25,098 nucleotides of DNA, taken from a virus. Location: positions 1-25,098 of IMG/VR virus record IMGVR_UViG_3300025128_000309. The stretch is one strand, 5' to 3'. The notes below the pieces were generated by a model, which saw nothing but the letters and a program-made list of their open reading frames with translations, ran no database searches and was not told where the DNA came from. Position numbers and translations under genes: made by a program. Shown piece after piece: positions 1 to 25,098 of the stretch (positions within the stretch are counted from its first letter, which is position 1; each line of letters opens with the position of its first letter).

Positions 1-5
1 AAGAC

Positions 6-3000
6 ATGATCACACAGATTAATACGGGAAAAATTGGCAGCAGGGATGTCATCGATGGTAAGCGACAGTCTGTTGTCAGAACGCCTTACCGTCTAGATAA
101 AACAGGCAAGCTTACGCCAGACTTGGAGATCACTCAGAGACCCACGGCTGGTGCCGAAAAGCGTCTTGATGATTTTGTCATGTCTAAGCGCACAAAGAGT
201 GGTCAATACGTTGGTGCCCCAGAAGGTCTTGACTCCCCACAAAAGCTTGGTGCCATGCGGCGTTTGGTGGAGGGCTTGGCTAGAGAGGGTGAGCCTGGTC
301 GGTTCTGGTACGAGCGAAGCGGTCAAGAAATACTTGATCTTGTGGATGGTGACAAGGCTGAAGCGGAGAGGCTGATACAAGCCATAGCGATCACATCACC
401 ACAGACGCCTGTTCCATCAAACATGCAGTACGCCTTACAAGCTTACTATCAAAACAAAGCTGGTCAGCCAGTCAGAACTGGCATGTTCACAAAGACTGCC
501 AGCAAGAATTTAGAAGACGTGTTTGCTGGGCGGCAGTGGGAAGGCAGGAAGACTAATAACTTCTACAACAACCTGATGAGGGTCATCGATCCTCAAAGAA
601 CACAAGGCGCGACTGTAGATCTGTGGATGATGCGAGCCTTTGGTTTTAAAGGTGATGCACCCACAGACGCTCAGTACACGTTCGTAGAGAACGAAATTAA
701 AAAGCTTGGTGATCGATTAGGTTGGGAGCCTCAACAGGTACAGGCGGCAATCTGGGTGGCCCAGAAGTCCCGCATGGAAAGCAAGCCGGTCAAGAAGAAG
801 ACTGAAGAGATCTCTACCCGAAAAGGTTTCATGCACTATGAAACTAAGAACGGCAAGAAGATACGGGTCATAGACAACCCAGAAGGGCATAGGGCTATCT
901 GGTTTGAGCAGGGGATGAAGCATGATCCTACGCTCACGGAAAAAGATACTGCGAAGTTTGATTACAAAGACGCCATCGAGAGTTCTCTTGCCCAAATAAG
1001 CTGGGAAAGTATTCCCGGCGCTAAAACAGAGCATATGCCAGAGGCTTTTGATGCTCCGTTTAAGATACTAAACCAGTATCACGTTGACATATCCAAAGCA
1101 TTCTTAGATGAGAATGGCAATGATATCGTCGCTCAACGCCTGAACGTCTTGTCGCCAGGCGACTTTGAGGCACCAGGTTATTTCGAGGGTCGAACTAGTC
1201 CCGGCACGCAGACACAGGTTGCTGCTCCACGGAAGTACAAAGGCGAAGAGTTTGGTGAGTTAGAGCCAGGTTCTGTGGACTTGATCAACGCTTACTCTGC
1301 TGTTCGTGGCATCTTGATGAAGCAAGATGGTGTCGGTTGGCACAGACCTTTCTTTGTCAAAAAGCTATCTCGACCTAAAGCAGATGGCGCTCAAATACAA
1401 ATTGGCAGGCCGTTTACTTACAGGGAAATAAAAGACCTTGCTGATCGCGTAGAAGCCATAGCTGGACACAGTGATTACAATCCAATATCAACGCCAGACG
1501 GCGTTCGATTAATTAATTTTGGATTCTTAGGTACACCAAACAAGGATTTCCATGATATTATTCGTAATGCGTTGTCTGATATGTCGTTTGACGGCAACGA
1601 GGCAGCAGATGTTGTTCTGTTTGCTTCAGACAGCGGATACCTAAGCAATAATTGGCAGGAGAATAGAAATGGCGAAGGTTACCTTTCGGATGGCCTCGGA
1701 GGACGATCCGATCTTCAGCGGAAAATTCGTAGTATCATCGAAGAAATTCAGCCCAGGATCGACGCAGTTGACCGATACTATGCAGACAACTACGGCTGGA
1801 CTCGAAACGAAAACCTCAACAGAGAGTTCAAAGAGAAAGCCCCAGAGGTAGAGTTTATCTCGGAGGTCTTATCGCCTCTTGATTCTTTCGTTCCTAAATC
1901 ACCACTACTCAGTGACGGTGAGGTAAGAAACGCTGTACGAAAAGATGAAGAGATTGCGCTAAATGCACCCTCTTCATTTGTCCCAAGGATCAATCCAACT
2001 AGCGATGCGTACTCTCAAGGAGTTGCTCGCAACCCGGAAGACGGTCAACAATTATCAGACTTGGATGATCAGATATTCTCTCGCTCAAACACGCCAAATC
2101 TAGAGCCTGAGGAGCAGAAGGCTCTCGATAATCTAGTCTCTGATCCACCCCCTGACACAAAACCAGGCGATGCATATTTAGGTGTTGTTGAAGAGAAGCC
2201 CTGGAGGACAACCCTGGATAAGCTGCGTAGTCGTTTCGTATTTAAGCACGCAAGGCTTGAGCGTTTGCTTAACAAGGAGCCTGGCCTCAAAGATCACTTG
2301 GCTGACGTGAGTTCTATCGCTGCGTTAATTATGGCTGATCGATCTACAGCTATCACGGCAAGCGCCCTTAAAACTGGCATCCCGGTATATCGTGATGGCG
2401 CGACATCAGTAGAACCTTTTGCCTTCAACGGGAAGGAGTACAAAGGCTTGATCGATGTGATGAAGCCTCTGTTCCAAAACCAATACGGGACTAATCTAGA
2501 GCAGCTTGCACAAGCATACGCTATTGCACAACGAGGCAGGCGTCTTAACGAAGAAGGCAAGCTTGTGCCTGGTAATGCAGAGGACAGAGCGCAGATAGAA
2601 AAAGCGGTCAACAAGTATGTGAACCCAGAGACAGGACAACCGATCATCAAAGAGTGGTTTGATGCTTGGCAAGCGTACAACCGTAACACGGTCAAGTTCT
2701 TAGAAGACACAGGGGTTCTAGATCCAGACACCGCTGAGTTGTGGATGGAGCAATCTGACTATGTGCCGTTCTATCGACAGAGCACGGAAGAGGGTGCAGA
2801 TTTAGGTGCTAATGTGCCTAAGATATTTTCTGGTATGACCAGTGCATCAGACTTCAAGAAGCTAACTGGCAGCGAAAAAGAAATAAACATACCGATGCTA
2901 GATGCGATCACTCGTAATCTGTCAGCAGCAGTTGAGATGGGCATGAAGAATGTCGCACAACAACGAGTTGCCAGAGACTTAATCGAGATGGGTTTGGCAG

Positions 3001-4730
3001 AGAAGGTATCACCAATGGCTGCAACAGCAGCAGGCACCGGGGTTGTAAGCTTTAAGGTTAACGGTCAACGAGTTAACGTCCGTGTGAACGATCCGCTGAT
3101 CTATGAATCTCTGTTGCCAGTAGAAGCTGGTTACTCGTTTTTAGAAAAGGTTCTAGGTGCTCCAGCATCGTTCTTGCGTGAGATGATCACTAGAGATCCA
3201 GGATTCATGCTTGCGAACATGATGCGAGACACCCTAGCCACATGGACTACATCTGGGGCTTCCTTCACGCCGGTCATCGACACGGTGAAAAACTTCACGA
3301 AAGACATGCAGGAGCTTGAACGGTTTGGTGTTGTAGGTGGCTATGACTTCAACCAAGATCCGAAAGATGTCGTTAAGTTTCTGAACAAGAACCTCAAGAG
3401 AAGGGGTGCTCGCAGAGCAGATCGAAGGGCACTGGAGAATCCTGTCTTTGATATGTTTGGTAAGGCTTGGGATGGCCTTGGTACATTGAGCACTAGGTCA
3501 GACTTTGCCACCCGTAAAGCTGTATATGATGACGTGCTTGCTCGTACAGGAAACGAAGCAGAGGCGGCGTTCCAGGCACTTGAGGTGATTAACTTTGGGC
3601 GTCGAGGTTCTTCGCCGCTGATGCGTACACTGACCGCAGCGATACCTTTCTTGAACGCCAGGATACAAGGTCTCGATGTCCTAGCACGGGCCTACACGGG
3701 TGGTTACGGCACCGACAAAAATAAATCCAGGGGCCAAAGAGCAGCTAGCACCGTTGTTCGTAGCGCATACCTTACTGCTTTGACGGGGATGTACTACCTG
3801 TTAGTGAGCGATGATGAGCAATACAAGAATCAGTCGGAGTTCATAAAAGACAACAACTTCATTATACCGATGCCAGATGGTGTACCTATCAGACTGCCAA
3901 TCCCGTTTGAGATCGGCTTGTTGTTCAAGACAATCCCCGAAAGAACGCTAGATGCAATGGTGGGTGAGTCAACATCTAAAGATGTGATTGATACGGTGTT
4001 GCGAGGTTTGGGTTCTACCATCGCGCTAAACCCTCTCGATGCAGCGGCGTTTGGCCCTCTAGTGGAGGCCAGAGTAAACAAGAGCTTCTTTACGGGCCGC
4101 TCGATTGTCCCGTATTACATAGATAGGAATGTTGAGCGTAAGTTGCAATCGACACTATCAACGACGGAAATATCCAAAGGGATCGCTGAGTTTCTATCGA
4201 AAGGCAACATACAAGTCAGCCCAATAAAGATCGATCACTTGTTGTATGGATACAGCGGCACCCTGGGCAGCTATGCATTAGACCTGGCAGACTTAGCCAT
4301 TCGCTCTGGTGACCCCACTCTTTCTCGCCCCATGAGAATGGAAGACTACCCAGTGATGAAGCGGTTCCTAGCCCGTGAGTTTGGGGGTGGGCCAGCAGAG
4401 GACTTCTACGAACTCAAAGAGCAGGTTGATAAGCTGTATGGGTCTATGAGGCAGCTTGAGAAGGACGGCAGATTCGATGAGGCATCTGCTCTCGCCGCCA
4501 TGAGCAGCGAAGCTTTAGCTATGAGGCGTGACACCAACAAATACAGCAGGAAGCTTTCTGAACTAAGAAGGGCAGAGCAAGCGATCATAAACTCCGACAT
4601 GCCAGCAGAAGAGAAAGAAGAGAGACAGGATGAGTTGAGAGAGTTGCGGCAAGCTTACTTCAAATCAATCAACCCGGCGTTGAAGGAATATGTGAAGTTG
4701 CCTCCGTTTAGTTTTGAACCTTTAAACTAA
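6..4730 (+). CDS. Giant phage polyvalent / internal virion protein (1574 aa)
   Basis: Very long soluble protein of the kind found near the end of podovirus structural operons, where such proteins are thought to be packaged in the virion and enter the host with the DNA. Residues about 60-260 form an N-terminal domain (GRFWYERSGQ, AITSPQTPVPSN) like those of other phage polyvalent proteins. Residues about 735-930 form a helical domain (VPFYRQ near its end). Residues about 1050-1230 (ITRDPGFMLANMMRDT, IPFLNARIQGLDVLARA) resemble the LPD38 polyvalent-associated domain. A short hydrophobic stretch (LTALTGMYYLLV) lies near residue 1255, and the C-terminus is charged and coiled-coil-like. The ATG is only 5 bases into the window and no SD is visible, so the true start may lie upstream. 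No protease, lysozyme or other catalytic motif was identified. The family is fairly sure; the role is inferred. Confidence 0.85.
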   Translation: MITQINTGKIGSRDVIDGKRQSVVRTPYRLDKTGKLTPDLEITQRPTAGAEKRLDDFVMSKRTKSGQYVGAPEGLDSPQKLGAMRRLVEGLAREGEPGRFWYERSGQEILDLVDGDKAEAERLIQAIAITSPQTPVPSNMQYALQAYYQNKAGQPVRTGMFTKTASKNLEDVFAGRQWEGRKTNNFYNNLMRVIDPQRTQGATVDLWMMRAFGFKGDAPTDAQYTFVENEIKKLGDRLGWEPQQVQAAIWVAQKSRMESKPVKKKTEEISTRKGFMHYETKNGKKIRVIDNPEGHRAIWFEQGMKHDPTLTEKDTAKFDYKDAIESSLAQISWESIPGAKTEHMPEAFDAPFKILNQYHVDISKAFLDENGNDIVAQRLNVLSPGDFEAPGYFEGRTSPGTQTQVAAPRKYKGEEFGELEPGSVDLINAYSAVRGILMKQDGVGWHRPFFVKKLSRPKADGAQIQIGRPFTYREIKDLADRVEAIAGHSDYNPISTPDGVRLINFGFLGTPNKDFHDIIRNALSDMSFDGNEAADVVLFASDSGYLSNNWQENRNGEGYLSDGLGGRSDLQRKIRSIIEEIQPRIDAVDRYYADNYGWTRNENLNREFKEKAPEVEFISEVLSPLDSFVPKSPLLSDGEVRNAVRKDEEIALNAPSSFVPRINPTSDAYSQGVARNPEDGQQLSDLDDQIFSRSNTPNLEPEEQKALDNLVSDPPPDTKPGDAYLGVVEEKPWRTTLDKLRSRFVFKHARLERLLNKEPGLKDHLADVSSIAALIMADRSTAITASALKTGIPVYRDGATSVEPFAFNGKEYKGLIDVMKPLFQNQYGTNLEQLAQAYAIAQRGRRLNEEGKLVPGNAEDRAQIEKAVNKYVNPETGQPIIKEWFDAWQAYNRNTVKFLEDTGVLDPDTAELWMEQSDYVPFYRQSTEEGADLGANVPKIFSGMTSASDFKKLTGSEKEINIPMLDAITRNLSAAVEMGMKNVAQQRVARDLIEMGLAEKVSPMAATAAGTGVVSFKVNGQRVNVRVNDPLIYESLLPVEAGYSFLEKVLGAPASFLREMITRDPGFMLANMMRDTLATWTTSGASFTPVIDTVKNFTKDMQELERFGVVGGYDFNQDPKDVVKFLNKNLKRRGARRADRRALENPVFDMFGKAWDGLGTLSTRSDFATRKAVYDDVLARTGNEAEAAFQALEVINFGRRGSSPLMRTLTAAIPFLNARIQGLDVLARAYTGGYGTDKNKSRGQRAASTVVRSAYLTALTGMYYLLVSDDEQYKNQSEFIKDNNFIIPMPDGVPIRLPIPFEIGLLFKTIPERTLDAMVGESTSKDVIDTVLRGLGSTIALNPLDAAAFGPLVEARVNKSFFTGRSIVPYYIDRNVERKLQSTLSTTEISKGIAEFLSKGNIQVSPIKIDHLLYGYSGTLGSYALDLADLAIRSGDPTLSRPMRMEDYPVMKRFLAREFGGGPAEDFYELKEQVDKLYGSMRQLEKDGRFDEASALAAMSSEALAMRRDTNKYSRKLSELRRAEQAIINSDMPAEEKEERQDELRELRQAYFKSINPALKEYVKLPPFSFEPLN

Positions 4731-4793
4731 ATCGGACAACCAAGCAAGAAAGAAGGCAAACCCATAGATCGAGGCAGCAATGCCTACCCCCAT
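4722..4793 (-). CDS. Possible 23-aa membrane microprotein
   Basis: A hydrophobic reading frame (MGVGIAASIYGFAFFLAWL, then SDLV and a stop) lies just downstream of the winged-helix gene and overlaps the end of the convergent giant gene. It could form one transmembrane helix. The frame stays open upstream (DDEIKTGIL...) into the end of the winged-helix gene, but no ATG, GTG or TTG with an SD was found there, so the start is unclear. Phages often encode such small membrane proteins, but this may be chance. Confidence 0.2.
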   Translation of the reverse strand: MGVGIAASIYGFAFFLAWLSDLV

Positions 4794-4815
4794 GAGAATG
4801 CCTGTCTTTATCTCG

Positions 4816-5187
4816 TCATCGTTCAGTGAGCTTGCCTTCGTATAGATTTCTCTTACGCCGAGGAATCATGGTACGAGCCACCATCACGCGCTGCCCTCTA
4901 CCACTATTACCCTTTCGCCTCTCACCTGTGTACACGATCATCCCCTTTTCTGCCAGAGCCTTGTATCGAGCAGTGACAGAGCTATAAGACAATCCTTGCA
5001 GAGAGTCCCTCACCTCATCACTGATCGCACCCTGGCGACCAAAGGTTTCGATCACGTCGAACACCATCGATTCAAGATGCGTTGTGTCGATGCTATGAGC
5101 CGAGTCAACACTGGTGCCGCTCGACTCTCGCCTATGTAGTTTGTACGCCTCAGTTCCAAACTCAGCATGGCTCTGAGGCGATGCTAA
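4816..5187 (-). CDS. Winged-helix DNA-binding protein, expressed as -1 frameshift extension of the SSB-like gene
   Basis: Winged helix-turn-helix protein: VFDVIETFGRQGAISDEV, then SYSSVTARYKALAEKGMIV (recognition-helix region) and a basic wing (GERRKGNSGRGQR). The frame is open for 40 codons upstream of its first ATG (5067), and those codons read like genuine protein (AYKLHRRESSGTSVDSAHSI, then DTTHLES), as expected for the N-terminal arm of this family. Those 40 codons contain no ATG, GTG or TTG, and the ATG at 5067 has no SD and would remove the arm. The frame begins exactly at the -1 position of the SSB-like stop codon, inside a slippery heptamer (see the frameshift site). I therefore annotate it from the slip codon: 123 aa added to the 113-aa upstream protein, giving 236 aa. 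It could be a regulator or a DNA-binding partner of the SSB. The alternative is a separate 83-aa protein from 5067. Confidence 0.7.
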   Translation of the reverse strand, partial: LASPQSHAEFGTEAYKLHRRESSGTSVDSAHSIDTTHLESMVFDVIETFGRQGAISDEVRDSLQGLSYSSVTARYKALAEKGMIVYTGERRKGNSGRGQRVMVARTMIPRRKRNLYEGKLTER

Positions 5188-5193
5188 AAAGGG
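5146..5193 (-). promoter_or_regulatory. Candidate programmed -1 ribosomal frameshift site
   Basis: Read on the minus strand. The slippery heptamer C CCT TTT (5193-5187) is in the frame of the SSB-like gene and is followed directly by its TAG stop (5186-5184). A 6-nt spacer TAGCAT (5186-5181) leads to a perfect 8-bp stem, CGCCTCAG (5180-5173) with CTGAGGCG (5153-5146), closed by a 19-nt loop. A competing small hairpin, CTCAG/CTGAG, overlaps it. Slipping back one base re-pairs CCC TTT and continues TTA GCA TCG into the winged-helix frame, which otherwise lacks a start for its N-terminal arm. Heptamer, spacer length and downstream stem all fit the known -1 frameshift pattern. Confidence 0.7.
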
Positions 5194-5525
5194 ATATCGT
5201 CCTCGAAGTCATCGAACCCATCTTGAGTCTTCACTGGTGGTGGAGGCGCACTTTCCTGTGGCGCTGCTGCTGCCTCATCAGGTGGGAATGTCTCGGCTTG
5301 CAGCGACAGTTGCACTCCCTGGTCGCCTTGATTCTTCCACGCAGCCAACCGCACAGTCACGCCATCCAAGGTGCCATCTTGCTTGAAGTGAGCGGCGATG
5401 TGCTTCGCCTGATCTCTCGTCAAATTTATGAACCCTTTGAAGTGGGGTGCCCTGTCACTCTTTCGCTTGTCACCTTCTGGGTACAAGCCTCCTTTCGATT
5501 TAATACCTAGATCAAAGTTCGGCAT
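5184..5525 (-). CDS. Phage single-stranded DNA-binding protein (SSB-like)
   Basis: 113-aa protein with a short OB-fold-sized N-terminal region (FDLGIKSKGGLYPEGDKR; HFKGFINLT; GVTVRLAAWKN; GVQLSLQAETF). A Pro/Ala linker (AAAAPQESAPPPP) and a strongly acidic tip, DDFEDDIPF, follow. This layout matches bacterial SSBs, whose C-terminal acidic ...DIPF tip recruits partner proteins; the N-terminal fold is inferred, since sequence similarity to classical SSB is weak. It starts inside the end of the ERF gene (14-bp overlap) with SD AAGGAG 8 nt ahead, so it is probably coupled to ERF and likely coats the ssDNA that ERF anneals. Its last codons form the slippery site: normal termination exposes the tip, whereas frameshifting buries it inside a winged-helix fusion. 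Confidence 0.75.
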   Translation of the reverse strand: MPNFDLGIKSKGGLYPEGDKRKSDRAPHFKGFINLTRDQAKHIAAHFKQDGTLDGVTVRLAAWKNQGDQGVQLSLQAETFPPDEAAAAPQESAPPPPVKTQDGFDDFEDDIPF

Positions 5526-6177
5526 TGTCGTTCTCCTTAGCTGCCTCTAGTTCGGCCTTGCGGCTGTTGTATGCCTGCTTCATCTCTTCAAAGATCGCAG
5601 GTTGATGCTCTTGTATTGTGGTGATTGCGCCCCGGTTGTTTGCAAAGACGCCAGATAGATCATCGTGCATCGGTAGCACAACCTCTATCCAACCCTCTAA
5701 GAATGCCTTAGCGCCTGCCTCAGTGCTGTAGTCTTCATCACCAGCGGCCTCCTTGACCGGCTTAGGCTTTGTTTTCTTCGGTGCAGCTTGTGGTTTCTCA
5801 ACCTCTGCCGCCTCGCCATCGTCATCCTCATCGGCAGCTATACCAACTGCCATCGCTAGACTGTATCGCTTGGCATAGGTCATAGCAGATCCATAGCCTT
5901 GCGCGGTGATCTTCTGTGCTGGCACCGGGACAGGCCCAGTCGCAATCTCTTCCCCATACCCATACAGCACAGTCTCCACTGAGATGCCGTTCTCCATCGG
6001 TATGGATCTCTGTATGAAGGCAATGCCGTTGGCGTTCAATGCAGGCTTAGCCGCATCGATCACTGACTTGAGTGATGCAAATCTCGATTTGAACTGTGGG
6101 TTTACTTGATCGAACACTGCATGTCCCATCTCCGATTGTGCTTTGACTAGCGCCTGCACAAGTGTCTTCTCAGCCAT
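5512..6177 (-). CDS. erf: ERF-family single-strand annealing recombinase
   Basis: 221 aa. ERF proteins anneal complementary single strands during phage recombination and genome circularisation. The conserved ERF core covers residues 1-120: LVQALVKAQSEMGHAVFDQ, NPQFKSRFASLKSVIDAAKP, GISVETVLYGYGEEI, and the hallmark GYGSAMTYAKRYSLAMAVGI. An acidic stretch (DEDDDGEAAEVE), a Lys/Pro linker and a helical C-terminal tail come after it. Start chosen at 6177 because AAGGAG sits 7 nt upstream; a longer frame to 6258 adds 27 unlikely residues. It lies between the PD-(D/E)XK nuclease and the SSB-like gene, the usual phage recombination cassette. Confidence 0.9.
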   Translation of the reverse strand: MAEKTLVQALVKAQSEMGHAVFDQVNPQFKSRFASLKSVIDAAKPALNANGIAFIQRSIPMENGISVETVLYGYGEEIATGPVPVPAQKITAQGYGSAMTYAKRYSLAMAVGIAADEDDDGEAAEVEKPQAAPKKTKPKPVKEAAGDEDYSTEAGAKAFLEGWIEVVLPMHDDLSGVFANNRGAITTIQEHQPAIFEEMKQAYNSRKAELEAAKENDNAEL

Positions 6178-6187
6178 TAGATTCTCC

Positions 6188-6469
6188 TTAATTTTGACTA
6201 GAAAAGGGGTCTTTGCGGTAGCCAGACAGGTCTGTTCGGAACTGTTTGGCATCAACACCGTACTTCTTTTTTATCTGATCCTCGATGTATTCCACCAACT
6301 CAATTGGCGCACTGTCATCAAACATCTTGAATGGCATTTGGGTGATGTCACCCCCACGCCAACTGAAAAACACCTCACCGCTGCGAGGTGCCATCAATAG
6401 GTTAGGTATACTGGTGATCGACCATATGCCAATCATCTTTTCGTATACCGTTTTATCCATCTCGATCAT
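6188..6469 (-). CDS. Small conserved-looking protein of unknown function (93 aa)
   Basis: Starts MIEMDKTVYEKMIGIW, contains GEVFFSWRGGDITQMPFKMF, and ends in a charged tail (LSGYRKDPFSSQN). No known domain was recognised and there are no Cys pairs or membrane helices. Its ATG overlaps the nuclease stop codon (ATGA), with AAGGA 7-8 nt upstream, so translation is coupled to the nuclease; a longer start at 6526 is less likely. Its position between nuclease and recombinase suggests a role in recombination, but that is only context. Confidence 0.8.
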   Translation of the reverse strand: MIEMDKTVYEKMIGIWSITSIPNLLMAPRSGEVFFSWRGGDITQMPFKMFDDSAPIELVEYIEDQIKKKYGVDAKQFRTDLSGYRKDPFSSQN

Positions 6470-7332
6470 GCTGTTTCCTTCCATTGATCGCAAAACTCTG
6501 CCACTCGGCACCAGTTCTGATCGCACCTGACATGAACGCCAGGGCGCACCTCAACCTCATGCGTGTTGCTTTCAGAGAAACCCTGCTCTTCTAGATATCC
6601 TTCGGCATCCTCCATTGAATCGAACACGCGCAACGCACGCTTGTTTGTTTTTTTCTTGGCTGCGTAGGTGGTGGGCCTGCTCCAACGCTCGACATCGGTG
6701 CATGTTGGCAGGGGATCGTCGTTGAAGTTCGCAAACTCTGCATCCTGATGCAGCGATATGCGCTCTGCCATGTAGCTATCCTGCTTCTGGTCAGACCAAA
6801 GCGCCACATTGATGGTCTGGATTGGTGCAGGAGGATAGTTCTCGTTGCGCTCTGCCTCCCGACGATTCCAATCACGCATCACTGCAATAATCCGCAACGA
6901 CTTAGATCGCACACCCTTGGAGTGACGCATCAACCAGGCGTAAGCGTTTAGCTGTAGCTCCCACTCGATCTTATCGTGGATCACGCTCCAAACGCTGGTG
7001 CATTTGTAATCGATAGGGCCATCCTGATCTTGCACATCAATGGCACCACTGATCACCCAACCATCTACCTCAACGAACAAACGCTCTTCGCTGATCACAT
7101 CATCACCCGCATGATCTTCAAAGATACGATGCACCGCTGTACCCAGCACGCTCCACATCTTCTCCGATATGTCTTCGGTCAACTCATCCCAGTGCCGCTC
7201 TCGCAGTATGCGAATGCGTGGACTGTCGATCAGTTGCGTGACGGATCGGTGGCTGGCACCACGAGTGTAATCATCCCTAGAAAGGGCTTTGACTATCGGT
7301 GCCGACAGGTTGTGATGATTGGTTATCCTCAT
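6466..7332 (-). CDS. PD-(D/E)XK superfamily nuclease with four-Cys (probable Fe-S) cluster
   Basis: 288-aa exonuclease-like protein of the RecB/Cas4 type. Seen motifs: VLGTAVHRIFEDH (His68, motif I), GAIDV with D99, IDYK with D108 and K110 (catalytic core), and ELQLNAYAW with Q128 (QxxxY). Four cysteines, C211, C270, C275 and C281 (C-x4-C-x5-C at the end), match the layout of Cas4/AddB-type nucleases that hold an iron-sulphur cluster, although here all four lie C-terminal to the core. It probably resects DNA ends to provide ssDNA for ERF. Start 7332 gives an N-terminus (MRITNHHNLSAPIVKAL) typical of phage relatives, with a weak AGGGG upstream, and overlaps the preceding gene by 56 bp. Confidence 0.85.
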   Translation of the reverse strand: MRITNHHNLSAPIVKALSRDDYTRGASHRSVTQLIDSPRIRILRERHWDELTEDISEKMWSVLGTAVHRIFEDHAGDDVISEERLFVEVDGWVISGAIDVQDQDGPIDYKCTSVWSVIHDKIEWELQLNAYAWLMRHSKGVRSKSLRIIAVMRDWNRREAERNENYPPAPIQTINVALWSDQKQDSYMAERISLHQDAEFANFNDDPLPTCTDVERWSRPTTYAAKKKTNKRALRVFDSMEDAEGYLEEQGFSESNTHEVEVRPGVHVRCDQNWCRVAEFCDQWKETA

Positions 7333-7609
7333 CGCGCACCGGCCCCTTTTTGCAGTAGACCCGGACGAAAATATCCTCGCCCTCGTCGTGTTTGCCGATG
7401 TAAAACTCCCGCTCTACCTCGCCTGACTGCCGATCTTGCCATCGCTTGTACGAGCTTCGCGCTGCGCTTAGTCTGCTTGTATAATTTTCCGGCAAGACGG
7501 GTATGTCGAATGCGTCCTTCCAATACATCTCGTCCCACGGTATCGTCGGTAGCGATTCTCCTGGCTGACGCACCTTCATGTTCACGTTCTTTTGTATTTC
7601 TAAACTCAT
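7277..7609 (-). CDS. Hypothetical phage protein (110 aa)
   Basis: Soluble protein with a Trp/Tyr-rich N-terminal half (IPWDEMYWKDAFDIPVLPEN), a basic helix (SAARSSYKRWQDR), a likely beta-hairpin (EREFYIGKHDEGEDIFVRVY) and a Ser/Gln-rich tail. No known family was recognised. The ATG has GGAG about 10 nt upstream. In this region the frame of the 7685 ORF is also open, but its product is Arg/Gly-rich and looks like a shadow, so this frame is preferred. It overlaps the nuclease start. Confidence 0.7.
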   Translation of the reverse strand: MSLEIQKNVNMKVRQPGESLPTIPWDEMYWKDAFDIPVLPENYTSRLSAARSSYKRWQDRQSGEVEREFYIGKHDEGEDIFVRVYCKKGPVRDEDNQSSQPVGTDSQSPF

Positions 7610-7685
7610 AAGTCAAAGACTCCTCATTGAAGAACATCTCTCCTTGCTCCTCGCTTTCCAGTACATAGTTTCCAATTTTGCTCAT
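7329..7685 (-). CDS. First ORF of the leftward recombination operon; N-terminal part plausible, C-terminal part doubtful
   Basis: The ATG at 7685 has a strong SD (GGAGG, 5 nt upstream) and lies about 16 nt downstream of the expected start of the leftward transcript. The first about 28 residues (MSKIGNYVLESEEQGEMFF, then NEESLTYEF) look like a phage protein. The remaining about 90 residues (KERE...GRAGVLHRQTRRGRG) overlap the 7277-7609 gene in another frame and have shadow-like composition. Possible explanations are a real 118-aa overlapping gene, a short gene that lost its stop by frameshift, or a +1 shift joining it to the 7609 frame. Confidence 0.35.
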   Translation of the reverse strand: MSKIGNYVLESEEQGEMFFNEESLTYEFRNTKEREHEGASARRIATDDTVGRDVLEGRIRHTRLAGKLYKQTKRSAKLVQAMARSAVRRGRAGVLHRQTRRGRGYFRPGLLQKGAGAR

Positions 7686-7700
7686 GCAAACCTCCATCAG

Positions 7701-7737
7701 GTTGCAAAGTATAACGACACACGTTATGTTGTGCAAC
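7701..7737. promoter_or_regulatory. Divergent promoter pair on a 37-bp dyad (candidate operator)
   Basis: The 53 bp between divergent starts holds two nested inverted repeats with one centre: GTTGCA (7701-7706) / TGCAAC (7732-7737) and ATAACG (7711-7716) / CGTTAT (7722-7727). On the minus strand TTGCAC (7736-7731), 17 bp, TATACT (7713-7708) is a good sigma70 promoter for the recombination operon. On the plus strand TTGCAA (7702-7707), 17 bp, TATGTT (7725-7730) serves RusA and the primase-helicase. Each -35 overlaps the other strand's -10, so the two promoters compete for the same DNA. The inner palindrome could also bind a dimeric repressor. Confidence 0.6.
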
Positions 7738-8085
7738 ATGTTTGAGGCAACAATACTTGGAGAACCTGCATCGAAAGCCAACTCGCGTAGAATGGTAACG
7801 ATAGCAGGACGTGCTCGATTCATCAAAAGCCAGAAGGCGATTGATTACGTCGCAGCCTTCAACAAGCAATGTCCCAAGCTAGATGAACTGCTCGAAGGTG
7901 ACGTGAAAGTCACCATGACAATCTACTACCGCACTCGTAGGCCAGACCTAGATGAGTCGGTGATACTCGATTGTTTAGAGGGATGTGCTTACAAGAACGA
8001 CAGGCAAGTGAAACAGAAGCATATCTATCACGGCCTGGACAAAGAGAATCCTAGAGCAGAGATCATCGTTGAACCTGTCGGATAA
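7738..8085 (+). CDS. rusA: RusA-family Holliday-junction resolvase
   Basis: 115 aa. RusA dimers cut four-way DNA junctions to resolve recombination and replication intermediates. Seen: N-terminal beta strand (MFEATILGEPASKANSRRMV), and at residues about 67-92 the RusA signature RRPDLDESVILDCLEGCAY followed by KNDRQV, with the acidic metal-binding residues; a C-terminal strand (RAEIIVEPV) completes the fold. Start 7738 fits the family. It has no SD and would be nearly leaderless if transcribed from the predicted promoter (start near 7737). ATG 7726 (four residues longer) is the alternative. Confidence 0.85.
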   Translation: MFEATILGEPASKANSRRMVTIAGRARFIKSQKAIDYVAAFNKQCPKLDELLEGDVKVTMTIYYRTRRPDLDESVILDCLEGCAYKNDRQVKQKHIYHGLDKENPRAEIIVEPVG

Positions 8086-8104
8086 TAAGGAGCTAATAAT
8101 CAAG

Positions 8105-8356
8105 ATGCTCGAACAGACGATCAAGGATTTGAACGATCCAATTCAGTCTGTGCGGGAAGATGCACTGAGATACATGATGAAGTTTGATGCTTGGGATGTT
8201 TGCCGAGAGAACAACGTCGATGAAGGCGTGGCGGCAAAGTTCTTTGAGATCACCTATAAGGTGGCGAGCGAAGACAAAGGTATCAGGCGTCAAAAGGCAG
8301 TGATGGATGGGGTGAAGGAACTAAGGAGAACAGTCATAGAAGGCTATCGAATCTGA
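8105..8356 (+). CDS. Small helical protein of unknown function (83 aa)
   Basis: Acidic, helix-rich protein: MLEQTIKDLNDPIQSVREDA, LRYMMKFDAWDVCRENNVDE, RRQKAVMDGVKELRRTVIEG. No domain recognised. AAGGAG lies 12 nt before the ATG at 8105, rather far; a TTG at 8069 overlapping the rusA end gives 12 more residues without an SD. It sits between rusA and the primase-helicase in the same transcript, so a replication role is possible but unproven. Confidence 0.75.
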   Translation: MLEQTIKDLNDPIQSVREDALRYMMKFDAWDVCRENNVDEGVAAKFFEITYKVASEDKGIRRQKAVMDGVKELRRTVIEGYRI

Positions 8357-8365
8357 AAGCTACCG

Positions 8366-8384
8366 ATCAACTTTAAGAGTTGAT
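8366..8384. repeat. Short perfect inverted repeat ahead of the primase-helicase
   Basis: ATCAACT (8366-8372), TTAAG loop, AGTTGAT (8378-8384). It lies in the 93-bp gap before the primase-helicase and is flanked by two copies of AAAGCTAyCG (8357-8366 and 8388-8397). No T-run follows, so it is not a terminator. It could be an operator or an mRNA hairpin. Confidence 0.35.
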
Positions 8385-8449
8385 TAGAAAGCTATCGTCG
8401 ATTGCCTTCTATAAATATCACAGATCAAAATGATTCACAAGGAGGCAAG

Positions 8450-10225
8450 ATGAATCAATTAAACGAGGACGATTTCGAGTATTTTCTAACGAGTCGGGGT
8501 GAAGGGAGGCATGTCTGTCCACTGTGTTCAGGCGACAGAAAGAAAAAGAACCAACGCACACTCGATGTCGATCACGTCAGCGACGGCTTGGTGTACAAGT
8601 GCTGGCATTGTGAGGTATCGGGTAAGGTGAAGGACAATCCATTCGATGATTTCGACATTGATCCCCCAGCCAAGGTGCAAGCGATCAGTGTCCCAAAGCA
8701 AAACGATTCGCTTGTTGCTGATAACTTCCTGCGCCTTCGAGGCATAGACCCGGATCGCATACGCCATCTCAATGTGGTGGGCGGTACTCACTACTTCCAC
8801 AACGCTGGTGATGTGTCAGCCATCGGCTTTGCGTATCAAGACAAGTCAGCGATCAAGTGGCGCAGTACTGAAGGCAAGAACTTCATACAGGATGGCTCTG
8901 CTCAGAACCTGTGGAACATAGAGTCAGCAACAGATCAGCACACCACGGTCATCATCACTGAGGGTGAGCTTGATTGCTGCGCTATCTCCGACGCTCTCGG
9001 CACTCGCCCTGATCACCTGGTCGTATCTGTACCCAGCGGTGCCCCTCAAAAGGTGAGTAACCGCAAGGTTGATCCAGCGGAGGACAGAAAGTTCGGATAC
9101 CTCTGGAAAGCAAAATCTGTCCTTGATCAAGCAGACAAGATAATTCTGGCAATGGACTCTGATGAGCCTGGAGAGGCGCTGGGCGAGGAGATAATGAGGC
9201 GTGTGGGTAGGGCCAAGTGCTACCACTTAGAGCTACCAGAGGGCTGCAAGGACGCCAACGATGCGCTTATTAATCATGGTGCAGATTATTTAGCAGAGTT
9301 GCTCGATTGTGCGGTGCCAACTCCACTGGTTGGGGTCTACAGTGCAGATGACTACAGTGAAGACGTGGCTTTCCTGTACGAACGAGGGCTGATGCAGGGC
9401 AAGAGCACTGGGTTTGCAGGTCTCGATGACGTGTACACCGTTCTGCAAGGTCAGCTTACGGTGGTCACGGGTATGCCAGGGTCAGGCAAGTCGGAGTTTA
9501 TCGATGCGGTGCTTGTTAATTTGGCAGAGCAGCACGATTGGAAGTTTGCTATCGCCAGCTTCGAGAACCCACCTCCCCTGCACATCATCAAGCTGAGTGA
9601 AAAGAGAGCACGCAAGCCTTTCTTCATGGGCAACACAGAGCGTATGTCTCAGGAGGAGATGAGCGAGGCTAAGTCATGGGTCAACGATCACTTCGCGTTC
9701 CTTGATAGCAAGGATGGTGAGCCAGCTACTATCGACTCGATCATAGATCGCACTAAGCAAGCCGTCATGCGACTGGGATGCCGGGGTCTGGTGATCGATC
9801 CGTATAACTACATTGCACAAGGCAACACAGAACAAGAGAGCCATGCGATCAGTGAGATGCTGACACGCATGGTGCAGTTCGCCCGATCCTGTGATCTGCA
9901 CATATGGTTCATTGCGCACCCTGCAAAGATGAGGGCGAATGACAACGGGCAGATGCCGATACCAAACGGCAATCACATCAGTGGATCTGCTGCATGGTTT
10001 GCGAAGTCAGACTGCGGACTTACGGTGCATCGCACTGGTGAGCACATCGAGGTGCATTCGTGGAAGTGTCGATTCAAATGGATAGGATCGATAGGCCATG
10101 CGAAGTTGAGCTACGATCCAGTGAATGGACGATATAAAGATTTTGTTGAATGGGATGAGGCAGAGGCCAATCCCGTTCGGACAGTGAGGAATTTTAATGA
10201 AACGAAAGACGAATGGGACATCTGA
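8450..10225 (+). CDS. Bifunctional DNA primase-helicase (T7 gp4 / Twinkle type)
   Basis: 591 aa; primes and unwinds DNA at the phage fork. Order of domains: a four-Cys zinc ribbon (C23, C26, C51, C54); a Toprim primase domain with IITEGELDCCAISDAL near residue 165 and LAMDSDEPGEALGEE near 230; a linker; and a DnaB-type (SF4) helicase with Walker A VVTGMPGSGKS near 338 and Walker B GLVIDPYN near 446, plus a later conserved stretch (HIWFIAHPAKM). Length fits T7 gp4 (566 aa). Start 8450 is preferred over 8402 because AAGGAGG sits 5 nt upstream. It follows rusA and overlaps the next gene by 29 bp. Confidence 0.95.
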   Translation: MNQLNEDDFEYFLTSRGEGRHVCPLCSGDRKKKNQRTLDVDHVSDGLVYKCWHCEVSGKVKDNPFDDFDIDPPAKVQAISVPKQNDSLVADNFLRLRGIDPDRIRHLNVVGGTHYFHNAGDVSAIGFAYQDKSAIKWRSTEGKNFIQDGSAQNLWNIESATDQHTTVIITEGELDCCAISDALGTRPDHLVVSVPSGAPQKVSNRKVDPAEDRKFGYLWKAKSVLDQADKIILAMDSDEPGEALGEEIMRRVGRAKCYHLELPEGCKDANDALINHGADYLAELLDCAVPTPLVGVYSADDYSEDVAFLYERGLMQGKSTGFAGLDDVYTVLQGQLTVVTGMPGSGKSEFIDAVLVNLAEQHDWKFAIASFENPPPLHIIKLSEKRARKPFFMGNTERMSQEEMSEAKSWVNDHFAFLDSKDGEPATIDSIIDRTKQAVMRLGCRGLVIDPYNYIAQGNTEQESHAISEMLTRMVQFARSCDLHIWFIAHPAKMRANDNGQMPIPNGNHISGSAAWFAKSDCGLTVHRTGEHIEVHSWKCRFKWIGSIGHAKLSYDPVNGRYKDFVEWDEAEANPVRTVRNFNETKDEWDI

Positions 10226-10673
10226 TGAGATCACAATGGACGTGGGTAATCCGAAACTGCATGAGAGACATGATGTGGTGTTGGAAAAAACAGACGGAGA
10301 AGTGGTATCGAAGGCCAGGGTAACCGATCAGTTAGAGATTGATCGCTTATTGCTAACAGATAAGATCACAAGCCTGGAGCACAAGGCGGCTGAGTATATG
10401 CTGCAAGTGTTTGTAGACGCTGGGGTTTTTGTAAAAACCGTCAACATGAACGTCATCTCTTCTGGCAGGTTTGCCAAAAGTAATTATGACTATGGTTTGT
10501 TGAGGTTCCGAGACACTGCGGGGGTGATCGAAGATGCAGTGGGTGAGGATGCTGCGGTTATGGTATTCAATGCCATCGCTAAGGATCTGCCAGTGCTTGC
10601 CAATGAGCTACCGTTTTTTCGACTAGCGATGCAGGCTTTGGATAAAAACTACATCAGGGGATCGTTCGACTGA
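10197..10673 (+). CDS. Hypothetical protein downstream of primase-helicase (158 aa)
   Basis: Starts inside the end of the primase-helicase gene, with GAGG 8 nt upstream of the ATG. A polar N-terminal 45 residues precede a helical domain (LLLTDKITSLEHKAAEYMLQ, VFVDAGVFVKTVNMNV, NYDYGLLRFRDTAGVI, AAVMVFNAIAKDLPVL). Nothing catalytic or metal-binding is visible and no family was recognised with certainty. Last gene of the rightward replication operon, before a strong terminator. Confidence 0.8.
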   Translation: MKRKTNGTSDEITMDVGNPKLHERHDVVLEKTDGEVVSKARVTDQLEIDRLLLTDKITSLEHKAAEYMLQVFVDAGVFVKTVNMNVISSGRFAKSNYDYGLLRFRDTAGVIEDAVGEDAAVMVFNAIAKDLPVLANELPFFRLAMQALDKNYIRGSFD

Positions 10674-10740
10674 GTACTTGCAATTCCAGAACGGTCTGAG
10701 AGAATCCACGCGACAGTCTCTCCTTAACTGTCATCCCTAG

Positions 10741-10782
10741 CCCCCGGTCATCGCCTCCATTGTGACCGGGGGTTTTCTTTTA
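10741..10782 (+). terminator. Rho-independent terminator of the replication operon
   Basis: CCCCCGGTCA (10741-10750), 12-nt loop, TGACCGGGGG (10763-10772), then TTTTCTTTT. A 10-bp GC-rich stem with a T-run, 67 bp after the last rightward gene. The opposite strand lacks a T-run after the stem, so it acts rightward only. Confidence 0.92.
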
Positions 10783-10853
10783 GGGCCGCATGTCGGCTTT
10801 ATGGGTCTCACACTGGGCCGCATTGCGGATTCTATCAGGGCCGTATGTCGGCC
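10783..10853. repeat. Three tandem short hairpins sharing GGGCCGyAT
   Basis: Directly after the terminator: GCCG-CATGT-CGGC (10785-10797), CCGC-ATT-GCGG (10818-10828) and GGCCG-TATGT-CGGCC (10839-10853). Each starts GGGCCG (10783, 10815, 10838). The stems covary (the loop-closing ends differ but still pair), so the fold rather than the exact sequence is kept. Role unknown; possibilities are a leftward stop or stability element for the convergent operon, or a protein-binding array. Confidence 0.5.
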
Positions 10854-10990
10854 TAGCTTTGTTTGAATGTGCCAGTTGATCGGATTGAGCCGTGAATATG
10901 GGGCAGCTACTTCATCCGATCTCTTTCACAGAGGAGGCTGGGTGTGTTCAATCCCAGCAGCACCTGACGCTGGCACTCGCCTTGTGCATC
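10854..10990. other. Convergent intergenic tail with no supported gene
   Basis: Between the hairpin trio and the end of the leftward operon. It holds an isolated 6-bp hairpin GCTGGG/CCCAGC (10937-10958) with a tRNA-T-loop-like TTCAAT in its loop, but no tRNA could be built around it. Open frames here are not supported by SD or composition. Confidence 0.4.
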
Positions 10991-11230
10991 CTAGCCCCCA
11001 AGTCCTCGTACTTTTTTCACCGACATGCCGCCAATCTCGTAGCCATCAGTAATCTCTGGCAAAGATTGGATGTCGGATATCGACTTGTCCCGGTAGTTTG
11101 CAATCATCCAATCCTCGCTTACATCAGGATCGCGGTACATGATCACGATCTCGTAGTCACCCTTGGGGTGATCGCCCAGCATCTCGTTTGCCAACACCAT
11201 GATTTGCTCCACGTCATCAAACAGAGACAT
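10991..11230 (-). CDS. Hypothetical protein, last gene of the leftward accessory operon (79 aa)
   Basis: Acidic protein MSLFDDVEQIMVLANEMLGD, ... EIVIMYRDPDVSEDWMIANY, ... IGGMSVKKVRGLGG. The alternation suggests helix followed by beta strands; no family recognised. AGGAG is 7 nt upstream, and it overlaps the preceding gene by 14 bp, indicating coupled translation. Confidence 0.75.
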   Translation of the reverse strand: MSLFDDVEQIMVLANEMLGDHPKGDYEIVIMYRDPDVSEDWMIANYRDKSISDIQSLPEITDGYEIGGMSVKKVRGLGG

Positions 11231-11447
11231 CTTGCTTCTCCTCGACCAGTGAAGCCACCTTATCTTGCAGTCTTGTCCAAGCCTGCTTCAGTTCGGCCTC
11301 TTCTTCTTTGGAGTGGGCGTGACTCCAAAAGCATGTGCCGATCAGGCCATGTATTCTGGGATCGTCCTTGCTCATGCGTAGCAGGGTAGAGAGCATCGAT
11401 AGCTCATCCTGTTCCAACTTGAGATACTTTGTTTTTAATTCACTCAT
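11217..11447 (-). CDS. Small helical hypothetical protein (76 aa)
   Basis: MSELKTKYLKLEQDELSMLS ... KEEEAELKQAWTRLQDKVAS: strongly charged and probably helical or coiled-coil. Start 11447 was chosen because AAGGAG lies 6 nt upstream; a frame to 11471 would translate the SD itself. It overlaps the preceding gene by 8 bp and the next by 14 bp. Function unknown. Confidence 0.75.
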   Translation of the reverse strand: MSELKTKYLKLEQDELSMLSTLLRMSKDDPRIHGLIGTCFWSHAHSKEEEAELKQAWTRLQDKVASLVEEKQDVSV

Positions 11448-12600
11448 CGTCATCTCCTTGATTGTTATCAACGGTTAAAAAGTAGTCCTTATGCACCACG
11501 CCAAGCGCCTTGTTGCCCCGGCTATGCTGACCTATGTAAGTCCTTGATCTGACATCACCAAACTCATCCTTGAAGGTTCGCCAGTGACCGCGCACAACAT
11601 GCAAACGCTTGCCATACTTCTCGACTCGCAGCGGGGCTGGACGCATCTCGATGCCATCCTCCTTGGGCAACTTCACTGTGCATCGGTAGTAAGAGTCGTA
11701 TGGCGCTATGTTCGGGCGCTTGCTCTTATTACCTTTGTTGGAGTTAGGACTTGCTGGATGCTTGTCCACCCAAGGGTAATTGAGGACTCGAAGAATCTCC
11801 CAGCTTACCCGTGTGAGTTGGGGTGCCCAAGGTTCTTCGTATTGCTCGTACACATGCTCCAAGATTTCTCTATTAAACAGAGCTTCGTTCTCCGGTATCT
11901 GGCAACGATTGACTAGATCCACATAACCTGGAGCAGCCTCCGACAGATCTGTATCCTCAAAGTCCACACCAAAAAGCAACAACGATTGATGCTTCACACC
12001 TACATCGCTGCTTGGGAGACTAGGTTCTCTAGCATCGACAGCGCGTCCAAACACACTCATGTAGATTGCCGGATCACCGTCGAAGCTACCAAAGCAAAGA
12101 AAATCTTTCTTAGATTTGTTATTTGACCAAGCGAACACGCCTACTCGGTCAAAGAACATATTGCGATCTGGCTTTGGGGTTCCATCTCTTTCTGTAATTT
12201 TCCAAAGTTCGGGATGCATACACCCGACGACCCACCCATGCTTACGCATTTCCTCGTTGAATATCTTGCCACTGAATTCCATCCAGCAAGTTCTGAAAGG
12301 TAGTCTCAGTTCCTGGTAGGACTCCATGACATTTTCGGTCAGTACGGAAACTGGCAGCGCCCCTTTATCTTTGGTCATGCCAACCCAAGAAGGTTGCTCG
12401 AACACAATGTTAAGAAGACGATCATCGATGTCCATTCTGTGAGCTACTCTGAGGCGGTTAGAGATCATCTTTGCCTGCGCTCTGCCCTCGTCGGTGTCTC
12501 CACCTACAGCCGCTACAATGCGCTTGTGAGGCTTTCTCAGGGCGTGTAGCACCGCTGGATACAGGTCGCCCAGGTCTTTGTGGTTGTTTTCTTCAGTCAC
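11440..12600 (-). CDS. Conserved-looking phage hypothetical protein (386 aa)
   Basis: GTG start with AAGGAG 9 nt upstream. The N-terminal third carries IVAAVGGDTDEGRAQAK, the middle is mixed alpha/beta (FGSFDGDPAIYMSVFGRAVD; SLLLFGVDFED), and the C-terminal about 70 residues have a pattern seen in several phage proteins of unknown role: RLHVVRGHWRTFKDEFGDVR, then RTYIGQHSRGNKALG. No catalytic motif was recognised. It is the largest gene of the distal half of the accessory operon. Confidence 0.8.
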   Translation of the reverse strand: MTEENNHKDLGDLYPAVLHALRKPHKRIVAAVGGDTDEGRAQAKMISNRLRVAHRMDIDDRLLNIVFEQPSWVGMTKDKGALPVSVLTENVMESYQELRLPFRTCWMEFSGKIFNEEMRKHGWVVGCMHPELWKITERDGTPKPDRNMFFDRVGVFAWSNNKSKKDFLCFGSFDGDPAIYMSVFGRAVDAREPSLPSSDVGVKHQSLLLFGVDFEDTDLSEAAPGYVDLVNRCQIPENEALFNREILEHVYEQYEEPWAPQLTRVSWEILRVLNYPWVDKHPASPNSNKGNKSKRPNIAPYDSYYRCTVKLPKEDGIEMRPAPLRVEKYGKRLHVVRGHWRTFKDEFGDVRSRTYIGQHSRGNKALGVVHKDYFLTVDNNQGDDDE

Positions 12601-12612
12601 TATCGTTTCTCC

Positions 12613-12906
12613 TTACAGTTTGTTTACAAATACTTCCTGGTGCATCTCGCAGCGCAGGCAGTAAAAGCCTGGGCCATGATCGTATTCCAGGTCATTGCCA
12701 TGACAGACCCCACATCGGAGGTTGTCGTTTTCGTTTTCCTCGATAGCAAGGCAAACCTCACAGAACGTGAAGCTGTACTTGCCATTCTCGTCTTCATCCT
12801 CGACCTCATTCATTTCGATGTCGGGATGCTTTGGACACATGATTGCGTCCGGCTGGTTCCACGGTGCGCGTGGATCGCTTCGTTCTGCGTCACCTCGATC
12901 CAACAT
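12613..12906 (-). CDS. Small zinc-ribbon protein (97 aa)
   Basis: Four cysteine-containing sites: MCPKHP, CEVC, CGVC and CLRC, spaced as two zinc ribbons (CEVC with MCPKH; CGVC...YCLRC), separated by an acidic stretch (EVEDEDENGK). Small zinc ribbons of this sort bind nucleic acid or protein; the target is unknown. Start 12906 follows AAGGAGG at 7 nt; a frame to 12993 is a read-back into the preceding gene. Confidence 0.8.
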   Translation of the reverse strand: MLDRGDAERSDPRAPWNQPDAIMCPKHPDIEMNEVEDEDENGKYSFTFCEVCLAIEENENDNLRCGVCHGNDLEYDHGPGFYCLRCEMHQEVFVNKL

Positions 12907-12940
12907 AGTTAGTCCTCCTTTTTGGGCGCAAGATGCACCG

Positions 12941-13264
12941 TTAATATATTTCGTATTGACCGTGTCCCAGCAGGCTATCGCTGTTGATATCATTACCCTC
13001 TAGCTTACCTTCTCGCTCCATCCTAGCGATTCGCTCTCGCCATCCGCGATATTGATGGACACCTTTAGCCAACAGCCCGATATCCCGTTGGATATAATGG
13101 ATCAGACTTGTTTGAACTTCTTTTGCCCACCAATCTTTCGATCCAAGCTGATCGACATCCGTTCTAACAAAGTAGTCAACGAGTTCTTTCTGACAGACAT
13201 CTAGCTTTCGATTAACCTCTGCTACTGCCTTCTCGTATTCCTTGATCCATTCTTCATCAGTCAC
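12941..13264 (-). CDS. Hypothetical helical protein (107 aa)
   Basis: GTG start with AAGGAG 9 nt upstream. MTDEEWIKEYEKAVAEVNRK, LDVCQKELVDYFVRTDVDQL, IQRDIGLLAKGVHQYRGWRE, RIARMEREGKLEGND: helical throughout and highly charged. No family recognised. It overlaps the end of the preceding gene by 8 bp. Confidence 0.75.
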   Translation of the reverse strand: MTDEEWIKEYEKAVAEVNRKLDVCQKELVDYFVRTDVDQLGSKDWWAKEVQTSLIHYIQRDIGLLAKGVHQYRGWRERIARMEREGKLEGNDINSDSLLGHGQYEIY

Positions 13265-13496
13265 TGCTAATCACTCCTTTTTTGGGCGCAAAACGTACCT
13301 GGTTGGATTGATGACGCCGACGTAGTTCTATTCGACACACGTTCAGAGTATCGAGCCACTGCCTACTTTGATCCTCGCTCGCATCGGGATAGCCGACCAT
13401 CAAAGTTGCCATGTTTTGCAGCATCTCCTGGATCTCGCTGATCTTCTCGATCTTGATCACCTTTTCCCGGAGGTCATGGATAAACTGCTGACTCAC
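13257..13496 (-). CDS. Hypothetical protein (79 aa)
   Basis: GTG start overlapping the previous stop (GTGA) with GGAGG 5 nt upstream. Predominantly helical (REKVIKIEKISEIQEMLQNM) with a basic C-terminal half (CRIELRRRHQSNQVRFAPKK). Its last codons (FAPKKG) are the same DNA as a duplicated SD leader, see the repeat finding. Function unknown. Confidence 0.72.
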   Translation of the reverse strand: MSQQFIHDLREKVIKIEKISEIQEMLQNMATLMVGYPDASEDQSRQWLDTLNVCRIELRRRHQSNQVRFAPKKGVISSD

Positions 13497-13810
13497 GTTA
13501 TCCTCCTCTTGTCGGCTCTATCGGTGCGCTCTGCCTCGAAGCGAAGCTTGCAGGCATCGATCTGTTTGCGTTTCTTTTCGACTCGAATGTTCTGCATTTG
13601 CAGATCGGTGTAGTACTGAGACCACTCAGCAGACCCACGGATCTGAGCCTCGGCGCGAACTGCGCTGAGACCCGAATCCATGAGTGCTGTCTTGCGTGCA
13701 GACTCCCAGCCTTTGAAGGAGGTGTCATAGTTCACTTGAACCATAGCAGCCTCCTCCCACTGCACGATCAGTGCATCGAGTGAGTCGAGTATCTCCTCGA
13801 AATCACTCAT
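13493..13810 (-). CDS. Hypothetical coiled-coil-like protein (105 aa)
   Basis: MSDFEEILDSLDALIVQWEE ... GWESARKTALMDSGLSAVRA ... QMQNIRVEKKRKQIDACKLR, ending in FEAERTDRADKRRIT. A long charged helical C-terminus and a layout like small phage proteins with a helical hairpin. The ATG overlaps the preceding gene by 8 bp and has no SD, so translation probably depends on termination-reinitiation. Confidence 0.72.
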   Translation of the reverse strand: MSDFEEILDSLDALIVQWEEAAMVQVNYDTSFKGWESARKTALMDSGLSAVRAEAQIRGSAEWSQYYTDLQMQNIRVEKKRKQIDACKLRFEAERTDRADKRRIT

Positions 13811-14174
13811 TGGATTCAGTCGGCACAACAGCTTGCATTTCGATATCAAAGTCATAGTCCCTCGGAGACTGATCTTTGATTTTGTTTGCTAGCTTTTTCA
13901 GACGGCCCCGCCGTTGAAGCAGCGCATGATGAACAGCGTCACCAACTTGATCATCCGGGTCTTCGATGCGTTCCAGCCTATTAAGACCCTCTTCAATGGA
14001 GCCAGATTCATGGAACAACAGAGTTAAAATCATTCCGATGTCCGCATGATCAAGGTAGATCTTCTGCGGGTACAACTTGTCTTCCAAGTCACCAATCGCT
14101 TGTTGCTGGATATCTAGCAGGTGCTCTTGGTTTGCAACTTGATCACGCAGTTCTTGTTTCGTTTCGGGATTCAT
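13803..14174 (-). CDS. Hypothetical protein, N-terminal paralogue of the next upstream gene (123 aa)
   Basis: Opens MNPETKQELRDQVANQEHLL, which resembles the start of the gene at 14869 (MKTETKQQLREQLDSANEKL); both then continue as a coiled coil. The remainder (DHADIGMILTLLFHESGSIE; GDAVHHALLQRRGRLKKLAN) is unrelated. AGGAG precedes the ATG by 5 nt. Function unknown; the shared coiled coil may let the two proteins pair. Confidence 0.75.
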   Translation of the reverse strand: MNPETKQELRDQVANQEHLLDIQQQAIGDLEDKLYPQKIYLDHADIGMILTLLFHESGSIEEGLNRLERIEDPDDQVGDAVHHALLQRRGRLKKLANKIKDQSPRDYDFDIEMQAVVPTESNE

Positions 14175-14182
14175 AGCTTCTC

Positions 14183-14869
14183 CTAGATGTCCTGAATGTT
14201 GTTGATCTCGACATCGACAGTGACCTCGTTGTCGGGCCAGCCTCCAATCTTGGAGTACAGATCGGTAATGTTTCGAGCGGTATCGAGCAACAGAGCGATG
14301 TGCTCGTTGGTCTCCACCCTTCTACGGGCATAGAATTGCTCGCGTGTCTCAACTAAAACAGTCTCCGATGGGTAGGTGCGTTCACCGATCTTGACATCAG
14401 GTCTCTCCCAGACCTGACCCTCATCGTCCTCGTTGATCAGCACCCAAGCGTCCGACTCAACCCACTGCCATTCTCCGTTTTCGTATGTACGAATACCCGG
14501 AACCTTGTGGTGCCAGTTGGCTGAAAGGTTAAGATTGGGAATCGGGATCGTGCAGACACGCTGCTTCCGGCCTACATGGTATTCAGACTCTTCGCCATGC
14601 GTGTTGATGGTGATGTACGCATCGGAGTACTCCATCCACCAAGCATTGTCTGGGTGGACGATCTTGTACTTGTCTACCAAGTCTGGATCATGGTTCTCGA
14701 TGCCTAACAGAGCCTCCAGTTCTTCAACACGCTCACGTTTCTCAACGAACCTCTTTCGCGTCGATTCTCTTTGAGTCTCTGCGTCTCTCAGACGACGCTC
14801 AGTGTCGATCAGCTTCTCGTTTGCTGAATCCAGTTGCTCACGCAGTTGTTGTTTTGTTTCGGTTTTCAT
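14183..14869 (-). CDS. Hypothetical coiled-coil protein behind hammerhead HHR-a (228 aa)
   Basis: An N-terminal coiled coil of about 55 residues (TETKQQLREQLDSANEKLID, ERRLRDAETQRESTRKRFVE) is followed by a Trp-rich beta region (DNAWWMEYSDAYITINTHGE, YENGEWQWVESDAWVLIN) and a C-terminal helical segment. No family recognised. AAGGAG lies 6 nt before the ATG, 24 nt after the predicted cleavage point of the hammerhead at 14889-14944. Confidence 0.78.
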   Translation of the reverse strand: MKTETKQQLREQLDSANEKLIDTERRLRDAETQRESTRKRFVEKRERVEELEALLGIENHDPDLVDKYKIVHPDNAWWMEYSDAYITINTHGEESEYHVGRKQRVCTIPIPNLNLSANWHHKVPGIRTYENGEWQWVESDAWVLINEDDEGQVWERPDVKIGERTYPSETVLVETREQFYARRRVETNEHIALLLDTARNITDLYSKIGGWPDNEVTVDVEINNIQDI

Positions 14870-14888
14870 AGGTTCTCCTTATTGGTTT

Positions 14889-14944
14889 TCCGATATGCCC
14901 CGGAGGGCATTTCACCTGGTCACCAGCCAGGATCGTCAGTCGGA
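14889..14944 (-). ncRNA. Candidate type I hammerhead ribozyme HHR-a (variant)
   Basis: Minus strand, 5' to 3': stem I TCCGA (14944-14940); core CTGACGA (14939-14933); stem II CCTGG with loop CTGGTGA and CCAGG; core GAAA (14913-14910); stem III ATGCCC, loop TCCG, GGGCAT region; cleavage triplet ATA; stem I TCGGA (14893-14889). The cut falls between 14894 and 14893. Two departures from the other copies: the pair next to the core that is normally G10.1-C11.1 is T/T, and the triplet is ATA rather than GTC (NUH is still permitted). It may be slower or decaying. It lies 56 nt after the stop of the 78-aa gene. Confidence 0.72.
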
Positions 14945-15000
14945 TGTTGTTGTTTGTACGTTAGTCTACGCTGCTTGTTGCGCTGTCGCAACACCAAGCC

Positions 15001-15237
15001 TTAGCGATCTGCGTGATCGCGGAGCTTTTGTATTGCTGCGAGACACGTTTCGTTGCCGCCTTTGTTTGCCCTCTTGCCTGCTTTCCAGGCGAGTCGAGCG
15101 GGACTTTGGGGGTGACCTGCTTTTGGGCCATCATTGTATCCAACCCAGAAGGCGTGCTTTGAAGTCGAGCCTCTGTCGGGAAACCCCTTGTTGTTTATCG
15201 GAGGATTCTCCAAATAGTGATCGTAGATCGTTGTCAC
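15001..15237 (-). CDS. Small hypothetical protein between ardC and HHR-a (78 aa)
   Basis: GTG start at 15237 with AAGGAG 7 nt upstream. The product reads as a real phage protein: MTTIYDHYLENPPINNKGFP, SKHAFWVGYNDGPKAG, LARLAWKAGKR-like helix (ARLAWKAGKRANKGGN). The same frame extends upstream under ardC, but that part is a shadow. FWVGY...LAWKAG is seen in small phage proteins of unknown function. Confidence 0.7.
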   Translation of the reverse strand: MTTIYDHYLENPPINNKGFPDRGSTSKHAFWVGYNDGPKAGHPQSPARLAWKAGKRANKGGNETCLAAIQKLRDHADR

Positions 15238-15251
15238 GTCAGTACTCCTTG

Positions 15252-15269
15252 GGCCGCTATGCAGCGGCC
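15252..15269 (-). other. Hairpin over the ardC stop codon
   Basis: GGCCGCT-GCAT-AGCGGCC on the coding strand, a perfect 7-bp stem with the TAG stop of ardC in its loop and 3' arm. AAGGAG of the next gene follows within 4 nt. No T-run, so it is probably not a terminator; it could slow terminating ribosomes or protect the 3' end. Confidence 0.4.
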
Positions 15270-16171
15270 TGTTGGGTTTTGGATTGCAGGGAGTCGAGGT
15301 AATCGACTGCCTTCTGCGCTTGTGCTGCTGCGTCCTTGATGAACGCCTTGTCATCGTCCAGAGCCTTGAGCCAGCCCTTGAGGTATTGCAGGTGATCGGC
15401 ACGGATCTCACTGCTAACGCCCAGGTCAATGCACAAGATCGCGGCACCGATCTCAGCGATCAGTTCCTCGAATGCATAGCCTCGCTTGTTCTTCGAGTCG
15501 AGGCGATCATTGCGAGACTTGTGCCCCGTCCAGTGGACGTGTTCGTGCAGTAGCGTCGAGTAGAAGCACTCGGTCGCGGTGCTGGTCTTGGTCGCGCTGA
15601 ACAGTGATCGCTCAGGCATGACGATCTGATCGTTGCCAGGGTTGTAGAACGCTCGGCCTTCGCCCGTGTAGGTGAGGCTCGCGCCCACGTTCGCCAGGTA
15701 CTGATCGACGCGATCATTGCGCTCGGTCTCATCAACCTGGTCGATCACTGGTGGTGTCCAGGGGTTCTCGAATCCCTCGATCACGTTGTCACGCACGCTG
15801 CTGTAGTCCCAGACAGCGTCGGTGATAAACCCAAAGACCCCATACTGGCTCTCGGTGTCGCCTGTGGATTCGTTCACCTTCTCGCCAGTCTTAACCTTGC
15901 GAGGGCGTGCGATGTAGAAGTCAGCCTTGCTTTTGACCTGGTAGCCAAGCTTCTGCCAGCCGTTGTAGGTGGAGTAGAACGCTGAGCCTTTCAGCATTGC
16001 GATCAGTGCGTTAGCGCCAGTGGCGCGATGGCCTGTGGCTACGTTGTGGGGCCGCACGGCTAGGCTGGCGAAGGGTAGTGTGAAGTCTTCAGAGTTCACG
16101 CCTTCGATCAGTTGAGTGATCTGCTCAGCAAGCTGATCGTTGATGCGCTGGTTGTGGTCTATCTTGGTCAT
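15257..16171 (-). CDS. ardC: ArdC-type antirestriction protein with zinc metallopeptidase domain
   Basis: 304 aa. ArdC proteins protect incoming DNA from host restriction. The N-terminal ssDNA-binding (DUF1738-like) domain spans about residues 10-130: PFASLAVRPHNVATGHRATG, YSTYNGWQKLGYQVKSKADF. The C-terminal zincin domain has HExxH as H209-E210-H211-V212-H213 (LLHEHVHWTGH) and, after DRLDSKNKRGYAFEELIAE, a glutamate region (E236/E240) that gives the third zinc ligand. Length matches the family. Start 16171 has CGGAG 6 nt upstream; a longer start at 16213 would run back into the leader. It is translated from the RNA downstream of hammerhead HHR-b. Confidence 0.9.
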   Translation of the reverse strand: MTKIDHNQRINDQLAEQITQLIEGVNSEDFTLPFASLAVRPHNVATGHRATGANALIAMLKGSAFYSTYNGWQKLGYQVKSKADFYIARPRKVKTGEKVNESTGDTESQYGVFGFITDAVWDYSSVRDNVIEGFENPWTPPVIDQVDETERNDRVDQYLANVGASLTYTGEGRAFYNPGNDQIVMPERSLFSATKTSTATECFYSTLLHEHVHWTGHKSRNDRLDSKNKRGYAFEELIAEIGAAILCIDLGVSSEIRADHLQYLKGWLKALDDDKAFIKDAAAQAQKAVDYLDSLQSKTQQAAA

Positions 16172-16199
16172 TGGATGCTCCGTTAGTCGTTGTGTGTTG

Positions 16200-16214
16200 C
16201 ATGTATTATACATG
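16200..16214 (-). promoter_or_regulatory. Palindrome with a TATAAT box in the ardC leader
   Basis: CATGTAT-T-ATACATG, a perfect 15-bp palindrome. On the minus strand it contains TATAAT, with TTGGAA (the 3' arm of HHR-b stem I) 16 bp upstream as a weak -35. It could be an internal ardC promoter, an operator, or a hairpin near the 5' end of the cleaved mRNA. Confidence 0.4.
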
Positions 16215-16227
16215 TTGGTTTTGGTTT

Positions 16228-16281
16228 TCCAAGACCCCCGGAGGGGTTTCGATCAGTCACCAGTTGATCTCATCAGTTGGA
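16228..16281 (-). ncRNA. Candidate type I hammerhead ribozyme HHR-b
   Basis: Minus strand: stem I TCCAA (16281-16277); core CTGATGA (16276-16270); stem II GATCA, loop ACTGGTGAC, TGATC (includes the standard G10.1-C11.1 pair); core GAAA (16250-16247); stem III ACCCC, loop TCCG, GGGGT; cleavage triplet GTC (16235-16233); stem I TTGGA (16232-16228). Every invariant core position is present. The cut falls between 16233 and 16232, releasing a 5'-OH mRNA for ardC with a 61-nt leader. The stop codon of the upstream gene is the TGA inside CTGATGA. Confidence 0.92.
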
Positions 16282-16512
16282 GTAACATTCAGAAAATTTG
16301 GCGTGATATGCCTTGCGGCGGCGAGCCAATTCCATCGTGCAGTAGTGGCGCTCGTCTTCGTACTGCCCACACTTGGGGTTGTCTGGGTTGGCAGTGATCG
16401 CGGCAGCGCAGTCCTGCATAACGTAGAGCAGTGAGTCCAGGCTCATGCCCTTGGTCTTGGCGATGTACTGCGAATGCCAGCGCCCGTCACCATCGGTGTA
16501 GATCGCTTCCAT
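16273..16512 (-). CDS. Small hypothetical protein ending inside HHR-b (79 aa)
   Basis: MEAIYTDGDGRWHSQYIAKT ... LLYVMQDCAAAITANPDNPK, CGQYEDERHYCTMELARRRK. The KCGQYEDERHYCTMEL pattern is common in small phage proteins of unknown role. Start 16512 has GGGAGG 7 nt upstream. It overlaps the upstream gene by 26 bp. The final codons and stop (CYSN, TGA) form the 5' arm and part of the catalytic core of HHR-b, so translating ribosomes would block folding. Confidence 0.8.
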   Translation of the reverse strand: MEAIYTDGDGRWHSQYIAKTKGMSLDSLLYVMQDCAAAITANPDNPKCGQYEDERHYCTMELARRRKAYHAKFSECYSN

Positions 16513-16696
16513 CAAGCTGCCTCCCTATAATTCCTGCATCGAACAGGTTCTGTATGGCCCAAGGTTCTATTGCCTGCGCTGCGATTAGCTGCCAAGCAAA
16601 GCCGGTATCGACTAGGTGTTGCCAAGCCTCGATCACCTTGGTCTCATCGGCCTCGATGAACCCTTTAACAATGCCTATGGCTGAGTAGTTATCCAT
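16487..16696 (-). CDS. Small conserved-looking phage protein (69 aa)
   Basis: MDNYSAIGIVKGFIEADETK, VIEAWQHLVDTGFAWQL, IGRQLDGSDLHRW. The motif (VIEAWQ-LVDTG-AWQLQ, then a short helix ending in GxI) recurs in many phages; no function known. GGGGAGG 7-8 nt upstream; its ATG overlaps the previous stop (TGATG), so it is coupled. Confidence 0.82.
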   Translation of the reverse strand: MDNYSAIGIVKGFIEADETKVIEAWQHLVDTGFAWQLIAAQAIEPWAIQNLFDAGIIGRQLDGSDLHRW

Positions 16697-16917
16697 CAGA
16701 CCACCTCCCCAGTGATCGGCTTGATGATCACGTTGCTGGGCGACATGCGTCGGAACAAACCAGAGTGATCGCCGTTGCGCTGAATCCAGATCACCTTGGC
16801 GATGCCGCTCTCGATCCTGATCCAGGCAGGTCGCCATTTGACAACTATAATCATCTGGGGCGCATAGCCAAATTCAAAGCCTTCTGGGCCGTCTAAAAGT
16901 TGATGTGCTAGTGCCAT
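16696..16917 (-). CDS. Small hypothetical protein (73 aa)
   Basis: Beta-rich protein: FGYAPQMIIVVKWRPAWIRI, ESGIAKVIWIQRNGDHSGLF, SNVIIKPITGEVV. No family recognised. Stop and start are fused with both neighbours (TAATG on its 5' side, TGATG on its 3' side), with GGAGG 9 nt before its ATG, so the three small genes behave as one coupled unit. Confidence 0.78.
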   Translation of the reverse strand: MALAHQLLDGPEGFEFGYAPQMIIVVKWRPAWIRIESGIAKVIWIQRNGDHSGLFRRMSPSNVIIKPITGEVV

Positions 16918-17120
16918 TACGCTCGCCCTCCGATCAGTGCTGCCAGGTTGTTCTCCTGTTCCACGATGATCTCCAGGCCAAGCCTTTCGATCCGCTTTAG
17001 ATTTTCAGGGGTCAACGTGCGCGTGCCAGCGATCTCAGCAATGATCTTGGCGTGCTCGCATACCGGGTATGCCTTGTTCTCGCCGTACACATTTTTGATC
17101 TTGATCACGATTGCGTTCAT
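16917..17120 (-). CDS. Small conserved-looking phage protein behind HHR-c (67 aa)
   Basis: MNAIVIKIKNVYGENKAYPV, CEHAKIIAEIAGTRTLTPEN, LKRIERLGLEIIVEQ. The pattern (VYG-Y-P-C--A---A-IAGTKTLT) is frequent in phages and is of unknown function. It is the first gene after hammerhead HHR-c; CGGAG lies 8 nt upstream of the ATG and 13 nt from the expected cut end. Confidence 0.85.
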   Translation of the reverse strand: MNAIVIKIKNVYGENKAYPVCEHAKIIAEIAGTRTLTPENLKRIERLGLEIIVEQENNLAALIGGRA

Positions 17121-17139
17121 AGGATTTTCTCCGTTAGTT

Positions 17140-17198
17140 TTCCAAGACCGTGCAGCGCACGGTTTCGACCAGGCACTACCTGGTCTCGTCAGTTGGAA
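17140..17198 (-). ncRNA. Candidate type I hammerhead ribozyme HHR-c
   Basis: Minus strand: stem I TTCCAA (17198-17193); core CTGACGA (17192-17186); stem II GACCAGG, loop TAGTG, CCTGGTC; core GAAA (17166-17163); stem III ACCGTGC, loop GCT, GCACGGT; cleavage triplet GTC (17148-17146); stem I TTGGAA (17145-17140). All three stems are 6-7 perfect pairs and the core is complete. It starts 3 nt after the stop of the 127-aa gene. The cut between 17146 and 17145 leaves a 25-nt leader for the 67-aa gene. Sequence differs from HHR-e in stems II and III while keeping pairing, which is covariation support. Confidence 0.95.
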
Positions 17199-17200
17199 TG

Positions 17201-17584
17201 TCAGAAGCGAATGCGCTCCCAGTAGGAGTTGACTGGGCGGTAGCGGCAGTCCCAGGTATCGATCAGGTAGCCGTGCTCGACTGCCGTGAGGTGTCTGCTG
17301 TTACGCACGATAGCCACTCCACGGAAATCCCAGTCTGCAAGCTTGATCAGCTTGCCCTGGGCGTTGCGTGGAGGCTTACGCTTGACCAGACCCTGATCTT
17401 CGGCGTAGGCGATCCACACCTTGTCGTGATTTGGATACGCGCCCATCTCCAGGCCAAATGCCATGAGATCGCGGAACACCTTCCCGTAGGATTCACCAAG
17501 CACGATGCTGAGTGATCTAATCACGCAGTCATCTTTGAAGGTTTTGCAAATGCGCTCACCAGCGCCCCAGTTTTGATATTGCAT
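17201..17584 (-). CDS. Possible papain/C39-like cysteine peptidase-fold protein (127 aa)
   Basis: Candidate catalytic Cys20 at the start of a helix (KDDCVIRSLSIVLGESYGKV), His98 (RHLTAVEHG) at a beta strand and Asp109 (YLIDTWD), in the C-H-D order of papain-like folds. The C-terminal strands (HLTAVEHGYLIDTWDCRYRP) resemble the peptidase half. It could instead be an inactive or transferase relative. CGGAGA precedes the ATG by 8 nt, downstream of hammerhead HHR-d. No signal peptide, so cytoplasmic in the host. Confidence 0.7.
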   Translation of the reverse strand: MQYQNWGAGERICKTFKDDCVIRSLSIVLGESYGKVFRDLMAFGLEMGAYPNHDKVWIAYAEDQGLVKRKPPRNAQGKLIKLADWDFRGVAIVRNSRHLTAVEHGYLIDTWDCRYRPVNSYWERIRF

Positions 17585-17604
17585 AGGATTGTCTCCGTTG
17601 TTGG

Positions 17605-17666
17605 CTTACCTCGTCAGCGCGTCGGGAGCCACCCGATCACGGACGCCCTGGGGGCGTTTCGGTTAG
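17605..17666 (-). ncRNA. Candidate type II hammerhead ribozyme HHR-d
   Basis: Circularly permuted order on the minus strand: open stem II CTAACC (17666-17661); core GAAA (17660-17657); stem III ACGCCC, loop CCA, GGGCGT; cleavage triplet GTC (17644-17642); stem I CGTG-A-TCGGG, loop TGGCT, CCCGA-CGCG (one bulge, one G-T wobble); core CTGACGA (17617-17611); stem II GGTAAG (17610-17605, one A/A mismatch). The cut falls between 17642 and 17641. It overlaps the stop codon of the membrane-protein gene (TAA within the stem II arm). Confidence 0.85.
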
Positions 17667-17884
17667 TGATTGAAGTCGTAGCTAAGTTCGATCCAGCCCA
17701 CGATTGCCAGCGCGATCGCGTACACGAACATGGCTGGGCCAAGGATCGTAAAGCCCCAGTGAGCACCCTCGGCTGAGAAGTAGGCCCACTCGGTAAATAC
17801 AACGCCGCTGGCGATGAAAAGCAGCACGATCACTAACCAGGCTGATGCTTTGATCAGTGTCCAGATGATTTGAAATAGGTTCAT
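17663..17884 (-). CDS. Small membrane protein (73 aa)
   Basis: Two hydrophobic segments, residues about 5-31 (IWTLIKASAWLVIVLLFIAS) and about 43-66 (WGFTILGPAMFVYAIALAIV), with short polar ends. Probably a two-helix inner-membrane protein. Function unknown; small phage membrane proteins may serve in exclusion, lysis timing or host takeover. CGGAGA lies 8 nt before the ATG, after HHR-e; its stop codon is inside HHR-d. Confidence 0.8.
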   Translation of the reverse strand: MNLFQIIWTLIKASAWLVIVLLFIASGVVFTEWAYFSAEGAHWGFTILGPAMFVYAIALAIVGWIELSYDFNH

Positions 17885-17903
17885 AGGAATGTCTCCGTTG
17901 GTT

Positions 17904-17962
17904 TTCCAAGACGCCCCGTGGGGCGTTTCGGCTGGTCACCACCCAGCACTCATCAGTTGGAA
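17904..17962 (-). ncRNA. Candidate type I hammerhead ribozyme HHR-e
   Basis: Minus strand: stem I TTCCAA (17962-17957); core CTGATGA (17956-17950); stem II G, bulged T, GCTGG, loop GTGGTGA, CCAGC, C; core GAAA (17929-17926); stem III ACGCCCC/GGGGCGT with a tiny loop; cleavage triplet GTC (17912-17910); stem I TTGGAA (17909-17904). It begins directly after the TAA stop of the PP-loop gene. The cut between 17910 and 17909 leaves a 25-nt leader for the membrane protein. Confidence 0.94.
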
Positions 17963-18757
17963 TTAGACGGCCTCGGCATCGATCACTTGCTCCCACTCGG
18001 TAATCGACAGTTGCTTGCCGTTGTGTTTGCGGATGAAAAGCCGAGTGCCGTTGGCCCAGGGGTCTTTGCGCCAGTGGCCTGCGTTGCAGCGACCGCCCTT
18101 GTTGAGGGGCTGACCAGCGTCTAGCCATGCCTGATGCTTTCGTGATGACTCCTCGCTGAATCGCTGCTCGACTAGCTTGATCGTGTCCCAGGCTTTCTTG
18201 TCATGGCGAATGTCCTTGATCTCCTGGACGCTCATGAATGGGCAGAACACGCAGGATGACTTGGCAACCTTGATGCCGTAGTAGTCGAGGATGTCCAGGC
18301 ACGCCTGACGGTTGAGGTTGCGCTCAACCAGTGGGTACTCGTATTCGTTGGTGTCACCCTTTGGCTTGGTGAATCGAGCAGTGCGATGGCCCTCGTCAGC
18401 CTCGATACCGATCAGGTAGGTGATCTGCTGACCAGGGTATGTCTGATCGATGTACTTCTGGATCACATCGCCTTTGTATTTTTTGCTGCAAACATGCGAG
18501 CCGCCAGGCATAACTGGCACGATGCCCAGTCGGGTAACCCACTCGGTGATGTTCTCGCCTTCTTTGCGAACCACAGTGAAGGGCAGACCAGCGTCGGCGC
18601 ATAGCTGCTTAAAGAAGTTGACGTTGTCGTAAGTAGCCTGTGACTCAGCACCAGTGTCAGCGAAGATGACGTGATCAATATCGATGTTGTCTTCGAGAAG
18701 GTGGATAGCCAGGACAGTGCTGCTATCAACGCCGCCGCCAAATGAAAGAATACGCAT
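17963..18757 (-). CDS. PP-loop ATPase family protein (PAPS reductase-like)
   Basis: 264 aa. N-terminal PP-loop MRILSFGGGVDSSTVLAIHL (S5-x-GGGVDSS), which binds and splits ATP; IFADTGAES is the second conserved element. Then HVCSKKYK with C90, GIEADEGHRTARF, and KSSCVFCPFMS with C169 and C172. C90 plus the CxxC could hold a metal or a 4Fe-4S cluster, as in DndC- and TtcA-like sulphur-transfer enzymes. True sulphate reduction is less likely; RNA/DNA modification or sulphur transfer is a better guess. First gene of the accessory operon, preceded by hammerhead HHR-f; ACGGAGA is 6-7 nt upstream of the ATG. Confidence 0.85.
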   Translation of the reverse strand: MRILSFGGGVDSSTVLAIHLLEDNIDIDHVIFADTGAESQATYDNVNFFKQLCADAGLPFTVVRKEGENITEWVTRLGIVPVMPGGSHVCSKKYKGDVIQKYIDQTYPGQQITYLIGIEADEGHRTARFTKPKGDTNEYEYPLVERNLNRQACLDILDYYGIKVAKSSCVFCPFMSVQEIKDIRHDKKAWDTIKLVEQRFSEESSRKHQAWLDAGQPLNKGGRCNAGHWRKDPWANGTRLFIRKHNGKQLSITEWEQVIDAEAV

Positions 18758-18776
18758 AGGATGTCTCCGTAAGTTT

Positions 18777-18828
18777 TAGTTTCGCCGTCCCATCGGCTCA
18801 TCAGTGCATCGGGATCAGATGCAGACTA
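18777..18828 (-). ncRNA. Candidate type III hammerhead ribozyme HHR-f
   Basis: Third permutation on the minus strand: open stem III TAGT (18828-18825) with cleavage triplet GTC (18826-18824); stem I TGCATC, loop TGATCCC, GATGCA; core CTGATGA (18804-18798); stem II GCCG, loop ATGGGA, CGGC; core GAAA (18783-18780); stem III ACTA (18780-18777), only 4 bp. The cut falls between 18824 and 18823. The weak stem III makes this the least certain of the GTC copies, but a GGCGC/GCGCC hairpin (18845-18829) abuts stem III and could stack on it. It sits 20 nt before the PP-loop gene. Confidence 0.72.
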
Positions 18829-19217
18829 GGCGCTGTTAGTGCGCCTTCGCTTTGTGTCTCGCTTTACGCCTCGCCGCCTCTTGGCGGGTCTTGGGGTGCG
18901 GTTGCCGTGGCAACGAAGCGGAACTTCTACTAATGATTTGAAGCGTGCAACGACTAACGACATACGATACATAGACAGATGCTAGACATCCCCGTCGTGC
19001 AAGGGCTAACGGCCCACGACAAATATGCTCAGATCGGGCGATTTAGGGGTAGTTTGCACGGGTCGCCCCTAAACCTGGGTCGTTAGATGTGTGTTGTGAG
19101 GCATGGTATTTGAGGTGCGATCAGGGGTGATCACAATGCGATCAGTGGCGTTATCAATACGAATTGAGGAAAAAGCGATGCGATGCGGCAAGGGTAAGTG
19201 CTCGAAAAGGGGGGGTA
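18829..19217. other. 389-bp divergent intergenic region, rich in repeats and hairpins
   Basis: No gene seen. Contents: hairpins GGCGC/GCGCC (18829-18845), CCGCC-TCTT-GGCGG (18874-18887) and GTTGCC-GT-GGCAAC (18901-18914); two 18-bp direct repeats CGTGCAAsGrCTAACGrC (18944-18961 and 18996-19013), with CTAACGAC again inverted at 19079-19086; TTTAGGGG (19042-19049) / CCCCTAAA (19066-19073) inverted around TTTGCACG; and TGCGATCAG repeats near terS. It must hold start signals for the leftward accessory operon and for rightward terS, but no consensus sigma70 promoter was found, so phage-specific control is possible. Confidence 0.55.
19116..19148 (+). repeat. Two 12-bp direct repeats 21 bp apart upstream of terS
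   Basis: TGCGATCAGGGG (19116-19127) and TGCGATCAGTGG (19137-19148), 11 of 12 identical, with starts 21 bp apart (two helical turns), about 70-100 bp before the terS start. A protein could bind both from one DNA face. Candidate operator or TerS packaging site. Confidence 0.4.
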
Positions 19218-19691
19218 ATGGATAAGTTGACACCAAAGCAGGAGGCGTTCGCCCAGGCAGTGGCTGGGGGTAAGTCATATGCTGATGCGTATAGAAGTGC
19301 ATACGCCAGCAAGGGCAAACATCAGACGGTGCATAGCGAGGGGTCGAAGCTTATGAAAGACCCCAAGGTTGCCCATAGGATCGATGCTTTGATTGGGCTA
19401 AAGGAGCGGGCTATTCAGCGCAAGGCTGTCTCGGACAGAGAACTGGTGGTAGGGAAGCTGAGGCGATGGGTAGAGGATGGCGTCGATCCAACAACCCACG
19501 AAGAACCGACCGCTGCACAACTGCAAGCCGCTCAGTTGCTGGGTCGCACAGTGGCTCTCTTTAGTGACAAGCAAGTGATCGAGAAGGCTGATCGATCAGC
19601 AGAAGATGTGGCGGCTGAGATCGAACGTCGGCTGTCCCAGGCTGAAGCTGACCAAGCCATAGAAGGAAGCGGTCGCAGCGAGTTGCATTAA
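19218..19691 (+). CDS. terS: Terminase small subunit (TerS)
   Basis: 157 aa. TerS binds the packaging site and hands DNA to TerL. The N-terminal helix-turn-helix is typical of the family: LTPKQEAFAQAVAGGKSYAD, AYRSAY, then SEGSKLMKDPKVAHRIDAL. A helical oligomerisation region (SDRELVVGKLRRWVEDGVDP; AAQLLGRTVALFSDK) and a charged C-terminal tail (DVAAEIERRLSQAEADQA) make up the rest. Start 19218 has a G-rich SD-like run upstream; a start at 19164 would add 18 basic residues. Terminase genes are separated here by 400 bp, unusual for a pair often adjacent. Confidence 0.88.
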   Translation: MDKLTPKQEAFAQAVAGGKSYADAYRSAYASKGKHQTVHSEGSKLMKDPKVAHRIDALIGLKERAIQRKAVSDRELVVGKLRRWVEDGVDPTTHEEPTAAQLQAAQLLGRTVALFSDKQVIEKADRSAEDVAAEIERRLSQAEADQAIEGSGRSELH

Positions 19692-19693
19692 GA

Positions 19694-19722
19694 GTGCCAG
19701 GGGTCTTTTCCTGACACCTTTT
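19694..19722 (+). terminator. Probable rho-independent terminator after terS
   Basis: GTGCCAGG (19694-19701), loop, CCTGACAC (19710-19717) with one C/A mismatch, then CTTTTT. It lies 3 bp after the terS stop and would separate terS from terL transcription, consistent with the new promoter ahead of terL. Confidence 0.65.
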
Positions 19723-19913
19723 TAAGGCCGACCGACCCCACCCCCCCTTATGCAAACTGTCGGTACAAGCTACTGTACATAGTAAAATGCACAAACGATT
19801 ACCCATTTTTCTGACAAACAACACATACCACGAATAACAGCCCCTTTTTTTCTACAGTTTTATGCCAGGAGTCCCAGGCCCAAAAAAAATTTCTAAAAAA
19901 TTTTGACGATAGT
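19723..19913. other. Gap between terS and terL, upstream half
   Basis: No gene seen. It shows C-rich (near 19737-19747), T-rich (19843-19850) and A-rich (19883-19908) tracts, the last being AAAAAAAATTTCTAAAAAAT-like and likely bent. It lies close to the terminase genes, so a packaging (pac or cos) site is possible but not shown. Confidence 0.35.
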
Positions 19914-19951
19914 CTTGACATACGTTGTCAAGTCGCAGAGTCTGCTAAAAT
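19914..19951 (+). promoter_or_regulatory. Extended -10 promoter overlapping a 19-bp palindrome, ahead of terL
   Basis: CTTGACA-TACGT-TGTCAAG (19914-19932) is a perfect inverted repeat suited to a dimeric regulator. TTGTCA within it, 15 bp, then TGCTAAAAT (extended -10, 19943-19951) forms a plausible sigma70 promoter, starting RNA near 19957 just at the nested structure. A repressor on the palindrome would block the -35. The first TTGACA has no -10 at 17 bp. Confidence 0.5.
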
Positions 19952-19954
19952 GTC

Positions 19955-20077
19955 CTATAGTTGACTATAGATAGCTATCGAAGAGAAAGCTTATGACGGC
20001 CCCTAGGGTTGGTCGGGGCCGCGAAAGCATACACGGACAGCTTTCACAGAGATGGCTATCTATCGATAGCTATCTAT
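19955..20077 (+). other. Large nested inverted-repeat structure in the terL leader
   Basis: Concentric arms: ATAGATAGCTATCGA (19967-19981) with TCGATAGCTATCTAT (20063-20077), 15 perfect pairs; inside it GAAAGCT (19985-19991) with AGCTTTC (20039-20045); inside that CGGCCCC (19997-20003) with GGGGCCG (20015-20021) and an 11-nt loop. The outer arms each contain the palindrome GATAGCTATC, and CTATAGT-TG-ACTATAG (19955-19970) precedes them. As RNA it is a long stem-loop about 20 nt before the terL start; as DNA a potential cruciform. No match to hammerhead cores. Function unknown. Confidence 0.6.
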
Positions 20078-20096
20078 AAATCCCTCTGGAGTGATT

Positions 20097-21602
20097 TTGT
20101 CAAAGCGAATTGACGCGAAGCTACTCGAAGCACTCCCTGATCTTCCGTTAGAAGAGCAGAAAGAAATCCTTTCTTTGCTAGAAGATCTCGAAGAGTCTGA
20201 GAGACGAGAAGCTGCGCGTGACAGCTTTATGGGATTCACCAATTATGTGTGGCCTGCGTTTATTGAAGGCAGGCACCACAAGATCATGGCAAACGCATTT
20301 GAGCGTGTCGCCAATGGTGAATTAAAACGACTGATCGTAAACATGCCGCCGAGGCACACAAAATCAGAGTTTGCTTCATACTTATTACCTGCTTGGTTTT
20401 TAGGTCGCTTCCCGGAGAAGAAGATCATCCAGACTGCTCACACTGCTGAGTTATCTGTGGGGTTTGGTCGTAAGGTGCGAAACCTCGTTGACAGCGATGA
20501 CTACAAGTCAGTCTTTCCCAGTTTAGGTTTGCGATCCGATAGCAAAGCCGCTGGTCGATGGAGTACTAGCAAGAACGGTGAATACTTCGCTATTGGTGTT
20601 GGTGGTGCAGTGACTGGTAAAGGTGCAGATCTACTGATTATTGATGATCCGCATTCTGAGCAAGAAGGTCAGAGTTCTGATGCAGGTGTCTTTGATCGAG
20701 TGTATGACTGGTACACATCAGGCCCACGTCAGCGTTTACAGCCTGGTGGTGCGATCATTGTGGTGATGACCCGATGGCACAAGCGGGATTTGACGGGGCA
20801 GATCATCAAGTCTTCTGTTCAACGTGCAGGCACAGATGAATGGGAAGTCATTGAGTTCCCCGCAATCATGCCTTCCGGCAAAGCGTTATGGCCTGAGTTC
20901 TGGTCTTTAGAGGAGTTAACCGCTCTACAGAACGAACTACCTGCGCCGAAGTGGAATGCACAGTATCAGCAAAACCCAACCTCAGAGGAGGGTGCGCTGG
21001 TAAAGCGCGAGTGGTGGCAAGAATGGGAAGACGCAACCCCGCCGCCGTGTGAGTTTATTATTCAGTCTTGGGACACAGCGTTCCTAAAGACACAACGTGC
21101 CGACTACTCGGCATGCACAACTTGGGGGGTTTTTTACAAACCCAACTCTGAAGGCGTAATGCAGCCCAATATCATCCTGTTGGATGCTTACAAAGAGCGG
21201 TTAGAGTTCCCTGAACTGAAAAAGACGGCACTAGAGTTTTATACAGACTGGCAACCCGATGCGTGTATTGTGGAGGCCAAAGCTGCTGGTATGCCGCTGA
21301 TCTTTGAATTACGGGCTATGGGTATACCTGTCGGTGAATACACCCCGTCTAGGGGTAACGACAAGATATCTCGAGTCAACGCAGTGTCAGACCTGTTTGC
21401 GTCAGGGATTGTTTGGGCACCAGGTACACGGTTTGCTGAAGAGGTGATCGAAGAGTTTGCTTCGTTTCCTTCTGGTGAACACGATGACCTTGTGGATTCA
21501 TCCACACAGGCACTACTCAGGTTCCGTCAAGGCGGGTTCTTGAGGCTTAACTCAGACGAAGAAGACGAACCGTTCTATCCGAAAAGGGCCACTTATTACT
21601 GA
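20097..21602 (+). CDS. terL: Terminase large subunit (TerL)
   Basis: 501 aa; the packaging motor with ATPase and nuclease. Walker A-like NMPPRHTKSE (residues about 82-91), Walker B LLIIDDPH (about 180-187), coupling region VVMTRWHKRDLTG, then an RNase H-like nuclease with SWDTAF (about 324), VEAKAAG (about 391) and HDDLVDSS (about 461) giving the acidic residues. Start: a TTG at 20097 has GGAG 5 nt upstream; GTG at 20091 overlaps that SD, so TTG is favoured. Its stop overlaps the next ATG (TGATG). Confidence 0.95.
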   Translation: MSKRIDAKLLEALPDLPLEEQKEILSLLEDLEESERREAARDSFMGFTNYVWPAFIEGRHHKIMANAFERVANGELKRLIVNMPPRHTKSEFASYLLPAWFLGRFPEKKIIQTAHTAELSVGFGRKVRNLVDSDDYKSVFPSLGLRSDSKAAGRWSTSKNGEYFAIGVGGAVTGKGADLLIIDDPHSEQEGQSSDAGVFDRVYDWYTSGPRQRLQPGGAIIVVMTRWHKRDLTGQIIKSSVQRAGTDEWEVIEFPAIMPSGKALWPEFWSLEELTALQNELPAPKWNAQYQQNPTSEEGALVKREWWQEWEDATPPPCEFIIQSWDTAFLKTQRADYSACTTWGVFYKPNSEGVMQPNIILLDAYKERLEFPELKKTALEFYTDWQPDACIVEAKAAGMPLIFELRAMGIPVGEYTPSRGNDKISRVNAVSDLFASGIVWAPGTRFAEEVIEEFASFPSGEHDDLVDSSTQALLRFRQGGFLRLNSDEEDEPFYPKRATYY

Positions 21603-22318
21603 TGGTTGAGGTAAATGGCTGGCTTGTCGAAAAAGCCTTTAGGCCATTGTTTAGAAGATTCTCGAAGAAGGGCAATCGTGTGTTTTTTGATAACGCAGAC
21701 TTCCCTGTCACCGCTGTTCTAGAACAAAACTACGATGTGATCAGGGCAGAGTTCGAGAAGATGCGGAACCGTATAGATGAGTTCGCGCCGTTTCAGACCA
21801 TTAGCCCAGATCAGATATACATCTCTAACGATGACAAGTGGAAGATGTTTTTCTTGAAGGCAGGCAAGATCCGCTTTGATCGGAACTGCCAAGAGTTCCC
21901 TGAAACTATGAAGATCATAGACGCCGAGAAGAATCTGATATCTGCCTACTTCTCAGTGATCGGGCCAAGAAAGATGTTGATGCCGCACGAAGGCCCGTGG
22001 TGTGGGGTGCTCAGGGTGCATCTGGGTCTTGATATACCAACCGAAGGCAAAGGCTGTGTGTTGGTGGTGAACAAGCAAGAGTATCGGTGGGAAGAAGGCA
22101 AAGCAGTAGTCTTTGATGACACCTACGAGCACATGGCGGTAAACATGACTAACCGTAACAGGGTAGTTTTGTTTCTGGACTACATGAGACCGTTGCCTGC
22201 ACCGCTGAGTTGGTTGAACCACTTTGTGGTTTATATGGCACGATTCATGGACTATTTCAAAGAGCCGATAAAACGGCACAAGGAATGGGAAAAACAATTT
22301 TATAAGGACGCTGTTTGA
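21602..22318 (+). CDS. Aspartyl/asparaginyl beta-hydroxylase-like Fe(II)/2OG oxygenase
   Basis: 238 aa. The C-terminal half carries the family core: MPHEGPWCGVLRVHLGLDIP (H129, R138, H140) and AVVFDDTYEHMAVNMTNRNR (H177, R187), ending in VVLFLDYMRP. In the family two histidines bind Fe(II) and a downstream arginine binds 2-oxoglutarate; H129, H177 and R187 fit. The N-terminal region (about 1-110) is not recognised; a hydrophobic patch (LNHFVVYMARFM) lies near the C-terminus. Start overlaps the terL stop, and its own stop overlaps the next gene (TGATG). Being wedged between terL and portal suggests action on a virion or host protein; the substrate is unknown. Confidence 0.85.
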   Translation: MVEVNGWLVEKAFRPLFRRFSKKGNRVFFDNADFPVTAVLEQNYDVIRAEFEKMRNRIDEFAPFQTISPDQIYISNDDKWKMFFLKAGKIRFDRNCQEFPETMKIIDAEKNLISAYFSVIGPRKMLMPHEGPWCGVLRVHLGLDIPTEGKGCVLVVNKQEYRWEEGKAVVFDDTYEHMAVNMTNRNRVVLFLDYMRPLPAPLSWLNHFVVYMARFMDYFKEPIKRHKEWEKQFYKDAV

Positions 22319-23013
22319 TGGCTTTCCTGCAAAGCAATATCCCGTACTTCAAGTGCTGGGTAAGAAAGGAATACACCCACAACCACGCCAAGTATCACGG
22401 TGAGTTCATACACGCGATGGCAGTCGCTGTAACAACAATGCCGTGTCGTAGCTTGAGCTTCCAGATGATATTCACTGGAGCCGAGACCTACGATGACGAT
22501 GACGAGCCGAACGTACACGGCGGTGCGATGTGGGCAAGGATGCCGATCACAGGTCTGGTAGCAGATACTCCGCTAGAAGAATGGCCTGAGCCGATGCCAA
22601 CGTGGGCAGCGCAACCGTGGGATTGTAGTTCGCGGGAGCATTCGGTATATGTCTTGGATCGTTGTACGCCATGTCCCTGGCTTGCTAAGATCGATGGCGA
22701 TATGTATCCAGCTAGGTATATGTTCACAGTGGATTACACTGACAACGAGATAGCTGATGACCCTGCACAACACAAGCAGAGTCATGTTATGGAGCTTTTA
22801 GATGCTGGTAAGTGGACGGGGAATATCGTTGCTTTGCCTAACAATAGGGTTAGAGTGACACATCCGGCATGGTTTGAAACAGGCGAAGGTGCCCCAGACT
22901 TCAGACCATCCCAGCACATTCACTACAGTAAGTCCGATCTGGACTACACGCTCGATGTAAATCAAGTATTCGATAATCTCTATGCAGGAGTTGATTATGA
23001 AGAAAAAGAATAG
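22318..23013 (+). CDS. Hypothetical protein between terminase and portal (231 aa)
   Basis: MAFLQSNIPYFKCWVRKEYT ... GGAMWARMPITGLVADTPLE, PMPTWAAQPWDCSSREHSVY, CTPCPWLAKIDGDMYPARYM. It contains Trp/Pro-rich loops and a CTPC pair, and ends in an acidic tail. No family recognised. The ATG overlaps the upstream stop, so it is translationally coupled to the hydroxylase; a joint role (substrate or partner) is a guess. Confidence 0.8.
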   Translation: MAFLQSNIPYFKCWVRKEYTHNHAKYHGEFIHAMAVAVTTMPCRSLSFQMIFTGAETYDDDDEPNVHGGAMWARMPITGLVADTPLEEWPEPMPTWAAQPWDCSSREHSVYVLDRCTPCPWLAKIDGDMYPARYMFTVDYTDNEIADDPAQHKQSHVMELLDAGKWTGNIVALPNNRVRVTHPAWFETGEGAPDFRPSQHIHYSKSDLDYTLDVNQVFDNLYAGVDYEEKE

Positions 23014-23497
23014 TCCACCTAAAGGATACAGTAGGGGCGGCAAGGCCAATTCTAAAATGATGACTAAGCGTCAAAAAGAAGCCACGCCTAAGCGTGATGC
23101 GGATAAAAAAGTAAGAAGAGCAAACATGACTCTTGCTCGTAAAACCCGCACGATGATGGGTGGCGGTATGACTAAATCAAAGATGTCATCAAAAGGCGGC
23201 GCTAGGGGTGGCAGGATGCCTGGCGGAATGGCTCCTGGTGGGCCAACATCATCAAAGATGCCAATGGCAAAAGATCCTAAAACGGGCGAAATGAAGCCAA
23301 CCTTTGCTATGGATGGTGAAGGTAAGATGATGGCTGGCGGCAAGACTATGAATATGATGACCAGTGAGGGCGTCAAGATGTCACCTAAGATGATGGCTAA
23401 CGGTGGTGTCGCTAGAGTGCAAATGAGAGAAGGAGGCAATACAGTTGCCCGTGGTTCTGGTGCGGCCCGATCTCAAAAGTTCACGAAGAACGGATAG
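22997..23497 (+). CDS. Low-complexity Lys/Met/Gly-rich basic protein (166 aa)
   Basis: MKKKNSPPKGYSRGGKANSK, then repeated short motifs built from G, K, M, S and P (MMGGGMTKSKMSSKGGARGG; GGRMPGGMAPGGPTSSKMPM; KMMAGGKTMNMM), and a tail GSGAARSQKFTKNG. No folded domain is evident; very basic and likely disordered. AGGAG is 6 nt before the ATG; it overlaps the previous gene by 17 bp. Its place before the portal suggests a virion-associated or scaffold-like DNA-binding protein. Unproven. Confidence 0.75.
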   Translation: MKKKNSPPKGYSRGGKANSKMMTKRQKEATPKRDADKKVRRANMTLARKTRTMMGGGMTKSKMSSKGGARGGRMPGGMAPGGPTSSKMPMAKDPKTGEMKPTFAMDGEGKMMAGGKTMNMMTSEGVKMSPKMMANGGVARVQMREGGNTVARGSGAARSQKFTKNG

Positions 23498-25098
23498 ATG
23501 GCTATTGACCGCCCTTTGGCTACGCCAGAGTCGATATTTTCTCAGGGAACCGGCGATGAGCCTGACCTAGAGATAGAGATTGTTAATCCTGATTCGGTAT
23601 CTATAGAAACCGAAGACGGTGGGATGATCATCGACTTTGACCCAGACATGGTGCCAATGGGTGCGGAGTCCCACGACTCCAACCTAGCCGAGTTTATTGA
23701 TGAAGGCGATCTTTACGGTATCGCCTCTGAGCTTGTTGGCTCCTTCAAGTCAGATAAAGAGAGTCGTGCAGACTGGGAACGAACCTACATTGAAGGTTTG
23801 GATCTGCTGGGACTGAAGCATGAAGACCGCACCACCCCTTGGGATGGCGCTTGTGGTGTGTTTCACCCACTGCTTACCGAGTCAGTCATTAAGTTTCAGT
23901 CTCAGGCGATACAAGAGTTGTTCCCAGCGGGTGGGCCTGTAAAGACCTCAGTGGTCGGCACTATTACCCCTGATAAGGAAAACCAAGCGAATCGAGTTCA
24001 AGACTATCTGAACTACCTGCTGACCGAGAAGATGACCGAGTATCGGCCTGAAACAGAACGGATGTTGTTCTCTTTGCCGTTGGCAGGTTCTGCTTTCCGT
24101 AAGGTTTACTACGATCCCAACATGGGTCGGCCTTGCAGTATGTTTGTTCCGGCAGAAGACTTTGTTGTTAGTTACGGTGCCTCAGACTTATCAACGTGTG
24201 AACGATACACACATGTGATGAAGCGCAGCGCAAATGAGATTCGTAAGCTCCAAGTTGCAGGTTTCTACTTAGATGTGGAGTTACCAGCAGCTTCCCCCGA
24301 TTACGATGACATAGAGCGTAAGTACAACGAGCTAACCGGCGACTCTGCCAACTACGACATGGATTACCGGCACACCATCTTAGAGATGAATGTCGATCTA
24401 GATCTTGTCGGGTTTGAAGATACGAACAAAGGTGAGCCTACTGGCATCATGTTGCCGTATGTGGTGTCGATTGATCTGTCATCTCGCACGATACTGTCAA
24501 TACGACGTAACTGGTATGAGAGCGATGAGCGCAAGATGAAGCGCGATCACTTCGTTCACTACCAGTATATGCCTGGTTTAGGCTTCTACGGGTTTGGTTT
24601 GATCCACATGATTGGTGGATTGGCGAAATCTGCTACCTCTTTGCTCCGTCAATTGGTTGATGCAGGCACACTTGCCAACTTACCAGGTGGTTTGAAGGCT
24701 CGAGGTCTACGAATTAAGGGTGATGACACCCCGATTATGCCTGGTGAGTTCCGAGATGTGGACGTTCCGGGTGGATCGATCAAAGAAAACATCAGTTTTC
24801 TGCCCTACAAAGAGCCAAGTACTGTTTTGTACCAGCTTATGGGCGACATTGTTGAGGAAGGTAGACGGTTTGCGTCGGCGGCAGACGTAAAAGCAGCGGA
24901 TATGAACGCTGAAGCACCTGTTGGCACCACCTTGGCGATACTAGAACGCTCTATGAAGGTGATGAGTGCGGTTCAAGCGCGTCTACATGCCTCTATGCGT
25001 AGTGAATTACGACTGTTATCCAACGTTGTGCGTGATTTTGGGCCTGAATCGTACCCATACGACGAAGAAAACAAGCCAATGGTGGCTGAAGACTTCGA
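23498..25098 (+). CDS. Portal protein, P22 type (5' 533 codons; cut by window end)
   Basis: Begins MAIDRPLATPESIFSQGTGD and runs open to the end of the window. The portal ring is the packaging channel and head-tail connector. Recognised by DWERTYIEGLDLLGLKHED and TTPWDGACGVFHPLLTESVI (residues about 90-130), the LPLAGSAFRKVYYDP segment, PAEDFVVSYGASDLSTCERY, and GFYGFGLIHMIGGLAKSATS (about 365-385), a P22-like pattern. An acidic N-terminal extension precedes the core. The ATG follows the previous stop directly (TAGATG). Codon use is as in terL. Confidence 0.9.
   Translation, partial: MAIDRPLATPESIFSQGTGDEPDLEIEIVNPDSVSIETEDGGMIIDFDPDMVPMGAESHDSNLAEFIDEGDLYGIASELVGSFKSDKESRADWERTYIEGLDLLGLKHEDRTTPWDGACGVFHPLLTESVIKFQSQAIQELFPAGGPVKTSVVGTITPDKENQANRVQDYLNYLLTEKMTEYRPETERMLFSLPLAGSAFRKVYYDPNMGRPCSMFVPAEDFVVSYGASDLSTCERYTHVMKRSANEIRKLQVAGFYLDVELPAASPDYDDIERKYNELTGDSANYDMDYRHTILEMNVDLDLVGFEDTNKGEPTGIMLPYVVSIDLSSRTILSIRRNWYESDERKMKRDHFVHYQYMPGLGFYGFGLIHMIGGLAKSATSLLRQLVDAGTLANLPGGLKARGLRIKGDDTPIMPGEFRDVDVPGGSIKENISFLPYKEPSTVLYQLMGDIVEEGRRFASAADVKAADMNAEAPVGTTLAILERSMKVMSAVQARLHASMRSELRLLSNVVRDFGPESYPYDEENKPMVAEDF

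Follow-up and report, generated by a model that had tools for sequence, protein, structure and literature searches.

A Six-Copy Hammerhead Ribozyme Array in a Phage Accessory-Gene Operon and Its Probable Role in mRNA Processing

Hammerhead clusters and other intergenic cassettes

Multiple hammerhead ribozymes flanking genes in prophages were described by Perreault et al. in 2011 (PMC3088659), who proposed a function in mRNA processing. In that study three tandem arrangements were active in vitro, and a triple cluster around ardA in Agrobacterium tumefaciens was active in E. coli. The role of prokaryotic hammerheads has been called an open question (review PMC6155905). Similar placements are known from engineered systems: in the RiboJ insulator (PMC7536230) a hammerhead directly upstream of the ribosome binding site trims the 5' UTR, and self-cleaving ribozymes between genes have been used to split an operon for polycistronic co-expression (Liu et al., as cited in PMC12819055). 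A different kind of repeated intergenic regulatory cassette delimiting exchangeable accessory genes, the promoter early stem-loop (PeSL) of phage T4, acts through a promoter plus a terminator according to the account of Arbiol 2010 and Comeau 2014 given in PMC4503421.

The window analysed here is a stretch of 25,098 nucleotides (IMG/VR virus record IMGVR_UViG_3300025128_000309), identified as phage DNA by its terminase, Erf and primase-helicase. Like the clusters of Perreault et al., it has multiple hammerheads (types I, II and III) along a single phage coding strand, where they flank single genes or short blocks, with pseudoknots between the stem I and stem II regions, and like the A. tumefaciens cluster it adjoins an anti-restriction gene. 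The preliminary description took a processing series through one operon to be undescribed, a claim that fails because clustered prophage hammerheads were reported in 2011. The present operon is, on the other hand, unusually large for a hammerhead cluster: six copies lie within 4 kb (other arrays in IMG/VR reach ten), the three hammerhead layouts are all represented in one operon, and the packing of stop codon, ribozyme and Shine-Dalgarno (SD) sequence has been measured. It resides on a viral contig for which no cultured hammerhead-carrying relative was found, and the evidence for it comes from sequence, that for three of the earlier arrangements also from cleavage assays. Compared with RiboJ, which has an added 23-nt hairpin, the 3' flank here pairs in a pseudoknot, and its folding into a hairpin after cleavage is no more than a possibility. 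Unlike the PeSL cassettes as cited, the junction here is a ribozyme; no intrinsic-terminator-like site was seen on the minus strand from 14 to 19.3 kb, and there was no promoter excess. With regard to a single polycistronic transcript, the operon genes lie on one strand, overlap and show no such terminator, but a promoter-like TTGGAA-16-TATAAT is present at 16232-16205.

Table 1. Hammerheads, their 3' flanks and the genes of the operon, in window coordinates; cuts are predicted.
Feature	Positions	Strand	Remarks
Copy 6, type III hammerhead	18774..18831	(-)	cut after 18824; operon leader, upstream of 264-aa PAPS-reductase-like gene
264-aa PP-loop / PAPS-reductase-like protein	17963..18757	(-)	PHROG 424 E=2e-29
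Copy 5, type I hammerhead	17904..17962	(-)	cut after 17910; between 264-aa gene stop and 73-aa gene SD
3' flank of copy 5, TTGGAAAACCAA	17898..17909	(-)	
73-aa small membrane protein, predicted by inspection	17663..17884	(-)	no family match
Copy 4, type II hammerhead	17600..17664	(-)	cut after 17642; overlaps 73-aa gene stop codon, upstream of 127-aa gene
127-aa protein, function unknown	17201..17584	(-)	PHROG 3754 E=6e-15; kept in 20 IMG/VR loci
Copy 3, type I hammerhead	17140..17198	(-)	cut after 17146; between 127-aa and 67-aa genes
3' flank of copy 3, TTGGAAAACTAA	17134..17145	(-)	ACUA, pseudoknot partner of loop UAGU
67-aa protein	16917..17120	(-)	
Copy 2, type I hammerhead	16227..16282	(-)	cut after 16233; upstream of ardC
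3' flank of copy 2, TTGGAAAACCAA	16221..16232	(-)	pseudoknot partner; possible 5' hairpin after cleavage
ArdC-like anti-restriction protein	15257..16171	(-)	Pfam MPTase-PolyVal 1e-35, ArdcN 1e-6; PHROG 7245 3e-54
Copy 1, type I variant hammerhead	14888..14945	(-)	cut after 14894; upstream of 228-aa gene
3' flank of copy 1, TCGGAAAACCAA	14882..14893	(-)	loop II pseudoknot partner; predicted 5' end of downstream mRNA
228-aa protein, function unknown	14183..14869	(-)	homologue in L134

Identification of the six hammerheads

All six copies contain the CUGANGA...GAAA core, the A15.1-U16.1 pair and an NUH cleavage site, with three helices around the core, one of them open. Type I accounts for four of them and types II and III for one each, in the order III, I, II, I, I, I along the transcript; this variety of topology had escaped the preliminary description. 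A strict descriptor (CUGANGA, GAAA, A15.1-U16.1, H17 and three stems) matched four of the six and no other site in the window, against 0.04 matches expected by chance per 25 kb on both strands (200 dinucleotide shuffles). Copies 5 and 1 match only if one irregularity is allowed in each: copy 5 (match at 17904) has a bulged U10.2, and in copy 1 (match at 14889) a U.U replaces the 10.1/11.1 pair and the cleavage site is AUA. Both irregularities also occur in unrelated phages, and copy 1 may, given its own, be a slow cleaver.

A search with Rfam models, of the kind that had been suggested as a check, was made at two stringencies. At the gathering cut-off there was no hammerhead match in the window, no copy reaching the gathering score, whereas without a cut-off significant sub-threshold matches were found at five of the six sites, where RF00163, RF02276 and RF00008, the families with which the copies share core, three stems and NUH site, were the top-scoring RNA families. 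The type III copy 6 scored 40.6 bits (RF00008, E=9e-6), the type II copy 4 scored 34.7 bits (RF02276, E=1e-3) and type I reached 31.7 bits (E=2e-4). A dedicated RF00163 search returned three type I copies with E=5e-8, 5e-5 and 7e-5; scores were 31.7 bits for copy 3 (E=5.5e-8), 22.9 bits for copy 2 and 22.3 bits for copy 5. RAGATH-1 matches at 17141 and 17905 coincide with copies 3 and 5. The other Rfam matches in the window (Six3os1_2, SOX2OT, mir-1285 and sR14) are sub-threshold and were dismissed as chance. Copy 1 was not reported by any Rfam search, with or without cut-off, and was found only by R1, a covariance model whose training set was 45 type I hammerheads of other phages. With R1 the four type I copies scored 70.3 bits (copy 5, E=3.9e-17), 59.2 bits (copy 3, E=3.7e-14), 57.8 bits (copy 2, E=9.3e-14) and 47.2 bits (copy 1, E=6.8e-11).

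The low Rfam scores are what speaks for a chance resemblance, or for stem-loops of another role such as terminators or RNase III sites. The gathering cut-off is a curator's threshold and not a structural feature, and in five other phage hammerhead arrays only one copy passes it, while the descriptor and R1 find dozens there. The shuffles, two independent model sets, conservation at orthologous loci (see below) and the lack of a T-tract 3' of the hammerhead stems make this explanation extremely improbable. The initial observation is confirmed: hammerhead motifs occupy all six places first reported, on the minus (coding) strand, and the predicted cleavage sites and the assignments of the downstream genes also agree with the preliminary description.

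Tertiary contacts, junction packing and orthologous loci

Complementarity points to a tertiary contact in every copy, a loop-loop contact in the type III copy and a pseudoknot in each of the other five. In copy 6, loop I UCCC faces loop II GGGA in a 4-bp contact; in copy 4, loop I UGGCU can pair with the tail AGCCA, matching the published consensus for type II; copy 5 pairs with its 3' flank as UGGU/ACCA, and copy 3 as UAGU/ACUA when read from the sequence (scored by script as AGU/ACU). The statistical support covers type I, the type II and III contacts of the window being single cases of complementarity. Among approximately 100 non-redundant type I copies, the pairing of loop II with the 3' flank covaries, at 7.91 against 6.17 (sd 0.18) when permuted, and at 8.15 against 6.77 (sd 0.16; 0/1000) for shuffled flanks. 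The paired variants include UGGU/ACCA, UAGUU/AACUA, UAGCU/AGCUA, UUGCU/AGCAA and UGGAU/AUCCA. A post-cleavage UUGG-AAAA-CCAA hairpin was considered as the main cause of 3' flank conservation and rejected; hairpin and pseudoknot both exceed controls, and since the pseudoknot accounts far better for the paired variation, the hairpin is retained only as a possible secondary use.

In arrays of up to ten hammerheads, found by scans of IMG/VR on unrelated viral contigs, the ribozymes are packed into the space between the preceding stop codon (in many cases the UGA of the core itself) and the next SD. An ORF stop lies within -12 to +4 of the core in 95/123 type I copies (106/1074 control sites), and an SD-preceded start lies within 45 nt of the cut in 94/123 (112/1074 controls). 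The core UGA itself serves as stop in 30/123 copies compared with 69/1074 control sites, and does so in copy 2 of the window, where it ends an 80-aa ORF. A selected use of the core UGA was rejected; we read it as compaction, since no excess is left when only sites with an ORF end nearby are compared (30/114 versus 69/281 control CTGANGA sites).

With the stop codon in the core or beside stem I, a ribosome terminating there would sit on the ribozyme and could cover the core and block cleavage. Such an arrangement would suit a conditional switch, in which upstream translation, a ligand or a protein decides ribozyme folding and cutting reports upstream translation. Pseudoknot-free minimum free energy folds give the complete hammerhead for some copies only, which counts against processing at every site. 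In favor of a switch, the fold of copy 5 has the UUGG-AAAA-CCAA hairpin in place of stem I, and across copies the pairing of the stem I 3' strand with the flank is higher than in shuffles. We consider a switch unlikely, as, given a nearby stop, the core UGA is used no more often than in controls and may be mere compaction, and no aptamer-like conserved extension was seen.

The motifs are conserved at the orthologous loci L004, L008/L131 and L009. In L009 the counterpart of copy 6 carries a compensatory C-G to G-C change in stem I, and in L008 the cleavage triplet changes from GUC to GUA (copy 5) and from GUC to GUU (copy 4); position 17 differs among orthologs solely by C to A and C to U substitutions, both to allowed bases. 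Genes turn over around these ribozymes: in L131 the copy 1 motif is unchanged, though the 228-aa gene behind it is gone and replaced. A homologue of that gene, 84% identical and with the same SD, stands without a hammerhead in L134, so that the ribozyme is not essential for it. This variable presence at the same gene, and the greater likeness of hammerheads on one contig than across contigs (0.64 versus 0.47), might be expected if short self-similar cassettes had spread passively by tolerating intergenic insertion while hardly affecting expression. The compensatory change in L009, the restriction of position 17 to allowed bases and the pseudoknot covariation indicate selection on catalysis instead, and render passive spread quite improbable.

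No cultured phage with a hammerhead array was found by blastn of five arrays or by a search with one array protein. The closest phages by terminase are the Pelagibacter phages HTVC027P and HTVC023P, 023Pt_psg01 and DSL-LC04; R1, run over their complete records, detected no type I hammerhead, and the descriptor detected none of any type in their first 50 kb. A pattern scan of GTDB genomes gave 40 matches, two of which pass the descriptor, and no array.

Predicted processing of the operon transcript

We consider it probable (roughly 80%) that the six are genuine hammerheads which cleave the RNA of one accessory-gene operon of the phage while it is being transcribed, giving short mRNAs for single genes or blocks. 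Each hammerhead sits between a gene end and the next SD, and for this reason the long message is probably cut into per-gene messages. The type III copy would trim the leader, and the type II copy and the four type I copies would cut between genes, each cut giving the gene or short block that follows it an mRNA of its own with a 5'-OH end. For most genes the leader remaining after the cut would be short, approximately 25-60 nt with the gene's own SD included. That of ardC is the longest, the cut lying approximately 61 nt ahead of the ATG at 16171, which has an SD before it and is taken as the start (the mechanical ORF begins at 16213). The upstream mRNA would end in the GC-rich stem III hairpin of the ribozyme with a 2',3'-cyclic phosphate. 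5'-OH ends are a poor entry for 5'-monophosphate-dependent RNases, and exonucleases are slowed by a 3' hairpin. Each gene would therefore probably gain expression and decay independent of its neighbors, so that accessory genes could be exchanged at the ribozyme junctions with no need to re-tune the operon.

The same ends admit another reading. Consecutive hammerheads would leave both a 5'-OH and a 2',3'-cyclic phosphate on one excised gene-length RNA, as needed for RtcB-type ligation into a circular, retrozyme-like mRNA. Perreault et al. (PMC3088659) considered spliced and circular products, looked for them and found none. In the window every unit comes with an SD and a stop codon of its own, in a packing that suits linear translation, and no RNA ligase was recognised among the proteins scanned, a subset of the total; we regard circular mRNAs as very unlikely.

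The processing of one polycistronic RNA, as the preliminary description predicted, gains support from the covariance models, conservation with compensatory change, the tertiary contacts and the position of the ribozymes. The sequence data establish what the motifs are, their conservation with compensatory change, the tertiary contacts, the packing of stop codon, ribozyme and SD, and the turnover of genes around ribozymes that are kept; in vivo cleavage, and what it would do to expression and decay, we infer from these. This operon and the longer arrays in IMG/VR are clean cases in which one motif recurs between successive genes, and inactivating single cores can therefore show how it affects the ends, stability and translation of the mRNA. 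They are also natural parts for splitting operons.

Somewhat short of even odds, in our judgment, is the wider proposal that in uncultivated phages arrays of up to ten hammerheads form a general operon architecture, with compact stop-ribozyme-SD junctions, near-monocistronic accessory mRNAs, neighbor-independent expression and gene swapping at conserved junctions. Standard Rfam annotation overlooks most phage hammerheads, and such an architecture, if real, would have been largely overlooked because they are missed at the default cut-offs. It would then be a natural counterpart of the engineered RiboJ insulators.

The hammerhead motifs of the window

The window is a complete viral record of 25,098 bases whose minus-strand accessory-gene run starts at about 18.8 kb. 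Six segments of this strand had been proposed as hammerheads, and all of them (6/6) possess the core and three stems, with predicted cuts at precisely the cleavage sites named in that proposal. Their identity, conservation, contacts and placement are shown by the sequence analysis; cleavage and its consequences are predicted.

Features of the window; hammerhead copies are numbered by rising coordinate
Feature	Position	Strand	Description
Accessory gene 1		-	264-aa PAPS-reductase-like protein
Accessory gene 2		-	73-aa small protein
Accessory gene 3		-	127-aa protein, PHROG 3754
Accessory gene 4		-	67-aa protein, overlapping ORFs after it
Accessory gene 5		-	ArdC-like anti-restriction protein
Accessory gene 6		-	228-aa protein
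Hammerhead copy 6	cut 18824	-	type III, first in transcription order
Hammerhead copy 5	cut 17910	-	type I
Hammerhead copy 4	cut 17642	-	type II
Hammerhead copy 3	cut 17146	-	type I
Hammerhead copy 2	cut 16233	-	type I
Copy 2 core UGA	16273-16275	-	stop codon of an 80-aa ORF
Hammerhead copy 1	cut 14894	-	type I, last in transcription order
Copy 1 segment	14939-14911	-	U.U mismatch at 10.1/11.1
Sigma-70-like site	16232-16205	-	TTGGAA-16 nt-TATAAT
21-nt repeats	19116-19157		two neighbouring imperfect copies
Terminase	20091-21602	+	60% identity to Pelagibacter phage HTVC027P terminase

A strict descriptor recovered four of the six copies with no other match in the window, against 0.04 matches per 25 kb (both strands) in dinucleotide shuffles, and a relaxed descriptor recovered the other two. 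The Rfam check suggested in the preliminary description gave zero matches in the window at gathering cut-offs; when all families were searched without cut-offs, the type III, the type II and the best type I copy matched at E=9e-6, 1e-3 and 2e-4. RF00163 searched alone picked out three type I copies, at E=5.5e-8, 4.8e-5 and 7e-5. As a test independent of Rfam, a covariance model (R1) was trained on an alignment of 45 type I hammerheads taken from viral contigs other than the window and its close relatives. R1 found exactly the four type I copies (E=4e-17, 4e-14, 9e-14 and 7e-11), the best match beyond these being 0.6. Because the selecting descriptor demands pairing, covariation in the R1 training set is partly circular; this is confined to R1's own covariation and leaves the search of the window unaffected.

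The mismatch variant of copy 1 recurs in unrelated phages (contigs L025, L044, L053, L068 and L136). The sigma-70-like site, which lies ahead of ardC, shares sequence with the 3' product left by copy 2 and has its -10 within the palindrome CATGTATAATACATG, may be an internal promoter. The repeat pair (TGCGATCAGGGGTGATCACAA) lies in the spacer that precedes the operon and may be a regulator site. The closest relatives of the primase-helicase are in freshwater cyanophage-type genomes (34%).

Tertiary contacts

Type I copies pair the apical loop of stem II with the bases that directly follow stem I on its 3' side. Across 100 non-redundant copies of this type, the score for such pairing was 7.91 against 6.17 (sd 0.18) with flanks permuted between copies, and 8.15 against 6.77 (sd 0.16) with each flank shuffled (0/1000). 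Loop/flank variants include UGGU/ACCA, UAGUU/AACUA, UAGCU/AGCUA, UUGCU/AGCAA and UGGAU/AUCCA; in the window UGGU/ACCA occurs three times and UAGU/ACUA once, the latter read from the sequence, with three of its four pairs scored by the script. In the type II copy loop I (UGGCU) pairs with the tail (AGCCA), a pseudoknot already published for this type (PMC3088659). In the type III copy two loops make contact through UCCC/GGGA. The 3' flank is thus part of the ribozyme. Once cleavage has occurred, the flank could also fold into a UUGG-AAAA-CCAA hairpin at the newly made 5' end; the signal for this hairpin was lower (7.35 against 6.64, sd 0.15) and inseparable here from that of the pseudoknot.

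Arrays in other viral contigs and turnover of neighbouring genes

A pattern describing one common form of type I, with no gene information in it, matched at least 120 stretches in IMG/VR. Among the matches listed, the descriptor identified contigs in which one strand carries three to ten hammerheads: ten in L091, seven each in L049/L080 and L088, six in L025 and five in L053, for which R1, whose confirmations cover type I, found nine, seven, seven, six and three, respectively. At the Rfam gathering cut-off only one copy was reported across these five arrays. Each of their hammerheads has a stop codon on one side and an SD on the other.

Placement is tight. Among the matches listed, 95 of 123 non-redundant type I copies have the stop of an ORF of at least 50 aa in the interval -12 to +4 relative to the core, compared with 106/1074 control CTGANGA sites, and 94 of 123 have an SD-preceded start no more than 45 nt from the cut (controls, 112/1074); the core UGA is itself the stop codon in 30/123, copy 2 of the window among them. 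Most of the 111 downstream proteins among these matches are unknown, three being ArdC-like and one ArdA; together with the window's ArdC and published ardA cases, this makes anti-restriction genes a recurrent neighbour, not a rule. Hammerheads are more alike within a contig than between contigs (0.64 vs 0.47), suggesting that they spread or are homogenised inside genomes.

The same six motifs are found in L004/L113. A different contig, L008/L131, starts within the 264-aa gene and retains all five motifs inside its span with unchanged cores; at position 17 the C of copy 5 has become A and that of copy 4 has become U, and both bases are allowed there. The type III copy of L009 has a C-G to G-C swap on both sides of stem I. 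L005, a 71% relative, keeps a type III copy, now ahead of its ardC, and a type I copy that follows the PAPS-reductase-like gene. Gene order is variable: L131 lacks the 228-aa gene and has copy 1 in front of the gene beyond it, and L134 carries the 228-aa gene behind the same SD, with a hammerhead absent. The ribozymes thus act as junctions at which genes are gained and lost. Ahead of the 228-aa homologue of L134 (9960-10090), a spacer containing TATAAAAT takes the hammerhead's place, and ribozymes and promoter-like spacers may substitute for each other.

Relation to known clusters and predicted processing

The preliminary description regarded a hammerhead series through one operon as new. Multiple hammerheads flanking prophage genes had been described by Perreault et al. 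2011 (PMC3088659), who proposed this processing as well, so the arrangement belongs to a known kind. The window's series is larger than those clusters (six in 4 kb) and mixes all three permutations, and the IMG/VR survey adds longer arrays in which the stop-ribozyme-SD architecture was measured. The literature searched gave no later study of arrays like these, a weak negative as most subscription journals were outside its scope. The wider architecture, drawn from incomplete contigs surveyed by descriptor, may go beyond the known kind.

For the window operon we infer, with support from the published cleavage of comparable clusters both in vitro and in E. coli (PMC3088659), that each ribozyme most likely folds and cuts as RNA polymerase passes the junction, giving the downstream gene a 5'-OH end and a leader with its own SD. 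From the predicted cut this leader measures about 25 nt at copies 1, 3 and 5 and about 57-66 nt at copies 2, 4 and 6, where it includes the ribozyme remainder or extra sequence. The upstream message would retain its stop codon, and at type I copies its 3' end would be the stem III hairpin bearing a cyclic phosphate. In bacterial RNA decay generally, the 5'-monophosphate-dependent RNase E is not stimulated by 5'-OH, and 3' exonucleases are slowed by a terminal hairpin; with these properties, both cleavage pieces could be stable and independent.

Follow-up and report, generated by a model that had tools for sequence, protein, structure and literature searches.

Prophage clusters that combine hammerhead ribozymes of differing types were described in 2011 (Perreault et al., PMC3088659). 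As far as the accessible parts of that paper go, several type I, II and III hammerheads flank single genes or short gene blocks there, just as they do in the locus described here. Cleavage of the tandem sets was seen in vitro, and for the A. tumefaciens set in E. coli as well. Those same parts neither connect topology with position nor mention an additional hairpin ahead of type III ribozymes that stand between genes, and no published rule linking topology to operon position was found in the literature. The order of the hammerhead blocks can be rearranged in nature, with duplication and convergence both discussed as origins (Eckert et al. 2023, PMC10085705). The non-circular permutations of that study have pseudoknotted orders (SGC and CSG, for example), whereas the present locus contains the three classical circular permutations. 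The HDV-like theta ribozymes of gut phages are likewise self-cleaving phage RNAs, but in the portion of the source available they form another ribozyme class, linked to suppressor tRNAs (PMC10879173). The roles of prokaryotic hammerheads have been described as an open question (PMC6155905).

A cluster of the same general kind was analysed in an IMG/VR virus record. The whole stretch of 25,098 bases is called the window below. Mixed clusters are not unique to it. Terminase genes lie on its plus strand and an accessory operon runs leftward on the minus strand. No cultured phage matched the window in a megablast search.

Six elements in a leftward operon

In the 5' to 3' direction of the minus strand the order is HHR-f, a 264-aa gene, HHR-e, a 73-aa gene, HHR-d, a 127-aa gene and HHR-c. 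Beyond HHR-c follow four small genes, HHR-b, the ArdC-like gene, a 78-aa gene, element a and further genes (Table 1). Several genes of the operon have no ribozyme. The arrangement is that of a clustered phage hammerhead locus, with several ribozymes flanking phage genes in one direction, among them the ArdC-like and PAPS-reductase-like genes, beside terminase genes. Elsewhere in the window, an aspartyl/asparaginyl beta-hydroxylase domain protein (PF05118, 1.4e-42; 21602-22318) adjoins the large terminase gene, and a 1,574-aa protein at 6-4730 carries LPD38 and DUF7178 domains and is of the large polyvalent-protein type.

Table 1. Coordinates of ribozymes, accessory features and genes of the operon, numbered along the window
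Feature	Position	Strand	Remarks
HHR-f, type III, leader of leftward operon	18777..18828	-	predicted cut after C17 at 18824
HHR-e, type I, 0 nt past upstream stop codon	17904..17962	-	predicted cut after C17 at 17910
HHR-d, type II, 4-nt overlap with end of upstream gene	17605..17666	-	predicted cut after C17 at 17642
HHR-c, type I	17140..17198	-	predicted cut after C17 at 17146
HHR-b, type I, good	16228..16281	-	predicted cut after C17 at 16233
Element a, type I hammerhead-like, weaker	14889..14944	-	U10.1/U11.1 mismatch, A17 (AUA triplet at cleavage site)
Hairpin GGCGC-ACTAACA-GCGCC + A-U, directly 5' of HHR-f open stem III	18828..18846	-	weight 15, accessory-hairpin threshold 16
Translation-start segment behind HHR-f, ACGGAGACATCCTATG	18755..18776	-	near-identical to segments behind e, d, c
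PAPS-reductase-like gene, 264 aa, operon's first	17963..18757	-	PHROG 424, E 1.6e-29
73-aa gene, function unknown	17663..17884	-	no family matched
127-aa gene	17201..17584	-	PHROG 3754 (function unknown)
ArdC-like antirestriction gene, behind HHR-b	15257..16171	-	PF18818, PF08401, PHROG 7245; start codon per codon-usage caller

Minus-strand positions 17605-18828 hold f (type III), e (type I) and d (type II) with intact cores. The first-pass annotation had assigned three hammerhead topologies to c, d, e and f, and all four are confirmed as drawn; HHR-c (17198-17140) falls outside the interval 17605-18828 in which it had been included. The core (CUGANGA, GAAA, NUH) is intact with GUC in b, c, d, e and f and with AUA in a. 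The core-adjacent pairs 10.1-11.1, 1.1-2.1 and 15.1-16.1, which served as a filter in Perreault et al. 2011 (PMC3088659, as far as its accessible parts show), are present in b, c, d, e and f and absent in a. Because the U/U at 10.1-11.1 breaks this core-flanking pairing rule, a is named hammerhead-like only and no membership is claimed for it. It is possibly a slow or decayed ribozyme; its mismatch and its A17 are also seen in a close relative, L117. L117 differs from the window at H17 of two elements, both still satisfying NUH: C to U in the orthologue of d (L117 819-880) and C to A in the orthologue of e (L117 523-581).

A stem I-stem II contact of 4-5 bp is possible in 6/6 elements. For example, the tail AGCCA of HHR-d could pair with its loop I (UGGCU), and the tail ACUA of HHR-c with its loop II (UAGU). 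Folding of the single strand reproduced the drawn stems, apart from minor differences, in most elements; in HHR-f the 4-bp open stem III did not form. A sigma-70-like promoter candidate right behind the cut of HHR-b (TTGGAA-16-TATAAT, minus strand, 16205-16232) was rejected as within chance.

The finder used here accepts any circular order of the three stems, all of which it requires along with the core and U16.1-H17. Over the 25-kb window it returned the six elements only, all on one strand and with scores of 34.5-53, compared to 0.007 matches per 25 kb at a score of at least 34 in 150 order-2 Markov shuffles. At the Rfam gathering threshold, which is a curation threshold and no property of the ribozyme itself, there was no match in the window. 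The elements c, d, e, f and b all score below it with the Rfam hammerhead models: 40.6 bits for HHR-f with RF00008 (cut-off 48.5), 34.7 for HHR-d with RF02276 (37), and 31.7, 22.9 and 22.3 for c, b and e with RF00163 (34). Even so, each of c, d, e and f matches the model of its expected type (RF00163, RF02276 or RF00008) along the whole length, and b aligns to RF00163. A search of five bacterial genomes with RF00008 gave no match, even in its controls, and so carries no weight.

Two further lines of evidence come from the pairing. In four orthologues of HHR-f, 72/72 pair cells are standard, so that no pair is broken, and both partners have been replaced in 8 pairs, 2 of which belong to the loop I-loop II pseudoknot. 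Covariation was 0.509 versus 0.190 in shuffles (0/500 reached it). This pair-by-pair test of compensatory change covers f; for d, e, c and b the close relative L117 differs too little. The pseudoknots, which were ignored by the finder, pair better than re-dealt loops among the fetched hammerheads (permutation, z = 6.2 for type I, 20.9 for type II and 3.2 for type III).

Topology and position across related contigs

Related loci were gathered both by protein and by pattern. Among 217 hammerhead-bearing contigs, all three types occur in 15 and two types in 39, so mixed clusters are a recurring architecture. The five closest cultured relatives (terminase, ~49-60% identity) have no hammerhead in the 26-41 kb around the terminase gene, and the pattern scan of genome contigs found no type III passing the finder.

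The position test took in hammerheads followed by a gene within 100 nt and classed them by the preceding gene. A codon-usage gene caller replaced the initial one, which had produced spurious wrong-strand ORFs in GC-rich contigs and a weaker position test. A co-directional stop codon lies within 40 nt upstream in 35/40 type I and 114/140 type II elements and in only 3/41 of type III. Types I and II begin 0-4 nt behind that stop (median 0-1 nt) with no detectable difference between them in junction position, and type III is found at the starts of transcription units. Since pattern scans had supplied many of the type II and III elements, the test was repeated on a topology-blind sample selected by terminase. 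There, 20/25 elements of types I and II and 0/11 of type III stand at gene junctions (p = 7e-6), with the caveat that p-values here and below overstate significance because contigs are related within groups and phylogenetically non-independent. In mixed clusters containing type III, it comes first in 46/48, and in 13/15 when these are grouped by ribozyme sequence.

The rule is not absolute. A strict version, with type III only in leaders, was rejected when further type III elements were sampled by another open stem (GGCGTC): 3/8 of these lie at junctions, in GC-rich phages. Type III may therefore be intercistronic, and it is then preceded by a strong hairpin without a T-run, placed between the upstream stop and open stem III. 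A hairpin above the threshold of 16 occurs before 7/8 intercistronic type III elements and 3/48 others (p = 4e-6), a contrast spotted after the rule had failed and tested on the same data, with only eight intercistronic cases, some of them related. The eighth (L384) has a bulged hairpin that the scorer missed. At type I and type II junctions such a hairpin is found in 6% and 3%. The two contigs that break the III-first order, L141 and L296, both have this additional hairpin at their type III.

Some other arrangements were seen among these contigs. In L141 (IMGVR_UViG_3300033112_000310; 870-15614, plus strand), 23 consecutive genes each stand behind their own type II hammerhead. Its hairpin-bearing type III follows this array, and the remainder of the 112-kb contig yielded no hammerhead. 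Shorter type II arrays, of 6-9 per locus, occur in L250, L260, L265, L292, L294, L300, L336 and L365. In L175, L181, L183, L194, L208, L211, L225 and their relatives, the leader type III is preceded by ~700-1,400 nt in which no gene was called.

The same genes behind different ribozymes

A comparison of which topology precedes which gene, proposed in the first-pass annotation, showed three gene families that stand behind differing topologies in different phages. The ArdC-like family (f13) is preceded by type I in the window and in L117, by type III in L005, by type II in L105 and L142, or by no ribozyme. Family f12 is mostly behind type I and in L073 behind type II. Family f45 stands behind type III when it is first (L048, L090) and behind type I when it is internal (L036, L042). 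Its closest pair, internal in L042 (type I) and operon-first in L090 (type III), is 94% identical in protein, and the similarity of the DNA begins at the border between ribozyme and ribosome-binding site. Taken over the roughly 200 viral contigs compared, the results suggest that topology is set by the ribozyme's place in the operon, rather than by the gene behind it.

Across 25 mixed contigs, 18-nt start segments that follow ribozymes of unlike topology have a likeness of 0.44 (p = 1.3e-6), compared to 0.23 with other starts of the same genome and 0.25 with hammerhead starts of other genomes. Start segments common across topologies favour a shuffling of cassettes, as judged from sequence likeness, rather than unrelated insertions. 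Stem III of d is closer to stem III of e than are 98% of other stem IIIs, which is suggestive of kinship and too little for a claim that one is a permuted copy of the other. The earlier view that the cluster cannot be simple tandem copies holds. Of the two origins offered with it, independent origin under selection for function and permutation after duplication, both miss the regularity that topology follows position, and the data separate neither from the other.

Products of the predicted cuts

On balance the preferred explanation, and a probable one, is that the ribozymes cut the operon transcript at gene borders into mRNAs with 3' hairpins and that cassettes are exchanged at these borders. 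The leftward accessory operon would be transcribed as one RNA and, in the infected cell, cut at every ribozyme-bearing gene border into shorter mRNAs. Where a ribozyme of type I or II directly adjoins a stop codon, cutting at H17 after its closed stem III would make the stem III hairpin the 3' end of the upstream mRNA, and this hairpin may protect that mRNA from exonucleases. In a promoter-proximal leader no coding RNA would lie upstream and need protection, so that a type III with its open stem III would be usable; it would trim the leader, and the first mRNA would retain stems I and II. Between genes, a type III would need the additional hairpin directly 5' of it. Gene and start-segment cassettes could swap at ribozyme borders, and any topology might come to stand before one gene. 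Since the hairpin-leaving types stand between genes and the non-leaving type where nothing upstream codes, we infer that the ribozymes make hairpin-capped 3' ends. The stronger proposal, that topology is a positional code in which an intercistronic ribozyme must leave a hairpin upstream, so that types I and II stand between genes and type III can depart from leaders only with the help of an added hairpin, is tentative and falls somewhat short of probable.

Topology could instead be chosen for the 5' end left on the downstream mRNA, tuning translation or 5'-end decay, with the 3' end incidental. The predicted remnants there are stems I and II for type III, stem I for type II and none for type I. 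Hairpins at the 5' end are known to stabilise bacterial mRNAs, and the next start codon lies ~17-30 nt from each ribozyme. Yet types I and II, whose 5' ends are unlike, occupy the same junction positions; because they share the kind of 3' end and the place, the 3' outcome predicts position better. The extra hairpin before an intercistronic type III also remains on the upstream RNA, and selection for the 5' end is considered unlikely. Somewhat less likely again is that the pattern is mostly inheritance without selection, with leaders descending from an old type III and internal elements from an old type I or II. Many sampled contigs are indeed related and start segments are common within genomes, but the III-first order recurs in most of the ribozyme-sequence groups, near-identical genes switch topology with position, and the type III of both order-breaking contigs has a compensating hairpin.

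Ligation by the ribozymes is a much more doubtful proposition. An excised gene would pair its own ends through a shared open stem and become a circular mRNA, in agreement with open stems being more alike within contigs than closed ones in type I (0.89 vs 0.68) and type II (0.81 vs 0.57, figures that the search pattern and a near-invariant pair push upward). In type III the relation is reversed (open 0.38, closed 0.65), and neighbouring ribozymes of unlike type, as in the window, would not re-close. Circular or spliced products were sought by Perreault et al. 2011 and none were found, according to the available part of that paper (PMC3088659). The least credible reading is that the elements are chance or decayed, functionless motifs: the irregular element a and the Rfam scores under curated cut-offs would fit it, but the null rate, the covariation of f, the pseudoknots and the strict placement all speak against it.

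If topology is indeed a positional code of this kind, hammerhead arrays would act as makers of RNA 3' ends in place of terminators. This would help explain the persistence of all three permutations. The link between topology and position would give these clusters a concrete and testable function, hairpin-capped mRNA ends, and the three permutations a selective reason, with viral contigs that carry mixed clusters serving as natural swap experiments.
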